A DNA stretch of 64,000 nucleotides, from contig NZ_AP022601.1 in NCBI RefSeq assembly GCF_010726765.1, positions 248,001 to 312,000 of the forward strand, given 5' to 3'. Source of the stretch: Mycobacterium gallinarum (lineage in GTDB: Bacteria > Actinomycetota > Actinomycetes > Mycobacteriales > Mycobacteriaceae). Positions within the stretch are counted from its first letter, which is position 1, and every line of letters begins with the position of its first letter. The notes under the pieces are model-generated. The model was not told the DNA's origin. It did no database searches and saw only the letters and a list, made by a program, of their open reading frames with translations. A program made the position numbers and the translations under genes. Below, one piece after another: positions 1 to 64,000 of the stretch.

Positions 1-1
1 G

Positions 2-130
2 TTGCCCGACGATGTCGCGAACCTACGCAACCTGCTCTACTCACTGATCACCGTGTCGCTGGCGGTCGAACTGTGGAAGCAGCCGCGTGTGAAGCATTCG
101 GCCAACACCATTCTCACGAGAGTGAGCTGA
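2..130 (+). CDS. C-terminal fragment of an unidentified protein (left edge)
   Basis: The frame is open from the left edge and stops at TGA 128-130, giving 42 residues. A hydrophobic stretch (LLYSLITVSLAVEL) is followed by a basic tail ending in TRVS. The stop lies 5 nt before the dioxygenase ATG, so the gene is probably the upstream member of the same operon. I do not recognise the family from this fragment. That it is coding is inferred from its length, codon use and the tight spacing. Confidence 0.5.
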   Translation: MPDDVANLRNLLYSLITVSLAVELWKQPRVKHSANTILTRVS

Positions 131-135
131 TCGCT

Positions 136-966
136 ATGGGACTCACGTCAGCACAGCTCGACGTCGTCGACCTCACGCCGCGGATCGGTAGCGAGATCAG
201 AACCGACCTGGGCACGCTGCTACGCGGCTCCGAAGCCCAGCAGATCCGCGCAATTCTCGAGCAGCGCGGCGTCGTTTACTTCCGCGGACTCGACATCACC
301 GACGAACAGCAGGTCGCGATCGCCAGGACCCTCGGCGTCATCCCCGCGAACGAGGGTGAGAGCGGCATCTACAAGATCTCGCTCGACAAGAACGTGAACC
401 AGCGAGCCGAGTATCTGAAAGGCTCGATGTTCTGGCATTTCGACGGATCCTTGCAGCCCTATCCGAACCTCGCGACCTTGCTTCGGGCCGTCACGCTGTC
501 AGAAACCGGAGGTGAGACCGAGTTCTGCAACACCTACGCGGCCTACGACGACCTGCCGCGGTCCGACAAGGAACTCATCGCAGATCTTCGAGTGGTCCAC
601 AGCGCGGAACGCTCGCAGTATTACGTCCGCCCCGAGATGAGCTTCGAGGAGATCACGTTCTGGCAGAAGTCGCCGACGAAGGCGTGCCCCATCGTGTGGA
701 CACATCAGTCCGGCCGAAAGTCGTTGCTGCTCGGTGCGACAGCCGATTACGTGATCGGCATGCCGGTCGAGGAGAGCCGGGCGCTTCTTGCCCGCCTGCG
801 TGACTGGGCCACCCAGCCGCAGTACGTCTACCGTCACCAGTGGGAGCCGGGTGACCTCTTGATGTGGGACAACACCGGTACGATGCACCGGGTGCTCGAA
901 TATCCCGTTGACAGTGGCCGTCTCATGCATCGAACGATCCTCGCGGGCGAAGAGCCTCTGCAGTGA
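136..966 (+). CDS. TauD/TfdA-family Fe(II)/2-oxoglutarate dioxygenase
   Basis: A 276-aa protein of the TauD fold. The metal triad is visible: His101 and Asp103 in WHFDG, and a distal His251 in TMHRV, followed by an Arg-containing segment (MHRTILAG) of the kind that binds 2-oxoglutarate. Family members hydroxylate taurine, alkyl sulfates, 2,4-D or related acids; the substrate here cannot be read. I prefer ATG 136 over an in-frame ATG at 73, because 73 lies inside the upstream coding frame. The stop overlaps the next gene in GTGA, so the two are translationally coupled. With sulfatase-like and sulfotransferase genes nearby, a sulfate-ester substrate is possible but unproven. Confidence 0.85.
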   Translation: MGLTSAQLDVVDLTPRIGSEIRTDLGTLLRGSEAQQIRAILEQRGVVYFRGLDITDEQQVAIARTLGVIPANEGESGIYKISLDKNVNQRAEYLKGSMFWHFDGSLQPYPNLATLLRAVTLSETGGETEFCNTYAAYDDLPRSDKELIADLRVVHSAERSQYYVRPEMSFEEITFWQKSPTKACPIVWTHQSGRKSLLLGATADYVIGMPVEESRALLARLRDWATQPQYVYRHQWEPGDLLMWDNTGTMHRVLEYPVDSGRLMHRTILAGEEPLQ

Positions 967-1829
967 GGGTCGGCATCGCGACGCCGGTGGTCACCAACGT
1001 CGGCGGCGCGGCGCTCGGGTGGGAACGCGATGCGACGATCGAGGACATCGGCCGAGTCGCCGAGACGGCAGACCGGCTCGGTTATCACTTTCTGACGTGC
1101 AGTGAGCACATCGGCATACCTGCGTCCGAGGCGCCACGGCGTGGTGCACGGTACTGGGATCCACTGGCCACCTTGGGCTACGTCGCCGCCCGCACCGAGC
1201 GGATCCGGCTCGCCACCATGACCCTCGTGCTTGGGTATCACCATCCGCTGGAGATCGTGAAGCGTTACGGGACACTAGACCATGTCAGCAAGGGACGGGT
1301 GATCCTGGGTGTCGGAGTGGGCTCGCTGAAGCCGGAGTTCGATCTTCTCGGCGCACCGTTCGACGACCGAGGGGCGCGTGGCGACGATGCGTTGCGGGCC
1401 CTGCGGGTAGCGCTGCCGACCAATGAACCCGCGTACGAAGGCGAGTTCTACTCCTTCGGTGGCCTCACCGTCGACCCTTGTGCCTTGCAGTCGCATATGC
1501 CGATCTGGGTCGGCGGTCGCACGAAACGCTCGCTGCGGCGGGCGCTCACGCTTGCCGACGGCTGGTGCCCGTTCGCCGTGTCGATCGACACCGCTGCCGA
1601 ATGGTTGAGCACCCGCGACGTTCCCGACGGCTTCGAGGTCGTGCTGCCCGCGGAGAAGCCGCTGGATCCGGTGGGAAATCCGGAGGAGACCAAACAGACG
1701 CTCGAGAAGATGGCCGCGGCTGGCACGACGACGGTGTTCGCCTATTTCAGGCACGAATCCTTCGATCACTACCTCGAACAGCTGCATGCGTTGGCTGAGC
1801 TGCACGATCTGAACGGAGCGCCGGGATGA
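963..1829 (+). CDS. LLM-class F420-dependent oxidoreductase
   Basis: A 288-aa luciferase-like TIM-barrel protein starting at GTG within a GTGA overlap. Typical features are the N-terminal strand MRVGIATP, the SEHIG loop after the second strand, and the VILGVGVGSLKPEF segment, which in this family lies near the deazaflavin site. Mycobacterial members mostly use F420 rather than FMN; that is family knowledge and is not visible here. The gene is the second of a three-gene operon (dioxygenase, LLM, CMD protein) with overlapping starts and stops. The substrate is unknown. Confidence 0.85.
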   Translation: MRVGIATPVVTNVGGAALGWERDATIEDIGRVAETADRLGYHFLTCSEHIGIPASEAPRRGARYWDPLATLGYVAARTERIRLATMTLVLGYHHPLEIVKRYGTLDHVSKGRVILGVGVGSLKPEFDLLGAPFDDRGARGDDALRALRVALPTNEPAYEGEFYSFGGLTVDPCALQSHMPIWVGGRTKRSLRRALTLADGWCPFAVSIDTAAEWLSTRDVPDGFEVVLPAEKPLDPVGNPEETKQTLEKMAAAGTTTVFAYFRHESFDHYLEQLHALAELHDLNGAPG

Positions 1830-2407
1830 CGCTGCTACCCCCGCTGATGCAGGATGAGTGGGGCGACGACGAGTACGCCGCGGTGGGTGCGCTGTTCGGA
1901 ATACCGGGTGACGACGTGCCACGCGCAGGTTCGGGGGACCCGCGGGACCCCATGAACTTCGACATCCTCGGTGTGCTGGCGCGTCATCCGGCGATGACCC
2001 GGGAGTTCATGAGCTACAACGCTTTTCTGCTGCTGCGCGGTGAGCTGCCGCTGCGGCTGCGCGAGCTGGCGATCCTTCGCCTGGCGCATACGCGACGTTC
2101 GGTGTTCTTCTGGGGGGAGCACGTCAGAGTCGCCACTGCCGGGGGGCTGCCGGAATCCGACATCGCGCGTCTCGCGGCGGGCAACGACGGATTCGAGGGC
2201 GTCGACCGGTTGGTTCTCGAGGCCACCGACGAACTGCTGGCCAACGGTCGTGCAGCACCGCGGACATGGCAGCGGCTGGTCGACGAGCTCGACACCCACC
2301 AGGCGATGGAGCTCATCTTCGTCGTCGGCACGTACGCGATGCTGGCGATGGCGTGCGATACGTGGGCGCTCGTGCCACCGCCGGGCAGTGCCCGTCTTCC
2401 CGACTAG
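1826..2407 (+). CDS. Carboxymuconolactone decarboxylase (CMD)/AhpD-like protein
   Basis: A 193-aa protein with the CMD helical core: the segment LRLRELAILRLAHTRRSVFFWGEHVRVATAGGLPESDI matches the family signature, although the usual catalytic Cys pair of AhpD is missing (FWGEH instead of CxxxH). It starts in an ATGA overlap with the LLM gene. Such CMD proteins accompany oxidoreductases in mycobacterial catabolic operons; their reactions are mostly undefined. A bidirectional hairpin follows at 2469-2525. Confidence 0.8.
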   Translation: MTLLPPLMQDEWGDDEYAAVGALFGIPGDDVPRAGSGDPRDPMNFDILGVLARHPAMTREFMSYNAFLLLRGELPLRLRELAILRLAHTRRSVFFWGEHVRVATAGGLPESDIARLAAGNDGFEGVDRLVLEATDELLANGRAAPRTWQRLVDELDTHQAMELIFVVGTYAMLAMACDTWALVPPPGSARLPD

Positions 2408-2468
2408 AGAAGTCGACCTAGGCCGCCGTCACCTCTGCGGCCAGTGCGGTGGGCCGCCGTTATTTCGC

Positions 2469-2525
2469 CGAAACTGAATTCCAGCAGGCCGGTACTCGCA
2501 ATTCTCCTGCTGGAATACAGTTTCG
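2469..2525. terminator. Long inverted repeat between convergent genes
   Basis: Two 20-nt arms (2469-2488 and 2506-2525) pair at 19 of 20 positions around a 17-nt loop. The left arm begins CGAAACTG and ends CAGCAGG. It lies in the 132-bp gap between convergent stops at 2407 and 2540, the expected place for a bidirectional terminator. There is no T-run, as is usual in mycobacteria. Confidence 0.75.
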
Positions 2526-2539
2526 CGGCTGTTCGGTCG

Positions 2540-3733
2540 TCAGCGGGTCAGCACCATGCAGCCGGCGATCGGGCCACCCCCGGCCGCAGCGACCGCCACC
2601 TCGGGCCGTCGCGCAACTTGCCGGTCGCCCGCCTGGCCGCGCAACTGGAGGCAGGCTTCGTGCAACAGCCAGTAGCCGTGCATGCGTCCGGCGGACAGTT
2701 GCCCCCCGTAGGTGTTCAACGGCAGCTCGCCGTCGAGCGCTATCCGCGTCGCCCCCTCGACGAATGGCCCGGCCTCGCCGTCGCCACAGAAGCCCAGTGC
2801 CTCCAGCCACGCGAACGTGAGATACGTGAAGCCGTCGTAGATTTCGGCCACGTCCACATCTGAAGGGGTCAGGTCGGTGCGCGACCACATCTCCGTCGCG
2901 GCCTCACTGGACGCCATCTTCGGAAAGTCGTCGCGATGGAACCAGCCGTCCGAGCCGTAGGCACCACCGACCGCCTCGACCTTCACCGCGGGGTTCGGGC
3001 AGTCCGCCGCATAGTCGGAATGGGACACCACCAGCGCAATCGCGCCGTCGATCGGAACATCGCAATCGAAGAGGCCCAACGGTGTCGAGATAGGGCGTGA
3101 GGTCAGGTAGTCGTCCATGCTCATCGGGTCTCGGAACGCCGCGCGAGGGTTGAGGCCGGCGTTGCGCCTGCTGTTGATCGCGAGCCAGCCCAGCTGCTCC
3201 CGTGTTGTTCCGTACATCTCCATATGACGCCGGCAGTGCATGGCGACCCAGTTGGCTGCCGAGTACGCATGCGCAGCCAGCAGCACGTTGATGTCCTCGA
3301 ACGGTTTGAGCTTCCTGCGTGTCCCGGGTTGCCGAGGCTCGAGGGGTGGGTCGGCGAGGGGAGCGAGGAGCGGTGAGGCTGTCGAACCGGTCATCGCCCC
3401 GCCGAGCATCTGCACCGTCCGATAGACCAGCACATGTCGCGCCCGTTTCTCCGACACCGCGACCAGTGCCGACATGAACGGAGTCAGCACCCCGCCGGTG
3501 CCGAATCCGACGCCGACGTCGGCGGCGTCATTGCCAAGGCTGTCAACGACTTCAGACGGCAGCGTGTCGCCGAAGGTCGCGATACCGTCGATGTCCTCGG
3601 GCGTCAGGCCGGCGTCGGCGATCGCATCCCGCACCGCTTCCATGGTCAGTTCCAGCCCGGGGATGCCTGTCTTGCGGCCGATGCGCGAAATCCCGAGGCC
3701 ACTGACAATCGTGTCCTTCTCGAAGTAGGTCAT
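2540..3733 (-). CDS. Thiolase-fold lipid-transfer/aldolase-like protein (Ltp2/SCP-x type)
   Basis: A 397-aa thiolase-superfamily protein. The N-terminal half carries EAVRDAIADAGLTPEDIDG and the C-terminal half YDGFTYLTFAWLEALGFC and NTYGG. The thiolase nucleophile region reads GFGTGGVLTPFMS with no Cys, so thiolysis is unlikely; Ltp2-type members instead catalyse retro-aldol cleavage with a DUF35 partner. I chose ATG 3733 (MTYFEKD) because longer frames add non-homologous sequence across the divergent promoter. The Zn-ribbon OB-fold gene at 3791 is the likely partner and is transcribed divergently. A second homologue is at 53659-54831. Confidence 0.8.
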   Translation of the reverse strand: MTYFEKDTIVSGLGISRIGRKTGIPGLELTMEAVRDAIADAGLTPEDIDGIATFGDTLPSEVVDSLGNDAADVGVGFGTGGVLTPFMSALVAVSEKRARHVLVYRTVQMLGGAMTGSTASPLLAPLADPPLEPRQPGTRRKLKPFEDINVLLAAHAYSAANWVAMHCRRHMEMYGTTREQLGWLAINSRRNAGLNPRAAFRDPMSMDDYLTSRPISTPLGLFDCDVPIDGAIALVVSHSDYAADCPNPAVKVEAVGGAYGSDGWFHRDDFPKMASSEAATEMWSRTDLTPSDVDVAEIYDGFTYLTFAWLEALGFCGDGEAGPFVEGATRIALDGELPLNTYGGQLSAGRMHGYWLLHEACLQLRGQAGDRQVARRPEVAVAAAGGGPIAGCMVLTR

Positions 3734-3790
3734 CGGCACCCATCCATCTATTTTTGTAATGACAGCCCATAGGAATGTACTTTGCTTGCT

Positions 3791-4219
3791 ATGTCCGACC
3801 ACGCCCCGCCCTCAGCGCGGATGCTGCCCGCGCTCGATGACCACAACCGGGCGTTCTGGACCGGGGGAGCCGAGGGAGCGCTCAGAATCCCCTTCTGCAC
3901 CGCCTGCGACAGGTGGGTGACTCCGCTGGCCGCCGAATGCCCGGATTGCGACGGCGTGCTGGAGCATCGCCCGGTGTCCGGTCGGGGGACGGTGTTCACA
4001 TACACCGTCAACTACCAGCCCTTCAACCCGGGTGTGCCCGTGCCGTATGTGATCGCGATCGTCCAGCTCGAGGAGCAGGAGGATCTGCGAATCGCGACGA
4101 ATATCGTTGACTGTCAAACGGACTCGGTCCACGTAGGCCTTGCAGTCGAGGTGCGCTTCGAACACCAGGTCGTCGGCGACGAAACTGTCTACATGCCGGT
4201 TTTCGCTCCGCGGGGTTGA
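3791..4219 (+). CDS. Zn-ribbon OB-fold (DUF35) protein
   Basis: A 142-aa protein with an N-terminal Zn ribbon (CTACDRW ... CPDC, Cys pairs near residues 36-39 and 51-54) followed by an OB-fold beginning GRGTVFTYTVNYQPF. DUF35 proteins form complexes with thiolase-fold or Ltp2-type enzymes and are needed for their activity. The divergent neighbour is such a protein, which supports the pairing. ATG 3791 is preferred to ATG 3782, because MSDHAP is the usual type of N-terminus. The 57-bp shared gap must hold both promoters. Confidence 0.85.
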   Translation: MSDHAPPSARMLPALDDHNRAFWTGGAEGALRIPFCTACDRWVTPLAAECPDCDGVLEHRPVSGRGTVFTYTVNYQPFNPGVPVPYVIAIVQLEEQEDLRIATNIVDCQTDSVHVGLAVEVRFEHQVVGDETVYMPVFAPRG

Positions 4220-4239
4220 TTAGTCGCGTTGCCGAGGTC

Positions 4240-4296
4240 TGAGCGACGTTGTCGCGCACCTTCGCGGTCGGGTAGAGATGAGCGACAGTGTCGCTC
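4240..4296. repeat. Tandem palindromes of the GAGCGAC-GTCGC type
   Basis: Two 18-bp elements, 4240-4257 and 4279-4296, agree at 15 of 18 positions and are 39 bp apart. The second is a perfect 8-bp-arm palindrome (GAGCGACA/TGTCGCTC with one central base). They follow the stop of the OB-fold gene, so hairpin terminators are the simplest reading; paired operators are an alternative. They lie in the 359-bp gap before mmpL. Confidence 0.5.
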
Positions 4297-4351
4297 GTAG
4301 CGTGGCAACACCGCACTATGGTTCGGCAGGGCGAACCACCTCTCCGGCCGA

Positions 4352-4460
4352 TTAGCGGGCTGCCACCAAACGTTCCACCTCGCGCAGATCGTAGGGCGCC
4401 CGCAGTCCGAGAATCAGGTGCTCGGCTGTCCTGCGGATGTATCTGGGCGCCGACCTTCAT
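4352..4460 (-). pseudogene. Deletion relic of an LLM-class oxidoreductase
   Basis: On the minus strand a strong Shine-Dalgarno (AGGAGG) precedes GTG-ATG and the start MKVGAQIHPQ, a typical N-terminus of mycobacterial LLM oxidoreductases. About ten codons later the frame is wrong, but the +1 frame reads RRTAEHLILGLRAPYDL, then REVERLVAAR and TAA at 4354-4352, which looks like the C-terminus of the same family. The roughly 280 residues between are gone. This fits one large out-of-frame internal deletion. Family assignment of the two ends is from memory of family sequences. Confidence 0.6.
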
Positions 4461-4502
4461 CACGGATGTCTACACCTCCTGGCCTGCGGGGATCACAGGT
4501 AA

Positions 4503-4531
4503 TTGACAGTCAACAGTCAGTTACGTCTAAT
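4503..4531 (+). promoter_or_regulatory. mmpL promoter with overlapping palindromic operator
   Basis: TTGACA (4503-4508), a 17-bp spacer and TCTAAT (4526-4531) make a near-consensus SigA promoter 47 bp before the mmpL ATG. The imperfect palindrome TGACnGTnnACnGTCA (4504-4519) overlaps the -35 box, so a repressor bound there would block RNA polymerase. A related TGACTG/CAGTCA arrangement occurs in the R2lox promoter. Confidence 0.65.
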
Positions 4532-4578
4532 TTCACTACTAGCGTGGCGATTCTCGTCGCGTCCCGGAGGAGCGGTGC

Positions 4579-7428
4579 ATGCGGCTGAGTGAGACCTCGA
4601 CGGAAAGATCGAGGATCGCCCGCTTCATTCGTGTGATGTCGGTGCCGATCCTGCTCGGCTGGCTGGTGCTGACCGTTGCCACGAACACGCTCCTGCCGTC
4701 ATTGGAGAAGGTCGGTGCGGATCAAACGGTCTCGATGAATCCGACTGCTGCACCGTCCTATATCTCGATGAAACGCATCGGCCAGAACTTCGAGGAGTTT
4801 GAATCCGACAGCAGCGCAATGATCGTTCTGGAGAGCGACCTTCCGCTCGGCGCCGAAGCGCACCGCTACTACGACCGCCTGATCGACAGAGTGCAGGCCG
4901 ACGACGCTCACGTCGAACACGTCGAGGACTTCTGGGGTGACCCGCTGACGGCGGCCGGAGCGCAGAGCAATGACGGCAAGTCCGCATTCGTGCAGATCTA
5001 TCTCCGTGGTGATCAGGGCGAAAGCCTCGCCAACGAGTCCCTCGAAGCCGTCCGCGGGATCGTGGACTCGGCGCCGCCTCCGCCGGGGCTGAATGTCTAC
5101 GTCACGGGAAGCGCCGCGCTGTGGGCTGACCAGCAACACGCGGGCGACAACAGCATCCTGATGGTCACGATGATCACCTTCGTCGTGATCATCGTCATGT
5201 TGCTGCTGGTGTATCGATCGATCCGCACGGTCATCATGGTGATACTGATGGTCTTCGTCGTGCTCGGGGTTTCCCGCGGCGCCGTGGCCTTTCTCGGTTA
5301 TCACGAGATCATCGGGCTGTCGACCTTCGCTGTGCAGCTGCTGACCCTACTGGTGATTGCGGCGGCCACCGACTACGCGATCTTCCTGATCGGCCGTTAC
5401 CAGGAAGCGCGCGGCGCCGGTGAGGACCGGGAGTCCGCCTACTACACGATGTTTCACGGGACGGCCCATGTCGTGCTCGGGTCCGGTCTGACGATCGCTG
5501 GTGCGATGCTGTGCCTGAGCTTCACCAAGCTGCCGTACTTCCAGACCTTGGGAGTGCCGTGCGCGGTGGGCACGCTCGTCGCCGTTGCTGCCGCCCTCAC
5601 CTTGGGTCCTGCGGTGGTTGCGATCGGTAGCCGTTTCGGACTCTTTGAACCCAAACGCAGCATCAAGTCCCGCGGGTGGCGCCGTCTCGGCACCGTCGTG
5701 GTGCGGTGGCCAGGCCCCGTCCTCGTCGCGACATTGGCGCTGGCTCTGGTGGGTCTGCTGACGCTGCCCGGTTACAAGTCGAGCTATAACGACCGCGTGT
5801 ATCTGCCCGCCGATATTCCCGCGAACGTCGGCTATTCCGCGGCGGAGCGCCATTTCGGCGTCGCGCGGATGAACCCGGAACTGCTGATGGTGGAAAGCGA
5901 TCACGATCTGCGCAACTCGGCCGATTTCCTGGTCATCGACAAGATCGCCAAGGCGATCTTCCGCGTCCCCGGGATCGCGCGTGTCCAGGCGATCACGCGA
6001 CCCGACGGCAAGCCGATCGAGCACACGTCGATTCCGTTTCTGATCGGCATGCAGGGCACCACCCAGCAGATGAACGAGAAATATCTGCAGGACCGGATGG
6101 CCGACATGCTGGTGCAGGCCGACGAGATGAACACGACCATCGCAACGATGGAGAAGATGTCGTCGCTGACCGCGGAGATGGCGGCGACTACCCATTCGAT
6201 GGTGGGCAAGATCAAGGACATGACGGTCGATATCGCCGAATTGCGGGACAATATCGCCAATTTCGACGATTTCTTCCGACCGTTGCGCAACTACTTCTAC
6301 TGGGAACCGAAGTGCTTCAACATCCCGGTCTGCTGGGCCTTGAGGTCGATCTTCGACACCCTCGACGGCGTCGACACGATGACCGACGACATCCAGCAAC
6401 TGCTGCCGGACATGGAGCGCCTCGATCAGCTGATGCCGCAGATGGTGACCCTGATGCCGCCGATGATCCAGACGATGAAGACCATGCGGTCCATGATGCT
6501 GACCATGTATGCCACGCAGAAGGGCATGCAGGATCAAATGTCGGCGATGCAGGACAACTCGGGCGCGATGGGCGAAGCGTTCGATCAATCGATGAACGAC
6601 GACTCGTTCTACCTGCCACCGGAAGTGTTCGACAACGCCGACTTCAAGAAGGGGATGGAGAACTTCATCTCGCCGGACGGCAAGTCGGTGCGCTTCATCA
6701 TCGAGCATGAGGGCGATCCGGCAACCAATGAGGGAATCGCGCGCATCGATCCGCTGCGAACCGCCGTGAAAGAAGCCATCAAGGGAACCCCACTTGAGGG
6801 CTCGACGATCTATCTGTCCGGCAGCGCTGCAACGTTCAAGGACATGAAGGACGGCAACACCTACGACCTGCTGATCGCCGGGATCGCAGCGGTGGCATTG
6901 ATTTTCGCCATCATGCTGATGATCACGCGCAGCGCGGTTGCATCCGCGGTCATCGTCGGTACGGTGTTGATTTCGCTGGGTGCCTCGTTCGGGCTCTCAG
7001 TTCTGCTTTGGCAGTACATCCTCGGCATCGAACTGCATTGGATGGTGTTGGCGATGTCGGTCATCATCCTGCTCGCGGTCGGGTCGGATTACAACCTCCT
7101 GCTGGTCTCCCGATTCAAGGAGGAGCTTCATCACGGGCTGAACACCGGCATCATCCGCGCGATGGCAGGAACCGGGTCTGTGGTGACCTCGGCGGGACTG
7201 GTGTTCGCCTTCACGATGGCGACCTTTGCGGTCAGTCCGATGATTGTCATGGGCCAGACCGGCACCGCCATCGCGCTCGGATTGTTGTTCGACACGCTGG
7301 TGGTCCGGTCGTTCATGACTCCATCGATCGCCGCACTGCTGGGCCGATGGTTCTGGTGGCCTCAGGTCATCCGGACGGAGGCATCCCAGCGGCGACTGAA
7401 TGCCAAGGGGATCGGTGCGTCACGCTGA
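4579..7428 (+). CDS. MmpL-family RND transporter
   Basis: A 949-aa inner-membrane transporter. There is one N-terminal TM helix, a porter domain, a TM bundle from about residue 190, a long Met/Gln-rich helical insert (about 490-660, probable coiled coil) and a second TM bundle from about 765. The proton-relay Asp-Tyr pairs of MmpL proteins are present at D265-Y266 ([11 protein letters not shown]) and D837-Y838 ([11 protein letters not shown]). MmpL proteins export lipids or siderophores; the cargo cannot be read. A good ribosome site (CGGAGGAG) precedes ATG 4579. No mmpS gene is adjacent. Its end overlaps the convergent R2lox gene by 9 bp. Confidence 0.95.
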
Positions 7429-8358
7429 GGCCGCGAGCGCTTTCTTGTCCTCGTCGGCGAATGCGTCCTCCAGTTGAACCGGCGAGTAGTCGACGTCGAT
7501 TTCGGCCAGTGGTCGGCCGCGGGCACTGCCGATGGTTCCGAGCCGCCGCATCCCCTTGTCGGTGGCGTACGCCGTGAACTCGTCCATGGTGAAGTTGAAC
7601 GGGATCTCGTCGTAGAGGGCAAACGCATCGTCGGTGTTGCGCAGGGCCAATGGAATGAGCTCTGCCATCTGTTTCTCGAAGACATCCCAATTGGCATCGT
7701 CGGCAGCGACGTGGCGCCGGCATGTGAAGGTGCCCCACGCCATGTGACGACGCTCGTCGTCCCCGATGCGCCTCACCAATTCCTGCATGCCGGGCAGAAT
7801 GCCGTTGTCCACGCAGATGCGGTGCCACGCGTAGTACCCCGTGAGCGCCATCATTCCCTCGATGACGTGGTTGTACGTCGCCGATGCCCTGACCTGAGCG
7901 GCAGGCGAAGGATCAGTTGCCAGTGCGTTGAGTGACTTCGGCAGCTCCTCGTAGAACATCTGGCGGTAGGACGGCAGATCGTCCAGATAATGCTGCAGGT
8001 CATCGGTCAGGCCGACCGCGTCGAGCCACATCCGAAAGACCTGGGTGTGTTTCGCCTCTTCGAACGCGAACTGGGTCAAGTACATCTCGTCGCCGAGGCG
8101 CCCTTCGGCGCGCATGGCGGCCATGAATGGCTGAATGTCCTGGGTCACCGCCTCCTCGCCGGCGATGAACTGCGCGCACAGTCGGGTCGCCCAGTCCCGT
8201 TCGAGCTCCGACATGGCTTCCCAGTCGGCCCGGTCGCGGGAGAAATCGATAGCGGCCGGATCCCAGAATTTGGCGTTACCGCCGGCGAAGAGCTTCAAGG
8301 GAAGGCTGTCCCAGTTGAGGCCGCCCGCGGCGAGTGAATCAGAGTGGTTCCTGTCCAT
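7420..8358 (-). CDS. R2-like ligand-binding oxidase (R2lox), Mn/Fe cofactor
   Basis: A 312-aa ferritin-fold protein very close to M. tuberculosis Rv0233. All metal ligands fall at the same numbers: Glu68, Glu101, His104, Glu167, Glu202 and His205. The residues that form the ether cross-link, Val71 and Tyr162, are also present. R2lox proteins assemble a Mn/Fe centre and bind a long-chain fatty acid; their physiological substrate is unknown. They are often annotated as ribonucleotide reductase beta subunits, which is misleading. The promoter places the transcript start at or next to ATG 8358, so the mRNA is probably leaderless. It converges on mmpL. Confidence 0.95.
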
Positions 8359-8365
8359 GACCCCG

Positions 8366-8393
8366 ACTCTAGTGTGACTGCTGTCACAGTCAA
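8366..8393 (-). promoter_or_regulatory. R2lox promoter with an operator in the spacer
   Basis: On the minus strand TTGACT (8393-8388), a 16-bp spacer and TAGAGT (8371-8366) form a promoter whose -10 ends 7 nt before the ATG. The spacer holds the perfect palindrome TGTGAC-N4-GTCACA (8373-8388). The -35 box overlaps the stop codon of the upstream membrane-protein gene. Repression by a dimeric regulator is likely; which one is unknown. Confidence 0.65.
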
Positions 8394-9082
8394 TGGGAGG
8401 TGGAGCGTGCCCGCCATCTGCGGTAGCCGTGGTGGGTGGCGAACGCGCCGACGACGGCCGTTAGGCACCAGATCGCGACCGCGACGTACGCCAACGGTGA
8501 ATTCAGATCGCCGATCGAGGCGCCCAGCGCCGTGTACACGAACGCCCGCGGCACCGACCCGATGAAGGCGCCAACGGCCATCTGCCACAGCGGCACTCCG
8601 AATGCGCCGAACGCGTAGGACGCGAGTGCGTCGGACACCCCCGGGACAAAGCGCTGCCCCACGACCGCCCACAATCCGCGCCGCTCGATCAGACTGTCCA
8701 GCCGATCGGCCCGTGCGGTGCCGAGCAGTTCGCGTGCGCTGGCGCGGCCGGCGCGACGGCCGATCAGGCTCGCGATGATCGCCGTCCCTACGGTCGCCCC
8801 CAGCGTCACGGCCAGGCCGACTACGGGCCCGAACAACACGCCGCTGCCCGCCGCCAGGATCGGCCCCGGTACGAACACGGCTCCAAGCAGAGCGGACGCC
8901 ACGACGTAGGCGACGGGGGCGGCTGGACCCGTGGCGGCGACGACGTTGCGAACCGCTTCGACGTCGATCACCCTGACGATCGCCACGAGATAGAACAACC
9001 CGAGTAGGAACGCCACCACAACGGCAAGGCGCACGATGTGGCGCCGCCGCGAGGCGGGCGGTGGTTCCTCGATATCGGACAT
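8390..9082 (-). CDS. TVP38/TMEM64 (DedA-like, VTT domain) membrane protein
   Basis: A 230-aa integral membrane protein with about five hydrophobic helices. The VTT core is visible: [20 protein letters not shown], then [13 protein letters not shown] and [22 protein letters not shown], the paired half-helix regions of the DedA superfamily. These proteins act in the membrane, some as lipid scramblases or transporters; the role here is unknown. Its stop overlaps the -35 element of the R2lox gene downstream, so the two may be cotranscribed as well as separately expressed. Confidence 0.85.
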
Positions 9083-9110
9083 GTTGACTGCGATTGTGCC
9101 CGCTGATGTC

Positions 9111-10082
9111 CTATCGACGCCCTTTGAGGGCGGGCAGCACCTCGTCGGTCAGAAGTTGGACCGACTTCCATGCCTCCTCGATCGGCATGGCGCCGACGAG
9201 CGGGTGCAGCACCACATGATCGTGCGGATTCTCTTTCACGTCGGCGACCAACTGCTCGGGCGACATGAAGCGATACCGTCCGGCGGCTTTGACGTCGTCA
9301 AGGGTCTCGATCTTCTCCGTGCCATGCATGAACGAATGCACCTCACCGCCACCCCAGCCCGAGTAGACGCCCGCCTCCCATAGGTAGTGCTCGCCGAGTT
9401 CGGCCCACGCTCGGTCCGGGTCCTCGTGCAGGAAGACCATCCCGCGGCTGCGGGGCGGCGGCATGACGACGATCGGCGTGTGTCCTGCCTCGGCGCACAG
9501 TTCGCGGTAGTAGTCGGCGAGTTCGGGGAGGTGGCTGGGCAGGTTGAGCGGCAGACCGTGTCTGGCCGCCCGCCGGGCGGTCGCGCGCACACTGCCGCCG
9601 ACGAACACCGTCGGATGGGGGCGTGTCAGCGGGCCGGGGGTGAAGTCCGGTGACGACCACAGTGACATCAGCGTGTCGAGCAGGTCGTCCATCAGGCGGC
9701 CGCGTTTGTCGAATGGCGTTCCGAACAACTCGTATTCGACGGGCCGGTATCCCATTCCGATTGTGACGATCAACCGTCCGCCACCGATCGTGTCGGCCAT
9801 GGCGATGTCTTCGGCGAGCCGTACCGGGTGCCACAGGGGTCCCAGCGTGCAGTCGACGCTGGCGACGACGCGTTCGGTGCGCGATAGCAGGATTGCGGCG
9901 GTCATGACGGGATTGCAGCTCCAGCCGTGCCCGCTCTGATGGTGTTCGTCGAAGCTGACGGCGCTCACACCGCGTGTTTCCGACCAGGAACTGAGTTCCA
10001 TCGCGGCCTGTATGCGGTCGCGGCGTGCGGCCGGGTCGTCCTGTGGCGCGGCGAAATTGAACCGCAGGATCGCCATCGTCAT
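9111..10082 (-). CDS. LLM-class F420-dependent oxidoreductase
   Basis: A 323-aa luciferase-like protein starting MTMAILRFNFAAPQ. It carries the family segments SFDEHHQSGHGWSCNP, TLGPLWHPVRLAEDIA and GRLIVTIGMGYRPVEYELFG. ATG 10082 is preferred over longer frames, because it follows the SDR stop by 13 bp and has GAGGCG upstream. It is the last gene of the minus-strand set sulfotransferase, MBL, SDR, LLM. Use of F420 is inferred from the host lineage. Confidence 0.85.
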   Translation of the reverse strand: MTMAILRFNFAAPQDDPAARRDRIQAAMELSSWSETRGVSAVSFDEHHQSGHGWSCNPVMTAAILLSRTERVVASVDCTLGPLWHPVRLAEDIAMADTIGGGRLIVTIGMGYRPVEYELFGTPFDKRGRLMDDLLDTLMSLWSSPDFTPGPLTRPHPTVFVGGSVRATARRAARHGLPLNLPSHLPELADYYRELCAEAGHTPIVVMPPPRSRGMVFLHEDPDRAWAELGEHYLWEAGVYSGWGGGEVHSFMHGTEKIETLDDVKAAGRYRFMSPEQLVADVKENPHDHVVLHPLVGAMPIEEAWKSVQLLTDEVLPALKGRR

Positions 10083-10095
10083 TGGAACGCCTCGT

Positions 10096-10836
10096 TCACT
10101 GGCTGGTGGACGCACCGTCGACGATGAACAGCGCCCCGCTGGTGTAGGAACTCTGCTCCGTGCACAGAAAGGCAATCGTCCCGGCGATCTCGGCTGGTGT
10201 ACCCAAGCGGCCCAGCGGGATTCGGGCGAGCTCGGCGTCGATGATCTCCGGCACCGTCTGGGCGAGCTCGGTCATCGGGGTGTCGATCACGCCGGGCACC
10301 ACCGCGTTGACCCGGATGCCGCGCGGCGCCCACTTCACGGCGAGGTTGTGCGTGAGGCTCGCGATGCCGGCCTTGGCGGCACCGTAGCCGGGCACCATGG
10401 TCACCGCCCGCAGCGCCGACAACGACGACAGGAACACGACGCTCGCACCGCCAGACGCGGCCAGCGCTTTGCGCAGCCCGACGGTCAGGCGGTAGGGCGC
10501 GGTGAGGTTGAGCGCCACGGACGCCTCGAAGCCGTCGGGTTCGGCCTCATTGAGTCCGCCGGGAAAGTTGGCTCCGGCGTTGTTGACGAGCACATCGAGT
10601 GTGCTTGTCGCCGAAACCAACTGGTCGATCGAGTCCGTGTCGGTGAGGATGAGCTGCCGGTAGGTCATGCCGGTGAGGTCGGTGTCGTAGTCGCCGGGCC
10701 CGGCCTTGGTGCCGGTGATGGTCACCGTGGCGCCTGCGTCGCGGAACAGCGTCGCCGTGGCGTGGCCGATCCCGCTCGTGCCGCCGGTGATCAGTGCCTT
10801 CGTCCCGGTGAAGTCGAACGTAGCGCGCGCGGTCAA
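10096..10836 (-). CDS. Short-chain dehydrogenase/reductase (SDR)
   Basis: A classical SDR of 246 aa if started at TTG 10836, which overlaps the MBL stop in TTGA and has CGGAGA upstream; an in-frame ATG at 10866 would lie inside the MBL gene. The NAD(P) motif GGTSGIG, NNAG, the catalytic Ser (SSLSAL) and YGAAK are all present, and the end SGALFIVDGA is typical. Its place in the sulfotransferase/MBL operon suggests oxidation of an alcohol in the same pathway. Confidence 0.85.
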   Translation of the reverse strand: MTARATFDFTGTKALITGGTSGIGHATATLFRDAGATVTITGTKAGPGDYDTDLTGMTYRQLILTDTDSIDQLVSATSTLDVLVNNAGANFPGGLNEAEPDGFEASVALNLTAPYRLTVGLRKALAASGGASVVFLSSLSALRAVTMVPGYGAAKAGIASLTHNLAVKWAPRGIRVNAVVPGVIDTPMTELAQTVPEIIDAELARIPLGRLGTPAEIAGTIAFLCTEQSSYTSGALFIVDGASTSQ

Positions 10837-12080
10837 GAGTAGTCTCCGATTTTCTTGGTCAGCCAAGCGGATTCCCAGAAGTTGGTGCTGGCGGCGAGCA
10901 GGTCCTCATGTGCGGCCTTGAGCACGGCGCGTGCGCGCGTGTGTGGCGGGTCGGCATGAACGACGGCCTCGGCGAGATGGATCGCATGCACCGGATGGCC
11001 CGCCGCGAGCCGCTCTTCGGCCCGCGCCACGACCCGCTCGGCGCCGGCGAGGTCGACAAGGTCGACGCTGAGCTCGTCAGGTCCGATGTCGTAAAGCTCT
11101 GTGGTCGAACGGTGATGGAACCACCCGGAGTAGTTCTCCCAGATAGCCCGCACGTCCCAGGCCACCTTTCCGTAGCCCTGGCCGACCTCTAGTTCGGCGG
11201 GCAGCGTGATCTCCCGCATCAGGGTGTAGACGTCCTTACCCGTATTCATGCCCTCCACCGTCCGGTCGTGGAGGTAAGCGATCGCGTCGCGTAGGCGGGT
11301 CAGCTCGGCGTGGATGAGATCGGCGCCGCGGATCGGCTCGAAGTGTCCGGTGATCAGGACTTCCGGCCGAAGCTCGCGCACCCTTTCGATCGAGGCGATG
11401 GCCGTCAGTGGGTCGCGGTACCGGTCGCCGCGCATCGTGACGAAATTCGGGATATGTCCGAAGACCGGTCCGAAGGTGTTGCCGCACAGACATACCCGTT
11501 GTTCAGGAAGCCAGACGACCATCGAGTCGGTGGTCTCCCCGCCCGGTGTTGCCAGCAGTTCGATGGTGCGGCCGCCGACGGTCAGTACCAGCGAGTCGTC
11601 CACGTCTATGTCGGCGGAGTGTGCGGCCTGGGCCGGGAGCCGCTTCCCGAACCGCTGCTGGATCGCGGCGATGCCCTTGGCGAGCTTGTCGGAGAACGCG
11701 AAGGCGCTGTTGTTGGCGCGGTAGGCCAGCAGACGCTCGTTGTCGTCGCGCCAGTGACGCCAGTTGGCCTGCGCCACCACCTGCGTCTGCGGGTCGCGCA
11801 TCGTATCGAGTCCGCCGACGTGGTCGTAGTGGCCCTGCGTGACGATGATGTAGCGGATGGGGGACGAATCGACGGCGTCGAAATTCGCTCGGTGGACCTG
11901 GCTTTCGAATCCCATCCCGGTGTTGACGACGACGCGGCCGTCGGTGGTGGTCAGCAGATAGGTGTTCGACAGTCCAGGCGAGCACCAGACGCCGGGTACC
12001 ACTTCCTCGGCGTGTTCGGCCGCTGCCGGGGCGAGAGCATCGGCGCCAGGACGACTGCGGTAGATCGGTTCTTCGCTCAA
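10833..12080 (-). CDS. Alkylsulfatase-like metallo-beta-lactamase-fold hydrolase
   Basis: A 415-aa protein with an N-terminal MBL domain and a C-terminal helical part resembling the alkylsulfatase dimerisation region (EGMNTGKDVYTLMREITLP, RSTTELYDI). The metal motif HxHxDH appears as QGHYDH: Gln82 replaces the first His, while His84, Asp86 and His87 remain. The next ligand region reads TPGGETTD rather than TPGH, as in SdsA1-type enzymes that use Glu. Hydrolysis of a sulfate ester is possible, but the Gln could change metal loading. It directly follows the sulfotransferase gene with no gap. A paralogue with the same change is at 22387-23619. Confidence 0.8.
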   Translation of the reverse strand: MSEEPIYRSRPGADALAPAAAEHAEEVVPGVWCSPGLSNTYLLTTTDGRVVVNTGMGFESQVHRANFDAVDSSPIRYIIVTQGHYDHVGGLDTMRDPQTQVVAQANWRHWRDDNERLLAYRANNSAFAFSDKLAKGIAAIQQRFGKRLPAQAAHSADIDVDDSLVLTVGGRTIELLATPGGETTDSMVVWLPEQRVCLCGNTFGPVFGHIPNFVTMRGDRYRDPLTAIASIERVRELRPEVLITGHFEPIRGADLIHAELTRLRDAIAYLHDRTVEGMNTGKDVYTLMREITLPAELEVGQGYGKVAWDVRAIWENYSGWFHHRSTTELYDIGPDELSVDLVDLAGAERVVARAEERLAAGHPVHAIHLAEAVVHADPPHTRARAVLKAAHEDLLAASTNFWESAWLTKKIGDYS

Positions 12081-13343
12081 CTAGTGTCCTTCGGGTCGCA
12101 CATCGAATCGTTCGAAGTAGAAGGCGAATTGCGAGCGTAGTTCGTCGGGCGACACCCCGAAGTGCCTTTGCAGCTCATAGCGCACCGACCCGTGCTTGCC
12201 GCGCGGGTTGCTGTCCAGATACGCCTGGAACGCCCTGCGGACCTTGGAGGTGAGCTCGACGCCCGCGCGTGCGTACAGGTCGTCGAGCAGATCGATCTCG
12301 TGGCCGTTGAGGTGGTGAAAGCCGATATCGACGCTGCGCTCGGCTGGCACCAGCCCCCGGTCCCGCACGCAGCCGCGCAACAGCCGCTCGACCCGGTCCG
12401 ACCAATAGTCGAGCAGCCACTGCGGTTCGATGCTGCGGCGACGGAGCCGGTCGGAGTAGGCCATCATCGTGATGGCGGACTGGATCACCGCGACGGGATC
12501 GCGATGGGTGAAAGCGACGGTGGCATCGGGGAACGTCGACATCAGCGGGCCGAGTTGCTCGCAGTGCTGTGGCGACTTCAGCACCCAGGTACGGGGACCG
12601 CGCAGGAACGTCAATGCCTGCAGGACTTTTTTCAGGTATCCGTAGTGCCGGGTTTGGTCGAGGCTGAGATAGAGGTCTCGCCAGTCGGGGACGCGGGCGT
12701 GCCATTCAAGGACATACCCGGCGAAGTCCAGGTCGAGAATCTCGACTTCCTCTTCGATCGCCTCGGGGAAGCGGTCATGCATGGCGGCGGTGGCGGGAGC
12801 GCTGATCATCATCGCCTCGTGCTCGTTCTTCGCGCGGGTGTACCGCGGGTCGACGCCGTTGACATCGGGACCCTGGCCCGGGATCGGCAGCGGCTCTTGG
12901 CTTTCCCAGTAGGGCAGCGCGCGGCGACGTGGATCGGCGGCCAGCAGGTTGACCAGATGCGTCGTTCCCGAGCGCGGCATCCCCACCACGATGAACGGCT
13001 TCTCGATCGGAATCGACTCGATCTCCGGGTGGCGCTTGAGCAATTCGGTCAACGACAGCCGGTTGCGCAGCAGCCTCACAATGCGTTGACGCAGCGTTCC
13101 GCGGATCAACTGTGTCAGGCCGCCGTCGTCGTCGATCGCCCCGACGTAGGCGGCAACCCGGTCCCAGAAACCGTCGTCCGCGGCGAAGTCGTCGGCCCCC
13201 GCCTCGGCGACGGCCTCGGCGACCATCCGATCGATGTCCAGGTCGACATGGCGGCTTTCGGTGTGTTCGAGAATCTGCCGCTGGACATCGGTCAGCTGCG
13301 GTGCGGTCAGGTCGTCGAAGCTGAGCTCAGCCGTGCTGCCCAT
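12081..13343 (-). CDS. Sulfotransferase-family protein (PAPS-binding fold)
   Basis: A 420-aa protein with the sulfotransferase P-loop FIVVGMPRSGTTHLVNLL near residue 120, which binds the 5-prime phosphosulfate, and a later 3-prime phosphate region (WVLKSPQHCEQLGPLMSTFPD and FTHRDPVAVIQS). Many actinobacterial members of this family have no known acceptor. SD GAGGA precedes the ATG. It heads the minus-strand operon and is divergent from an IclR regulator. A paralogue at 21154-22314 also sits beside an MBL gene. Confidence 0.8.
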   Translation of the reverse strand: MGSTAELSFDDLTAPQLTDVQRQILEHTESRHVDLDIDRMVAEAVAEAGADDFAADDGFWDRVAAYVGAIDDDGGLTQLIRGTLRQRIVRLLRNRLSLTELLKRHPEIESIPIEKPFIVVGMPRSGTTHLVNLLAADPRRRALPYWESQEPLPIPGQGPDVNGVDPRYTRAKNEHEAMMISAPATAAMHDRFPEAIEEEVEILDLDFAGYVLEWHARVPDWRDLYLSLDQTRHYGYLKKVLQALTFLRGPRTWVLKSPQHCEQLGPLMSTFPDATVAFTHRDPVAVIQSAITMMAYSDRLRRRSIEPQWLLDYWSDRVERLLRGCVRDRGLVPAERSVDIGFHHLNGHEIDLLDDLYARAGVELTSKVRRAFQAYLDSNPRGKHGSVRYELQRHFGVSPDELRSQFAFYFERFDVRPEGH

Positions 13344-13371
13344 CGCCGGTCCTCGGATGTGATTGCGTGAT

Positions 13372-13391
13372 TCGAATATTCGACATACTGT
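13372..13391 (+). promoter_or_regulatory. Palindrome and -10 in the IclR/sulfotransferase divergent promoter
   Basis: The perfect 12-bp palindrome TCGAATATTCGA (13372-13383) lies between the divergent starts at 13343 and 13400. It is followed by TACTGT (13386-13391), a TANNNT -10 for the IclR gene. A further TTCGATATT half-site follows. This is the expected position for an IclR autoregulatory operator. Confidence 0.55.
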
Positions 13392-13399
13392 TCGATATT

Positions 13400-14284
13400 G
13401 TGACGCTGAACGTAGACGCCGGAAGCGGACGCCGTCAAGTGCCCTCCCCGCCTACCGAACGCGTCGTGGCGGTGATGCACCTGCTGGCCGCCCACCCGGA
13501 GCGCAACTTCTCGCTCGCGGACATCTGCCGCAGTCTCGGCATCAGCCGCGCCACCGGCCACGCCATCCTGGCCACGCTCGCTCACCACCGCTGGGTCGTG
13601 CGGCACGAATCCTCGGCGAGCTACTCGTGGGGTCCGGCCATCGGCGCACTGGCCCGACCGACGAACGACCGAGAATTCCGCCCCCTGCTGGAGAATCTGT
13701 CCGAAACCGTTGGCGCGCAGGTCTTCTTGGCCCGGCGCGAGAATGCGTCGCTGGTGGTCACCGACTCGGTGGGGGATTCGCTCACCGCTCCGCGCGTCAC
13801 GGCGGGTTTGCGCATGCCGCTGGTGGCGCCGTTCGGGCGCGATTATGTGGCGTGGGCGGGGGAGCCGGCCATCAAGGCGTGGCTCGCTGGGATAGGTGAA
13901 CCGTCGACCAGACTGCGCAGGCGGCTGACCGCTGTGCTCGCCCAGGTGCGCGAGCGTGGCTATGTGATCGAACGGCTCAGTCGTGAATATGTCCGTGTCT
14001 ATATGGCCCTGCGTGCGCTGGCCGCCGACGGCGAGCCCGACGAGATCACGGCCCGGTTGGCCGGGGCATTCGCCGATCTGGCGCTGGTCGATTATCTGCC
14101 CGCCGAACTCGACGGTAGCTCCGACCATCAGGTGGCGACCATTTCGGTGCCGGTCAAGGACTCCGACGGGCTGGTGTCGATGTCGATCACCGCGGCGCCG
14201 TTCCGCGGGCTGAACGCCAGCGAGATCCGCAAGATCGGGGCCGCGGTATGCGATGCCGCCCGACGGATCGAAGAGAGCCGCTAA
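13400..14284 (+). CDS. IclR-family transcriptional regulator
   Basis: A 294-aa regulator with an N-terminal winged helix (FSLADICRSLGISRATGHAILATLAHHRWV) and a C-terminal effector domain ending ASEIRKIGAAVCDAARRIEESR. GTG 13400 is preferred over GTG 13367, because the longer form would translate the operator-like palindrome, and a TANNNT -10 lies 8 nt upstream of 13400. It probably controls the divergent sulfotransferase-MBL-SDR-LLM operon. Its last 20 codons are partly duplicated at 17026-17085. Confidence 0.85.
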   Translation: MTLNVDAGSGRRQVPSPPTERVVAVMHLLAAHPERNFSLADICRSLGISRATGHAILATLAHHRWVVRHESSASYSWGPAIGALARPTNDREFRPLLENLSETVGAQVFLARRENASLVVTDSVGDSLTAPRVTAGLRMPLVAPFGRDYVAWAGEPAIKAWLAGIGEPSTRLRRRLTAVLAQVRERGYVIERLSREYVRVYMALRALAADGEPDEITARLAGAFADLALVDYLPAELDGSSDHQVATISVPVKDSDGLVSMSITAAPFRGLNASEIRKIGAAVCDAARRIEESR

Positions 14285-14411
14285 ACGCTCGGAGTGGTCT
14301 TTCTGGGTCAACGCATGTGCGGTGAGCAGCGGGCGGAGTGCTATGCCGTTTCGCCGGTCGATCGGTGGGTAAGTCGCATGGGCGTCGCTTCCGATGCGCC
14401 AGGAGGGGTAC

Positions 14412-15755
14412 ATGACGTCGACAGCTAGAGCAGATACCGGCGAAGACGCCGCCGACGCCGCGGACAAACTCAAACGCAAGATCACCGGACCGTTGTTGTT
14501 CATGTTCATCCTCGGCGACGTGCTGGGGGCCGGCATTTACGCGTTGATGGGTGTGTTGTCCGAAGACGTCGGCGGGATGTTGTGGGCGCCGCTGCTCGTT
14601 GCCCTGCTGCTTGCCCTGCTGACGGCGGGCTCTTACGCCGAACTGGTCACCAAGTACCCCAAGGCCGGTGGCGCCGCGGTCTTCGCCGAGCGCGCATACC
14701 GACAGCCCATGGTGTCGTTTCTGGTCGGCTTCTGCATGCTCGCCGCGGGGGTGACCAGCGCCGCCGGACTCGCGCTGGCATTCGCCGGCGACTATCTCGC
14801 CACCTTCGTCGACGTTCCGGCGATCCCCGCCGCCATCGGGTTTCTGGCTCTCGTCGCCTGCCTGAACGCCAGAGGAATCAGCGAATCGGTCAAGAGCAAC
14901 GTCGTGATGACGGTCATCGAGCTGACGGGTCTGCTCGTCGTCGTCGTCGCGGTGTCGGTAATGGTTGGCGGCGGACGCGGCGACATCAACCGCTCAGTCC
15001 AGCTTCCCGAGAGCGCGACGCCTGCCGTCGCGATCTTGGCCGGTGCGATCGTCGCGTATTACTCCTTCGTCGGGTTCGAGACCTCGGCCAACGTCGCCGA
15101 GGAGATCCGCAATCCGGGCAAGGTCTATCCCGCAGCGCTTTTCGGCGCGCTCATCACCGCGGGTGTCCTCTACGCCCTGGTCGGAATCGCGAGCGCCATC
15201 GCCCTGCCGTCGAGTGAACTGTCGGGATCGTCCGGACCCCTGCTGGCGGTTGTAGCGGCGTCCGGCGTTGGCATTCCGGACTGGTTGTTCAGTGCGATCG
15301 CGCTCGTCGCCGTCGCCAACGGCGCGCTGCTGACCATGATCATGTCGAGCCGGCTTGCCTATGGCATGGCCGAGCACGGGCTGCTTCCCGGCGCGCTGAG
15401 CCGCGTGCTGCCGCAGCGACGAACGCCCTGGGTGGCCATCGTGGCGACGACGGTGGTGGCCATGTTGCTCACCCTGGTCGGAGATCTGTCGACGCTCGCG
15501 GAGACTGTCGTCCTGCTGCTGTTGATCGTCTTCATCTCGACCAACGTCGCCGTGCTGGTCCTGCGCTGCGACACAGTCGAGCACTCTCACTTCCGGGTAT
15601 GGACCGCGGTCCCCGTTCTCGGCGTGGCGTCCTGCGTACTGCTGCTCACCCAGCAGACCGCCAAAGTCTGGCTCTTCGCGGCCATCCTCTTGGTTGTGGG
15701 TGTGGTGCTTTACCTTTCGGCGCGAGTGGCAACTCGGCGTGCGAATCGCACATGA
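14412..15755 (+). CDS. APC-family amino acid permease
   Basis: A 447-aa integral membrane protein with about twelve helices. TM1 carries the APC substrate motif LGAGIYALMGVLSED, and GFETSANVAEEIRNPGKVYP is the typical loop after TM6. ATG 14412 follows the strong ribosome site AGGAGGGG. The substrate is probably an amino acid or amine; it is not determinable here. It stands alone between the IclR gene and a convergent ANTAR gene. Confidence 0.9.
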   Translation: MTSTARADTGEDAADAADKLKRKITGPLLFMFILGDVLGAGIYALMGVLSEDVGGMLWAPLLVALLLALLTAGSYAELVTKYPKAGGAAVFAERAYRQPMVSFLVGFCMLAAGVTSAAGLALAFAGDYLATFVDVPAIPAAIGFLALVACLNARGISESVKSNVVMTVIELTGLLVVVVAVSVMVGGGRGDINRSVQLPESATPAVAILAGAIVAYYSFVGFETSANVAEEIRNPGKVYPAALFGALITAGVLYALVGIASAIALPSSELSGSSGPLLAVVAASGVGIPDWLFSAIALVAVANGALLTMIMSSRLAYGMAEHGLLPGALSRVLPQRRTPWVAIVATTVVAMLLTLVGDLSTLAETVVLLLLIVFISTNVAVLVLRCDTVEHSHFRVWTAVPVLGVASCVLLLTQQTAKVWLFAAILLVVGVVLYLSARVATRRANRT

Positions 15756-15764
15756 GGTCCATCG

Positions 15765-16490
15765 CTAGCTACGGTGGTTGACGCGCTCGTGGACGGTCAT
15801 GATGAGGTGATCGAATTCGGTACGAAGCGCTGACGTCACCTCGGTGAGGGAGTCGAGCTCGGCAACCAGTCGGTTGGCCAGTGCGCGCAGTTTCGTGTTG
15901 TTCTCCTGCGATCGCCACTGCAGAAGCTTGAAGGCTTGCTCTTCGTTCATGCCGTAGACGAGCCTCAGCGCTCCCTTGGCCTGCTCGATCACCGCACGTG
16001 CTTCAAAGAGCTTCGGCAGGGTCTTGTCGAGATTGTCTCGATGGCCTTGTTCCAGCACATCGGTGAGATCGATGTAGTGGCCGCTCGCGCCAACTACTGC
16101 ATCGGTCGCATCGAGCATCCGCTCCGCGACCACAATCAGGTTTCGCTCCCGGCCGGCAGTGTCGCAGAGGCGGTGCCGACTGGAGAACGACCCGCCCGAA
16201 TACCGGGCCTGGTCGAGAAGGTCTTCCACGCTATCTCGTTCGTCGGGGTGCTGGTGCGACAACACCAGAGCGGATGTCGGCTCGACGGATCCAGGCGCAT
16301 ATCCGTGGATCCGATACATCTCGTCAGACCATTCCCAGCGCTGACCTTCAAACCAGAAGCGGAAACTGCCAACCCGCGGATCGGCGTTGTATCGGTGTAT
16401 CGCGCCATCGGCGTATATCCCCGTGGCATCGAGTTCGGGAGACCCCGCGCCGACCGGGACGTCATCTCGCCCGTACCCGCTGTGAGGCAT
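15765..16490 (-). CDS. PAS-ANTAR RNA-binding antiterminator-type regulator
   Basis: A 241-aa protein. Residues 40-140 look like a PAS/PAS-C sensor (WEWSDEMYRIHGYAPG, HQHPDERDSVEDLL, DLTDV). Residues 160-220 form an ANTAR domain with the alanine-rich helix (FEARAVIEQAKGALRLVYGMNEEQAFKLLQWRSQE). ANTAR proteins bind paired hairpins in nascent RNA and prevent termination. This architecture is widespread in mycobacteria. SD GGGAG precedes ATG 16490. Target RNAs are not identifiable here. Confidence 0.88.
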   Translation of the reverse strand: MPHSGYGRDDVPVGAGSPELDATGIYADGAIHRYNADPRVGSFRFWFEGQRWEWSDEMYRIHGYAPGSVEPTSALVLSHQHPDERDSVEDLLDQARYSGGSFSSRHRLCDTAGRERNLIVVAERMLDATDAVVGASGHYIDLTDVLEQGHRDNLDKTLPKLFEARAVIEQAKGALRLVYGMNEEQAFKLLQWRSQENNTKLRALANRLVAELDSLTEVTSALRTEFDHLIMTVHERVNHRS

Positions 16491-16543
16491 GACGTCACTC
16501 CCGTTCCGTAGATTCCCTGTTTACGTAGACCAGATAATCTATG

Positions 16544-16574
16544 GCACTAGCAATAGATTTTATATAGCACTAGC
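16544..16574. promoter_or_regulatory. Direct repeats GCACTAGC in an AT-rich divergent promoter
   Basis: The 170-bp gap between the ANTAR gene (minus) and MerR gene (plus) is unusually AT-rich for this genome. It holds two copies of GCACTAGC, at 16544-16551 and 16567-16574, start to start 23 bp apart, with TAGATTTTATATA between. Two helical turns of spacing suggest a regulator site. MerR is the obvious candidate. Confidence 0.4.
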
Positions 16575-16660
16575 GCTGGACTTGCGCAACAAACAGCACA
16601 TATATTGGCTGGGAGAAGTCACACATTTCCCATCGGCACCACTGAAGGTTTGCGCTACCG

Positions 16661-17023
16661 ATGACCGAGGACGAGACCACCAAGCCCGGCCCGCCCGCGA
16701 CGGACCGCGGGGTGTACGGCATCTCCGTGGCCGCCGAGCTGTCCGGCGTCAGCAAGCAGTCGCTGCGTCTGTATGAAAGCCACGGGCTTGTGACGCCGGT
16801 CCGCAGCCCTGGGGGCACCCGGCGCTACAGCGCGGACGACCTGGTTCGCCTGCAGCGCGTGAGCGAACTCGTCGCCGCGGGAATCAATCTCGCAGGCATC
16901 GCCCGCATCCTCTCGCTGGAAGACCAGAACGACGTTCTCAGCGACCGCAACGTCACGCTGAAAGGTGACATCCACGCTCTGCGCGCTGAGAACAAGCGTC
17001 GCAGAACGCCGAAGCAGTCATAG
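16661..17023 (+). CDS. MerR-family regulator (HspR-like N-terminus)
   Basis: A 120-aa protein. A MerR winged helix spans residues 18-90: VYGISVAAELSGVSKQSLRLYESHGLVTPVRSPGGTRRYSADDLVRLQRV, followed by a coiled-coil segment (LEDQNDVLSDRNVTLKGDIHALRAENK) and a basic tail. No cysteines suited to metal sensing are present. HspR proteins share the opening VYGISVAAELSG, but no dnaK operon is here, so the role is open. The stop abuts an IclR tail relic. Confidence 0.85.
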   Translation: MTEDETTKPGPPATDRGVYGISVAAELSGVSKQSLRLYESHGLVTPVRSPGGTRRYSADDLVRLQRVSELVAAGINLAGIARILSLEDQNDVLSDRNVTLKGDIHALRAENKRRRTPKQS

Positions 17024-17025
17024 AT

Positions 17026-17085
17026 CGCCGCGAAGTCGGGACTGCGGTACGCGATGTCGCCCGCCACATCGAAGAGAGCCGCTAG
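17026..17085 (+). pseudogene. C-terminal relic of an IclR regulator
   Basis: The frame reads RREVGTAVRDVARHIEESR and then TAG. It aligns with the last residues of the IclR protein ending at 14284 (RKIGAAVCDAARRIEESR); by hand about 49 of 63 nucleotides agree over 14222-14284 versus 17023-17085. The rest of the gene is missing, and its place is taken by the MerR gene. The stop codon forms part of TAGAGT (17083-17088), a plausible -10 for the next gene. Confidence 0.6.
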
Positions 17086-17096
17086 AGTCCGTCGCC

Positions 17097-17975
17097 ATGA
17101 CCGGTGACGACAGTGTAGGTCTGTCCGGCTCGCCGGACGGTGTCCCGCGGATCGACGACTGGAACCGGCTGCTCGACGGGCGGGTCGTAGTCGTCACCGG
17201 CGGTGGTGACGGAATCGGCGCGGGCATCGCCCGACTGTTCGCCCAACACGGAGCCCTCGTCGAAGTCGCCGAGGTCGATGCTGAACGCGCGGACTACATC
17301 TACGACGACGTGTCCAGCGCCGGCGGATCGATCCGCTGCCATGTCGTCGATGTCACCAACGACGACGATGTCGCCAAGCTCGCCGAGGCCGTGCTCTCCG
17401 AACATGGTCGGGTCGACGTCCTTGTCAACAACGTGGGGGACTACCGGCCGCTGGTGCCGTTTCACCATTCGACGCCGGAGTCGTGGCAACAGCAGTACGA
17501 CATGAACCTGCGTCATGTCTTCGCCGTCACAAGGGCTTTCGTCCCGTCGATGATCGACGCCCACCGCGGCAGCATCGTCACCGTGCATTCGGTGGAGGGC
17601 ATGCGGGGCTACCCCAAAGACCCGGTGTACGGGGCGATGAAAGCTGCGGCGGCGCACTTCACCACCTGTCTGGCCGTGGATCTCGGGCGGCACGGCATCC
17701 GTGTCAACGGCATCGGAACCGACCTCTCTCAGACGCCCCAGGTCGACTATTTGACCGGCTATGAGGACGTCGGCGAGCTGTGGGCGTCGTGGGCGCCGGT
17801 GGGCCGGGTCGGATGGCCGGAGGACCAGGCCCGGGTCGCGCTATTCCTGGCATCAGATCAGTCGGCGTTCGTCACCGGCCACAACATTCCCGTCGACGGC
17901 GGCACCAAAGCCGGTGGCGGATGGCTCTTCTCGCCACGGGAGGGCCGCTTCGTCAACAGATCGAGGAACCTGTGA
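17097..17975 (+). CDS. SDR-family oxidoreductase
   Basis: A 292-aa classical SDR with GGGDGIG, NNVGDY in place of NNAG, and the active-site segment VEGMRGYPKDPVYGAMK (YxxxK). It ends with an unusual Trp/Arg-rich tail (GGGWLFSPREGRFVNRSRNL). A close paralogue with the same NNVG and EGFRG features is at 39847-40677. ATG 17097 is preferred to upstream starts in the MerR gene. It overlaps the flavoprotein start in GTGA, so the two probably act in sequence, for example on a hydroxy-steroid-like ring. Confidence 0.85.
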   Translation: MTGDDSVGLSGSPDGVPRIDDWNRLLDGRVVVVTGGGDGIGAGIARLFAQHGALVEVAEVDAERADYIYDDVSSAGGSIRCHVVDVTNDDDVAKLAEAVLSEHGRVDVLVNNVGDYRPLVPFHHSTPESWQQQYDMNLRHVFAVTRAFVPSMIDAHRGSIVTVHSVEGMRGYPKDPVYGAMKAAAAHFTTCLAVDLGRHGIRVNGIGTDLSQTPQVDYLTGYEDVGELWASWAPVGRVGWPEDQARVALFLASDQSAFVTGHNIPVDGGTKAGGGWLFSPREGRFVNRSRNL

Positions 17976-19507
17976 GCATTGCCGATGAAACTGTCGACGT
18001 TCTGGTGGCCGGCAGCGCCGGTGCTCTTGCGGGTGCGTATACCGCTGCCCGTGAGGGACTTTCGGTAGCCATCGTCGAGGCCACCGATCAGTTCGGAGGT
18101 ACGTTCGCCTACTCCGGTGGCGGCGGGATGTGGTATCCGTGCAATCCGGTATTGGTCCGGGCGGGAAGCGACGACACCATCGACGAAGCCCTGCGCTACT
18201 ACCGCACCGTTGTTGGCGACCGGACGCCGGCCGAACTTCAGGAGACGTATGTACGCGGCGGCGCGGCACTGATCGAATACCTCGAGCAGGACGACCATTT
18301 CGCGTTCAAGATCCTGCCGTGGCCGGACTACTACAGCTCGGTCCCCGGGGCGCGCAACGACGGCATGCGGCACACCGTCTGCAAGGGGGTCCCCGACGAT
18401 CGCCTCGGACGTTTCCAGGGGCAGGTCCGCGGACCGTTGGACCACGAACGCCTTGGCGGCCCGCTGCCCGACTTTCTCACGGGTGGGCGCGCGGTAATCG
18501 GTCGTTTTCTTTGGGCCATGGCCGACAACCCGGAGGTGGCCGCGTATCTGAATACTAGCCTCGTCGAGTTGGTCGTCGAGGACGGCCGCGTCGTAGGCGG
18601 GGTCGTGGAATGCGAGGGCGAGCGGCGGACGATCAGGGCGCGACGCGGCGTTCTCTTGGCGGCCGGCGGATTCGAGCAGAACGCCGCGATGCGAGCTCAA
18701 TACGGTGTTCCCGGAGCGGCATCGGGCACGATGGGCGCGCCAGGCAACACCGGTCTGGCGCACAAGGCCGCGATCGCGGCCGGCGCGAGCACCGATTTGA
18801 TGGATCAGGCCTGGTGGTCGCCCGGGCTCATCCATCCCGACGGCCGCGCGGCATTCGCGCTCTGCTTCACCGGCGGCATCTTCGTCGACAAGGCGGGCCG
18901 CCGGTTCGTGAACGAATCTGCCGCCTACGACCGGCTGGGCCGTGAGATCTTGGCCGCGATGCGCGACGGCACCGTCGACACGCCGTACTGGATGGTCTAT
19001 GACAGCCGCGCAGGTGAACAGCCGCCGGTGATGGCGACCAACGTTTCCTTCTCGCCGACGAGTGAGTACGAGGCGGCCGGGCTGTGGGTGCAGGCCGACA
19101 CCCTGGAGGAGCTGGCCGACAAGATCGGTGTGCCGGAAGGAAATCTCGTCGAAACCGTGCGTCGTTTCAACGAACTCGCGCAGCGTGGTGACGACGAGGA
19201 CTTCGGCCGCGGCCGGGAATCGTTCGACCGCGCATTCACCGGCGGGGCGTCGCCGCTGGTGCCGATCGACACGCCGCCGTTCCGGGCTGCGGCATTCGGC
19301 ACGTCTGACCTCGGCACCAAGGGCGGGCTGCGCACCGACGTCGATGCGCGCGTGCTGGACGCCGAAGACCGGCCCATTCCTGGGCTTTATGCGGCGGGGA
19401 ACACGATGGCCGCGGTGTCCGGTGAGACCTACCCGGGCGGCGGCAACCCCATCGGGGCGTCGCTGTTGTTCAGTCACCGTGCGGCATTGCACATGGCGCG
19501 GTCATGA
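17972..19507 (+). CDS. KstD-like FAD-dependent dehydrogenase
   Basis: A 511-aa flavoprotein of the fumarate reductase/3-ketosteroid delta1-dehydrogenase superfamily. The FAD Rossmann segment is VDVLVAGSAGALAGAYTAAREG, a variant of GxGxxG. FAYSGGGGMWYPCN matches the KstD substrate-loop region, and the C-terminus (GLYAAGNTMAAVSGETYPGGGNPIGASLLF) is typical of KstD. Ring delta1-desaturation of a 3-keto steroid or similar cyclic ketone is likely. GTG 17972 is within the SDR stop overlap; the longer open frame upstream is a shadow of the SDR gene. Confidence 0.8.
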   Translation: MSIADETVDVLVAGSAGALAGAYTAAREGLSVAIVEATDQFGGTFAYSGGGGMWYPCNPVLVRAGSDDTIDEALRYYRTVVGDRTPAELQETYVRGGAALIEYLEQDDHFAFKILPWPDYYSSVPGARNDGMRHTVCKGVPDDRLGRFQGQVRGPLDHERLGGPLPDFLTGGRAVIGRFLWAMADNPEVAAYLNTSLVELVVEDGRVVGGVVECEGERRTIRARRGVLLAAGGFEQNAAMRAQYGVPGAASGTMGAPGNTGLAHKAAIAAGASTDLMDQAWWSPGLIHPDGRAAFALCFTGGIFVDKAGRRFVNESAAYDRLGREILAAMRDGTVDTPYWMVYDSRAGEQPPVMATNVSFSPTSEYEAAGLWVQADTLEELADKIGVPEGNLVETVRRFNELAQRGDDEDFGRGRESFDRAFTGGASPLVPIDTPPFRAAAFGTSDLGTKGGLRTDVDARVLDAEDRPIPGLYAAGNTMAAVSGETYPGGGNPIGASLLFSHRAALHMARS

Positions 19508-19537
19508 TGACCGGGGCGGATAAGCTGGTGCACCTCA

Positions 19538-20167
19538 ATGAGACGAAAACCCAACGTTGAACAACGACGCCGCGACCTGTGTGATGCGGCGATCCACCTG
19601 CTGGCCGCCGAAGGCGCCCGGGGAGTGACCCATCTTCGTGTCGACCGGCAGGCGGGCTTCCCAGACGGCACGACGTCGTTCTATTACCAGACCAGGGCTG
19701 CACTCCTGCGCGGGGCGATCGCCCGGGTGATCGAGCTGGACATCGCGGATTTCACCGCGGCGATGGATGCGACCGGACACGGCGAGGTCGATTCGCTGCT
19801 GGCGACGCTGGCCGAGCAGGCCATGCGCACCGGCGTCGAGCCCGAGCGGTCCCGGGCGCGCGCGCGATTCGAGCTGATGATGATCGCATCGCGAGACCCC
19901 GAGCTCGGTGACGTGTTCACCGGGCTCATGGGTCAATTCGAGTCGATCAGCGAAGCTGCGGTGGCGCAGGTTCAGCCGGTCGGTAAGCCGCGCGACGACG
20001 AACTGATCAAGGAGCAGGCATTCGCCGTCGTCACCTTCCTCGGCGGGTTCCTGTTCCGGCTCGCGTATGGGCTTGCCGAGCTCGACAGCGCGAAAAGCCT
20101 TGAGCGTTATCTTCATTCAGTGATCGCCGGCGTGGAGGCCGATCATGTCGAAGCGAAGAAGAAGTAG
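19538..20167 (+). CDS. TetR-family regulator
   Basis: A 209-aa protein with a TetR-type N-terminal HTH (RRRDLCDAAIHLLAAEGARGVTHLRVDRQAGFPDGTTSFYYQTRAALL) and a helical ligand domain. The HTH is slightly divergent: DGTTSFYY replaces the usual KGTLYHHF. It lies 30 bp after the KstD-like gene on the same strand, so it is probably cotranscribed and regulates that operon. It converges on an ADH gene. Confidence 0.85.
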   Translation: MRRKPNVEQRRRDLCDAAIHLLAAEGARGVTHLRVDRQAGFPDGTTSFYYQTRAALLRGAIARVIELDIADFTAAMDATGHGEVDSLLATLAEQAMRTGVEPERSRARARFELMMIASRDPELGDVFTGLMGQFESISEAAVAQVQPVGKPRDDELIKEQAFAVVTFLGGFLFRLAYGLAELDSAKSLERYLHSVIAGVEADHVEAKKK

Positions 20168-20173
20168 ACGGCG

Positions 20174-21157
20174 TTACCCGTGCGGGATCACCGACACCCG
20201 GCCCTGCACCCGCGACTCACGAACAGCATCGAACGCTTCGCCGATCTGCGCGAGCTCGAAGGAGGGTCCGACGGTGCTGCCCGGATCCACGCTGCCGTCG
20301 CCGAACGCCGCGATGACTTCCCGGAACTCGTCGACCGAGTAGGCCACCGCGTAGCGGACTGTGAGCTCCTTCAGCAGCGCGGTGATGGGCTCGATGGGGG
20401 TGGCTTCCGCGCATGCACCCGAGATGATCACGCGTCCCTGTGGACGGAGGACCGGCTGGCAGACCTGCAGTAGCTCTGCTCGTCCCACGCACTCGACGAC
20501 CGCGTCATAGGCCCCGAGCTCCGCTTCCGACACCGACGCCAGCACGTCCGTGGCACCGACGGCGGCGGCGTAGTCCCGCCGTTGAGGGTCCGGGTCGGCG
20601 ACGGTGACGCGTGCGCTGCCGCGGTGCAGGGCCCAGATCAGGGTGGTGAGGCCGACGCCGCCCGCACCGACGATGAGTACGTCGTCGCCGGTCGTGATCT
20701 CGGCGCGATTCACTCCGTGCAGACCGACCGCAAACGGCTCCACCAGTGCGGAGTAGCGGTCTGGCAAGTCGGCGGGAACCGCGAACGAATGTCGCGCGGG
20801 AACGGCGACGAACTCGGCAAACCCGCCCGCAGGTCCCATGCCGATAAAGCTCGCCGCAGCGCAGTGCGACGCGGTCCCGGCCTGGCAGTACCGGCACGCG
20901 CCACACGAGACCACGGGCAGCACAGCAATATTGGTGCCTTCACGCCAGTCTTCGACCTGCGATCCGACGGCTACGACTTCGCCTCCCAGTTCGTGGCCCA
21001 TCACCATGCCTGCCGGTGCGTAGGGCTGTGCCTTGATATCGGATCCGCAGACGCCGCAGGCATTGACCCGGATGACCAATTGGCCGGGTTCGGGAGTGGG
21101 ATCGGGGAGTTCGGTGACCTCGAACCCGTGGTCGTCTGTGGTGACGGCGGCTTTCAT
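20174..21157 (-). CDS. Zinc-dependent medium-chain alcohol dehydrogenase
   Basis: A 327-aa MDR protein. The catalytic Zn site is GVCGSD plus GHELGGEV, the structural Zn site has four Cys (CGACRYCQAGTASHC), and the NAD(P) motif is IVGAGGVGLTTLI. The substrate is not readable. The stop of the sulfotransferase gene overlaps its start, so the two are a minus-strand pair. It may process the same alcohol that the neighbouring sulfotransferase or MBL enzyme handles. Confidence 0.88.
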   Translation of the reverse strand: MKAAVTTDDHGFEVTELPDPTPEPGQLVIRVNACGVCGSDIKAQPYAPAGMVMGHELGGEVVAVGSQVEDWREGTNIAVLPVVSCGACRYCQAGTASHCAAASFIGMGPAGGFAEFVAVPARHSFAVPADLPDRYSALVEPFAVGLHGVNRAEITTGDDVLIVGAGGVGLTTLIWALHRGSARVTVADPDPQRRDYAAAVGATDVLASVSEAELGAYDAVVECVGRAELLQVCQPVLRPQGRVIISGACAEATPIEPITALLKELTVRYAVAYSVDEFREVIAAFGDGSVDPGSTVGPSFELAQIGEAFDAVRESRVQGRVSVIPHG

Positions 21158-22314
21158 CGTGCGTCCCCCTCCAACTCGATGTCGAACGCGTTCAGGTACT
21201 CGGCGAAGATCGGCTCCAGATCCGCGCGGGTCACTCCCGACCCGTCCAGGGAATACGGTGCGACACCGAAGCGGTCCTGCGGATGCTCGGCCAGCCAGTC
21301 GAGCATCGCATCCTCGGTCGACGTGGTCAGGTCGTCACCCGCCCAGTCGTACAGCGACCGCATCACCGCCACCGGATCGCGCATCAGATCGGCGTAGTGG
21401 AGATCAAAGAACTGTGCGTCGCCGATCCTTCGTCTCGTCGTCAGGGGACGGTCGACGTGTTCCTTCAACTGGTGCAACACATTCGGCACGATCGTGTCGA
21501 CGTCGACGTCGGCTCCCAGTACCGCGCGCGACAGATAGTTCAGCCGCAGGAACGATGCCGCCGACTTGTACGGGTCGCGGTGGGCCCACACGATCCGCAC
21601 GTCCGGGTAGGTCGCGAGCAGGGTCTCGATGTGCACCGCATGCGACGGCATCTTCAGCGACCATGTTCCCGGTGCGCGCGACTGCAGCATCTGCAGGACC
21701 GTCCGCTCGTATTGGTACGCGCTGGACATGTCGGCGCTCAGCAGCCACTCGGCGTACTCGGGAGTGGGCATGAACGCCTCCCACAGATAGGCCTTGAAAT
21801 CCTGGTTCTGCACGAACAGGCACTCTGTCGGACCGTCGGCCTCATCCCAGTGCACCATCGGAATGTCGGCCGCCTTCAGTCCCTCGGCGAGGACGTCGAG
21901 TTCGGCCTTCTTCTTCAGACACCGAGGATCCGTCCGCAGTGTGTCGGGTGCGGACGGCGGAACCGAATCCGCGGCCTCCCACGTAAGCAGCGACCGTCGC
22001 GCCGGGTCTTGATCGAGCAGATAACTGGCCAGCGAGGTACCGGTGCGGGGGAGACCAAGCACCACGACAGGCCGCTCGATGCGCTGCTCACCGATCTCGG
22101 GGTGGTTTTTGACGTAGTCGACGACGCGCAACCGATTCCACAAGGCGTCGACGAACTGGCCGTACACGAAGTCACGCCCACCGGGATTGACCCCGGGCGC
22201 GGACTCGCAGGTGCCGACCAGCAGGCTCAGGCCTTCACGCCACGAGTCGCCGCCGAAGTCGTCGAGGCCGGCGCGTTCGGCGGCGCGGGTGACGAGTTCG
22301 TCCACGGTTGCCAT
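21154..22314 (-). CDS. Sulfotransferase-family protein (second copy)
   Basis: A 386-aa protein with the P-loop VVVLGLPRTGTSLASYLL and the later segments WSLKMPSHAVHIETLLATYPD and WAHRDPYKSAAS. ATG 22314 (MATVDELV) is chosen, because a longer frame would run over the divergent promoter. It resembles the 12081-13343 protein in layout and again neighbours an MBL gene, here divergent. The acceptor is unknown. Confidence 0.8.
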   Translation of the reverse strand: MATVDELVTRAAERAGLDDFGGDSWREGLSLLVGTCESAPGVNPGGRDFVYGQFVDALWNRLRVVDYVKNHPEIGEQRIERPVVVLGLPRTGTSLASYLLDQDPARRSLLTWEAADSVPPSAPDTLRTDPRCLKKKAELDVLAEGLKAADIPMVHWDEADGPTECLFVQNQDFKAYLWEAFMPTPEYAEWLLSADMSSAYQYERTVLQMLQSRAPGTWSLKMPSHAVHIETLLATYPDVRIVWAHRDPYKSAASFLRLNYLSRAVLGADVDVDTIVPNVLHQLKEHVDRPLTTRRRIGDAQFFDLHYADLMRDPVAVMRSLYDWAGDDLTTSTEDAMLDWLAEHPQDRFGVAPYSLDGSGVTRADLEPIFAEYLNAFDIELEGDAR

Positions 22315-22340
22315 GCCGTCAGAGACTATACGGTCATAGA

Positions 22341-22360
22341 GAACAAATGTTAGGTTGTTC
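22341..22360. promoter_or_regulatory. Palindrome in the sulfotransferase/MBL divergent promoter
   Basis: GAACAA and TTGTTC form perfect 6-bp arms around 8 bp (22341-22360), midway in the 72-bp gap between divergent starts 22314 and 22387. A single site could control both genes. A TetR such as the one at 19538 is a candidate. Confidence 0.5.
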
Positions 22361-22386
22361 GGAATCCACACTCGAAGGGTGCGCAC

Positions 22387-23619
22387 ATGACGCCGTCGTT
22401 GGACGAGTTGGTCAAACAAGGTGAGGGTGATCAGAGTGCCGTCGACATCGGGGACGGCATCTTCATGTCGAGAAACATCGCCAACAGCTATCTGGTGACG
22501 ACGTCCGGCGGCAATCTACTGATCAACACCGGCACCGACTTCGAGGCGCCTGCGATCAAGGCCCGCTTTTCGGAGGTGGCCAGCGACCCGCCACAACTGA
22601 TCACCTTCACGCAGGGCCACCCCGACCACGTCGGCGGTTGGAGCCAGTTCGCGCAGGACGGTGCGCGGACGATCGCCCAGGCCAACCATCGCGACGTGCG
22701 CGAGTACTGGCGAAATCTGCACCCGTTCTACGTCGGGCGGATCATGAAGCTCTGGGGCGCCTTCATGGACGTCGAAAGCGCTGCCGCCAACCTTCCGCCC
22801 GAACCTGTCCTCACCGAGTCGTTCATCGACAGTCACGCTCTCGTGCTCGGCGGTCGCCGAATCGGGCTCTACTCCACCCCAGGCGGGGAGACCACCGACG
22901 CCCTCGTGGTGTGGCTTCCTGAGGAACGCACGGTGTTCATCGGCAACCTGATGGGTCCGTTCTTCGGTCACGTGCCGAATCTCTATACGTTGCGCGGGGA
23001 CAAGCTCCGCAGTGCGATGGCGTTTCTGCATTCCGTCGACAGGGTCATCGATCTCGAACCGCAGACACTGATCAACGGCCACGAGGTGTTCCGCGGAGGG
23101 GACGAGATCCGCGCCACGATGACGAAGGTTCGCGACGCCACCGCGTACCTTCGCGACCGCACGATCGACGGGATGAACTCCGGCGCGGATCTGTGGACGT
23201 TGATGCGTGATGTGACGCTCCCGACCGAGTTGGCGCTGCCGCAGGTGCACGGCAAGGTCGCCTGGATCGTGCGCGCGATCTGGGAGGAACATGTCGGCTG
23301 GTTTCGCTACGAATCGACGACCGAGCTGTACGACGTCCCCGCCTCGTCCGTCTGGTCGGATGTCGTCGACCTGGTCGGAGGAACCGCCGCGTTGACCGAG
23401 CGGGCCGACGCCCACGCCAAGGCCGGGCGTCCCCTCGAGGCGCTACACCTGACCGACATCGTGCTTGCGCATGCGCCGACGGACCCAGATGCCCTCGGTG
23501 TCAAACGCGATGCGCTCGAACAGGTTCTGGCGGCGAGCGGCCGCGAGAACCACAGCGAAGTGCAATGGCTTGAGCAGGAGATCAACACCGCTACCCTCAA
23601 GGAGACCGATGAAGGCTGA
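22387..23619 (+). CDS. Alkylsulfatase-like MBL-fold hydrolase (second copy)
   Basis: A 410-aa paralogue of the 10833-12080 protein with the same order of segments: LLINTGTDF, TQGHPDHVGG, TPGGETTDALVVWLPEERTVFIGN, INGHEVFRGG, RTIDGMNSGADLWTLMRDVTLP and STTELYDVP. The first metal-binding His is again Gln (Gln76; His78, Asp80 and His81 are kept). Conservation of the change in both copies implies it is functional. The AAGGAG site near its end drives the overlapping VOC gene. Confidence 0.8.
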   Translation: MTPSLDELVKQGEGDQSAVDIGDGIFMSRNIANSYLVTTSGGNLLINTGTDFEAPAIKARFSEVASDPPQLITFTQGHPDHVGGWSQFAQDGARTIAQANHRDVREYWRNLHPFYVGRIMKLWGAFMDVESAAANLPPEPVLTESFIDSHALVLGGRRIGLYSTPGGETTDALVVWLPEERTVFIGNLMGPFFGHVPNLYTLRGDKLRSAMAFLHSVDRVIDLEPQTLINGHEVFRGGDEIRATMTKVRDATAYLRDRTIDGMNSGADLWTLMRDVTLPTELALPQVHGKVAWIVRAIWEEHVGWFRYESTTELYDVPASSVWSDVVDLVGGTAALTERADAHAKAGRPLEALHLTDIVLAHAPTDPDALGVKRDALEQVLAASGRENHSEVQWLEQEINTATLKETDEG

Positions 23620-24073
23620 AAACCTCTATCACACCGGAATCGTCGTCGACGATCTCGACGCGACGATGGAGTGGCTCACCCAGATCGCCGGCTACACCTG
23701 GACCGATGTCGTCACCGTCGACCAGGACGCGGTAACCCCGGCCGGCGAGGTCACCATCCCGATGAAAATGGTCTACTCGGGTGCCGAGCCTCGGCTCGAA
23801 CTCCTGCAGACCGTGCCTGACACCGTGTGGACGCCGTCGGACTCCGGTGTGCATCACATCGGGTACTGGTCAGACGACGTCGAATCCGATTTGGCGGCAC
23901 TGGAATCCAGCGGTATGACATTCGAGGTGAAGTCCTACAACCCGGATGGATCGGGCACGCTGCTGTGGGCATACGTGAAGGGGGCCTCCGGGCCGCGGAT
24001 AGAACTGGTCAGTCGCAGTATGGAACCGTTCATCGCCTACTGGTGGGCCAGCGCGTCAGCCTCTGAGCCGTGA
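23609..24073 (+). CDS. VOC/glyoxalase-fold protein
   Basis: A 154-aa single-domain protein of the vicinal oxygen chelate fold: NLYHTGIVVDDLDATMEWLTQIAGYTWTD opens the first beta-alpha-beta module and SGVHHIGYWSDDVESDLAALESSGM the second. His8, His128-type and Glu positions could bind metal. ATG 23609 overlaps the MBL stop by 11 bp and is preceded by AAGGAG. Function is unknown; VOC proteins act as isomerases, dioxygenases or binding proteins. Confidence 0.8.
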   Translation: MKAENLYHTGIVVDDLDATMEWLTQIAGYTWTDVVTVDQDAVTPAGEVTIPMKMVYSGAEPRLELLQTVPDTVWTPSDSGVHHIGYWSDDVESDLAALESSGMTFEVKSYNPDGSGTLLWAYVKGASGPRIELVSRSMEPFIAYWWASASASEP

Positions 24074-24091
24074 CGCCGGACCGAACCCGCC

Positions 24092-25255
24092 TCACTCGAA
24101 GGCGATGACGCCGCGGATGTTCTTGCCGGCACGCAGATCCCGCATCGCCTCGTTGATGTCGTCGAGCTTGTACTTCTGGGTGACCAATTCGTCGAGTTTC
24201 AGGGTGCCCGCTTCGTACATCGACAGCAGCCTGGGCATCGCTTCGCGCGGATTCATCTCGCCATACAGCACGCCCTTCAGCGTCTTACAGGACGAGACCA
24301 TGTCGGGCAGGATGAGCGGGACCATCATGTCGGTGATCTTCGCCATGCCCGTCAGCACACAGGTTCCGCCCTTGCGCAGCATCATCATCGCGACCATCAC
24401 CATGTCCGGCGGCACCACGCCGGGGGTCAGCACCACCCGGTCCGCCATGACGCCCCACGTCATCTCCTTCACCAATTCCACTGCGGCCCCGGCGTCTGCC
24501 GCCGTATGGGTCGCGCCGAAAATCGGGGCGATCTCACGTTTGAACTCGTTCGGATCGACCGCGACGATGTGCTTCGCACCCGCGGCCTTGGCGCCCTGCA
24601 CCGCATTCATCCCGATGCCGCCGACACCGATGACCACGACGGTATCACCGACCTGCGTGCCTGCGGCCACCGATCCCGACCCGAAACCCGTTGTCACACC
24701 GCAGGATACGAGCGAAGCCGCCTCTAACGGAATCCAGTCGTTGATCCTCACCAAGGAGCGCTCGGAGGCGACGACGTACTCGGAGAACGTGCCGACCTGC
24801 ATCATCGCCATCAGGTCCTCGTCGCCGAGATGTCGCCGCCGGGTACCGTCGGTGGTCATGGCCTTGTCGTAGATGTCGGCGCCGACGTCGCACAGGTAGG
24901 TCTGTCCCGTCACACAGAATCGACAGCTGCCGCACGCGGGGAAGAACGAGATCGCCACGTGGTCACCGGGCTTGAGCGTCTTCACCCCCGGACCGACGTC
25001 GGCGACGACGCCGGATCCTTCGTGGCCACCGAGCATAGGGAACCATTCCGGCACGTTCACGCCGGCGGCCCGCATCATCTCTTCCATCTCGGCACTCGGC
25101 ACGCTGTCGCCGGTGTAGAAGTGCTCGTCGGAATGGCAGACGCCCGCGTAGGCCATCTTGACGAGTACCTCACCGGCCTTGGGCGGGTCGAGCTCCACCT
25201 CGGTCACTTCCCAGTCCACGCCGACTCCGCGCAGGACCGCTGCTTTGGATTTCAT
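24092..25255 (-). CDS. NDMA-dependent (mycofactocin-type) zinc alcohol dehydrogenase
   Basis: A 387-aa MDR protein. The catalytic Zn site is GVCHSDEHF with GGHEGSG, and the structural Zn site is CGSCRFCVTGQTYLC. The long acidic/Met insert EDLMAMMQVGTFSEY and the segment VVLTPGVVPPDMVMVAMMMLRKGG match the NDMA-dependent, mycofactocin-associated family. Such enzymes hold NAD tightly and pass electrons to mycofactocin; that is family knowledge. It is the last gene of the SDR-ALDH-ADH operon and likely oxidises a primary or cyclic alcohol. Confidence 0.88.
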   Translation of the reverse strand: MKSKAAVLRGVGVDWEVTEVELDPPKAGEVLVKMAYAGVCHSDEHFYTGDSVPSAEMEEMMRAAGVNVPEWFPMLGGHEGSGVVADVGPGVKTLKPGDHVAISFFPACGSCRFCVTGQTYLCDVGADIYDKAMTTDGTRRRHLGDEDLMAMMQVGTFSEYVVASERSLVRINDWIPLEAASLVSCGVTTGFGSGSVAAGTQVGDTVVVIGVGGIGMNAVQGAKAAGAKHIVAVDPNEFKREIAPIFGATHTAADAGAAVELVKEMTWGVMADRVVLTPGVVPPDMVMVAMMMLRKGGTCVLTGMAKITDMMVPLILPDMVSSCKTLKGVLYGEMNPREAMPRLLSMYEAGTLKLDELVTQKYKLDDINEAMRDLRAGKNIRGVIAFE

Positions 25256-25280
25256 GTGCGTGCTCCTTCTTCGGCGGCGG

Positions 25281-26750
25281 TCAGGAAGCCGGCCAGCCGA
25301 CAGTCTTGGTCTCGGTGAAGATTTCGAGGCCCTCGATGCCGCACTGTCTGCCGATGCCCGACTGCTTGTAGCCGCCGAACGGGGCGTCGGCGCCGTACCA
25401 GAGTCCGCCGTTGATCCCGAGCGTGCCGGTCCTGATCCGGCTCGCGACAGACTTGGCCCGTTCGAGATCGCTGGCGAAGACGACCCCGGACAACCCGTAG
25501 ATGGAATCGTTGGCGATGCGCACCGCTTCGTCGTCGCCGTCGAAACCGATGACCGACAGAACGGGCCCGAAGATCTCCTCCTGGGCGATGGTCATACGGT
25601 TGTCGACGTTCGCGAACACCGTCGGCTCGACGAAGAACCCCTTGCTCAGGTGTTTGGGGATGTTGCCGCCGGTGACCAAACGGGCTCCTTCGGCCTTTCC
25701 CCTCTCGATATAGCCCATCACGCGGTCCTGCTGGCGCTTGGACACTTGCGGGCCCTGGAGCACCGAGGGATCCGTCGGATCGCCGTACTTGTTCTTCTCC
25801 ATCGCGACCTTCACGATTTCGACGGCCTCGTCATACCGCGAGTTCGGCACGAGCAGCCGGGTCGGCATGGCACAACCTTGTCCCGCGTGCATCGAGATGA
25901 ACGCGCTGCCACCGATGGACGCACTGATGTCGCCCTCGTCGTCGAGCACCAGGTAGACCGACTTGCCGCCGAGTTCCAGGAACGTTGGCTTCACCGTGGC
26001 AGACGCTGCCTGCATGACGCGGCGTCCGGTCTCCGTCGATCCGGTGAACGCGACCATGTCGACGAGCGGTGAGGTCGAGAGCACCTCGCCGACAAGGTGA
26101 TCCGACGACGTCACGATGTTGATGACGCCGGGCGGAATGTCCGTCTGCTCGGCAATGATGCGGCCGATTCGCGTGGCGTTCCATGGGGTATCCGGCGCCG
26201 GTTTGAGCACCATCGTGTTGCCCATGGCCAGGATCGGCCCGATCTTGTTCAGGATGATCTCGAACGGAAAATTCCATGGTGCGATGACGCCGACCACACC
26301 GATGGGTTCTTTCCACACCTCACGTGCGGCGGGCATACCCATGCCGAAGGCGTCCTTGTCGGGTAGCGAACGCTTCCAAGGGAACTGACCGATCATCTCG
26401 GCCGGCCAGCCCAGCGCCTCCTTGAGCGGCACGTCGAGCTGCGGACCGAACGTGCTCAGCAGCGGACAGCCGACCTCGGCGATCAGTTCACCGCGAAGCT
26501 CCTCCTTCTCGGCCTCGAGGGCCGCCTGCAGCTGGCGAAGGCCGACCGCCCTGGCCTCTCCGTCGCGTGACCAGCCGGAGTTGTCGAAGGCGTGCCGCGC
26601 AGCAACCACCGCACGTTCCATGTCCGCGCGAGTGCCGTCCGCTGCACCGCCGAGCACTTCCTCGGTCGCCGGGTTGATGTTGTCGAACTGGCGACCGGTT
26701 TCGGATTCGACGAGCTTGCCGTCGATGAGCATGCGGGATTCGTGTGGCAC
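25281..26750 (-). CDS. Aldehyde dehydrogenase
   Basis: A 489-aa ALDH. The cofactor loop is GVIAPWNFPFEI, the catalytic Glu lies in LELGGKSVYLVL, and the catalytic Cys in AGQGCAMPTRL. The C-terminus carries NGGLWYGADAPFGGYKQSGIGRQCG. GTG 26750 is chosen over ATG 26792, because it has GAAAGG upstream and lies 14 bp after the SDR stop, whereas 26792 is inside the SDR gene. It should oxidise the aldehyde made by the downstream ADH to an acid. Confidence 0.9.
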   Translation of the reverse strand: MPHESRMLIDGKLVESETGRQFDNINPATEEVLGGAADGTRADMERAVVAARHAFDNSGWSRDGEARAVGLRQLQAALEAEKEELRGELIAEVGCPLLSTFGPQLDVPLKEALGWPAEMIGQFPWKRSLPDKDAFGMGMPAAREVWKEPIGVVGVIAPWNFPFEIILNKIGPILAMGNTMVLKPAPDTPWNATRIGRIIAEQTDIPPGVINIVTSSDHLVGEVLSTSPLVDMVAFTGSTETGRRVMQAASATVKPTFLELGGKSVYLVLDDEGDISASIGGSAFISMHAGQGCAMPTRLLVPNSRYDEAVEIVKVAMEKNKYGDPTDPSVLQGPQVSKRQQDRVMGYIERGKAEGARLVTGGNIPKHLSKGFFVEPTVFANVDNRMTIAQEEIFGPVLSVIGFDGDDEAVRIANDSIYGLSGVVFASDLERAKSVASRIRTGTLGINGGLWYGADAPFGGYKQSGIGRQCGIEGLEIFTETKTVGWPAS

Positions 26751-26763
26751 TGTCAGTTGCCTT

Positions 26764-27552
26764 TCACCATTGTCGAAGTTCGGCCACGGCACCGGACGGC
26801 CGGGGAGCCAGGGTCAGATACGGGATGAAGCTGCTGTTGCCGCAACGAAGTACGGAGTGCACGACGCCGACGAGGTGGTCGGCATCGACGAGCCCACCTT
26901 GCATGTACCCGTTGTCCATCCAGTAGTGGATCGCGTCTTCCATCGCCTTCGGATCCCAGGTCTTGTTGAACTCGGTCTGCGAGTCGCCTTCACCACCGAA
27001 GCAATCGCCGACCGCCAAGCGGGTGAAGCCGATGTTGGGATGTTCGACGCGCCACGCCTCGACGAGCTTGTCCAGCGCTGCCTTTGACACGGCGTAGGCG
27101 CCGAGCAACGGCCATGGCGACGAGTAGGAGGCGCTCAATGAGGACAGGTACACCGCCGACCCCGCGGCAGCTGCCAGGTGAGGTGCGGCGGCGGAGGTGA
27201 TGAGGGATGCGCCGGTCACGTTGGTGGCGAACAAGTTCGCCCACTGCTCCTCGTTGACATTCGCCAGCGGTGAGAGCAGGCCGACGCCGGTCGTGTACAC
27301 CAGCGCGTCGAGGCCTCCGAAGGTCTCGACGACCTCGGCGATCGCATTCCGGCAGGCGGCAGCGTCGGTGACGTCGCATGCCACAGCGAGCGCGCCGTCG
27401 CCCGCTTCTTTCGCTGCGTTCTCCAGCCGGTCACGTCGGCGGGCCAGGAAGGCGACGCGTACGCCCTTGCCGGCGAGGCCGATGCCGATGCACCGGCCCA
27501 ACCCCGCAGATGCACCGACGACGGCAACTCTCAGCGGTGGTGCGTCAGACAT
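26764..27552 (-). CDS. SDR-family oxidoreductase
   Basis: A 262-aa SDR with GASAGLG, the Ser segment YLSSLSAS and YAVSK. NNAG is replaced by TTGVG, and the region after YxxxK (WRVEHPNIGFTRLAVGDCFGGEG) is shared with the SDR at 38203-38964, marking a subfamily. SD AAGGAG precedes the ATG. It heads the SDR-ALDH-ADH operon and lies next to, but is separately transcribed from, the TetR gene at 27671. Confidence 0.85.
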   Translation of the reverse strand: MSDAPPLRVAVVGASAGLGRCIGIGLAGKGVRVAFLARRRDRLENAAKEAGDGALAVACDVTDAAACRNAIAEVVETFGGLDALVYTTGVGLLSPLANVNEEQWANLFATNVTGASLITSAAAPHLAAAAGSAVYLSSLSASYSSPWPLLGAYAVSKAALDKLVEAWRVEHPNIGFTRLAVGDCFGGEGDSQTEFNKTWDPKAMEDAIHYWMDNGYMQGGLVDADHLVGVVHSVLRCGNSSFIPYLTLAPRPSGAVAELRQW

Positions 27553-27670
27553 CGGATCTCCTTGAGCGAGGGCGAGAGCAAGATTATCAGTCAGGTAGAA
27601 GCATCATATTCAGTTAGTGGAAACCTAGATTTACACACCCGTCCGCGTGCGCGGTGGCTGACGCAGAACA

Positions 27671-28303
27671 CTATCGTCGCAGGACTTTTCGCGGCTCTAC
27701 CGCGAAGCTGAGCAGTAAACGGTCGAGGACCCTGGCGGCCCTCTCCCGCGCCTTGGTGGGCTTGTCGGCGTGCGCGACGAGGAGGGCGGCCTCCTCGACG
27801 GCCGCCACCAGGAGGTGGGTCAGTTCGCCGACGGGGTGGTCGTCGATGATGCCCTCGGCGATGGCCTTGGCCACCATCTCGTTGATCAGGGCGATGCTGT
27901 TGCCTTCCTCGATGGCGCGCAGCGTCTGCCAGCCCAGCACCACGGGACCGTCGATCAGCATCACGCGCTGCACCTCGGGTTCCAGCGCGGACTCGAGGAA
28001 TCCGCGCATTCCGCTTGATAGGACTTCCCATGCGTCGGCGCCCTGCGGGGGTGAAGCCAGCGAGCGCAGTGTCAGATCGCGCTCGACCTCCTCGAACACC
28101 GCGCGGAACAGTTCTGCCTTGTCCTTGAAGTGGTGGTAGAACGCGCCTCGGGTGCCAACCCCCGACCGGGTGACAAGGTCGCCGATGCTCGTGTCGAAGT
28201 ATCCCTTCTCGACGAACAGCGCACGGCCGGCGTCGACGAGATCGCGCCGGGTTTGGTCTCCGCGAGCACGGCGCTCGATATCGGTGCCACCACGCTTGGC
28301 CAT
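27671..28303 (-). CDS. TetR-family regulator, probable master repressor of the 28-34 kb block
   Basis: A 210-aa TetR protein. The HTH is clear (RRDLVDAGRALFVEKGYFDTSIGDLVTRSGVGTRGAFYHHFKDKAELF), followed by a ligand domain. Its promoter has TACGAT (28315-28310) exactly 6 nt before the ATG, so the mRNA is probably leaderless, and a 23-bp palindrome (28316-28338) abuts that -10. Related sequences lie in the substrate-binding-protein and P450 promoters. Autorepression and control of those genes is therefore inferred. The ligand is unknown. Confidence 0.88.
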   Translation of the reverse strand: MAKRGGTDIERRARGDQTRRDLVDAGRALFVEKGYFDTSIGDLVTRSGVGTRGAFYHHFKDKAELFRAVFEEVERDLTLRSLASPPQGADAWEVLSSGMRGFLESALEPEVQRVMLIDGPVVLGWQTLRAIEEGNSIALINEMVAKAIAEGIIDDHPVGELTHLLVAAVEEAALLVAHADKPTKARERAARVLDRLLLSFAVEPRKVLRR

Positions 28304-28315
28304 TCCGGCATCGTA

Positions 28316-28338
28316 GCAACATTCAGGATGAATGTTGC
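28316..28338. promoter_or_regulatory. TetR operator, copy 1 (autoregulatory)
   Basis: Perfect palindrome with 10-bp arms GCAACATTCA / TGAATGTTGC and a 3-bp centre. It occupies the spacer/-35 region of the TetR promoter directly upstream of the TACGAT -10. Its inner 21 bp (28317-28337) match the P450-promoter site at 31842-31862 at 17 of 21 positions. Confidence 0.75.
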
Positions 28339-28344
28339 AGGTCG

Positions 28345-29451
28345 TCAGCGCACGATCCCGATCACCGGCATGAGGCCGAGTTCATTGTGGGACTTGAACC
28401 CGGGCGGCGCGTCGCAGATGGAGGGAATCGCGTTCACCGGCTCCATTGCCGTCCACGCGTACCCGACGGCCCCCGGCTTGGCGGTGTCGCGAGCATGCTG
28501 GTTGCCGCGCAGGATCAATTCGGTGCCGGGGTCACCCTCGACCACTATCCGGTAGTGGTAATAGGGCTCCCAGTCAGGCTTGGGCTCGATCGCGTCGTGG
28601 TCGGTGAACGCGTACAGCTCGTGCAGGGTGATGAACGGCCTGCCGTCTACCCAAGCCGTCCAGAGGTGATGCTGGGACGCGACGGTCCCCGTCCTGATCA
28701 CACCCTTCAGGCCGGGCATGTCCATGTCGGCCGAGCCCTCGTACGGGATGTCACGGATGGCGAGGCCGAGTTCGACGTCCGTCGTGAACTTCTCGACGGT
28801 CTTGCCGAGACCTTCGACGACCATGGTCAGCGACTGCGCGAACAGCGACCATGCATCCGCGAACAGATTGCCCTTGGCGAACTCGTCTGGTGTCTTACCG
28901 AATCCCATCTCGTCGAGGTATTTCAAGGTGTCCTTGCTGAAATTCACCGCTTCGTAGATGTGGATGTGGTCGGTCTTGCCGACGATGCGGGCCAGCGTGA
29001 GCACCAGCAGGTCCGCGGCGTAGCCGGGATGGATGCCGCCGCCGTGGAAAGACGTCCCGCCCGCCTGGCACGCGGCTTCGATCTTGTCGATGTCCGCGCC
29101 GTTGGTTTCGGTTCTGTGCCACCAGGCGCCGCCGGATGCGACGACGCTTTTGCCGCCGCGCAGCAGCCGGCAGACCTCGTCGACGTCCGACCACAGCGGT
29201 GCGTAGAAGACGCAATCGGCGTCGAGCGCCTCGAGCGCGTCCTTGTCCGTTGTCGCGAGCACGCCGATGGGCCCGACACCGACCAGTTCACCCGCGTCCT
29301 TGCCGACCTTCTCCGGTCGATTGCAGAGCACGCCGACGATCTCGAAGGTCGGATTATTAGCCATATGGCGCAGTGCGAGCGTGCCCACATTGCCCATACC
29401 CCACTGGATGACGCGGTACCTCGTGGCGGTGGTGGTCGTGTCGGCAGCCAT
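28345..29451 (-). CDS. DapB-like NAD(P)-binding oxidoreductase (paralogue 1)
   Basis: A 368-aa protein of the family annotated as dihydrodipicolinate-reductase-like or NAD(P)H-dependent amine dehydrogenase-like. It starts with a Rossmann strand (YRVIQWGMGNVGTLALRHM), followed by LVGVGPIGVLATTD and FYAPLWSDVDEVCRLLRGGKSVVAS. The central GGGIHPGYAADLL and the C-terminal VNAIPSICDAPPGF are hallmarks shared by all five paralogues here. The reaction is not established. ATG 29451 is 7 nt after a TAGCCT -10. The nearest genes are the divergent substrate-binding protein and the TetR. Confidence 0.8.
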   Translation of the reverse strand: MAADTTTTATRYRVIQWGMGNVGTLALRHMANNPTFEIVGVLCNRPEKVGKDAGELVGVGPIGVLATTDKDALEALDADCVFYAPLWSDVDEVCRLLRGGKSVVASGGAWWHRTETNGADIDKIEAACQAGGTSFHGGGIHPGYAADLLVLTLARIVGKTDHIHIYEAVNFSKDTLKYLDEMGFGKTPDEFAKGNLFADAWSLFAQSLTMVVEGLGKTVEKFTTDVELGLAIRDIPYEGSADMDMPGLKGVIRTGTVASQHHLWTAWVDGRPFITLHELYAFTDHDAIEPKPDWEPYYHYRIVVEGDPGTELILRGNQHARDTAKPGAVGYAWTAMEPVNAIPSICDAPPGFKSHNELGLMPVIGIVR

Positions 29452-29524
29452 GGCCGCGAGGCTACCAACGGCTGGCAATCGGCATATGCGAATTCGTAAA
29501 CGCTGATTTCCGGCTCCCATTCGA

Positions 29525-29545
29525 CAACCTGCATGTTGTATGTTG
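29525..29545. promoter_or_regulatory. TetR operator, copy 2, with leaderless promoter
   Basis: This 21-bp site begins CAACCTGCATG and ends TATGTTG. It agrees with the site at 31842-31862 at 18 of 21 positions. The TATGTT inside it (29539-29544) is the -10, exactly 6 nt before the ATG at 29551, so a bound repressor would cover the -10 of a leaderless gene. Confidence 0.72.
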
Positions 29546-29550
29546 CCGGT

Positions 29551-30705
29551 ATGGGTGACCAAGAGGCTCGGGCATACGGATCGGTGGCACCGCTGAAAGT
29601 CGGCCTGCTCAACGACTATCCGACCAGGGCCGGAATCGACAACGACACCCTCGACAGCCTGCGGCTCGTCTTCGACGAGGCCGTCGCCGCCGGTCTCGTC
29701 GATCGGCCGATCGAGCTGATCGAACGCAACGTGATCGGTCTACCCAACGGCACCTACCAGGCCGTTGAGGACGGCTACGACGAGCTGGTCGCCGAGGGCT
29801 GCCTCGCCATCTTCGGGCCGTATGTCTCCGACAACGCCGTTCCGCTTGCCGCCCACGCCAACCGCGTTGCCAAGGTCCCCAACATCATCCTGTCGGGCTC
29901 GGAGGGCGCCTTGAGCGAATGGACATTCGCCCTGAACAACGGGTCGATGCCCGAGGAGCCCGTGATGCTCGCCGCAGTGATGCTCGGCGACGGCCGATCC
30001 CGAATCGCGATCGCGTACGAAGCGTCGCTCATCGGCAAGGAGTACCTCGCCTTCGCTGAAAAGGCATACTCGGCAGCGGGTTTGAAGGTCGTCACCACGG
30101 TCGCGATCCCGCAGGTCGAGGCCGATAAGGCCGAGGCGGTCAAAGAGTTGCGCGCCGCGGAGCCGGACGCTCTCGTGCACGTCGGGTTCGGCCATGGACT
30201 GTGGGGATTCTCGGATGCGCTTCTGGCGGCCGACTGGGATCCGCCTCGCTACACGACCACCGCGTTCGAGATGGCGCACATCAACGCGGAGTGGATGCAC
30301 CATCTGCGCGGGTGGATCGGACTCGACAGCTACGACGAGCGCAACGAGGTCGGGCAGGCGTTCCTCGATCGATTTGAAGCCCGTTACGGCCGTCGACCGG
30401 GGCAGTCGATGCCGGGTCTCTGCTACGACGTGGGGACGGTCATTGTGCGCGGGCTGGCGGCGGCGCGACCGTTGACCGGCGAAGGGGTCAAAGGCGGTAT
30501 CGAACAGGTGAAGCTCGTGCCGTCGGCCAGTGGCGCACCCGGCACCTTCCTGCGCTTCGGCCGCTTCATCCGGCAGGGTTGGCTCGGGTCTGACTACCTG
30601 ATCGCACGACGGATCCTGCCGGACGGCAGCGCACACGTGTTCCACTCGGCACCCAGCGACCACATCGCACGCGCGGTGGGCCTACCCGTTTTTGGTTCCG
30701 CCTAG
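29551..30705 (+). CDS. Type I periplasmic-binding-fold protein without signal peptide
   Basis: A 384-aa protein of the branched-chain amino-acid/amide substrate-binding family (Peripla_BP_6 type): VGLLNDYP, a lobe with IFGPYVSDNAVPLAAHANRVAKVP, then SRIAIAYEASLIGKEYLAFAEKAY. The N-terminus MGDQEARAYGSVAPLKVG has no signal peptide and no lipobox, and no transporter genes are nearby, so it is predicted cytosolic. It may sense or sequester a pathway ligand. ATG 29551 fits a leaderless promoter. Its last 24 bp overlap the end of a convergent DapB-like gene. Confidence 0.8.
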   Translation: MGDQEARAYGSVAPLKVGLLNDYPTRAGIDNDTLDSLRLVFDEAVAAGLVDRPIELIERNVIGLPNGTYQAVEDGYDELVAEGCLAIFGPYVSDNAVPLAAHANRVAKVPNIILSGSEGALSEWTFALNNGSMPEEPVMLAAVMLGDGRSRIAIAYEASLIGKEYLAFAEKAYSAAGLKVVTTVAIPQVEADKAEAVKELRAAEPDALVHVGFGHGLWGFSDALLAADWDPPRYTTTAFEMAHINAEWMHHLRGWIGLDSYDERNEVGQAFLDRFEARYGRRPGQSMPGLCYDVGTVIVRGLAAARPLTGEGVKGGIEQVKLVPSASGAPGTFLRFGRFIRQGWLGSDYLIARRILPDGSAHVFHSAPSDHIARAVGLPVFGSA

Positions 30706-31770
30706 CTGGATCGCACCGAACACCGGCGCCGTCACGACACCCGGCGGTGACGCGAGTACGTCGGGAATCGCTCGCAACGCGCCCATCGCGATCATGAGAT
30801 GGCCGGGCTGGGCATGCGTGCCATCTGCCGGCTTGTCGTCGAACCCGACGTCGAGCTGTAGTTCGAAACTCGGCTCGCCTTTGATGACGGCGCGGATCAG
30901 CGGCGCTTTCTGGCCCGGCGCCAGGGGTTTCAGCCCCCACTGCGGGAGGTCACGCGTCAGCACCCATTCCTCGTGGATCGCGAGCAGTGGCCGACCCGAC
31001 CAGTGGCCGACCCATGAGAACCGTTGTCCGACCACCGTTCCCGCCTCGATCGTGCCCGCCCGCACCTCGATGTCGCGGGGAAGCGTCGTGGCGTCCACGG
31101 ACACGTCGACGTGTGACAGCGTGATACCCAGAACATCCGCAGTGGCATTGAGCGCCTGCCGGTAGGCGAGGTCGAGCTTTTTGATGATCGGGGAGTCGGC
31201 GGAGACGTCTTCGGGTGGGCGGCCCATTCCCATGAGGTCGACGAGCATGGGCCTGCTGTCGACCGCCGACACATCGGTGGCCTCGTAGAGGTCGATGCGG
31301 TCGATCGTCTTGCTCAGCGCCGTCACCGTTGCCACCAGGCGTTCGAACATGAAGCCGGGATTCTCGCCCGCCGCATGGAAGCGTGAGCCGCCTGCGCGGC
31401 ACGCTTCGACGAAGGCGGTCTCGGTTTCGGCGCCGTAGGTGGGCAGGTGGTTGTACGAGGTGGTGGTGATGACGCTGATGCCTGCCCGAAGAAGCCGGCA
31501 GATGTCCTCGGCGTTGGTCTCGACGGCGTGCGCCTTACTCGCCGCGTGGATGACCACGTCGGGTCGCAGCGCGAAGATGTCCTCCTTGTCCGAGGTGGCC
31601 AGCACGCCGGTGGTAGGCGGCAGACCGCACAAGGCCCCGGCATCCTGCCCGGCCTTGGATGGGTCATACACCAGGACTCCCACCAGCTGATAATCAGGAT
31701 TCTCAATCAGTTCGGCCAGCGCGGCGCGTCCGACGGCGCCTGTCGCCCACTGAGCCACTCGAGTTGCCAA
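30682..31770 (-). CDS. DapB-like NAD(P)-binding oxidoreductase (paralogue 2)
   Basis: A 362-aa family member: RVAQWATGAVGRAALAELIENPDYQLVGVLVYDPSKAGQDAG at the start, GENPGFMFERLVATVTAL in the middle and MGALRAIPDVLASPPGVV at the end. It starts at TTG 31770 with AGGAG seven bases upstream; no ATG in frame fits. The promoter region is shared with the divergent P450 gene, which has tandem TetR-type operators. The reaction is unknown. Confidence 0.8.
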   Translation of the reverse strand: MATRVAQWATGAVGRAALAELIENPDYQLVGVLVYDPSKAGQDAGALCGLPPTTGVLATSDKEDIFALRPDVVIHAASKAHAVETNAEDICRLLRAGISVITTTSYNHLPTYGAETETAFVEACRAGGSRFHAAGENPGFMFERLVATVTALSKTIDRIDLYEATDVSAVDSRPMLVDLMGMGRPPEDVSADSPIIKKLDLAYRQALNATADVLGITLSHVDVSVDATTLPRDIEVRAGTIEAGTVVGQRFSWVGHWSGRPLLAIHEEWVLTRDLPQWGLKPLAPGQKAPLIRAVIKGEPSFELQLDVGFDDKPADGTHAQPGHLMIAMGALRAIPDVLASPPGVVTAPVFGAIQLGGTKNG

Positions 31771-31820
31771 TGGAACGCTCCTGGTTGCAGTTTCGCGATT
31801 GCCACGGTTGCATGTTTGAT

Positions 31821-31862
31821 CAACCTACATGATGTAGGTTTCAACCATCAGGTTGTATGTTG
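31821..31862. promoter_or_regulatory. TetR operators, copies 3 and 4 in tandem
   Basis: Two 21-bp elements lie back to back, 31821-31841 and 31842-31862, exactly two helical turns apart. The first contains the perfect palindrome AACCTACAT-G-ATGTAGGTT (31822-31840). The second contains CAACC-atca-GGTTG and the TATGTT -10 (31856-31861) of the P450 gene. They lie in the divergent P450/DapB-like promoter. Confidence 0.75.
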
Positions 31863-31893
31863 TCTGGGCGGATATATCTGGGAGGAGCCGCGC

Positions 31894-33141
31894 ATGGCCG
31901 AGCCGGCGACCAGGACAAGCCAGGAAGAACTCGAACAAAGCATCCGCGACGCGCAGAACAAATTCAATGAGGGCATGGGCGCCGACGGCGACGCGTCGCC
32001 TTATCCGATGCTCAAGGAGCTACGCGCGCAAAGCCCGGTGCACGCCGGCTGGCCCGAGATGGGAATGGTCGGCAACCCGGGTGATGGCCCGCAGACGTTC
32101 ACGGCGTACACCTTCGACACCGTCAAGGCGATCTTCACCGACAACATCACGTTCAGTACTCGCTGTTATGAGGACATCGTGCGGCCGCTCCAGGGGCCGA
32201 CAATCCTGGAGATGCAGGAACCCGAACACGCGATCTATCGCAAGTTGCACGAGTTCGCGTTCGCCCGGTCTTCTATGAAGCGATGGGACGCAGAACTCGT
32301 CGGACCGTTGGTGGACCGGACCATCGCAAAGTTCAAGGACGCCAAGCGCGCCGACCTCGTCGATGCGGTGTTCATGCCGATTCCGGTGCGGGTGATCGCC
32401 GCTCTGCTGGGGCTTCCGGACTCCGACGTGCTTCAGTTCCATCGGCTTGCCATCGACTTGCTGGGCTTTCGTGGGGACATGGACTGCGCGATGCGTGCGT
32501 CGGCGGAGATGAAGGAGTACTTCGTCGGGATCCTCGCCGATCGACGCAGGGAACCCCAGGACGACATGGTGTCGATCCTGGCCGCCTCCGAAGTCAACGG
32601 GGTGAAGATGACGGACGAGCAGATCTACGGCTTCATGCGCAACCTGTTACCCGCGGGTGCAGAGACGACGTCGCGTTCGACGGCCAGTTTGGCCATGGGG
32701 CTGCTGACCCACCCTGACCAGCTCGACGCGGTACGCGCGGACCGCAGCCTGTTACCGCAGGCGATCGAGGAAGGTATCCGATGGGAGACTCCGCTGCTGA
32801 ATTTCATGCGTGAGGTCACCTGTGACACCGAGGTGGGCGGAGTGCAGATCCCCAGGGGTGCGACGATGATGCTCAGCCTGGGCAGTGCCAACCACGACGA
32901 GACCCGCTGGGACGATCCGGAGAGGTTCGACATCTTCCGGGAACGTAAGCCGCACATCGGTTTTGCCCACGGTGCTCACGTGTGCCTGGGGATGCACCTG
33001 GCACGGCTGGAAACCTCGAAGATCTTCAACGCGCTGTTGGACGAACTGCCTGGATTGCGTCTCGACCCTGACGCACCGCCGCCGTACATCACCGGGACGA
33101 TGTTCCGCTCCCCGCCGCGCCTCGACGTGGTGTGGGACTGA
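31894..33141 (+). CDS. Cytochrome P450
   Basis: A 415-aa soluble bacterial P450. The I-helix has LLPAGAETTSRST, the K-helix EEGIRWE (ExxR), and the haem loop GFAHGAHVCLGMHLAR with the axial Cys. ATG 31894 follows GGAGGAG; the longer open frame upstream runs over the operator region. It is the first gene of a P450/DapB-like/esterase operon, so the three probably act on one substrate: hydroxylation, an NAD(P)-dependent step, and ester hydrolysis. Redox partners are not encoded nearby. Confidence 0.92.
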   Translation: MAEPATRTSQEELEQSIRDAQNKFNEGMGADGDASPYPMLKELRAQSPVHAGWPEMGMVGNPGDGPQTFTAYTFDTVKAIFTDNITFSTRCYEDIVRPLQGPTILEMQEPEHAIYRKLHEFAFARSSMKRWDAELVGPLVDRTIAKFKDAKRADLVDAVFMPIPVRVIAALLGLPDSDVLQFHRLAIDLLGFRGDMDCAMRASAEMKEYFVGILADRRREPQDDMVSILAASEVNGVKMTDEQIYGFMRNLLPAGAETTSRSTASLAMGLLTHPDQLDAVRADRSLLPQAIEEGIRWETPLLNFMREVTCDTEVGGVQIPRGATMMLSLGSANHDETRWDDPERFDIFRERKPHIGFAHGAHVCLGMHLARLETSKIFNALLDELPGLRLDPDAPPPYITGTMFRSPPRLDVVWD

Positions 33142-33154
33142 AGGGGGATTGCCC

Positions 33155-34204
33155 ATGACGCGGGTGATCCAGTGGGCGACGGGTATCACCGGGATGATGT
33201 CGCTGCGCCACGTGATCGGCAGGCCGGACCTCGATCTCGTCGCGGTGCGTGTCTACGACCCCGCCAAGGCAGGGGTCGACGCCGGCACGCTGTGCGGTCT
33301 CGATGAGGCCGGGGTCCTCACGTCCGATGACCGAGACGCCATCATCGCAGCCGATGCCGACATCGTCCTGTACATGGGCAAAGTGGAGACCGACACCGAA
33401 GGGTGCTTCGCCGACGTATGCGACCTGTTGGCGTCGGGCAAGAACGTGGTGGCGACCGGCAGCCGCTTCATTCATCCGCGCTCGTTGCACGAGTCACTCG
33501 CAGACGGGATCGAGAGTGCCTGTCGCATAGGTGGTTCCTCATTCTTGGGGCTCGGCTTGTATCCCGGCTTTTTCGGAGAATCGCTCGGCCCATTGCTATC
33601 CCGCCTCACTCAGCGGACAACGCACATCGGCGTGCGTGAGGTGCTCAACTACTCCACGTATGGCAGTCATGATCTGATCTTCAATGCGATGGGTTTCGGC
33701 CACCTGCCGGAGGACACGACTCCGTTGCTCAGCAATACCGATTACGCGGCCAGCGCGTGGATCGGCAGCGCCACGGTTCTCGCGCAGTCGTTGGGGCTGC
33801 AGATCCTGTCTGTCGAGGGGTTCCGCGAGGTCGCGACGACCCCGCGGACGTTGACGGTCGCAGCGGGTGAGATTCCCGCGGGGACCGTCGGCGCCATGCG
33901 ATTCGGCGTGACCGTCGATTGTGGTGAGACGAGGATGTCCGTTGAACATCTCACCCGCATGGCGGACGACCTGGCTCCCGACTGGCCCATCGAGATCGGT
34001 TACGAGGTCACGTTCGAGGGGGAGCCCAACATGCGGCTGCACCTCGTGATCGGTTCGCACGACGAGGATCACGCAGAGCAGGGCTGCCTGGCCACCGCGA
34101 TGCATGCGATCAACGCGATACCGTCGGTGATCGCTGCGCAGCCAGGGCTCTACGACCTCTCGACGATTGCGCCTTTCGTGGCGCACTGGACCAACCGCGC
34201 ATGA
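33155..34204 (+). CDS. DapB-like NAD(P)-binding oxidoreductase (paralogue 3)
   Basis: A 349-aa family member beginning MTRVIQWATGITGMMSLRHVIGRPDLDLVAVRVYDPAKAG, with GLGLYPGFFGESLGPLLSRL in the middle and MHAINAIPSVIAAQPGLYD near the end. ATG 33155 follows the P450 stop by 13 bp, and the stop overlaps the esterase start in ATGA. This tight link to a P450 is the best functional clue for the family: it may reduce or oxidise a P450 product. Confidence 0.82.
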   Translation: MTRVIQWATGITGMMSLRHVIGRPDLDLVAVRVYDPAKAGVDAGTLCGLDEAGVLTSDDRDAIIAADADIVLYMGKVETDTEGCFADVCDLLASGKNVVATGSRFIHPRSLHESLADGIESACRIGGSSFLGLGLYPGFFGESLGPLLSRLTQRTTHIGVREVLNYSTYGSHDLIFNAMGFGHLPEDTTPLLSNTDYAASAWIGSATVLAQSLGLQILSVEGFREVATTPRTLTVAAGEIPAGTVGAMRFGVTVDCGETRMSVEHLTRMADDLAPDWPIEIGYEVTFEGEPNMRLHLVIGSHDEDHAEQGCLATAMHAINAIPSVIAAQPGLYDLSTIAPFVAHWTNRA

Positions 34205-35391
34205 CTAGCCAGACCGGAGACTCCCGCGGGCGTCGGCCGAGAAGGGCCAAGCCGGGCGACTACCTCGTGGCGCTCAGCGCCGCCACGGCATCCGTGCCCG
34301 TCATCGGAAGGCATCTCGAACTGATCGGTGGATTCGCGGCGCTCGGCGTCGGCGGCCGACACTACCTGCCGGGCATTTTGACCGGGATCGCGCAGCCGCG
34401 TCTGAGTCCCCGCGCCGCGAAACGGCGTCGGGAGCAGCGTGCGTCGACACCGAGCGTCTTGAGCGAAGCGTTGTACGGCATCGTTGATCCAGCGGATCTG
34501 GATCAACCATGGCCATCGCACCCGAATGTCGCGCCTCTCTGGAAGGCGCGGGGGCAACGACGGTACGTGCACAGGTCGTCGGTCTGCTACGGCGACCACC
34601 CGCGCCAGCTGCTCGACGTATGGCGACTCGATGATTTACCGCGAGAGCCCGCCCCCGTCTTGATCTTCATTCCCGGTGGCGCTTGGGTTTTCGGACGTCG
34701 CGAGTTGCAGGGCCATGCGTTGATGGCTCATATGGCGCGGCGTGGGTGGGTGTGTTTATCCGTCGAGTACCGGACGAGTCCACACCACCGTTGGCCGCGC
34801 CAGATGCAAGATGTGACTGCAGCTGTCGCATGGGCAAGGGCGAATGCCGACCAGTTCGGCGGTGATCCCGACTTCCTTGCGGTAGCAGGGACTTCGGCCG
34901 GTGGTCACTTGGCGAGCCTGGTGGGATTGGCTTCCGACGCCGAGACTTCCGTCGACGCCGTGGTCAGCATCTATGGCCTCTACGACTGGCAGGACAGGTC
35001 CACCAGGGAACGCGATCACTTCATGCGGTTCCTCGAGCGGATCGTGGTCAAGCGGTCGCAGGCCCGACACCCCGAGGTCTTTCTCGCGGCCTCTCCGATC
35101 GACCAGACTCATGCATTGGCACCGCCGTTCCTGGTGGTCCATGGCAGCGCGGACGCGCTCATTCCCGTGGCGGAGGCACGTTCTTTCGTCGCGCGACTGC
35201 GAGCGGTATCGCGTGCAAAAGTCGGTTACATCGAGCTTCCAGGCCTCGGACACGGTTTCGACTTGATTGACGCGACCCACACTGCGCCCGTAATCGCCGC
35301 GATTGGCCGCTTCCTCACCCAGATCCACCGCGATCATGCCGCGGCACGGGTCGGTCGTCGGCGGCCGCGTCAGTTACCGAAACCGGTGTAG
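34201..35391 (+). CDS. Alpha/beta hydrolase, carboxylesterase type
   Basis: A 396-aa hydrolase. The oxyanion segment FIPGGAWVFG stands in for HGGG, the nucleophile elbow is GTSAGGHLAS, the acid is in HGSADALIP, and the catalytic His in GLGHGF. A 110-residue N-terminal extension resembles mycobacterial Lip-type esterases (BD-FAE/HSL-like). It starts in an ATGA overlap with the DapB-like gene and ends 22 bp inside a convergent DapB-like gene. An ester or lactone substrate from the same pathway is likely. Confidence 0.85.
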   Translation: MTSQTGDSRGRRPRRAKPGDYLVALSAATASVPVIGRHLELIGGFAALGVGGRHYLPGILTGIAQPRLSPRAAKRRREQRASTPSVLSEALYGIVDPADLDQPWPSHPNVAPLWKARGQRRYVHRSSVCYGDHPRQLLDVWRLDDLPREPAPVLIFIPGGAWVFGRRELQGHALMAHMARRGWVCLSVEYRTSPHHRWPRQMQDVTAAVAWARANADQFGGDPDFLAVAGTSAGGHLASLVGLASDAETSVDAVVSIYGLYDWQDRSTRERDHFMRFLERIVVKRSQARHPEVFLAASPIDQTHALAPPFLVVHGSADALIPVAEARSFVARLRAVSRAKVGYIELPGLGHGFDLIDATHTAPVIAAIGRFLTQIHRDHAAARVGRRRPRQLPKPV

Positions 35392-36446
35392 CTGCGGATC
35401 AAGGGCAAATCGGCCATGGTCGCGAAGCCCGCCGGCGCATCGCACACGGCCGGTATCGCGTTGACGACTTGCATGGCGACGGTGATCAGGCCTGCCTTCA
35501 CGTGCTCTTCGATCGAGGCCTCACGCGAGAAGCTGGCCAGCGGGAAGAAATGTGTGCGCATCGACGGATCGCCCTCGATGGTCAACGTCCAACCGTCAAG
35601 CGGTTTGGGCCAGTGCTCGGGATACTCGCCGCCGACCGTCCATAGTGTTTCGAATTCGATCAGCGTCTCGCCGTCGCGATGGCCACGGAAGTTCCACCGC
35701 TGCCCGGCGGTGGTGCCCGCCTTGACCACCTGACCGAACATCTCGAAGTCCTTGGTCGCAGACACCGCTTCGAGACTCACCGAAACGTCGTCGATGCCCG
35801 CGTTCAAGGTGTCGGAGATGAACCAGGTCTGCTCGACGAAGAGCTTCGTCAGAAAGCCGAGGTAATCGTTGGCCGTCGGTGTGACGTCTTCCGGCGGACG
35901 ACCGAACCACATTCCGTCGAAGGTGATCTCGGTGCTCTCCCACAGCGTCCAGTCGGCGCGCTCTTGCAAGGTGATCTGATTGATGGTGCGGCTCATCCCC
36001 GAGAGTGCCAGGGGCAGCACGCCGGAGAGGTTACCGGGGTTGAGGCCGCTGCCGTGGATGGTGGCGTTGCCCTTGTCACACGCCTCCTGCAGGCGTTGCC
36101 GATCCCCCTCGGGAATGCGCCGTGGGTGGAACAGAAACGACGGCGTCGCCACATTCTTTCCGCTCGCGAGGAGTGCGCAGACGTCGTCGAGGTCGGTGAA
36201 CGACGGCGCGTAGAGAACGAGATCGGCGTCGAGCGCGAGGATGTCCGCAGTGTCGGTCGTCGCGGTGACACCGATCGGATCGCGGCCGACGATCGTGCCA
36301 ATGTCGACCCCGTTCTTTGTATCGGAGTAGACGCGCGCACCGACCAGCTCGATGTCGGGCCGGTGGTCGAGGATTGCCGTCACCATCTCGGTGCCCACCC
36401 CGCCGGTGGCCCACTGGATGACTCGTATCGGTCGCGTGCTTGTCAA
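35370..36446 (-). CDS. DapB-like NAD(P)-binding oxidoreductase (paralogue 4)
   Basis: A 358-aa family member with PIRVIQWATGGVGTEMVTAILDHRPDIELVGARVYSDTKNGVDIG, GSGLNPGNLSGVLPLALSGM and VNAIPAVCDAPAGF. TTG 36446 with GGGAGC upstream is preferred; the longer ATG frame (36512) crosses the divergent promoter. It is divergent from an SDR gene at 36537 and shares a region with GTTCTC repeats. The protein is close in layout to paralogue 1. Confidence 0.78.
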   Translation of the reverse strand: MTSTRPIRVIQWATGGVGTEMVTAILDHRPDIELVGARVYSDTKNGVDIGTIVGRDPIGVTATTDTADILALDADLVLYAPSFTDLDDVCALLASGKNVATPSFLFHPRRIPEGDRQRLQEACDKGNATIHGSGLNPGNLSGVLPLALSGMSRTINQITLQERADWTLWESTEITFDGMWFGRPPEDVTPTANDYLGFLTKLFVEQTWFISDTLNAGIDDVSVSLEAVSATKDFEMFGQVVKAGTTAGQRWNFRGHRDGETLIEFETLWTVGGEYPEHWPKPLDGWTLTIEGDPSMRTHFFPLASFSREASIEEHVKAGLITVAMQVVNAIPAVCDAPAGFATMADLPLIRSYTGFGN

Positions 36447-36504
36447 CGGACAGCTCCCTTCGACAGTGGCGCAGACTTCCACAGTATCGATGGTGATAAT
36501 GTTT

Positions 36505-36533
36505 GTTCTCACTATTCGTTAAGTGAGGTTCTC
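36505..36533. promoter_or_regulatory. GTTCTC direct repeats in a divergent promoter
   Basis: GTTCTC occurs at 36505-36510 and 36528-36533, 23 bp apart, with CACT/AGTG arms between them. The region separates the DapB-like gene (minus, 36446) from the SDR (plus, 36537). It belongs to the GAGAA/TTCTC motif group seen from here to 49.9 kb. Confidence 0.5.
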
Positions 36534-36536
36534 GAA

Positions 36537-37379
36537 ATGGAAGATGTGCTGGGGTACGAAGGCAAGTCGGTCGTTGTCACTGGCGCCGCATCAGGAATGG
36601 GCCAGGCGACCGCACAGATCCTCGTCGATCTCGGTGCCACCGTGACCGCGCTCGACATCAAGCCGACCACGGTTGCGGTGGACCGTGCATTGACGATCGA
36701 CCTACGCGATCGCGCGAACATCGAAGCGGTCGCCGCGTCGATCGACGGGCCGATCGACGGCTTGTTCAGCTGCGCAGGCCTTCCTGGTCCGCCGTTCAGC
36801 GAGTGGGACACCATTCTGGTGAACTTCGTCGGCGCACGGCATCTGGCCGAGCAACTGGTGCCGAAGATGGTCAACGGATCGTCGATCAGCGTGATCTCGT
36901 CCTCGGCGGCGCTCGGCTGGCAGGATCACATCAAGGTGATCACGGGACTTCTGGAGACAGACGGCTTCGATGCCGCGGTCGAATGGCTCACGGCCAACGA
37001 GAAGAGGTGGTCCTGGAGTGGCTACGCGTACTCCAAATACGTCATCGATGCGTGGGTCGGTTGGTGGTATCCAGAGCTAGGCCCCAGAGGCATCCGGATC
37101 AACTGCATCAACCCGGGTCCCACCGACACGGCGATGATGCCGGCGTTCCAGGATCTGATGGGCAAGGAGACGGTGGATCAGGCGATCGGGCCGGTCGGTC
37201 GCTACTCCACTGCGGAGGAGCAGGCTTGGCCACTGGTCTGTCTGGGCAGCCCGCGGTTCAGCTATGTCGGCGGTGAGGTCCTGTGGACCGACGGCGGCTG
37301 GAACGGTGCGATGACCATGGGCCGCCACGAAGCCCAGTGGGCGGATACCGCGGCAGGGGAGATGTCGAAGAACGGCTGA
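36537..37379 (+). CDS. SDR, 3-alpha-hydroxysteroid/coniferyl-alcohol dehydrogenase type
   Basis: A 280-aa SDR: GAASGMGQATAQIL, FSCAGLPGPPFSEWDTILVNFVGARHLAEQLVP, a Ser segment (VISSSAALGW) and YAYSK after an insert of about 30 residues (HIKVITGLLETDGFDAAVEWL). The insert and CAG in place of NNAG are typical of the 3-alpha-HSD/coniferyl-alcohol dehydrogenase subfamily. ATG 36537 is chosen; the much longer open frame is antisense shadow of the DapB-like gene. The substrate is probably a cyclic alcohol. Confidence 0.85.
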   Translation: MEDVLGYEGKSVVVTGAASGMGQATAQILVDLGATVTALDIKPTTVAVDRALTIDLRDRANIEAVAASIDGPIDGLFSCAGLPGPPFSEWDTILVNFVGARHLAEQLVPKMVNGSSISVISSSAALGWQDHIKVITGLLETDGFDAAVEWLTANEKRWSWSGYAYSKYVIDAWVGWWYPELGPRGIRINCINPGPTDTAMMPAFQDLMGKETVDQAIGPVGRYSTAEEQAWPLVCLGSPRFSYVGGEVLWTDGGWNGAMTMGRHEAQWADTAAGEMSKNG

Positions 37380-37386
37380 GCCGTTC

Positions 37387-38190
37387 TCAGATGAAGTCCG
37401 ACCCCCCGTCGACGTTCATGGTGGCGCCGGTGACGTAGCCGTTACGTCGCGACGCGAGATATGCCGTTGCGGAGGCGATCTCCTCGGGCAGGCCGGCACG
37501 GCCGATGTCGCAGGGATGCCCGTAAGTCTGCTCTACCCACTTCATCACGTCGTGAGGATCGGAGGAGTCAAGGCCGTCCTCAGCCAGAATGTCCTTGAGG
37601 ACCTCGGTGAAGCTGGCCGTAACTATCGTCCCTGGGCACACGCAGTTGACAAGGATTCCCTCGGGTCCAAGGCTTTTGGACAGATTCTTGGTGAAGCTCG
37701 ACAGTGCGGCCTTCGATGCGGTGTAGGCCACCAGGCGTGCGCTTTGACGCTGGATCGAGTGCGCGGAAAGTGTGACGATGCGGGCCCATTCGGCGGCGCG
37801 GAGCATGGGCAGCGCTGCACGCACAGAACGGACTGCGGACATCGTGCCCAGATCGAACGCGGCGTGCCAGTCGTCGTCGTCGAGTTCTTCGAACGCGCCC
37901 GCGCTGGGGCCGACGGTGTGCACAAGCACGTTGAGCCTGCCCCAGGCGTCGCTCACCGCCGCGTACCCCGCCACGATCGATTCGGCATCCGCCATGTCGA
38001 CGGTGATCGGCAGTACCTCGGGAGCCCCCGCGCTTCGAACGCGATCGGCCGCTGCTTCGAGCGCTTTTCGTCCACGCGCCATGATCGCCACCGAGGCGCC
38101 CTCGGCACCAAGGGTTTCTGCGATCGCAAGACCCATGCCCTTGCTGCCTCCGGTGACGACAGCGGTGGCACCCGCGAAGCCCAGATCCAT
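37387..38190 (-). CDS. SDR-family oxidoreductase
   Basis: A 267-aa classical SDR with GGSKGMGLAIAETL, the Ser segment VTLSAHS and YTASK, ending YVTGATMNVDGGSDF. NNAG is replaced by VGPSAG. It is transcribed against the SDR at 36537 and lies 12 bp downstream of the SDR at 38203 in the same operon (ABM-like relic, Bfd, SDR, SDR). Confidence 0.87.
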   Translation of the reverse strand: MDLGFAGATAVVTGGSKGMGLAIAETLGAEGASVAIMARGRKALEAAADRVRSAGAPEVLPITVDMADAESIVAGYAAVSDAWGRLNVLVHTVGPSAGAFEELDDDDWHAAFDLGTMSAVRSVRAALPMLRAAEWARIVTLSAHSIQRQSARLVAYTASKAALSSFTKNLSKSLGPEGILVNCVCPGTIVTASFTEVLKDILAEDGLDSSDPHDVMKWVEQTYGHPCDIGRAGLPEEIASATAYLASRRNGYVTGATMNVDGGSDFI

Positions 38191-38202
38191 TGTGTTTCCT
38201 CC

Positions 38203-38964
38203 TCAGGTCTTCTTTGTACGGGCCCGCGGCGCGAGGTGCACGATATCGCTCACGACGGTCGGATTGGCCCGCGCGACGGCAATGAAGGACAGCAGGGCAT
38301 TCGCGACATCGTCGACCGCGGACATCTCGGCTGGGATCTGACCCTCGTGCGCCCATGTCCGGTACAGGTCCGCCAGCAGATCGCGGTCAGCACCGCGCAG
38401 GATCTCGGTACCCTCTGTCGGGCCGACGCTCACCCGAATTACTGGCAGTTCCGGATGCTCGGCACGCCATGACCTCAGGATCTCGTCGAGAGCGGCCTTG
38501 CTCGCGTGATAGGCGGCGACGCCGGCGCGCGGCCGGCCGACGTCGTGGCTCGATGCGATGAGCGCGACTGCGTTGTCTGCGAGGTGTGGCACGGCTGCGC
38601 GCAACAGGTGGGAGGCGCCCACAGCGTTGACGGCATAGGTGTGCATCCAGGTGGTGACGTCGGTGTCCTCGATCAACGCGAATGGCGCAGAGGCGCTGGT
38701 GAACACGACCGCGTCGAGACCGCCGAGGCGCGCCGCGACCTCGCCGACGACGCGTTCGATGGCCTGCGGATCGGACACGTCGAGCTCGTGTGCTGAGCCG
38801 TCGAGCTGTTCGGCCAGCGTGGTCAGGATGTTCACCCGCCGCGCCGCAAGGGCGACTTTCACCCCCCGAGCATGGGCGGCCAGCGCCAGGGCTTGTCCGA
38901 TCCCGGACGATGCGCCGACGATGAGCATCCGTATTCCCGCGATGTCGGAGTGCGGATCTGTCAT
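38203..38964 (-). CDS. SDR-family oxidoreductase
   Basis: A 253-aa SDR: GASSGIGQALALAAHARGVKVALAARR, the Ser segment IASSHDVG and YHASK, then SWRAEHPELPVIRVSVGPTEGTE, the same subfamily feature as the 26764-27552 protein. ATG 38964 overlaps the Bfd stop in ATGA, so translation is coupled to a ferredoxin gene. The [2Fe-2S] protein may pass electrons elsewhere in the pathway rather than to the SDR. Confidence 0.85.
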   Translation of the reverse strand: MTDPHSDIAGIRMLIVGASSGIGQALALAAHARGVKVALAARRVNILTTLAEQLDGSAHELDVSDPQAIERVVGEVAARLGGLDAVVFTSASAPFALIEDTDVTTWMHTYAVNAVGASHLLRAAVPHLADNAVALIASSHDVGRPRAGVAAYHASKAALDEILRSWRAEHPELPVIRVSVGPTEGTEILRGADRDLLADLYRTWAHEGQIPAEMSAVDDVANALLSFIAVARANPTVVSDIVHLAPRARTKKT

Positions 38965-39155
38965 ACCCTGCTTCCCCTGCCTGATTCCGTTGTTGTCGAG
39001 AAGGAATCGATGATCGACCTGATGGTGCGGCAACACCTGCCGCACTCTGATCCTGCCCCGGACGCCGCGGCCACCTGTTTGGTGGTCCTTGCTCCCGCGA
39101 CGATGGCGGCAGAAACCGTGTCGTTCGTGACACCCTGACACAAGCAGACGTACAT
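38961..39155 (-). CDS. Bfd-type [2Fe-2S] ferredoxin
   Basis: A 64-aa protein starting MYVCLCQGVTNDTV. Cysteines 4, 6, 38 and 41 fall at the same numbers as in E. coli Bfd (CLC ... CGRC), with an extra Cys42. Bfd proteins give electrons to bacterioferritin for iron release; no bacterioferritin is encoded here, so it may serve another oxidoreductase. Start and stop overlap both neighbours. The longer open frame upstream is not homologous. Confidence 0.85.
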   Translation of the reverse strand: MYVCLCQGVTNDTVSAAIVAGARTTKQVAAASGAGSECGRCCRTIRSIIDSFSTTTESGRGSRV

Positions 39156-39637
39156 CAGTGCAGGTCCGTCTCGCTGGCGTCGGCCAGGCGCATCGCATTG
39201 ACGAACCGTCCTACGAAGACCGGCGGATATGCGCCCACGCCGGCGGCGGTGAGCCAGGACGCCGCAACCTCTGAGCGGTCCAACCAAACGAGTGCCTTCT
39301 CCGCGCTCGCCAGCTGTTGCAGGAACATCACCTCGTGCGCGGTGTCGAAGGCTCGGTAGACCAGGGTCCTGCGGATGCCGGCGCGGGCGAAATGGCGTAG
39401 CGACGCGCGCACCCGGGCCATGAAACTTTCGACGTCGTCGACCGGGGTGACGGCGGCGACCACGATCTCGGTGCCCGGTGCCGGCGGCTCACCGATGTCG
39501 AAGCGTTCCACGGTCTCGCCCGCGAATACCGCTGGAAGGTCATCGAGACCAACGGCATCGAACCACTCGAAGAGTTGCGGTGACCGAAGCAGATTCAGCA
39601 GCGGCTGCTCGGTGCGGACGCCGATGACGACGAGCAC
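39155..39637 (-). CDS. Downstream part of an interrupted ABM-like protein
   Basis: A 160-aa open part beginning at GTG 39637 (LVVIGVRTEQPLLNLLRSPQLFEWFD). It contains VESFMARVRASLRHFARAGIRRTLVYRAFDTAHEVMFLQQL, which looks like a ferredoxin-like ABM/Dabb repeat. No function is known. The reading frame continues upstream without a break to a single TAA at 39676-39674 and then a 40-codon N-terminal piece, so this is probably the 3-prime part of a broken gene. GTG 39637 has no good ribosome site. Its stop overlaps the Bfd start. Confidence 0.6.
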   Translation of the reverse strand: MLVVIGVRTEQPLLNLLRSPQLFEWFDAVGLDDLPAVFAGETVERFDIGEPPAPGTEIVVAAVTPVDDVESFMARVRASLRHFARAGIRRTLVYRAFDTAHEVMFLQQLASAEKALVWLDRSEVAASWLTAAGVGAYPPVFVGRFVNAMRLADASETDLH

Positions 39638-39673
39638 CCGTGCCGGCTCGACGATCGATTCGTAAATGAAAGT

Positions 39674-39796
39674 TTAGTGCGCGCCGAGCTCTCGCAGGCT
39701 CCCTTCGTGTTGCGTCAGAACCGGCCACACGCGTGCGGGATCGCCGACCGCGAACTCAACCGCAAAGACGAAGCTGCGCAGTGCGGTGTCGCCCAT
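39674..39796 (-). pseudogene. N-terminal piece of the ABM-like gene, ending at an in-frame TAA
   Basis: ATG 39796 opens MGDTALRSFVFAVEFAVGDP and runs 40 codons to TAA. The same frame then continues TFIYESIVEPARV into the downstream ORF. The continuous beta-strand pattern across the stop suggests one codon, perhaps CAA, has become TAA. The piece is too short to act alone. A sequencing error or readthrough is the alternative. Confidence 0.6.
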
Positions 39797-39804
39797 GACC
39801 GACG

Positions 39805-39832
39805 ATTCTCGCATGTGAGAATATTGGTTCTC
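39805..39832. promoter_or_regulatory. Overlapping GAGAAT/ATTCTC operators
   Basis: Two palindromes share one half-site: ATTCTC-N6-GAGAAT (39805-39822) and GAGAAT-N4-GTTCTC (39817-39832). The second matches the 49266-49281 site at 13 of 16 positions. They lie between the divergent starts 39796 and 39847, close upstream of the SDR ribosome site. Confidence 0.65.
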
Positions 39833-39846
39833 TAGTGGAGGTGGAC

Positions 39847-40677
39847 ATGATCGACTTCACCGACAAGGTTGTTCTGGTCACCGGTGGCGGCGCGGGAATC
39901 GGGCGAGCGACCGTGTCGATGTTCGCAGAACAGGGCGCCACGGTTGTCGCGCTCGAGATCGACGAGGGTCGCGCCGAGGAGCTGCGGACGGCTGGCGCCA
40001 ACGTTCAGGTGATACACGGCGATGCGACCGATGCCGTCGATGTGTGGTCGCTGGCGACGACGATCGATGAACGGTTCGGCCGACTCGACGTACTCGTGAA
40101 CAACGTCGGGCATTTTGTGACGCGTCCGACTCCGTTCGACCAATTGACCGACGACCAGATCGACGACATCTACCGGGTGAACCTCAAACACATCTTCTCT
40201 GTCACGCGGGCCATGCTGCCGCTGCTTCGGGTCGCCGGTGGCGGAGCGAGCATCACGAACATCTCGTCGATCGAGGGTTTCCGCGGCATACCGCAGTTCG
40301 CGGTGTACGGCGCGTTCAAGGCGGCGGTCACGGGGTTCACCATGAGTCTCGCGCTCGAGCTGGGCCCGGAAGGGATACGCGTCAACGCGGTGGCGCCGGA
40401 AACCACCGACAGCGCCCAGGTTCCGCTGGACCGCATGATCCACCCGTCACAACGCCATCACATTCCCCGATGGATTCCGCTGGGCCGCTTCGGCACTCCA
40501 GAAGACATTGCGGGCTGCGTGCTGTTCCTGGCCAGCCCGCTGGCCGCGTGGGTCTCGGGAACCGTTGTGCATGCCGACGGCGGCGCCCTGGCGGCTGCGG
40601 GCTGGTATCGCGACGACCGGGGGACGTGGACCAACATGCCGGTCATCAAGGGCAACAGCTTGCGGGCCGCTGAGTAA
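39847..40677 (+). CDS. SDR-family oxidoreductase
   Basis: A 276-aa SDR with GGGAGIGRATVSMFAEQG, NNVGHF, and IEGFRGIPQFAVYGAFK carrying YxxxK. It closely resembles the 17097-17975 SDR, sharing NNVG and the Trp-containing C-terminal tail (GWYRDDRGTWTNMP). ATG 39847 follows GGAGGTGG; GTG 39835 is the alternative. It lies 44 bp upstream of the AveC-like gene, which has its own promoter. Confidence 0.87.
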   Translation: MIDFTDKVVLVTGGGAGIGRATVSMFAEQGATVVALEIDEGRAEELRTAGANVQVIHGDATDAVDVWSLATTIDERFGRLDVLVNNVGHFVTRPTPFDQLTDDQIDDIYRVNLKHIFSVTRAMLPLLRVAGGGASITNISSIEGFRGIPQFAVYGAFKAAVTGFTMSLALELGPEGIRVNAVAPETTDSAQVPLDRMIHPSQRHHIPRWIPLGRFGTPEDIAGCVLFLASPLAAWVSGTVVHADGGALAAAGWYRDDRGTWTNMPVIKGNSLRAAE

Positions 40678-40721
40678 GGAAAAGTCCCTGTGCCGACACC
40701 GGCAACGCCTATTCTCAGGTA

Positions 40722-41795
40722 GTGACATACAGGGTGAAGGTTGATCCGTCCGACTCCAGCGCAGATCCAGGGCCCCTGGTGAAGGACACCCACTCACCGT
40801 GGCCGGCGCGGATCGGGTGGGGACTGTTCGGCGTCGCTTACCTTGCCTTCGCTGTGGTGACGGTCGCGACCATCCAGTCCGGTCTGCACGGCGACCCCGA
40901 GCGGACCAACCCCAACCCGGGGCCAGCGCCATATCCGCCGTTCCTCGGCTTCGACAACTGGCCTATCGCGGTCGCCATCAGCTCGATACCCATGGCAATC
41001 GGGCTGATCGCAGCACTGAGCTGGCTGTCCTGGCGTCAGCGCAAAATCCACTGGGCGGTCATCATCGCTTTCGCCGGGCTCATCACGGGCGCGCTGGACC
41101 CGCTCGCTAACTGGGCGACTTTCGCGATCTTCGATCCGCGCATGCTGCACTTCCCCCTCTCGTGGCCATACGTCAACATTTCGCCGAACCTCGAGCCTGC
41201 GCTGGCGTTCCTCGGGGGATATGCCGCCTATTACCTTCTCAACGGGCTGGGCTTTCTGCAATTGCACGACCGCCTCGTCGACCCACTTTTGCGGCGCTCG
41301 AGTTGGTTCGTCCGTCACCGGCTGGTCGCGGTCTTCATCGGTGCGACCATCGTCGCGATCCCGATCAACGGCCTCATCCAGTTCGCGTGGATGCGGGCGG
41401 GCATATTTTTCTACACCGAGGCCGTCGGTCCGGTTCTGCAGATCGGTCACATCCATTTTCCGGTGATCATGGCGGTCTACGACTCCATCATCTTCGGGAT
41501 GGTCGCCGTGATGTGCGTCCGAGACGAGAACGGTGATCTGGTGCTCATCAACCGGATTGCCCGGTGGCTTCCCGCGCGGGCCGGCCGGCCGAAGGTGACG
41601 CTGACCCGCCAGCTGCTCATATCGGTCGCCGTGGGTCTGGTGTCGTTCGCGACGCCACTTGCGGTGTTGGCCGGCCTGCGTGAAGCCGGCCTGTCGCGCC
41701 CCGCCTACGACCAGAACCCGTATCCGAACGTGAAGGTATACGACCCCTACGGTCATCTCGAAGAAGCAGGCAAGCCGGGGCCCTTCTTCAGGTAG
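40722..41795 (+). CDS. AveC-like (spirocyclase family) membrane protein
   Basis: A 357-aa integral membrane protein with about seven hydrophobic helices. Conserved-looking loops include DPLANWATFAIFDPRMLHFPLSWPYVNISPNLEP, QFAWMRAGIFFYTEAVG and a polar C-terminus with AYDQNPYPNVKVYDPYGH. The family is named after AveC of avermectin biosynthesis, which forms a spiroketal; mycobacterial members have no known function. TATTCT (40710-40715) lies exactly 6 nt before GTG 40722, so the mRNA is probably leaderless. It heads a run of membrane-protein genes to 43445. Confidence 0.72.
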   Translation: MTYRVKVDPSDSSADPGPLVKDTHSPWPARIGWGLFGVAYLAFAVVTVATIQSGLHGDPERTNPNPGPAPYPPFLGFDNWPIAVAISSIPMAIGLIAALSWLSWRQRKIHWAVIIAFAGLITGALDPLANWATFAIFDPRMLHFPLSWPYVNISPNLEPALAFLGGYAAYYLLNGLGFLQLHDRLVDPLLRRSSWFVRHRLVAVFIGATIVAIPINGLIQFAWMRAGIFFYTEAVGPVLQIGHIHFPVIMAVYDSIIFGMVAVMCVRDENGDLVLINRIARWLPARAGRPKVTLTRQLLISVAVGLVSFATPLAVLAGLREAGLSRPAYDQNPYPNVKVYDPYGHLEEAGKPGPFFR

Positions 41796-41798
41796 GAG

Positions 41799-41812
41799 AC
41801 CGTCGACGGTCT
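41799..41812. repeat. Perfect 14-bp palindrome after the AveC-like gene
   Basis: GACCGTCGACGGTC begins 4 bp after the stop codon. It could form a short hairpin terminator or serve as a protein site. It lacks a T-run. The rest of 41813-41937 shows nothing I can name. Confidence 0.35.
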
Positions 41813-41937
41813 GAGCCCACGCGGGAAGAGCAGGGCAACAAGGCTTTTCGAATATCGGAGTGACCGAGCGTGAGCCTGCGCTGACCTTCGACAGGTTTCA
41901 CCGATTCCGTCAATCCGCCACCTTGAATTGACCGAAC

Positions 41938-41966
41938 TTGACAAACAGGATGAGATCAACAATATT
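41938..41966 (+). promoter_or_regulatory. Promoter for the small membrane-protein genes
   Basis: TTGACA (41938-41943), a 17-bp spacer and AATATT (41961-41966) form a good SigA-type promoter 116 bp upstream of the first small ORF. The surrounding sequence is locally AT-rich. This suggests that 42083-43445 can be expressed separately from the AveC-like gene. Confidence 0.5.
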
Positions 41967-42082
41967 CCAGAAACGGAAATGCACGTTCTCACTGATGGCG
42001 TGTAGCGCCTGAGGTGCTCCGCGGCTCTGAAAGCTTAGGTGGTGGGCCGGTTTCCACGGCGGCCGGCATGAGGGGATTGACG

Positions 42083-42181
42083 ATGTTTCAGGAACTTGTG
42101 CGCCTCGCGTTTGCGTGGGGAGCGATGATCGGCATCATCGTGTTCTGGTACTGGCTGCTCGCCAATATCGGAACCTTCTGA
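42083..42181 (+). CDS. Small single-TM protein (32 aa)
   Basis: The ORF reads MFQELVRLAFAWGAMIGI followed by IVFWYWLLANIGTF and TGA. AGGGGA lies 6 bp before the ATG; an upstream in-frame ATG at 42068 would give 37 aa. One hydrophobic helix fills most of the length, so it is a membrane miniprotein. It is followed 6 bp later by another mini-ORF and then larger membrane genes, which suggests subunits of one complex. No family is recognised. Confidence 0.55.
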   Translation: MFQELVRLAFAWGAMIGIIVFWYWLLANIGTF

Positions 42182-42187
42182 GCCGTC

Positions 42188-42307
42188 GTGAATGAGCAAG
42201 ACAGGCGACGACGCCGCGCACTCATCGTGTTCCAGATCGTCGTGTACGGGGCCATGATCGCCATGTTCCTGATTCAGCTGCAGATGTTGATGGTCAAGGA
42301 CTGGTAG
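42188..42307 (+). CDS. Small single-TM protein (39 aa)
   Basis: GTG 42188 opens MNEQDRRRRRALIVF, then QIVVYGAMIAMFLIQLQM and a short LMVKDW end. A basic N-terminus followed by one hydrophobic helix predicts an inner-membrane protein with its N-terminus in the cytosol. It lies between the 32-aa ORF (6 bp away) and the 227-aa membrane gene (8 bp away), a clear operon arrangement. No family is recognised. Confidence 0.55.
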   Translation: MNEQDRRRRRALIVFQIVVYGAMIAMFLIQLQMLMVKDW

Positions 42308-42315
42308 GGCGCATC

Positions 42316-42999
42316 GTGACGCGGACATCAACGACCACCTACGACGAGCACTATGACGAAAGCCGCCTGGCCCAACGTCGGGCAGATCGGTGGCTCATCG
42401 TCGGCTCAATCCTGATGGGAACGCTGGTGCTCGGGCCGATCGGATTGCCCATATTCTGCCGTGGCGTCGTGCTCTTCCGGCGGGCCGAACGCTCGGGCTT
42501 GTCCGTGCGGCCGATGATGGTGACGCTGATCGGCTACGTGATCATCATCGACGCCGCGATCAACAGCATCGGTTGGGGACTCGATGTGTTCGCCAACCAT
42601 GCGTTGATCACGCGGACGATCTTCACGGCATGGGGCAACCTCATGGACGGTGGCTACTTCTGGCACTACAACGAACTCTGGATCGGCGGAGCGGGCGCGC
42701 CAGGCGAGAAGGCGTGGATCATCATCTGCATCGTGGTGGTCTTCCCGATGCGTATCGCCGCAGCGATCGGCTTCCTGCAGATGAAGCGGTGGGGACAGCA
42801 GTGGATGATCGTCACCTGCTGGTTCGGACTCATCACCTGGCTGGGCTACATCCTCAACATGACGATGTACGCCGACGTACGTTACGCCGGAGTCGCGTTC
42901 CCGGTGATCGGTTGGTGGCTTTACAACATCTTCTACATCACCCCATTCCTCGCGATCCCGTACCTGCACACGGTGAACAGAGAAATCTTCTCTGACTGA
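42316..42999 (+). CDS. Polytopic membrane protein of unknown function
   Basis: A 227-aa protein from GTG 42316 with five or six hydrophobic helices. Between them are aromatic, polar loops: NLMDGGYFWHYNELWIGGAGAPGEKAW and MTMYADVRYAGVAFPVIGWWLYN. I do not recognise the family. Position in a tight run after two mini membrane proteins and before a 136-aa single-TM protein suggests one assembly with the AveC-like protein. Confidence 0.7.
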   Translation: MTRTSTTTYDEHYDESRLAQRRADRWLIVGSILMGTLVLGPIGLPIFCRGVVLFRRAERSGLSVRPMMVTLIGYVIIIDAAINSIGWGLDVFANHALITRTIFTAWGNLMDGGYFWHYNELWIGGAGAPGEKAWIIICIVVVFPMRIAAAIGFLQMKRWGQQWMIVTCWFGLITWLGYILNMTMYADVRYAGVAFPVIGWWLYNIFYITPFLAIPYLHTVNREIFSD

Positions 43000-43034
43000 C
43001 AGACCGTATTCGCCAGCCATAGAAAGCCGACATC

Positions 43035-43445
43035 GTGAGTGATACCACTGCCGCACAGGACGACTCAGAAGCCCGACTTCCCCTCGGCACCACCGCACCG
43101 TTCGCCCGCATGCACAAGTGGCTGAAGCGTGGACTCTACGTCTGCCTGTTCGGCCTGGTAATCGAAGGCGCGATGACGGTCCCTGCGCTGGCCTTGTGGT
43201 ACGGGTGGCCGAGCCTGTCGCTCACCGAGATCTGCAGTGAGTTGATGAAGGTCCGGTATTCCGACGATTCGCTGGACTGTCAGCAGCCCTACCCGCTGGG
43301 TGGTCCGCCCTTCGGTGGTGCGCCCGAGGCCGCGGGACAGCAGACGGCGAGAGACGACTGGGGCATTCAACCCGTCCCTGGTTATCCGAGTGTCGGATTC
43401 AGGGAATTGGTCCGCATCCATGATGAGCGCGAAGCGGCAGGCTGA
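43035..43445 (+). CDS. Single-TM hypothetical protein
   Basis: A 136-aa protein (GTG start). One hydrophobic helix lies near residues 34-58 ([26 protein letters not shown]), followed by a polar region with a possible disulfide pair ([21 protein letters not shown]) and a Pro/Gly-rich C-terminus. If the C-terminal part is outside, the two cysteines could form a disulfide. It ends the membrane-protein run; a strong terminator follows. No family is recognised. Confidence 0.65.
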
Positions 43446-43454
43446 TCTCTTCGT

Positions 43455-43512
43455 CGAGCAGACGCAAACCCACCCATTTCGCGGCAGATCGAGGCAGCTT
43501 TGCGTCTGCTCG
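43455..43512. terminator. Bidirectional hairpin terminator
   Basis: Perfect 14-bp inverted repeats CGAGCAGACGCAAA (43455-43468) and its complement (43499-43512) flank a 30-bp centre. They fill the gap between convergent stops at 43445 and 43515. Terminator function in both directions is the natural reading. Confidence 0.75.
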
Positions 43513-43514
43513 CG

Positions 43515-44336
43515 CTAGCTGCCGGTCACGCCTACGTCGACTGGGATGGCGGCACCCGTGACATAGCGCGCCTCGTCGGATGCCAGCCACGCCACCGCGT
43601 TGGCGATGTCCTCCGGCATCGTCACTGCATCGGGCAGCAACTGCTTGCTGTAGCCAGGCCGCAGAACAGGGTTCGACGTCGCGGCGGCCGCCATCGCCTC
43701 GATCATCCCTCCACTTCCCATCGGCGTGGCGACCGAACCGGGATGAAGGCTGTTGACGCGGATGTTGTGCTTACCGAGTTCAGCGGCGAAGGCGCGAGCC
43801 AATCCTGTGATCGCGTGCTTGCTTGCGGTGTAAGCGATCATGAACGGTTCCATCGTCACGCCGGCTGCGGAGCCGATGAGAATGATGGACCCGCCGCGCC
43901 CCCCGGCGATGATGTGCTTGGCTCCTGCCATCACCGTATTCCATGTGCCGACGAGATTGATGTCGATGGTGTCCTGGAAGTCGCTAGCGGACACCCGATC
44001 CCACGTCGACGGAACACATATTCCTGCGTTCGCGACGATCACATCGAGGCGACCCAGCTCGTCGACGCCACGCTGCACGGCGGCGCACATCCCGTCATGG
44101 TCGCGAGTGTCCACGATCGTGGTGATGGCACGCCGACCGTGCGCGGTGACGAGTTCTGCCGTCTCCGCCAGGTCCTCTGGCGTAGCCGAGTCGTAGGGCA
44201 CGCTTGGCGGCAACGGGCCGGCGATGTCGACCAGGATGACGTCGGCCCCGTGGGCACTGAGCCGTTCGGCATGGGCGCGGCCCTGGCCACGGGCTGCTCC
44301 TGTGATGAGTGCGACCTTGTCGGTCATGTCTGGCAC
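43515..44336 (-). CDS. Mycofactocin-coupled SDR
   Basis: A 273-aa SDR with the subfamily marks GAARGQGRAHAERL, PEDLAETAELVTAHGRRAITTIVDTRD and a Gly-rich insert (KHIIAGGRGGSIILIGS), with YTASK. These match the mycofactocin-coupled SDR group (TIGR03971), whose members hold NAD tightly and need mycofactocin as acceptor. GTG 44336 is exactly 6 nt after TAGCGT (44348-44343), so it is probably leaderless; ATG 44327 is the alternative. It is divergent from another SDR. Confidence 0.87.
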   Translation of the reverse strand: MPDMTDKVALITGAARGQGRAHAERLSAHGADVILVDIAGPLPPSVPYDSATPEDLAETAELVTAHGRRAITTIVDTRDHDGMCAAVQRGVDELGRLDVIVANAGICVPSTWDRVSASDFQDTIDINLVGTWNTVMAGAKHIIAGGRGGSIILIGSAAGVTMEPFMIAYTASKHAITGLARAFAAELGKHNIRVNSLHPGSVATPMGSGGMIEAMAAAATSNPVLRPGYSKQLLPDAVTMPEDIANAVAWLASDEARYVTGAAIPVDVGVTGS

Positions 44337-44342
44337 GTTCGT

Positions 44343-44408
44343 ACGCTACCGCAGGAGAGAATCAGCATTTCTGAAAAGCGAGAATCAGTCTTGGCGTCGG
44401 GGTAGCGT
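44343..44408. promoter_or_regulatory. Symmetric divergent promoter with GAGAATCAG repeats
   Basis: Each strand has a TAGCGT -10: 44348-44343 for the minus gene and 44403-44408 for the plus gene. Between them GAGAATCAG occurs at 44357-44365 and 44380-44388, 23 bp apart, covering the -35 positions on both sides. One regulator could shut both genes. Confidence 0.62.
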
Positions 44409-44416
44409 CGCTTTCC

Positions 44417-45202
44417 ATGGGTGGTGTGCTTGACGGCCAGACCGCGTTCATCTTGGGGGCATCGGCAGGAATTGCGCAGGCTAGTGCGAAACTCCTCGCG
44501 GCCGACGGCGCGGCACTGTTTCTCCTTGGCAGGTCCACCGCGCGGCTGGAAGCGACGCGAGACGGCGTCCTCGAGGCTGTCCCTGGCGCTGAAATCGCGC
44601 TGCACAAAGGTGATCCGGAGGACGAGGCCACCGTCAAAGCGGCGGCGCAGGCGGCGTACGACGTTCACAATCGGCTCGATATCGTCGTCGGCACGGTCGC
44701 CAGTGGGGGTACCGGTCCACTCATCGAGCAAGATCTGGCCACCTTCACCGACTTCGTCATGGGTAATCTACGGTCCAATTTCCTTGCTTTGCGCTATGCG
44801 GCGCCGCTGATGACAGACGGCGGTTCGATCGTGTTCATCTCATCCACGTCGTCGAAGATTCCGATGGAGGGCCTCGGGCACTACTCGGCGGGCAAGGCCG
44901 CGCTCGAGATGCTCATTCGCGTGGCCGCTTCGGAGCTGGGACCGCGTGGTATCCGTGTCAACGCGGTGCGTCCCGGCCTGACCGAGGCAGCCACAACGCA
45001 GGGCTACATTCACCTGGAGGAGTTGACGAGCAGCTTCTTGGAACGGGTTCCACTCGGCAGACTCGGTGTATCCAATGACATCGCCCCCGGCGTGCGCTAC
45101 CTGGCCGGCCCGGAATCAAGTTGGATGACCGGGCAGAGCTTCGCCATCGACGGAGGCAATGAGGTCCGCGGCGCGCCGCGCGGGCCCATGTTCACGGTCT
45201 AA
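44417..45202 (+). CDS. SDR-family oxidoreductase
   Basis: A 261-aa SDR with GASAGIAQASAKLL (last Gly of the motif replaced by Ala), ISSTSSK for the Ser and YSAGK. The end SWMTGQSFAIDGGNEV is standard. ATG 44417 is 8 nt after the TAGCGT -10, so the leader is one or two bases at most. Its stop shares bases with the convergent DapB-like stop (45199). Confidence 0.87.
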   Translation: MGGVLDGQTAFILGASAGIAQASAKLLAADGAALFLLGRSTARLEATRDGVLEAVPGAEIALHKGDPEDEATVKAAAQAAYDVHNRLDIVVGTVASGGTGPLIEQDLATFTDFVMGNLRSNFLALRYAAPLMTDGGSIVFISSTSSKIPMEGLGHYSAGKAALEMLIRVAASELGPRGIRVNAVRPGLTEAATTQGYIHLEELTSSFLERVPLGRLGVSNDIAPGVRYLAGPESSWMTGQSFAIDGGNEVRGAPRGPMFTV

Positions 45203-46278
45203 TCGGTGTCGATGGCGTTGCGTGGTGCGGTGATCGGGAGGTCCAGCGACGTCGCGATGCCCGGTGCCGCATCAACGACGTAGGGAATGGCGTTCACGAC
45301 GCGCATGGCTGTCGCCTCCATCGCATTGGCGTTGGCCGACTCCGCGGTGTCCTCGGTCCCGAGCCGCAGATCACACTGCATGTGCGGCTTACCCTCGATG
45401 ATGAGGCGGTAGGTGCCGTTGGGCGCCGTCGCCCAGTCAGGTCCCAGGTCGGGCGCCATCCGGTTGATGTGTTCGATGGTGATCACCGGGTGCCCATTGA
45501 CGACCCCGCTGGTGACAGCACGGACGGCGCCGACCGTCCCGGCGGGAATGGTGCCGCAGGCGACGTGGAGGTCGCGGGGGGTGATCACGCGTTCATACGA
45601 TTCGGTGACTTCGTCCAGCTCGACGCCGAGCGCCTTCGCGACTAGCCCGATCGGCGGTCCCCACGCGAACTGCTGCGCGCCGTCGAGTTCGAGCAGGGGC
45701 GTGAAGTCCAGGGGTTCGCCGAAACCCATCGCGGTGACCATGAGGTCCCGGTTGGGGTATGCCGAGTAGTCGAAGATCTCCTGGGCGCGGATGGACCGGA
45801 TCCTGTTGGAGAGTGTTGTCAGGAGTATTGCAAACTGGTCACCGGCGAACCCGGGTTCGATGCCCGACGTGTAGATCGTGACCCCGCCTGCCAGTGCGGC
45901 CTCGCGCACCTGGCTTGCGAGGTCGGGAATCCATCTGTCGGGGAACATCATTCCCGGCGTATTGGTGGTGACCACGTTGAGTCCACCGTTGAGTAACCGT
46001 ACGTAGTCACGCACTGCGGCGGCGTCCATCTCGGCGCTTGCTGCGCCGTAGACGACGCAGTCGGGCTTCAGCGTGATGATGTCGTCGAGATCGTTTGTCG
46101 TGGTGACTCCGATCGGGTCGATTCCGACGACCTCTCCGGCATCGCGTCCCGTCTTTTCGGGGCTGTGTACCCAGACTCCGACGAGTTCCAGGTGAGGGCG
46201 CTTGACGATCGCACGGATCGCGAGGCTGCTGATCCAGCCTGTGGAGATGACGGCGACCTTCAACGGCTCGCTGCTCAT
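45199..46278 (-). CDS. DapB-like NAD(P)-binding oxidoreductase (paralogue 5)
   Basis: A 359-aa family member: LKVAVISTGWISSLAIRAIVKRPHLELVGVWVHSPEKTGRDAG, SGIEPGFAGDQFAILLTTL and VNAIPYVVDAAPGIATSLDLP. The nucleotide-binding loop (STGWISS) differs from the ATGxxG of the other four, so cofactor binding may differ. It lies 19 bp downstream of an SDR gene on the same strand, forming a two-gene operon. Confidence 0.8.
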   Translation of the reverse strand: MSSEPLKVAVISTGWISSLAIRAIVKRPHLELVGVWVHSPEKTGRDAGEVVGIDPIGVTTTNDLDDIITLKPDCVVYGAASAEMDAAAVRDYVRLLNGGLNVVTTNTPGMMFPDRWIPDLASQVREAALAGGVTIYTSGIEPGFAGDQFAILLTTLSNRIRSIRAQEIFDYSAYPNRDLMVTAMGFGEPLDFTPLLELDGAQQFAWGPPIGLVAKALGVELDEVTESYERVITPRDLHVACGTIPAGTVGAVRAVTSGVVNGHPVITIEHINRMAPDLGPDWATAPNGTYRLIIEGKPHMQCDLRLGTEDTAESANANAMEATAMRVVNAIPYVVDAAPGIATSLDLPITAPRNAIDTD

Positions 46279-46297
46279 GAACTCTGCTCCTCGTGGT

Positions 46298-47086
46298 TCA
46301 CAGATCGGGGATAGGCAGTTCGGAATTCGGTCCCTGCAGACCGCCGTCGACGACGAACGTCGAGTTGGTGGCGTAGCAGTCTTTTGTGCACAGGTACAGG
46401 GTCAGCCGACCAAGATCGGCGACGTCGCCGATGCGGTGCAACGGCGTCCGCTCCTTCAGCTTCTCCTCGGAGCCCGGCATCAGGTCGAAGCTCGACTGCA
46501 GGCCGGTGGTCAGGAACGCGCCGAGAGCGATCGCGTTGACCCGGATCTTGGGAGCGAGCTCTTGGGCCATGGCGCGCGTCAATGCTTCGAGGCCGCCCTT
46601 GGCCACCGAGTACGGCAACAGCCCGCGAATGCCGAACCGCCCCGCGCCGGAGGAGATGTTGACGATCGAGCCACGCCCGAGCTCGAGCATGTGCGGTACG
46701 ACGAGCTGGCTCATGTCGAACGCTGACGTCACGCAATAGTCGAACGTGCTGCGAAGGTTGTCCGACGTGAGACTCAAGAACGGGCCGTAGGTGGCGAAAC
46801 CTACGTTGTTCACCAGGATGTCGATGCGGCCGAATTCATCGACCACGGTCTGCACGACCCGCTGGCTGTCCTCGCGTTTCAGGGCGTCCGCCGTCAATGC
46901 GAGGCCGTTGCCGCCCGCGGTCTTGATGTCCTTGATCGTGGACTCGACTTCCGATGACGTGCGTGCCGTCCCGACGACCGTGGCACCGGCCTCCGCGAGC
47001 ACTTTGGCGATACCCTCGCCGACACCCCGCCCGGCGCCCGTAACGATCGCAACCTGACCACCGAGCTGGAATTGTTCAAGCGCCAC
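46298..47086 (-). CDS. SDR-family oxidoreductase
   Basis: A 262-aa classical SDR: GAGRGVGEGIAKVLAEAG, NNVGFATYGPFLS, the Ser segment VNISSGAG and YSVAK, ending NSTFVVDGGL. It is cotranscribed with the DapB-like gene downstream. The promoter region 47087-47162 holds GAGAAT and a GTTTCC/GGAAAC palindrome. Confidence 0.88.
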   Translation of the reverse strand: MALEQFQLGGQVAIVTGAGRGVGEGIAKVLAEAGATVVGTARTSSEVESTIKDIKTAGGNGLALTADALKREDSQRVVQTVVDEFGRIDILVNNVGFATYGPFLSLTSDNLRSTFDYCVTSAFDMSQLVVPHMLELGRGSIVNISSGAGRFGIRGLLPYSVAKGGLEALTRAMAQELAPKIRVNAIALGAFLTTGLQSSFDLMPGSEEKLKERTPLHRIGDVADLGRLTLYLCTKDCYATNSTFVVDGGLQGPNSELPIPDL

Positions 47087-47105
47087 GCTGCGAATCTACA
47101 TTAGT

Positions 47106-47134
47106 GAGAATTGTAGTTTCCGATAAATGGAAAC
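47106..47134. promoter_or_regulatory. GAGAAT site and GTTTCC-N7-GGAAAC palindrome
   Basis: GAGAAT-N4-GTTTCC (47106-47121) is a degenerate member of the GAGAA/TTCTC group. It overlaps the perfect-arm palindrome GTTTCC-N7-GGAAAC (47116-47134). Both lie between the divergent SDR (47086) and VOC (47163) starts. Confidence 0.5.
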
Positions 47135-47162
47135 CCTGCTCTCTCCTGGTTAGGCTTTCATC

Positions 47163-47582
47163 ATGAACCGGCCGCTGCCGCTGCTGCACCACGTCGTCTT
47201 CGCCATCGCACTGGAGCGGCTGGACGGCGCGGCAGAGTATCTCGCAGCTCTGGGGTTTCAATTCCAGGCCTTCGACCACGAGGAGTTGCGACTGTCCATC
47301 AGGCTCGACTGGGAACGCGGGTTCGAACTGATATCGCCGCTGGAGGATGCGCCGACCGAGGCGGGAACCGCGGCCGACTTCCTTGCCCGCAATGGTGACG
47401 GATTGTTCTCGGTCGTCATACGAACCGCGGATTGTGACGCGGCTGAGCACATCGCACACGGCCACGGCGCCAACGCCGACTTCCGTCAGCACGTCGAGGG
47501 TGACGGGTTCGAGGTCGTCGAAGTGAAATTGGAACCGCTGTACGGTATTCCGCTGACCTTACTGAAGACCAACCTGCCCTGA
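47163..47582 (+). CDS. VOC-fold protein
   Basis: A 139-aa protein with a VOC-like opening (LPLLHHVVFAIALERLDGAAEYLAALGFQFQ) and DGLFSVVIRTADCDAAEHIAHGHGA as the second module. TAGGCT (47151-47156) is exactly 6 nt before ATG 47163, so it is probably leaderless. Function is unknown. It converges on the acyl-CoA synthetase gene. Confidence 0.72.
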   Translation: MNRPLPLLHHVVFAIALERLDGAAEYLAALGFQFQAFDHEELRLSIRLDWERGFELISPLEDAPTEAGTAADFLARNGDGLFSVVIRTADCDAAEHIAHGHGANADFRQHVEGDGFEVVEVKLEPLYGIPLTLLKTNLP

Positions 47583-47589
47583 CGCTCCG

Positions 47590-49200
47590 CTACCGGTTGA
47601 CCAGCAGCCTGCTCAGCTGCACGGCCAGATCTGATTTCTTCACCTTGCCGGTGGCGGTGAAGGGGAGTTCGCTCTTGGAAGTGACCCAGATGAATTTCGG
47701 CACCTTGTAGGCTGAGAGCCGATCGCGCACCTGCGCGCGCAGATCGTCACCGTCGAGGACCGAATTCCCGCGAGGGACCACTGCCGCAGCGACGACAGTC
47801 CCGTTGCCGGCATCCTTGGCGCCCACGACATATGCCTCGAGCACGCCATCACAATCTGTCAGGGCGGTCTCGACCTCGCTGGGCGTGACGTTGGTGCCCC
47901 CGCCGGTCTTGATCAAGTCTCCGAGACGGCCGGTGAACTTGATCCAGCCGTCGTCGTATGCAACGCCGCAGTCACCGGTGCGGTAGTAGCCGTCGGGCGT
48001 GAAGACATCTTCTCGCTCACGCTTGTACAGGCGTTGCATCAACGAGTAACCGCGCACCCAGATTTCGCCCTCCGTTCCCACGGGTGCGGGTCGGCCCGAG
48101 TCCGGGTCGACGAGGAGGTGCGACAGCCCCTCGATGGACCGCCCGCCCGTTTCCGCACGCTCAGGAGGCTGCGGGGGATAGGGGTCGACACCGATGTGGT
48201 TGCCACACAGTTCGGTCATCCCCAGCGCATTGGGTCCCTTCGGGCGGCGCTCGGGCGGCACCATTGCGGGCATGCTGGTGCGCTGAACCGAACTGAGGTC
48301 CCTTCGAGTGAAGTCCGGATGCTCGGCGAGCGTCTTTCCCTGTTGCGGCCAGCCCAGTGTGATTGTCGCGCGATGTCTTTCAATGAGCTCCAGTGCATCC
48401 GCGGCGTCGAACGCGGGCTGGGTGACGAGGGTGGCACCGTGGTGAACCACCGCGTGTATACCCGTGATCAAACCGCCGACCCAAAAGAACGGCATGGAGG
48501 TGAACATCACCGTGTCGTGCGCGACGCCGTAGTCGAACGTGAGGTTGTAGGTATGGCGAACGAGTGTGCCCTGAGTGTGCACGGGCGCCTTCGGGTCACC
48601 GGTGCTTCCCGAGGTGTAGATGATCATGGCATCGTCTGCCGGTGTCACGCAGGATTCGACTGCGATGAGGTAGTCGTCGTCGACATCGGTCGTACTGTCA
48701 CTGCCGTGTTCGGACGCCCAGGCTCGCTCACACGGTCCCCACACTGCGATCATGCGGAGGTACGGGGTCTTGCGCAGGAACAAGCGGCCAGGCTCGCCCT
48801 GGTCAGCCAATCCGGGCAACGCCTCTTCGAGGCGTTCGATGAAATCGTGGTTGCGAAACGATGACCAAGCCAAGATCGCTCGCAGATCGGCATGACGCGC
48901 GGTCCAGGCAAGCTCCGAGGCTTTGTAGAACGTGTTCATCGGGACCGCGACGGCACCGATGCGCGTCGTGGCGAACCATGCAATCGCCCACTCGACGCTG
49001 TTGGGCATCAGAATTCCTACGTGGTCGCCCTTGCCGATGCCCGATGCGAGCAGCGCTCGTGACAACGCCGCGGAACGGAGGTCCAGGTCGACGTAGGTCA
49101 CCGTCTGCCCGTCGGCAATCAGAAACTCCTTGTCGCCAAAACGTGCCGCACATGACCTCAGGAGCGCGGGAATAGTGGGTGTGATGCTCGGAAAGGGCAT
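47590..49200 (-). CDS. AMP-forming acyl-CoA synthetase
   Basis: A 536-aa ANL enzyme. The P-loop is IIYTSGSTGDPKAPVHTQG, the A5-type region NALGMTELCG, the adenosine Asp lies in GYYRTGDCGVAYDDGW, the hinge in FTGRLGDLIKTGG, and the catalytic Lys region is FTATGKVKKSDL. It activates a carboxylic acid to its CoA thioester through an acyl-AMP. With the CaiB, ACAD and aldolase genes nearby, the substrate may be the acid made by the ALDHs. It is divergent from the SnoaL-like gene. Confidence 0.9.
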   Translation of the reverse strand: MPFPSITPTIPALLRSCAARFGDKEFLIADGQTVTYVDLDLRSAALSRALLASGIGKGDHVGILMPNSVEWAIAWFATTRIGAVAVPMNTFYKASELAWTARHADLRAILAWSSFRNHDFIERLEEALPGLADQGEPGRLFLRKTPYLRMIAVWGPCERAWASEHGSDSTTDVDDDYLIAVESCVTPADDAMIIYTSGSTGDPKAPVHTQGTLVRHTYNLTFDYGVAHDTVMFTSMPFFWVGGLITGIHAVVHHGATLVTQPAFDAADALELIERHRATITLGWPQQGKTLAEHPDFTRRDLSSVQRTSMPAMVPPERRPKGPNALGMTELCGNHIGVDPYPPQPPERAETGGRSIEGLSHLLVDPDSGRPAPVGTEGEIWVRGYSLMQRLYKREREDVFTPDGYYRTGDCGVAYDDGWIKFTGRLGDLIKTGGGTNVTPSEVETALTDCDGVLEAYVVGAKDAGNGTVVAAAVVPRGNSVLDGDDLRAQVRDRLSAYKVPKFIWVTSKSELPFTATGKVKKSDLAVQLSRLLVNR

Positions 49201-49265
49201 GGCGTCGGCAATCCTCGCCTCGGACGATCATTGGGCCTCAACAGGATAGTTGTCTTCCGACTTTC

Positions 49266-49307
49266 GAGAACACCGGTTCTCATAGCTGCTCCGGTGCGAA
49301 CTATGCT
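49266..49307 (+). promoter_or_regulatory. GAGAAC-N4-GTTCTC operator and leaderless promoter
   Basis: A perfect-arm palindrome GAGAAC-accg-GTTCTC occupies 49266-49281. TATGCT (49302-49307) follows and lies exactly 6 nt before ATG 49314. The operator covers the -35 position and sits between this start and the acyl-CoA synthetase start at 49200. Confidence 0.7.
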
Positions 49308-49391
49308 GCAGTCATGGACGAGGCCGTGACGGGGTGACTGGATCGGATCGAGTCCAGTCTTGCGATCAGCCAGCTGCCCAGCCGGTACGCG

Positions 49392-49868
49392 ATGGCACTC
49401 GACGCCCGCGATCTCGATTCTTTGGTGGCGGTATTCGTCGCGGACGTCGACGCCGGCTCCGAAGGGATTGGTAGGGACGCGTTGAAGCGCTGGTACGGAC
49501 GCGTCCTGCGGCGGTTTTATCGGAGTATTCACCTCATTTGCGGGCACACCTTCGACTTCGTCGACGCCGACAATGCGACCGGGTCGGTCTACTGCCGCGC
49601 GGAGCACGAGGATGGCGACGGCTGGTATGTCATCACCATGCGATACGACGATGTCTACGCACGCAGCGACGGCGAATGGTGCTTTGTGCAGAGGCGCGAG
49701 CATCCGTGGTACTCCGTCGACGTGACCGAGCGGCCGGGACCGGACTTTGTGCGGTGGCCGGCCGACGTCGAGCTTCGGCCAGCCATGCCGCACCGTATGC
49801 CAACGTGGAAAGCGTTCTGGGAGGCCGGAGATCCCCGGTTGCCGTCACAGCTATCGCGACGGCCATGA
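49392..49868 (+). CDS. SnoaL/NTF2-like protein, 5-prime end interrupted
   Basis: A 158-aa open frame of the SnoaL-like fold (MALDARDLDSLVAVFVADVD, HTFDFVDADNATGSVYCRAEHEDGDGWYVITMRYDDVYARSDGEW). Homologous-looking codons extend back to 49338 (LDRIESSLAISQLPSRYA), the usual first helix. Further back, in the same frame, are ATG 49314 and MDEAVTG, then TGA 49335-49337. The promoter points to ATG 49314, so the natural gene seems to be broken at codon 8. Reinitiation at CTG 49338 or at 49392 is possible. SnoaL-like proteins act as cyclases, isomerases or hydrolases. Confidence 0.65.
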   Translation: MALDARDLDSLVAVFVADVDAGSEGIGRDALKRWYGRVLRRFYRSIHLICGHTFDFVDADNATGSVYCRAEHEDGDGWYVITMRYDDVYARSDGEWCFVQRREHPWYSVDVTERPGPDFVRWPADVELRPAMPHRMPTWKAFWEAGDPRLPSQLSRRP

Positions 49869-49952
49869 CCTGGTGCCGCGGTTTACAAAGTGGTCCGCAA
49901 ATGACATTCTCGTTATTGAAAATGATAGTTATCGCAGGTAGGGAGGCACGTC

Positions 49953-51173
49953 ATTTCCGACGACAAAGTACTCAGTGGAGTCCGGGTGCTGGAGGTGGCC
50001 GCATGGACGTTCGTTCCCTCGGCCGGGGCGGTCCTCGCGGAATGGGGTGCTGAGGTCATCAAGGTCGAGCCGCGAGACGGCGGCGACCCCCAACGCGGGC
50101 TGGTCACCATGGGCATCGTCGACGCCGGCGGGGGTGCGGTCAACTACATGATCGAGATACCCAACCGGGGGAAGAAATCGATCGGCGTGGACTTGAATAC
50201 GCCCGGTGGCAAGGAAGTGGTCCACGAGCTGGCCAAGAGTTGCGATGTATTCCTGACGAGCTATCTCCCGGAACGGCGCAAGAAGTTGGGTATCGATGTC
50301 GAGGCCATCCGCGCGGTGAACCCGAGCATCGTGTACGTGCGCGGCTCGGGTCACGGGCCCAAGGGGCCCGATTCGGACAAGCCCGGCTATGACGGTGTGT
50401 CCTATTGGGCCCGCGGAGGGATTGCGACGGTCCTCACCGAAGAGCGCGACGAACTTGTTCGGTCGCGGCCCGCGTTCGGTGACCTGCTCGGTGGCATGAC
50501 GATCGCCGGCGGTATTGCGGCTGCGCTCTACAAGAAGGCCACGACCGGCCGAGGTTCGATCGTCGACGTATCGCTGCTCGGGCTCGCGGCGTGGAACTTG
50601 AGCCCGGATGTCGCGGTGAGCCAGATACACGGCGGCAGCGCCATTCCGAAGTTCGGGCATGCCGATGCACCGAACCCGTTGGTGGGGACGTATCGCACGA
50701 AAGACAATCGCTTCGTACAGCTGATGATGTTGCAGCTCGACAAGTTCTACGCCGAGGCGATGAATGTGATCGGCCTTCCGGAGCTCGTTGATGATCCGCG
50801 ATTCGCCGACCCGGCATCGAGATATGCGAACCGAGTCAGCCTGATCGCCTTGCTCGACGAAGCCTTCGCAAAGCAGACATTGGCAGAATGGCGGGAGAAT
50901 CTCGCCGGACTGTCCGGCGCGTGGGGCATCGTGCAGACGCCGGGGGAATTGTGCGACGATCCAGCCGTCACGTCCAACGGCTATATCGCCCGCACCGAAA
51001 CGGTCGGCGGCGTACCATTCTCTCTCCCCACCAACCCCGTTCAATTCGATGAACAATCCGTCGTTCCCCCGGGTGCGCCGGAACACGGTCAGCACACCGA
51101 AGAGGTGTTGATGGATGCGGGGATCGATTGGGACACGATCATGAGGCACAAGGAATCGGGAGCGATTCTGTGA
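49953..51173 (+). CDS. CaiB/BaiF (family III) CoA-transferase, apparent ATT start
   Basis: A 406-aa CoA-transferase: VLSGVRVLEVAAWTFVPSAGAVLAEWGAEVIKVEPRDGGDPQRG at the start, GHGPKGPDSDKPGYDGVSYWARGG around the catalytic Asp region, and LLGGMTIAGGIAAAL. The family N-terminus (SDDKVLSG) is encoded upstream of the first GTG at 49986, and the only codon placed correctly after GGGAGG (49941-49946, 6-nt spacing) is ATT 49953. A GTG 49986 start would remove the first strand. Its stop overlaps the P450 start in GTGA. Confidence 0.82.
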   Translation: MSDDKVLSGVRVLEVAAWTFVPSAGAVLAEWGAEVIKVEPRDGGDPQRGLVTMGIVDAGGGAVNYMIEIPNRGKKSIGVDLNTPGGKEVVHELAKSCDVFLTSYLPERRKKLGIDVEAIRAVNPSIVYVRGSGHGPKGPDSDKPGYDGVSYWARGGIATVLTEERDELVRSRPAFGDLLGGMTIAGGIAAALYKKATTGRGSIVDVSLLGLAAWNLSPDVAVSQIHGGSAIPKFGHADAPNPLVGTYRTKDNRFVQLMMLQLDKFYAEAMNVIGLPELVDDPRFADPASRYANRVSLIALLDEAFAKQTLAEWRENLAGLSGAWGIVQTPGELCDDPAVTSNGYIARTETVGGVPFSLPTNPVQFDEQSVVPPGAPEHGQHTEEVLMDAGIDWDTIMRHKESGAIL

Positions 51174-52399
51174 ATGCGACGACGTCCGAGGTTTCCGGCG
51201 GTCCGATCGAATTCGACCCGTTCACGCAGGACTTCTTCGACGGGGCATACGACACATACCGCAGGCTCCGCAACGAGGCCCCGGTGTACTACAACAAGAA
51301 GTGGGACTTCTGGGCATTGACGCGGTACGACGATGTGGCGCCAGGGACCAAGGACCATGAAACCTACTCGTCGGCGAAGGGTGCGACCCTCGACATGGTC
51401 AAGGCGCACGACGACGCGATTCCGGTGCCCAAGGTGATCATCTCGATGGACCCGCCTGAGCACGAGAAGATGCGCAAGCTCGTGAGTAAGGTCTTCACCC
51501 CCCGCGCCATCGCCGGGCTGGAGGACATGGTCCGCGAGAAGGTCTATGAATGCGTTGACGCACTTGACCCGTCGGAGTTCGACGTCGTCGCGGACTTTTC
51601 GGCGTTGTTCCCCAACGAGGTCATCACCACCATGCTCGGCGTGCCCAAGGAGGACCGCAATCAGATCAGGCTCTGGCTGGATCTACTGCTCGAGCGTCAG
51701 CCAGGGGAGATTGCGACCAGCAAGCAGGGTTACGAAGCCTCGATGAACACCGGCATCTACTACTACAACCTCATTCAACAGAGGCGTGCGAAGCCTCAGG
51801 ATGACATGATCAGCCGTCTGATCGAGACCGAGATCGAGCGCGACGGCGTGGTGGAAAAGCTGACAGACGTGGATATCTCAGGCTTCGCGACCATGCTGGG
51901 TGGTGCCGGCGCGGAGACGGTGACCAAACTCGTCGGAAACGCAATGGTCGCGTTCGCTGACTTCCCCGACCAGTGGCGATTGCTGAGAGAAGACCGCAGC
52001 AAGATTCCCGCGGCGGTCGAAGAACTTCTGCGTTACGAAGCTCCATCGCAGTACCAGATCCGCACCGCGACGCGTGATGTGACCTATTACGGAACGACGA
52101 TCCCCGAAGGCGCCGCCGTGCTGCTCGTGACCGGCTCAGCGACCCGAGACGAGCGCATGTTCGAGGATCCCGACCGACTCGATATAGACCGTGAGCGAAA
52201 GATGGGCTTCAATTTGGCGTTCGGCTACGGCGTGCACAGCTGCCTGGGTGCGGCGCTGGCTCGGATGGAGAGCCGCATCGCTTTCGAGGCTCTCCTGGAT
52301 CTGGTTCCGGAGTACGAAGTCGACCGTGGCGGGCTGCGACGCGTGGCGATGACGAATGTCTGTGGCTATTCCAACGTTCCGGTGCGAAAGGTCGGCTGA
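51170..52399 (+). CDS. Cytochrome P450
   Basis: A 409-aa P450 with I-helix GGAGAETVTKL, K-helix ELLRYEAP (ExxR) and haem loop FGYGVHSCLGAALAR. GTG 51170 overlaps the CoA-transferase stop. Coupling of a P450 with a CoA-transferase suggests that the P450 acts on, or leads to, a carboxylic acid that is then activated. It resembles the P450 at 58624 in layout but not closely. Confidence 0.92.
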   Translation: MNATTSEVSGGPIEFDPFTQDFFDGAYDTYRRLRNEAPVYYNKKWDFWALTRYDDVAPGTKDHETYSSAKGATLDMVKAHDDAIPVPKVIISMDPPEHEKMRKLVSKVFTPRAIAGLEDMVREKVYECVDALDPSEFDVVADFSALFPNEVITTMLGVPKEDRNQIRLWLDLLLERQPGEIATSKQGYEASMNTGIYYYNLIQQRRAKPQDDMISRLIETEIERDGVVEKLTDVDISGFATMLGGAGAETVTKLVGNAMVAFADFPDQWRLLREDRSKIPAAVEELLRYEAPSQYQIRTATRDVTYYGTTIPEGAAVLLVTGSATRDERMFEDPDRLDIDRERKMGFNLAFGYGVHSCLGAALARMESRIAFEALLDLVPEYEVDRGGLRRVAMTNVCGYSNVPVRKVG

Positions 52400-52420
52400 T
52401 TCGTCGCTGGGCGGATGTCG

Positions 52421-52939
52421 CTAGCGAGCTCGAAACGGCTCGACGACCGCGAGCTGGGGCGTCAATCCAGCGGCCTTCATCGCGTGAAACTTGAACGCCC
52501 GCGCAGCGGCGCTGAGCCGGTGCTCGACGCCTGGGCCCGCAGCGGGTTTCGCTTGCGGGTCGTGCTGCCATACGGCGATATCGGCGTGCTGTCGCCGCAC
52601 GGATTCCGCCACCATGCGACGCACCTGGCGGTGCCGTTCGTATACCTCTGCGTCCAAGTAGACGGCATCAGGCCACAGCGGCTCGACGTCGAATGCGTCG
52701 GGAATGACACGGCCGCAGACACCGAGAATCTGCAATGCGCGCTCATCACCGGCGCTTTCGACGTATATGTCTACGTGCCAGCCGGCACGGACCGAGTCAT
52801 ATATGAGCCCACCTGCAGCCGCCACTGCGTCGGCCGTATTGGCGGCGAATACCACCAGCTTGCTGGGTGTGGCCCGACCGCGACTCGACGACTTCGTGTG
52901 TGAGTGCGCGGGGGTGTTCGCATGAACTACGGAACTCAC
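52421..52939 (-). CDS. Hypothetical protein, possible degenerate PIG-L-like fold
   Basis: A 172-aa protein from GTG 52939 (an ATG at 52981 would extend it over a GAGAAT site). The core KLVVFAANTADAVAAAGGLIYDSVRAGWHVDIYVESAGDERALQILGV has the spacing of the N-acetylglucosaminyl deacetylase (PIG-L) N-terminus, but the metal motif PHPDD is replaced by ANTAD. The remainder is not recognised. It lies downstream of the TetR gene at 53018 and may be the last gene of that operon. Confidence 0.5.
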   Translation of the reverse strand: MSSVVHANTPAHSHTKSSSRGRATPSKLVVFAANTADAVAAAGGLIYDSVRAGWHVDIYVESAGDERALQILGVCGRVIPDAFDVEPLWPDAVYLDAEVYERHRQVRRMVAESVRRQHADIAVWQHDPQAKPAAGPGVEHRLSAAARAFKFHAMKAAGLTPQLAVVEPFRAR

Positions 52940-53017
52940 GTGACAATCCTCGATTCCATTTATGAGAATGACTATATCCATTGGGCCATGGACGATCCAG
53001 GCGACGTGATAGCGGAT

Positions 53018-53641
53018 TCAGCGCCTGCGGGACCGGTCCTCGACGAAACCGTTGACAACATAAGGCCGCACGAAGGCCGCCACGCCGTCGTCGTCGCGCA
53101 TATCGATATTCGGTGAGGGCGTGGTGAACAGCGAGAACAGCATGCGCGCGAACCACTCGGTCGCCGAGGCGATGTCGAGGTCGCTGCGCACCTCGCCGGT
53201 AAGCCTGGCCGCAACCACATAGGGGGCGAGGAACTCGGCACATTCCTTGAGGAGCGTGGCTGCGTTCTTCGTCATCATGAGGTTGACTTCCTCTTCGTCG
53301 AAATACGCCTCGGGCTCGACGACTCTGCGTGCCTGGGTGACGAAAATCGCCGCTCGCACCAGCCGGCCCTCCAGAGTGCTGCCGCCGTGGCGGTCGATTG
53401 CTGTGGCCATATTGCGGTAGAAGCGCTGGGAGGCGGCCTCCGCGCAGGCCTCGACGATGGTCTCCTTGTCCCGGAAGTACTCATAGAAGGTGCTGCGGGA
53501 GACTTCGGCTGCCTTCGCGATGTCGACGATGGTCGTCTTGCGGAGGCCCTGGGTGCGGAAGCAGGCGAACGCGGCCGAGATGATGGCATCCCGGGTGTCG
53601 GTCGCCTGCGCGGCCTGGGCCTGCGTCATCTCAGAACTCAC
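53018..53641 (-). CDS. TetR-family regulator of the igr-like operon
   Basis: A 207-aa TetR protein with a canonical HTH (TRDAIISAAFACFRTQGLRKTTIVDIAKAAEVSRSTFYEYFRDKETIVEA). GTG 53641 is 17 bp after the aldolase stop, so it is cotranscribed with the side-chain operon and probably represses it until a CoA intermediate appears. The ligand and operator are not identified. It is also a candidate regulator for the GAGAA/TTCTC sites. Confidence 0.87.
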   Translation of the reverse strand: MSSEMTQAQAAQATDTRDAIISAAFACFRTQGLRKTTIVDIAKAAEVSRSTFYEYFRDKETIVEACAEAASQRFYRNMATAIDRHGGSTLEGRLVRAAIFVTQARRVVEPEAYFDEEEVNLMMTKNAATLLKECAEFLAPYVVAARLTGEVRSDLDIASATEWFARMLFSLFTTPSPNIDMRDDDGVAAFVRPYVVNGFVEDRSRRR

Positions 53642-53658
53642 CGCTCGACATTAGCTGG

Positions 53659-54831
53659 TCAGCGGTCCGGGGCCAGGATGAGTCCGCTGGTGGGGACGCC
53701 GGTGCCCGAGGTGACGAGCACATGTTCGACGTTGTCGACCTGGTTGTACGACGTGCCCCGAACCTGGCGCACCCCTTCGGTGATGCCGTTCATGCCGTGG
53801 ATGTAGGCCTCGCCCAACAGCCCACCGTTCGTGTTGATCGGCAGTCGCCCGCCGAGTGACAACTCCTCAACGGAAACGAAGTCCTTGGCCTCGCCGCGCC
53901 CGCAGAAGCCGAGCTCCTCGAGCTGTGTGAAGACGAACGGGGTGAAGTGGTCGTAGAGAAACGCCGTCGAGATGTCGTCGGGTTTGAGCCCGGAGTCACG
54001 CCAGAGTTTGTTGCCGACCACGCCCATCTCGGGCAGGCCCGTGATGTCTTCACGGTAGTAGCTGGTCATGACTTCGCCGTCGAACGCCGCGCCCTGCGCG
54101 GCAGCAGTGATGACTGCCGGCGGCTTGGCGAGATCGCGGGCGCGCTCCAGACTCGTCACCACCATCGCCACGCCGCCGTCGCTCTCCTGGCAGCAGTCGA
54201 GCAGGCGCAGTACCGGCTCGATGATCCAGCGTGACTCCTGGTGCTGCTCAAGGGTGATCGGCTTCTCGTAGAACCAGGCATCCGGGTTCTTGGCCGCGTG
54301 CTTGCGGTCGATGACGGAGATCTTGCCGAAGTCGGCGTTGGTGACGCCGTAGGTCGACATGTAGCGCTGAGCGTGCAGTGCGACCCAGGCCGCGGGTGTC
54401 ATGAAACCGAACGGTGCGTATGGTGCCATCCACAGCGGGGTCACGCCGGGTTGACGTCCAGCGCCGCCGAAGCGGAATCCGGAGCGTTCGTTGAACGCCC
54501 GATAGCAGACGACCGCTTCGGCGGCACCGGTCGCGACCGCCATGACAGCCTGCATCACCGTGCCGGCGGCGGCTCCGCCGCCGTGTGGCACCCTCGTGAA
54601 GAACGTGAGGTTCTCGATGCCGACGTTGCGCGCGACTTCGATCTCCTCGTTCTCATCGACGGAGAAGGTCACCATGCCGTCGATGTCGCTGGGACGTAGC
54701 CCGGCATCGTCGATGGCCGCTTTGACTGCCTCGCAGGCCAATTGCATCTCGGTTCGACCCGACTCCTTCGAGAATTCGGTCTGTCCGATGCCGGCAAGCG
54801 CTGCCTTGCCGCCTATTCCGTCCCTGCTCAT
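53659..54831 (-). CDS. Ltp2-like thiolase-fold aldolase
   Basis: A 390-aa thiolase-fold protein like Ltp2 of the igr operon. It has ACEAVKAAIDDAGLRPSDIDG, FLYDHFTPFVFTQLEELGFC and NTNGGLLGEAYIHGMNG. The thiolase nucleophile region reads HGGGAAAGTVMQA with no Cys. Ltp2 proteins cleave 17-hydroxy side-chain CoA esters by retro-aldol reaction, with a DUF35 partner. ATG 54831 with GGAGG eight bases upstream is preferred to ATG 54870. Its partner is probably the Zn-ribbon protein at 56441. Confidence 0.85.
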   Translation of the reverse strand: MSRDGIGGKAALAGIGQTEFSKESGRTEMQLACEAVKAAIDDAGLRPSDIDGMVTFSVDENEEIEVARNVGIENLTFFTRVPHGGGAAAGTVMQAVMAVATGAAEAVVCYRAFNERSGFRFGGAGRQPGVTPLWMAPYAPFGFMTPAAWVALHAQRYMSTYGVTNADFGKISVIDRKHAAKNPDAWFYEKPITLEQHQESRWIIEPVLRLLDCCQESDGGVAMVVTSLERARDLAKPPAVITAAAQGAAFDGEVMTSYYREDITGLPEMGVVGNKLWRDSGLKPDDISTAFLYDHFTPFVFTQLEELGFCGRGEAKDFVSVEELSLGGRLPINTNGGLLGEAYIHGMNGITEGVRQVRGTSYNQVDNVEHVLVTSGTGVPTSGLILAPDR

Positions 54832-54862
54832 GCGCGATCCGCCTCCGCTGCTCGTCTTCGCG

Positions 54863-55315
54863 TCACGCATCCACTCCGTCGAGCAGGCTGAGCACAGCGG
54901 TGCCTTTCACGTGATCGCCGAGGCTGTTGGTGCCCTTGAAGGCGATCTCGACGAGGCCCTCGCCGTCCGAAACCGATTTGTCGGTGACGCTGCCCTCGAA
55001 GCGCATCGGGTCATTCGGATATGCGGGGACACCAAGGCGAATCGACAGCTTCTTGACCATCGCCTCGGGACCCGCCCAGTCGTGCAGGAATTTAACGCAG
55101 AGCCCGTTTGTGGTCAGAATGTTGAGGAAGATGTCTTTCGACCCCTGCGAGTTGGCGAAGTCGCGGTCGTGGTGCACCGGCATGTAGTCACGGGATGCGA
55201 TGGCTCCCGCCACGATCAGGGTGGTGGTGACGGGAACATCCATCGGCGTGACTTCGTCGCCGACGTTGATGGCGTTGAACGCGAGGGTGGTGGTGCGCCC
55301 GATGGTGGAGGTCAT
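54863..55315 (-). CDS. MaoC-type hydratase subunit (ChsH1-like)
   Basis: A 150-aa hot-dog protein. AIASRDYMPVHHDRDFANSQGSKDIFLN contains the hydratase-2 Asp and His (D-x4-H). It starts at ATG 55315, overlapping the ACAD stop in ATGA. In the igr operon ChsH1 pairs with the MaoC part of ChsH2 to hydrate the side-chain enoyl-CoA, and this protein sits in the equivalent place. Confidence 0.85.
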   Translation of the reverse strand: MTSTIGRTTTLAFNAINVGDEVTPMDVPVTTTLIVAGAIASRDYMPVHHDRDFANSQGSKDIFLNILTTNGLCVKFLHDWAGPEAMVKKLSIRLGVPAYPNDPMRFEGSVTDKSVSDGEGLVEIAFKGTNSLGDHVKGTAVLSLLDGVDA

Positions 55316-56421
55316 TTCGTTCCTTCCGAGTACGTATGGCCGAGGCGGGCCAGTTGTTGTGACGCCGACCCGAGAGCGAGTTCGATCTGCTTGGCCCACA
55401 GGAAATAGCGTGACAGCGGATAGGTCACGTCAATGCCCATGCCCCCGTGCACTTGCTGAGCCGAGGCCGTGACCCGCGCGCCCGCCTCCGCGGCCCAGAA
55501 CTTGGCGATGGCGGCATCGCGCTCACACGGCCTCCCTTCGGCGATCAGCCAGGCGGCGTACCAGGTGGTCCAGCGGATGGCTTCAACGTCGATGAAGGCA
55601 TCGGCCAGCCTCTGTTGGACGGCCTGGAACGATCCGATGGGGCGGCCAAACTGCTCACGCTCACTGGTGTAGGAGGCGGCAAGCTTCAAAGCCCTTTCCA
55701 CGACGCCGATTTGGATCGCGCAGAGAGCCACCAGGGCACGGGTATACAGCGAGCTGACGATGTCGGCACCGACGTGCTCGGTCAGCCGCTGGCCGACCAC
55801 GCCGGACAGTTCGACATCAGCGTGTGGTTCACCATTCGTCGTGACGACCGGAGTGACTGTGACACCGTCTGAGGCCGTTTCGATGACGAAGAGGCCGGGC
55901 CCGTCGTCGGCTTGTGCGGATACGACGATGGCCGTGGCCAGCTGCGCCGCAGGCACCAGGTCCTTGTTCCCGTCGAGTCGCCACGAATCTCCGTCGGCAC
56001 GAGCCGTCGTGCGCGGCGCGGCTGGGTTGGAGTTCCCCGGCTCGGCGAGCGCCGCGGTGAGGATCGTGCTGCCATCGACGACGCCAGGCAGGTACCGTTG
56101 CTGCAATGCGGAGTCTCCGTGCCGCGCAATGGTGTCCGCACCCAGCGCGAGCGTCGCGTATACCGGCACCGGCGCGACGCTGAACCCGACCTCGCTGAGC
56201 AGAACGGCGAGCTCAAGGTAACTGCCGCCGGTGCCGCCCACCGATTCTGGGAGTGCGATACCGAGCAGGTCGGAGGTCGCCAATTCGCTCCACAACGCGG
56301 TGTCGTGACGCACATCGGTGGACTCGAGTTCGGTCAGATGTTCTGGAGTCGCGCGAGCCTCGAACAGCTGTCGGGCGACCTTGCCGACCGTCTCTTGTTC
56401 TTCGGTGAATGTGAAATCCAT
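55312..56421 (-). CDS. Acyl-CoA dehydrogenase, short type (ChsE-like subunit)
   Basis: A 369-aa ACAD with weak FAD signatures: the usual TEPxxGSD region reads ALAEPGNSNPAAP, while YTSEREQFGRPIGSFQAVQQRLAD and QVHGGMGIDVTYPLSRYF are standard. Mycobacterial steroid ACADs are alpha2beta2 heteromers in which one subunit has a weaker FAD site; this looks like that subunit, with the 57443 protein as its partner. It oxidises the short side-chain acyl-CoA. Confidence 0.87.
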   Translation of the reverse strand: MDFTFTEEQETVGKVARQLFEARATPEHLTELESTDVRHDTALWSELATSDLLGIALPESVGGTGGSYLELAVLLSEVGFSVAPVPVYATLALGADTIARHGDSALQQRYLPGVVDGSTILTAALAEPGNSNPAAPRTTARADGDSWRLDGNKDLVPAAQLATAIVVSAQADDGPGLFVIETASDGVTVTPVVTTNGEPHADVELSGVVGQRLTEHVGADIVSSLYTRALVALCAIQIGVVERALKLAASYTSEREQFGRPIGSFQAVQQRLADAFIDVEAIRWTTWYAAWLIAEGRPCERDAAIAKFWAAEAGARVTASAQQVHGGMGIDVTYPLSRYFLWAKQIELALGSASQQLARLGHTYSEGTK

Positions 56422-56440
56422 TGTGAATTCTCGCCTTCGG

Positions 56441-56854
56441 TCAGCCGGCGGGCCGGAACTGGTGCAGCGTCAACTCGTCACCACTTGGAAGCGCCTCAAA
56501 AGTCTCGTAGAACACCTCGACGGGCATTCCAACCTCGATGTCGGCAGGTTCGATCCCGCAGAGGTTCGAAACGATGCGAACGCCCTCGTCGAGCTCGATG
56601 AGCGCAACGACGTAGGGGTACTGGAGAAAAGGAAGTGGTGGATATTGCGGCATCACGAAGCTGTACACCGTGCCGCGACCGTTCGACACGACGTAATCCC
56701 AATTCAGCGACTGACACTTGCCGCACATCGGCCGCGGCGGTACCCGCAGCGTATTGCAGTCCGTGCAGCGCTGGATGCGAAGCTCATGCTCCTTCAACCC
56801 CGACCAGAAGAACTCTGTGTCGGGACTGATCGAGGGGGCGAGTCTGGTGGCCAT
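56441..56854 (-). CDS. Zn-ribbon OB-fold (DUF35) protein, stand-alone ChsH2 C-domain
   Basis: A 137-aa protein: Zn ribbon CTDCNTLRVPPRPMCGKC, then OB-fold GRGTVYSFVMPQYPPLPFLQYPYVVALIELDEG. In M. tuberculosis ChsH2 this domain is fused behind a MaoC-like domain; here the MaoC part is the separate upstream gene, joined only by a TGATG overlap. The DUF35 part should bind the Ltp2-like aldolase. Confidence 0.87.
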   Translation of the reverse strand: MATRLAPSISPDTEFFWSGLKEHELRIQRCTDCNTLRVPPRPMCGKCQSLNWDYVVSNGRGTVYSFVMPQYPPLPFLQYPYVVALIELDEGVRIVSNLCGIEPADIEVGMPVEVFYETFEALPSGDELTLHQFRPAG

Positions 56855-57429
56855 CAGTCCCCAGCCGTTCCGGCGGGGGCGCCACCCGTCTTGAAACGCA
56901 GGGTCCGGAACCACTGCCGTCCGATGACTTCGTCGTTCTGATCGCGATAGGTGGTCACCCACGTGACGAAGAAGCCGTTGCCCATCGCGGTCTTCTTCTC
57001 ATCGGAGATCGAATCGAAAACCGTCTCTGCGGTGATCTGGTCTCCGACCCGGGGATAACGTTCGATTTCGAACTCGGAGTTGGTCGCGATGATGCCGGTG
57101 TAACCCGCATCGGAGAGGAACTGCAGCGGATTGGTTTTGATCTCGATCGGCACACCGCCGCGCTCGTGAATGCCCGCGAGTTTGGGTGGAGGCATCGTCC
57201 AGCTCTGCAGCATCACCGGTGGTGACACCAGTCCGCCGTAGCGGGAGTTCTCGGCGAACTCCGGATCCAAGTACGCCGGGTTCATGTCGTCCAGCGCATA
57301 TGCCCAGTGCCGGATCATCGCGGCATTCACCGGGTCGGGGGCGCGGGACGGCTTGCCGACCCCGTCGGTCGGTGTGCCGATCAGTGCATCGAGGCGCTCG
57401 CGTAGCTCGTCTTTGGCGAGTTCGGTCAC
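56854..57429 (-). CDS. MaoC-like hydratase, stand-alone ChsH2 N-domain
   Basis: A 191-aa hot-dog-fold protein (FAS1-like dehydratase type): VNAAMIRHWAYALDDMNPAYLDPEFAENSRYGGLVSPPVMLQSW, and later YPRVGDQITAETVFDSISDEKKTAMGNGFFVTWVTTYRDQNDEVIG. GTG 57429 is preferred to ATG 57462, which lies inside the ACAD gene. Its stop overlaps the DUF35 start by one base (TGATG). It should pair with the 54863 MaoC protein. Confidence 0.82.
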   Translation of the reverse strand: MTELAKDELRERLDALIGTPTDGVGKPSRAPDPVNAAMIRHWAYALDDMNPAYLDPEFAENSRYGGLVSPPVMLQSWTMPPPKLAGIHERGGVPIEIKTNPLQFLSDAGYTGIIATNSEFEIERYPRVGDQITAETVFDSISDEKKTAMGNGFFVTWVTTYRDQNDEVIGRQWFRTLRFKTGGAPAGTAGD

Positions 57430-57442
57430 GTAACTGTTCCTT

Positions 57443-58624
57443 TCAGGAGGCTCGCATGTCACGGGGGGCCCGCGGCATCAAAAGTCCCGCCATGGCGATG
57501 ATGTCGCGTTGCAGTTCATTGGCGCCGCCACCGAAAGTGTTGATGACGGCCAGTCGGTACGCGCTTTCCAGTTCGCCCTTCAGCGGGGCCGATTCTTGCT
57601 TGCGCAGGCCCGCCTGGCCGACCACGTCGAGAAGCTCACGGGCCACCTGCTGGGTGAGTTCGGTGCCGAAAACCTTCGCGGCTGAGGCTTCGCCCATGCC
57701 GAGCGCTCCGGAGCTCATGTTGGAGTTCACTCGCAGGTTCAACAGTCGATACGCGGCGACCTGAGCTTCCACCCGCGCCAGCGCTTGCTGCACCCACGGC
57801 TGGTCGATCACCAAACCGTCGTCGAGCGCTGTGGTTTGGGCCCATTCCAGTGTCTTGCTGAAGAGCGGCTCGAGTGCGCCGAGATTTCCCAACGCGGCGC
57901 GTTCGAGGTTCAGCTGATTGGTGATCAGCTTCCACCCCTCGTTCTCACCGAGGACGATCGCACTCTCGTGAACACGCACGTCGTCGTAGAACGTGTAGTA
58001 CGTCTGCACGCCGGGCATGGTGTTCAGCGGCTTCCAGGAGAATCCGGGGGAGTCGGTGGGCACCATGAACACCGTTATGCCCTTGTGTTTCTTGGCCTCT
58101 GGATCGGTGCGGGCAGCCAGCCAGATGTAGTCGGCGAACTCGGCACCACTGGTGAACATCTTCGATCCGTTGATCACGAAGTGGTCGCCGTCGCGCACTG
58201 CCGTGGTTCGCAGTGACGCCAGGTCGCTGCCGGCGCCGGGTTCGGAGTATCCGATGGCGAAGTCGACCTCGCCCCTGAGGATCGCGGGCAGGAACTCCTG
58301 TTTCTGCTCCTCGGTGCCGTACTGAATCAGCGTGGGACCGACGGTGTTCAGCGTGATCATCGGCAGCGGTGCATTCACCCGGCGCGCTTCTTCACCGAAG
58401 ATGTACTGCTCGAGTGCGGTCAGCCCACTGCCGCCGTATTCGACCGGCCAGGCGACGCCCAGCAACCCGGCCGCACCGAGCGCGCGCCTGCACTCGCTCA
58501 TCGCGTCGCCGCCCTCCGCGAGCTTGGCGACGGACTTCCGTCGCTCGGGGGTCATCACGGCCTCGAGGCGTTCGCGGTAGTCCTTGCGGAGCTGTTCTTG
58601 CTCCGGTGTGTAGTCGAAATCCAT
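57443..58624 (-). CDS. Acyl-CoA dehydrogenase (FadE29-like)
   Basis: A 393-aa ACAD with a clear FAD signature (FAIGYSEPGAGSDLASLRT), INGSKMFTSGAEFADYIWLAART, and NQLNLERAALGNLGALEPLF carrying a likely base Glu. It shares the TGATG overlap with the P450 stop. Together with the 55312 protein it should form the heteromeric dehydrogenase of the igr-like pathway. Confidence 0.9.
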   Translation of the reverse strand: MDFDYTPEQEQLRKDYRERLEAVMTPERRKSVAKLAEGGDAMSECRRALGAAGLLGVAWPVEYGGSGLTALEQYIFGEEARRVNAPLPMITLNTVGPTLIQYGTEEQKQEFLPAILRGEVDFAIGYSEPGAGSDLASLRTTAVRDGDHFVINGSKMFTSGAEFADYIWLAARTDPEAKKHKGITVFMVPTDSPGFSWKPLNTMPGVQTYYTFYDDVRVHESAIVLGENEGWKLITNQLNLERAALGNLGALEPLFSKTLEWAQTTALDDGLVIDQPWVQQALARVEAQVAAYRLLNLRVNSNMSSGALGMGEASAAKVFGTELTQQVARELLDVVGQAGLRKQESAPLKGELESAYRLAVINTFGGGANELQRDIIAMAGLLMPRAPRDMRAS

Positions 58625-59835
58625 CAGACACTCGCTTTCAGACGTACGGGCATCTTCTTCACGCCCGGCACCATCGTGGCCCGGAGTCGGGTCACGTCGC
58701 CGGTCAGTTCGATCGTCGGGTAGGTGCCCAGCAGCACTTCGAACATGATTCGAGCCTCGAGTCGTGCCAGCTGTGCGCCGAGGCAGGCATGTTCACCTGC
58801 ACCGAATGCTATGTGCGGGTTCGGATTGCGGGTGATGTCGAACTCTTCGCTGGTGGGTCCGAAGATCTCCGCATCGCGATTGGCCGCGCCGTACAGCATC
58901 ACGATCTTCTCGCCTGCTTTGATCTGCTGGCCGCGGATCTCGACGTCCTCGGTGGCCTCGCGTGCCATATGGGTCACAGGGCTGGTGAACCGCAACATTT
59001 CCTCGACGGCCAGCGGCAACAACTCCGGATTGGAGCGCAGCAACGAGAACTGGTCGGGGTGATCCAGCAGCGCTTGCGTTCCCAATGCGATGAGATTGCG
59101 GGTGGTCTCGTTGCCCGCGACCAGGAGCAAGAAGGAGAAGTTCAGGAGGTCGGCGTCGGTGAGTCGCTCACCGTCGACCTCGGCGGCGGCCAGAATGCTC
59201 AGGAGGTCGTTGCCGACGACGTCACCGGAACGGCGGGCATCGATCAGTTTGGTGAAGTACTCGTAGAGCTGGCCGAGGGCGACCACGTTGTCGAGCTCGA
59301 TGTCAGGATCGGCCGTGCCCACGGCTGCATCGGACCACGCCCGGAACTGCTCCCAGTCCTCGGGAGGTGCACCGAGCATCTCGGCGATCAGCCGGGTGGG
59401 CAGGGGGGCGGCGATCTCCTCGGCGAACTCGTACTCCCGGGACGGATCGACGTCATCGAGGATGCCCTTGACGATCTCGCGCACCTTCGGCTCCAGCAAC
59501 GTCACCTGACGTCGGGTGAATCCCGAATTGATGAGCTTGCGTAGCTGCCGGTGCCGCGGTGGGTCCGTGAAGATGAGATTGCCTTCCTGGACCGGTTCTG
59601 GCTGGCTCGGGTCCGGGATGGTGATGCCCTTCGTCGACGTGAACGTGAGCGGATGACCGGATACGTAGCGGATGTCCTCGTACTTCGTCAGCGCCCAGAA
59701 GTTCGTGGCGTCGTTCCAGACGATGGGCGTGCTGGTGCGCAGTTCGCGGTACGCCGGGTACGGGTCGCCTGCATAGAAGTCCGGTGAGTGCAGGGGGAGC
59801 GTGGACGTTGGTTTGGAGGTGGAGTCAGTGGGCAC
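58624..59835 (-). CDS. Cytochrome P450, first gene of the igr-like operon
   Basis: A 403-aa P450: I-helix LLLVAGNETTRNL, K-helix EEMLRFTSP (ExxR), haem loop FGAGEHACLGAQLAR. GTG 59835 has GAGGAAGG upstream. In the igr operon the matching gene is cyp125, which oxidises the terminal side-chain carbon; this protein lies in the same operon position, but I cannot assign a CYP family. The 165 bp upstream (59836-60000) must hold its promoter; no clear operator is seen. Confidence 0.9.
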   Translation of the reverse strand: MPTDSTSKPTSTLPLHSPDFYAGDPYPAYRELRTSTPIVWNDATNFWALTKYEDIRYVSGHPLTFTSTKGITIPDPSQPEPVQEGNLIFTDPPRHRQLRKLINSGFTRRQVTLLEPKVREIVKGILDDVDPSREYEFAEEIAAPLPTRLIAEMLGAPPEDWEQFRAWSDAAVGTADPDIELDNVVALGQLYEYFTKLIDARRSGDVVGNDLLSILAAAEVDGERLTDADLLNFSFLLLVAGNETTRNLIALGTQALLDHPDQFSLLRSNPELLPLAVEEMLRFTSPVTHMAREATEDVEIRGQQIKAGEKIVMLYGAANRDAEIFGPTSEEFDITRNPNPHIAFGAGEHACLGAQLARLEARIMFEVLLGTYPTIELTGDVTRLRATMVPGVKKMPVRLKASV

Positions 59836-60000
59836 TGCGGGCCTTCCTCAACACATGGTTTGATCGGACAGATCTCGCGACAGTGTCCGGCAGGTATGTG
59901 TCTACCGCACTGGCATCGACCATGTCAATCATCATTCACCCAGCTAAACCCGGGATAACGTTGACGTCATCACGGTCATGGGTGTACACAGGGGAGCAAT

Positions 60001-60069
60001 ATGTCGGACGTCGCGCACGTCTCGGCGGACGACCATGCATTTCAGCGGACACCAAGGAAGGTCTCGTGA
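60001..60069 (+). CDS. 22-aa leader ORF upstream of the ALDH gene
   Basis: ATG 60001 follows AGGGGAGC and opens MSDVAHVSADDHAFQ, then RTPRKVS and TGA 60067-60069. The stop is 4 nt before the ALDH ATG, which itself has no well-spaced ribosome site. The ALDH may therefore be translated by coupling to this leader. No recognisable attenuator hairpin is present. Confidence 0.45.
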   Translation: MSDVAHVSADDHAFQRTPRKVS

Positions 60070-60073
60070 ACTG

Positions 60074-61525
60074 ATGGCCGAATCGAGCTTCGTCGACAGC
60101 TATGACCTCTATATCGACGGCAGTTGGGTCGAGGCGGACAGCGGGCGGTACGACGTCCTCAACCCGGCGACCGAGCAGGTGATCGCCACAGCGCCGGATG
60201 CCGGCGCCGAGCAGGTCCAGCAGGCCATCGGCGCGGCGCGAAACGCCTTCGAGTCGTGGGCCGCCGCCGAAGCCGCGGAACGGTCGCGCTGCCTGCAGCA
60301 GCTCAGCGACGCGCTGCTTGCGCGTGGCGACGAGATCAATGCGCTCGCTCAGGCCGAGTGGGGCTGCACAGCAAATGAACGCCTGATCCACGTCGACGGG
60401 CCGGCGTTCATGGTCGGACACGCTGCGGAGCTGGCGATGGAGCCGGCCGAGACGCCGATGGATGCTTGGGGTGCGGCCGGCACCACCCTGTTGCGCTACG
60501 AGCCGCTCGGCGTGGTGGCAGCGATGACGCCATGGAACTTCCCGCACACCCTCAACGTGATGAAGCTGGGTGCCGCGCTCGCCGCCGGCAACACGCTGGT
60601 GCTCAAGCCGTCTCCGCTGACCCCGTTGGCCGGTCTGGCACTCGCGCGACTCATCCACGACGAGACCGATATTCCGCCGGGCGTCGTCAACGTCGTCACT
60701 CCAAGCAGCGTCGAGGCCAGCCGGATCTTGACCCTCGACCCGCGGGTGGACATGGTGAGTTTCACGGGCAGCTCCGCGGTCGGCCGGGATGTGATGGCAG
60801 GCGCTGCAACAACGATGAAGCGAATTCTGCTCGAGTGCGGCGGCAAATCGGCGAGCATTCTGCTCGACGACGTCGAGCTGACCGATGACATGCTCGAACG
60901 GTTGCTTTTCGAGGGCTGCACGCTGCACGCGGGACAGGCATGCATTCTCAACAGCCGCCTGTTGGTTCCCGACGCGCTGCACGACGACGTCGTCGACCGC
61001 TTGGCCGCGTTGGCGCGCAACGTGATTGTGGGGGATCCCACCGATTCGGCGGTCGGAATGGGACCGCTGATCAGCCGTGGACACCTGGAGAGGGTCGAGG
61101 GTTTCGTGAGACGGGCCGAGGCCGACGGCGCGAAGATCGTCGCCGGTGGACGGCGCCCCAAGGATGTCGACCGCGGCTTCTACTTCGAGCCCACCGTTTT
61201 GACCGATGCCGCCGCCGAGTCGTACATCGCGCAGGAGGAGGTGTTCGGTCCGGTGCTGACCGTGATGCGTTATCGCGACGACGACGAAGCGGTTGCGATT
61301 GCCAATAATTCGGCCTACGGGCTCGGTGGCGCGGTGTGGGGTGGCGACATCGAGCGCGGACTCGGCATTGCGCGACGGATCAGAACGGGTCAGGTCTCGA
61401 TCAACGGCACAATTCCTGGAGACGCGCCGTTCGGCGGGTTCAAGCAGAGCGGTATCGGACGTGAAGGCGGCGTCATGGGTTTGCGGGCGTACATGGAGCC
61501 GAAGGCGATCGGAGTGCCTGCGTGA
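60074..61525 (+). CDS. Aldehyde dehydrogenase
   Basis: A 483-aa ALDH: AAMTPWNFPHTLNV, catalytic Glu in LECGGKSASILL, catalytic Cys in AGQACILNSRLL, and NGTIPGDAPFGGFKQSGIGREGG near the end. It is distinct from the 25281 ALDH. ATG 60074 is the only good start after the leader ORF. It overlaps the CoA-transferase start in GTGA, so the acid it produces is probably handed to that enzyme for CoA activation. Confidence 0.9.
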   Translation: MAESSFVDSYDLYIDGSWVEADSGRYDVLNPATEQVIATAPDAGAEQVQQAIGAARNAFESWAAAEAAERSRCLQQLSDALLARGDEINALAQAEWGCTANERLIHVDGPAFMVGHAAELAMEPAETPMDAWGAAGTTLLRYEPLGVVAAMTPWNFPHTLNVMKLGAALAAGNTLVLKPSPLTPLAGLALARLIHDETDIPPGVVNVVTPSSVEASRILTLDPRVDMVSFTGSSAVGRDVMAGAATTMKRILLECGGKSASILLDDVELTDDMLERLLFEGCTLHAGQACILNSRLLVPDALHDDVVDRLAALARNVIVGDPTDSAVGMGPLISRGHLERVEGFVRRAEADGAKIVAGGRRPKDVDRGFYFEPTVLTDAAAESYIAQEEVFGPVLTVMRYRDDDEAVAIANNSAYGLGGAVWGGDIERGLGIARRIRTGQVSINGTIPGDAPFGGFKQSGIGREGGVMGLRAYMEPKAIGVPA

Positions 61526-63879
61526 CCGGAGCGCTGGCCGGGCTGCGGGTCGTCGAACTCGGAACCGACATCACCGCACCGTATTGCACGAAACTTCTCG
61601 TCGACCTCGGTGCTGACGTCGTCAAGATCGAGTCGCAGTCCGGCGATCCGCTGCGAAGCTGGGGCGCGTCCGGTGGCCTGTTCGAATATCTGAATGCCGG
61701 AAAGCGGGGATTGACAGTCGATCTCGATTCTGCCGGTGAAGAGGTCCGCGATCTGATAGCACAAGCCGATCTATTGGTCGAGAATCTCGCACCGGGTTCG
61801 TCGCTTCGCTGGGACTGGGGTATCGACGACGACAGCCTGCGACAGATCAATCCGAACCTTGTCGTCGTTCGGATTTCTGACTATGGACAGGACGGGCCAC
61901 GATGTGACCGCCAATCGACGCCATTGACGGTCCAGGCTGCATCCGGATGGGTGAGCACTCGTGAGCCTGACCGGCCGCCCGTGCAGTCCGGTGCGCGTAT
62001 CCCCGAGTACATCGCCGGTGGCTATGCCGCGCTCGGTGCGTTGACGGCATTGCGGATCGCCGCCGGCACCGACCGGGTGGTCGAGGTCGACGTGTCGACG
62101 TTCGAGGCGCTGTTGTCGACCCTGCCCTACCCGATGCTGATGGCAGCACGCTTGAAAAGCATGGGCTTACCGCCTAATTCAAAGGCCGGACCGATGCTGG
62201 GTATCGTGCGTGCCGCGGACGGGTGGATCGGGATCAACTGTCTCACCGGCCAGCACTGGCTCGACGTGTGCGCGATGGTCGGACTTCCCGAATTCGGTGA
62301 GAAGCAGATCGCCATCATGCTGGGTGGGCCTGAGCGCGACGAATTCTTCGCCAAGGCACAGCCGTTTCTCGACTCGATGACCGTGGCCGACCTCGTGGAG
62401 CTGAGCCAGGCGATGCGGATACCCGCGGCACCCATCAACGACGGCGCAACGATTCTGGACTCACCTCAATACCGAGATCGTGGGTTCTTCATCGAGAGTG
62501 ACGTTGCGGGCGCGCGGTTTTCGCGACCGGGAGCTCCGTTCCGATTCTCTAGGACGCCGGTGGGCGCCCCGACGCCTGCGCCACGGCTGGGGGACCACGC
62601 CGCGGACTGGGGTGCTCGTGCTGACGCTCCGTCACCCGCTGTCCAGGAGCGCGTCGATTCGCCATTCGCCGGCCTGAAGGTATTTGACCTGAGCACCTTC
62701 TGGTCCGGCGCCTATCTCACCATGTACCTGGGTGCGTTCGGCGCAGACGTCGTCAAGGTGGAATCGATCCAACGTCCCGACGGACATCGGTATTCGGGTT
62801 CGCTGCTTCGCAACAGCGATGACTGGTACGAAGTCGGGCCGATGTGGCAGGCCACCAATCTCAACAAGCGCGACATCACCTTGGACTTGACGTCGGAGGC
62901 CGGCCGTGAACTTGCACTGCGGCTTGCCGCTGAGGCCGACGTGGTGGTCGAGAACTTCTCGCCACGCGTGGTGGAGCAGTTCGGACTGGATTACGACTCG
63001 TTGGTGGAGGTCAATCCAGACGTGATCATGGTGCGCATGCCCGGCCTGGGGCTCGAGGGTCCTTGGCGCGACTACGTCGGGTGGGCGCTGAACTTCGAGC
63101 AGCTATCGGGAATGTCGGCGGCTACCGGCTATCCCGACGGCCCACCATGCAACCTGCAGGGACCCGCGGATCCGGTCGTCGGTACGCACGCCACCGCCGC
63201 GCTCCTGGCCGCACTCGAACACAAGCGCAAAACCGGTGAGGGTCAACTCATCGAGGTCGCTCAGATCGAAGTCGGGGCCGTGGTGACGGCTGAACCGGTC
63301 ATCGAATACTCGTTGACCGGTCGAGTGCCCGAGCGAGAGGGAAACCGGCACCGCAGCTACGCACAGGGTGTCTACCGTGCCGCCGGTGAGGACGAATGGG
63401 TGGCCATCTCGGTGCGTGACGATGCCGACTGGGTCGCGACGCTCGACGTGATCGGCAGGCCTGAGCTCGCTGACGATCCGCGGTTCGGCACCGCGGAGGC
63501 GCGCTTAACCAACCACGATGCGTTCGACGAGGTCTTACGCGAGTGGACGGCCACGCAGAATCCGGATGAGGCCGCCGACGCACTGCGGCGCCGCGGTGTG
63601 CCTGCGGAGCGATTACTGACCGGCGACCGAATGTACGACGTCGACCAGCTCGACGCGCGAGGCTTCTACGAAGAGCTCGAGCACCCGCTCTCGGGCCGAC
63701 AAAGATACCCGGGCTGGCCTTTTCGGATCACGCCCGGACCGTCGCGACATCACCACACGCCGTCGCCGACACTCGGTCAGCACAATGCCGAAGTATTGGC
63801 CGGGTTGGGCCTGTCCGAAGAGGAAGTCACAACGCTACGCGAGCAGAAGGTCATCGGTGACCGGCTACTCAACTCCTAG
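61522..63879 (+). CDS. Two-domain CaiB/BaiF CoA-transferase
   Basis: A 785-aa protein with two tandem family III CoA-transferase domains. The first starts LAGLRVVELGTDITAPYCTKLLVDLGADVVKIE and the second, near residue 380, FAGLKVFDLSTFWSGAYLTMYLGAFGADVVKVE. Ordinary members are about 400 aa and form interlocked dimers, so this is an internal fusion of both protomers. Domain 2 keeps QGPADPVVGTHATAALLAAL; domain 1 has the corresponding IAGGYAALGALTALRIA. Which domain is catalytic cannot be told. It probably moves CoA onto the acid made by the preceding ALDH. Confidence 0.9.
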   Translation: MTGALAGLRVVELGTDITAPYCTKLLVDLGADVVKIESQSGDPLRSWGASGGLFEYLNAGKRGLTVDLDSAGEEVRDLIAQADLLVENLAPGSSLRWDWGIDDDSLRQINPNLVVVRISDYGQDGPRCDRQSTPLTVQAASGWVSTREPDRPPVQSGARIPEYIAGGYAALGALTALRIAAGTDRVVEVDVSTFEALLSTLPYPMLMAARLKSMGLPPNSKAGPMLGIVRAADGWIGINCLTGQHWLDVCAMVGLPEFGEKQIAIMLGGPERDEFFAKAQPFLDSMTVADLVELSQAMRIPAAPINDGATILDSPQYRDRGFFIESDVAGARFSRPGAPFRFSRTPVGAPTPAPRLGDHAADWGARADAPSPAVQERVDSPFAGLKVFDLSTFWSGAYLTMYLGAFGADVVKVESIQRPDGHRYSGSLLRNSDDWYEVGPMWQATNLNKRDITLDLTSEAGRELALRLAAEADVVVENFSPRVVEQFGLDYDSLVEVNPDVIMVRMPGLGLEGPWRDYVGWALNFEQLSGMSAATGYPDGPPCNLQGPADPVVGTHATAALLAALEHKRKTGEGQLIEVAQIEVGAVVTAEPVIEYSLTGRVPEREGNRHRSYAQGVYRAAGEDEWVAISVRDDADWVATLDVIGRPELADDPRFGTAEARLTNHDAFDEVLREWTATQNPDEAADALRRRGVPAERLLTGDRMYDVDQLDARGFYEELEHPLSGRQRYPGWPFRITPGPSRHHHTPSPTLGQHNAEVLAGLGLSEEEVTTLREQKVIGDRLLNS

Positions 63880-63884
63880 CCGGC

Positions 63885-64000
63885 TCAGGCGTCCACCATC
63901 GCGGCGATCGTGTCTACGACGCATGCCGGACGGTCTGAGCCCTCCACCTCGACCGTGACCCGAACGGTGGCCCGGCCACCTTTCTCGTTGCGCTCCACCT
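63885..64000 (-). CDS. C-terminal fragment of a MaoC-type dehydratase (right edge)
   Basis: On the minus strand the frame is open from the right edge and ends VEVEGSDRPACVVDTIAAMVDA then TGA (63887-63885). The sequence NEKGGRATVRVTVEVEGSDRPACV is typical of the C-terminal strand of MaoC-like hydratases. It converges on the CoA-transferase, 5 bp away. Only about 38 residues are in the window. Confidence 0.65.
   Translation of the reverse strand, partial: VERNEKGGRATVRVTVEVEGSDRPACVVDTIAAMVDA

Follow-up and report, generated by a model that had tools for sequence, protein, structure and literature searches.

According to our analysis, the window, a 64-kb stretch of Mycobacterium gallinarum DNA, carries a compact block of genes that consists of a TetR-family regulator, three DapB-like oxidoreductases, a cytochrome P450 and a substrate-binding protein (SBP), together with repeated short palindromes in the intergenic regions (Table 1). 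To judge by their spacing, DapB3 and the LipQ-like esterase are probably part of the P450 operon. The set looks like a P450/dehydrogenase pathway for the catabolism of a substrate yet to be named, and nothing recognizable as this regulon or cluster appeared in the titles and abstract openings of the literature surveyed for pathway identity. The run of SDR, ALDH and ADH genes downstream of the TetR gene in the window has no site at ≤2 mismatches. An APC-type amino-acid permease is encoded at 14394 of the window.

Table 1. Genes and predicted regulatory sites at the locus (window coordinates).
Feature	Position	Strand	Description
TetR	27671..28303	-	TetR-family repressor (Pfam TetR_N + TetR_C_41); predicted leaderless and autoregulated
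O1	28316..28338		Predicted operator; perfect 10-3-10 palindrome, abuts TetR -10 TACGAT
DapB1	28345..29451	-	DapB/2,4-diaminopentanoate-dehydrogenase-like oxidoreductase
O2	29525..29545		Predicted operator; right arm holds predicted SBP -10 TATGTT (29539-29544)
SBP	29551..30705	+	Peripla_BP_6 fold without signal peptide; predicted leaderless start
DapB2	30682..31770	-	DapB-like oxidoreductase, divergent from P450
O3	31821..31841		Predicted operator, DapB2 side; perfect 19-bp core 31822-31840
O4	31842..31862		Predicted operator, P450 side; includes TATGTT 31856-31861
P450	31894..33141	+	Cytochrome P450
DapB3	33155..34204	+	DapB-like oxidoreductase, 13 bp after P450
LipQ-like	34201..35391	+	LipQ-like esterase (under the LipQ cut-off), 4-bp overlap with DapB3
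O5	40723..40743		Candidate site, 2 mismatches; overlaps the GTG at 40722 that starts a distantly AveC-like ORF

A preliminary description of this DNA had reported four copies of a 21-bp element, starting at 28317, 29525, 31821 and 31842, and all of them were found at these coordinates. Comparison in the same orientation confirmed the identities of about 16–18 of 21 given there for the closest pairs: 18/21 for 29525 and 31842, 17/21 for both 28317/31842 and 29525/31821, and 16/21 for 28317/29525, while the remaining two pairs share 15 positions each. All four sites fit CAACNTNCA-N3-TGNANGTTG, with the operator consensus CAACMTNCA-N3-TGNAKGTTG. As described, the site next to the TetR gene is a 23-bp palindrome abutting the -10 box (28315-28310 on the minus strand, with the ATG at 28303 following 6 nt later), the SBP site and the second P450-side site overlap predicted TATGTT -10 boxes, and the last two sites lie exactly 21 bp apart, start to start. 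The 31842 site is an imperfect palindrome (6/10 arm pairs).

With up to three mismatches, the pattern CAACMTNCANNNTGNAKGTTG had six matches in the window, one of which overlaps the SBP site; shuffled sequences averaged 0.29. In the whole genome (6.3 Mb in two contigs, rated 100% complete), the matches with at most one mismatch were exactly the four sites and the reversed control gave none; thus, the equally good random matches elsewhere that had been named as one possible refutation of the proposed regulon do not occur at this stringency. At ≤2 mismatches five matches were found, every one in the window, and the lone two-mismatch match carries little weight because the control gave six. The four-site observation is real and far beyond chance.

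Within the genus, the sites accompany the regulator. In a sample of 118 genomes, with the presence of the TetR defined by an identity of at least 60%, two or more sites were found in all 25 genomes having it, and among the 93 genomes without it 85 had none and eight showed one or two; these counts, like those for the ortholog loci below, are inflated by the relatedness of the genomes. Outside the genus, a perfect match to the pattern was found in 0 of 136 genomes, and the TetR of Streptomonospora (44%) has no matching site at ≤2 mismatches.

At ≤2 mismatches, every one of 58 ortholog loci had a site within 60 bp upstream of the TetR gene and a site on the SBP side, although in loci without DapB1 a single site can be counted for both genes. 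In 14 of these loci DapB1 separates TetR from SBP, and in a 15th (L059) it is found elsewhere; in genomes lacking it, TetR and SBP often share one operator. The gap between DapB2 and P450, assessable in 55 loci, contained two sites in 47 and one in eight, five of which have a three-mismatch partner; the paired sites are spaced by 22 bp in 40 loci, 21 bp in six and 23 bp in one. Over 935 kb, 169 sites were found with at most one mismatch, compared to no reversed-pattern matches. In the footprint, the arm columns carry 1.2–2.0 bits, the three central columns 0.09–0.48 and the 25 columns left of the site 0.0–0.8, whereas the -10 TANNAT after the site is invariant; the sites were chosen by the pattern, which favors fixed columns, and no locus was dropped. 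More distant relatives provide placements outside the data used for defining the pattern: in G043, perfect sites stand in front of an SDR and in the gap separating divergent DapB3/DapB2-like genes, and G045 has a perfect site 48 bp before an NDMA-dependent-type alcohol dehydrogenase. In these relatives the predicted operator also precedes genes of these two types. The contig of G043 carries a MlaE/YrbE-type permease as well.

A fifth site is possible at 40723. The promoter and first codons of the ORF at 40722 match those that a second P450 has in related genomes, and at the start of that P450, in 14 loci found by protein motif, CAGGGTGAAGGTTG is kept in 12 and changed in L032, while L026 has no site there. 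We do not accept it as a firm operator, since two mismatches are at the control level and the spacer GGG, needless for an operator, is also conserved. The name AveC-like was likewise set aside for this ORF, which has no Pfam or NCBIfam match of its own; the name derives from 25% identity to an ORF of G043 that matches PF17198.

The TetR has an N-terminal HTH domain (PF00440, 48.7 bits against a cut-off of 24), and its GTRGAFYHH stretch is identical in all 58 tallied orthologs. NCBIfam names such as ScbR, BetI and MftR were rejected, all scores being far under the cut-offs. The nearest solved chains are those of Rv0078/EthR2 of M. tuberculosis (PDB 5wm9, 6c31, 5icj). As far as the available part of the published account goes, the Rv0078 operator is 21 bp long, with two 10-bp inverted repeats over the transcription starts, and Rv0078 is proposed to repress its own gene and a divergent one, with a base-reading Arg in TRGA (PMC6016246). 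The two systems share the TetR family; the comparison of their operators covers length and symmetry, which match within that account. Three of the four DNA contacts tested are matched (T47, R48 and Y52 by T51, R52 and Y56), whereas T37 is aligned with I40, and the HTH turn of our TetR is longer by one glycine. It also differs in having four sites at four promoters and other partner genes: its upstream neighbor is DapB1 or SBP, not a divergent partner like the alpha/beta-hydrolase Rv0077c. A paralog in the same genome, L144, scores higher to Rv0078 (162 versus 116 bits), lies 58 bp from a divergent ORF with an alpha/beta-hydrolase fold and belongs to a group, present in 22 of the 118 genomes, with a different conserved intergenic block carrying TATGAAAGT repeats. 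We therefore reject the name EthR2 for the TetR described here, which is probably not an ortholog of Rv0078/EthR2.

Based on these results, we consider it highly probable that the TetR is a one-component, ligand-released repressor acting through the four 21-bp sites. It would bind the consensus at four places and block RNA polymerase at its own promoter and at those of SBP, the divergent DapB2 and P450-DapB3, and we infer that the ligand releasing it is a substrate, or an intermediate, of the P450/dehydrogenase pathway. Autoregulation and release by a ligand are most likely because the sites sit on or beside the -10 boxes. If Rv0078 is a guide, each 21-bp site may be occupied by two dimers, and complexes on the paired sites, 21–23 bp or about two helical turns apart, could stack on one face of the DNA between DapB2 and P450.

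Some TetR relatives activate, and the location of the sites at promoters would also suit activation, alone or combined with repression. We regard this as very unlikely, since a protein bound on or next to the predicted -10 boxes should block the polymerase. It is also very unlikely that a different TetR (such as those at 19538-20167 and 53018-53641, or paralogs outside the window) acts on the operators and that the adjacent one is a mere neighbor. The genome does hold two further TetR_C_41 regulators, L144 among them, and eight genomes without the TetR still show matching sites; however, the sites otherwise track its presence, the intergenic block of the L144 group is different, and two TetRs at 46–48% identity (including that of G101), which also carry the additional HTH glycine, have sites of a similar kind that differ mainly in the outer bases. 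The idea that the repeats merely reflect shared promoter sequence or recent duplications, with no regulator, is largely refuted and hardly credible: the right arm TAKGTT does by itself make a TANNNT -10, but the left arm CAAC is conserved as strongly, the spacer is not, and promoters alone would not concentrate the sites in TetR-bearing genomes. Comparative genomics thus supports the earlier proposal of one TetR, one operator and a local regulon for a pathway whose substrate was left open.

The conserved SBP partner, which lacks a signal peptide and for which the scanned ORFs of the window include no ABC genes, is the most unusual trait of the system. The SBP has a periplasmic-binding-protein type-I fold (PF13458, 93.6 bits; Foldseek matches agree), with a mean pLDDT of 79.2 in the best of five AlphaFold models and 55.8–66.9 in the other four. 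Inspection of the N-terminus found no signal peptide or lipobox but a short polar segment followed by the first strand (residues 15-21), a stop lies three codons upstream of the start in five of the 58 loci, and no ABC permease or ATPase was found among the 50 window ORFs scanned. Despite its family name, the SBP is unlikely to be exported as part of a transporter; being cytosolic by sequence, it would more likely buffer or present the ligand in the cell than feed a transporter. The Pseudomonas amide receptor AmiC (PDB 1pea) uses the same fold as a regulator. It works inside the cell and controls an antiterminator, whereas the partner here is a TetR; the fold match to AmiC is at the superfamily level (rank 46, 17% identity) and does not single it out. 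It is conceivable, albeit rather unlikely, that the SBP acts as a second ligand receptor that captures a scarce or hydrophobic inducer in the cytosol and either passes it on to the TetR or keeps it back. If so, the two proteins would form a one-component switch with two receptors, following the logic of AmiC but built on a TetR.

For mycobacterial TetRs, the portion of the BMC Genomics 2015 study available to us describes palindromic motifs in the intergenic regions of divergent TetRs and small local regulons; its motif set is ordered by Rv gene, with 30 examined and 11 over the cut-off (PMC4482099). Within that scope, the set shares with the TetR described here the intergenic palindrome and the predicted small local regulon. 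Overall, a mycobacterial repressor very probably switches a small adjacent set of oxidation and binding-protein genes via one 21-base signal. This type of local control is solid but ordinary; what is unusual is the cell-internal binding protein linked with it. Within the EthR2-like TetR_C_41 group the sites define a clean class of operators, and the locus draws attention to recurring signal-peptide-less binding proteins in such clusters. It also provides a regulon ready for testing, one that belongs to a P450/dehydrogenase cluster of mycobacteria with a substrate yet to be found, and the TetR and promoter pair could be used as a reporter leading to the inducer and, from there, to the pathway.

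Comparison of sequences establishes the identity and specificity of four putative operator sites, their linkage to a single TetR gene and their overlap with predicted promoters, and our analysis indicates that this TetR is very probably the repressor of a local regulon. The preliminary description, which had linked the regulator to a P450/DapB-like/substrate-binding-protein (SBP) block through a 21-bp operator, is correct at the level of sequence and well supported by comparison. The four sites lie exactly where it had placed them, and their pairwise identity in the same orientation is 15–18 of 21 positions.

Coordinates of the regulator, the gene block and the putative operator sites in the window
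Feature	Coordinates	Strand	Assignment
TetR	27671–28303	-	regulator
Site 1	28317		21-bp putative operator
DapB1	28345–29451	-	DapB/2,4-diaminopentanoate-dehydrogenase-like
Site 2	29525		21-bp putative operator
SBP	29551–30705	+	Peripla_BP_6 fold
DapB2	30682–31770	-	DapB-like
Site 3	31821		21-bp putative operator
Site 4	31842		21-bp putative operator
P450	31894–33141	+	P450
DapB3	33155–34204	+	DapB-like
Esterase	34201–35391	+	LipQ-like
ORF	40722–41795		distantly AveC-like

The consensus core is CAACNTNCA-N3-TGNANGTTG, with 15 fixed positions. At up to one mismatch it occurs four times in the 6.3-Mb genome (two contigs), always inside the window, against no match of the reversed-pattern control; equally good random matches elsewhere in the genome, a possibility raised earlier, are therefore absent at this threshold. 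At up to two mismatches the genome holds five matches versus six in the control, so that the additional one, at 40723, is statistically weightless by itself. A related pattern with up to three mismatches gave six matches in the window (one overlapping the SBP site) versus a shuffle mean of 0.29.

Conservation was counted in the 58 clear orthologs (L006–L063; TetR identity 58–93%) among the best 80 of 127 loci from genome contigs; 21 distant TetR matches were left out of the counts, and the Streptomonospora locus L064 (TetR 44%) was without a site. All 58 have a site at most 60 bp upstream of TetR and one at the SBP start (both at ≤2 mismatches), a single site often doing for both genes where DapB1 is missing. 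DapB1 separates TetR from SBP in 14 of the 58 loci, and a flanking site is kept on either side in every one of them; L059 carries a DapB1-like gene in another position. The gap between DapB2 and P450, assessable in 55 loci, contains two sites in 47 and one in eight (≤2 mismatches), with a three-mismatch partner in five of these eight; the paired sites are spaced by 22 bp (n = 40), 21 bp (n = 6) or 23 bp (n = 1). Altogether, 169 sites at ≤1 mismatch were found, against zero control matches in 935 kb.

Across 118 genomes of the genus, each of the 25 bearing a TetR of at least 60% identity has two to four sites at ≤1 mismatch; 8 of the 93 genomes lacking such a TetR have one or two (10 sites altogether), and the reversed control gave three matches in two of the 118 genomes. 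Among the matches listed for TetR-bearing genomes, one site each in G036 and G068 is on a contig other than that of the TetR. No site at ≤1 mismatch was found in G086 and G101 (TetR 46–48%), and their TetR upstream regions contain TGACGTCCAGTCTGAATGTCA and CAACATTCAAACTGAATGTCA, in which the inner half-site is similar and the ends are changed. A perfect match to CAACMTNCANNNTGNAKGTTG occurs in none of 136 genomes of the order outside the genus and in 2 of the 14 genus members of the order-level draw.

The best independent support comes from site placements in two further genomes, which played no part in defining the pattern; there the putative operator travels with the pathway genes. Perfect sites in G043 (TetR 60%) occupy the gap between divergent DapB3- and DapB2-like genes, occur at TetR/SBP and precede an SDR gene; the SDR-side site overlaps a ChsH2-like ORF at its 3′ end. 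The contig also encodes a P450, an AveC_like-family ORF, a CbbQ/NorQ-type ATPase, a VWA protein, two acyl-CoA dehydrogenases, a thiolase-like ORF and an MlaE/YrbE-type permease. In G045 (TetR 74%), the sole other site at ≤1 mismatch is perfect and precedes, at a distance of 48 bp, the gene for an NDMA-dependent-type alcohol dehydrogenase (ADH; TIGR03989, 486.7 bits, cut-off 440) related to that at 24092–25255 of the window (485.1 bits). In contrast, the SDR-ALDH-ADH run downstream of TetR in the window (24092–27552) has no operator at ≤2 mismatches. DapB2 and P450 were not found within the 19.5 kb examined in G045. The SBP frame of G045 is interrupted (L150, 8835–9942), with operator and TetR retained, possibly reflecting a pseudogene or a sequencing error.

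Information in the 58 aligned TetR-side sites is 1.2–2.0 bits per column in the arms and 0.09, 0.17 and 0.48 in the central three, the fixed columns being favoured by selection through the pattern (0 of 58 loci dropped); the 25 columns to the left hold 0.0–0.8 bits. An invariant TANNAT follows one base past the site, 6–7 nt ahead of the TetR start, and the SBP -10 box (TATGTT in most aligned rows) lies within the right arm, ending about 6–7 nt before the start codon. Owing to these distances, both genes look leaderless, as is common in mycobacteria (PMC3898074). The leader of the P450 gene contains GGGAGGAG, which resembles a Shine-Dalgarno sequence. Most likely, TetR would repress four promoters, including its own, and be released by a ligand; we infer its binding and possible cooperativity at the paired sites.

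The TetR contains TetR_N and TetR_C_41 domains (Pfam), and the closest solved proteins are Rv0078/EthR2 of M. tuberculosis. In the published account, Rv0078 has a mapped 21-bp site of two 10-bp inverted repeats, bound by two dimers 7 bp apart, with Arg48 reading guanine (PMC6016246). Its T47, R48 and Y52 correspond to T51, R52 and Y56 here, whereas T37 has no equivalent; pocket residue E70 matches E74 in the hand-counted alignment. An extra glycine in the present TetR (GVGTRGA) is shared by the 46–48% relatives and absent from the genome's two other TetR_C_41 proteins. One of these, the EthR2-like paralog L144, is closer to Rv0078 (162 bits) and lies 58 bp from a divergent alpha/beta-hydrolase-fold ORF; in its group (22 genomes, 21 of them listed by the motif search) the conserved intergenic block is of another kind and contains TATGAAAGT repeats. 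At L144 and L155–L176, this strongly conserved block of the EthR2-like pair, ACTTACAAACACT..GTATGAAAGTTACGTGCAGNCTGTATGAAAGT, repeats one half-site in direct and inverted copies.

DapB2 shows weak likeness to solved amine dehydrogenases and dihydrodipicolinate-reductase-like proteins, and five DapB/diaminopentanoate-dehydrogenase-like paralogs occur within 18 kb (28345–46278), at 28345, 30682, 33155, 35370 and 45199. The surrounding genes encode an NDMA-dependent-type ADH, an ALDH, several SDRs, a sulfotransferase, additional P450s, acyl-CoA dehydrogenases and thiolases. Judged by this gene content, the pathway looks like one that degrades a lipid- or terpenoid-like compound; among the papers listed by literature searches, none was recognised as treating the pathway or cluster.

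The candidate fifth site at 40723 is a weaker match (two mismatches), and the ORF at 40722 starts with GTGACATACAGGGTGAAGGTTG. In relatives, the same predicted leaderless promoter and first codons open a second P450, P450-like sequence following that start in L006, L009, L013, L015, L023 and L033. In the window these codons are fused to an AveC-like body, the AveC-like start being different in relatives, and it looks as though a deletion supplied the AveC-like gene with a new promoter. The second P450 also seems shortened in L007 and L014.

The SBP has a type-I PBP fold by Pfam, structure search and AlphaFold (18 sequences; mean pLDDT 79.2 for the best model, 55.8–66.9 for the other four). Inspection of the N-terminus revealed no evident signal peptide: MGDQEARAYGSVAPLKVG of the window protein runs directly into the first strand, and a stop lies three codons upstream of the start in 5 of the 58 loci (L032, L045, L049, L056 and L063). 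Two paralogs (44–45%) with similar N-termini lie in another DapB/P450/SDR/AveC_like cluster of the source genome; no ABC permease or ATPase was found among the 10 ORFs scanned there (Pfam). The database name "ABC transporter substrate-binding protein" is therefore probably misleading, although the MlaE-type permease on the G043 contig speaks against this view. This paralogous cluster (L154, G000:C1:645500–665000) comprises two DapB-like, two P450 and two SBP genes, the latter without signal peptide, together with SDR-like ORFs, an AveC_like protein, a VWA protein, an ALDH and a tandem TetR.

Local regulons under TetR are a common class in mycobacteria (PMC4482099), and the present, probable one belongs to it. 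Ligand discovery for the pathway becomes directly testable, and the SBP without a signal peptide is a second source of interest.
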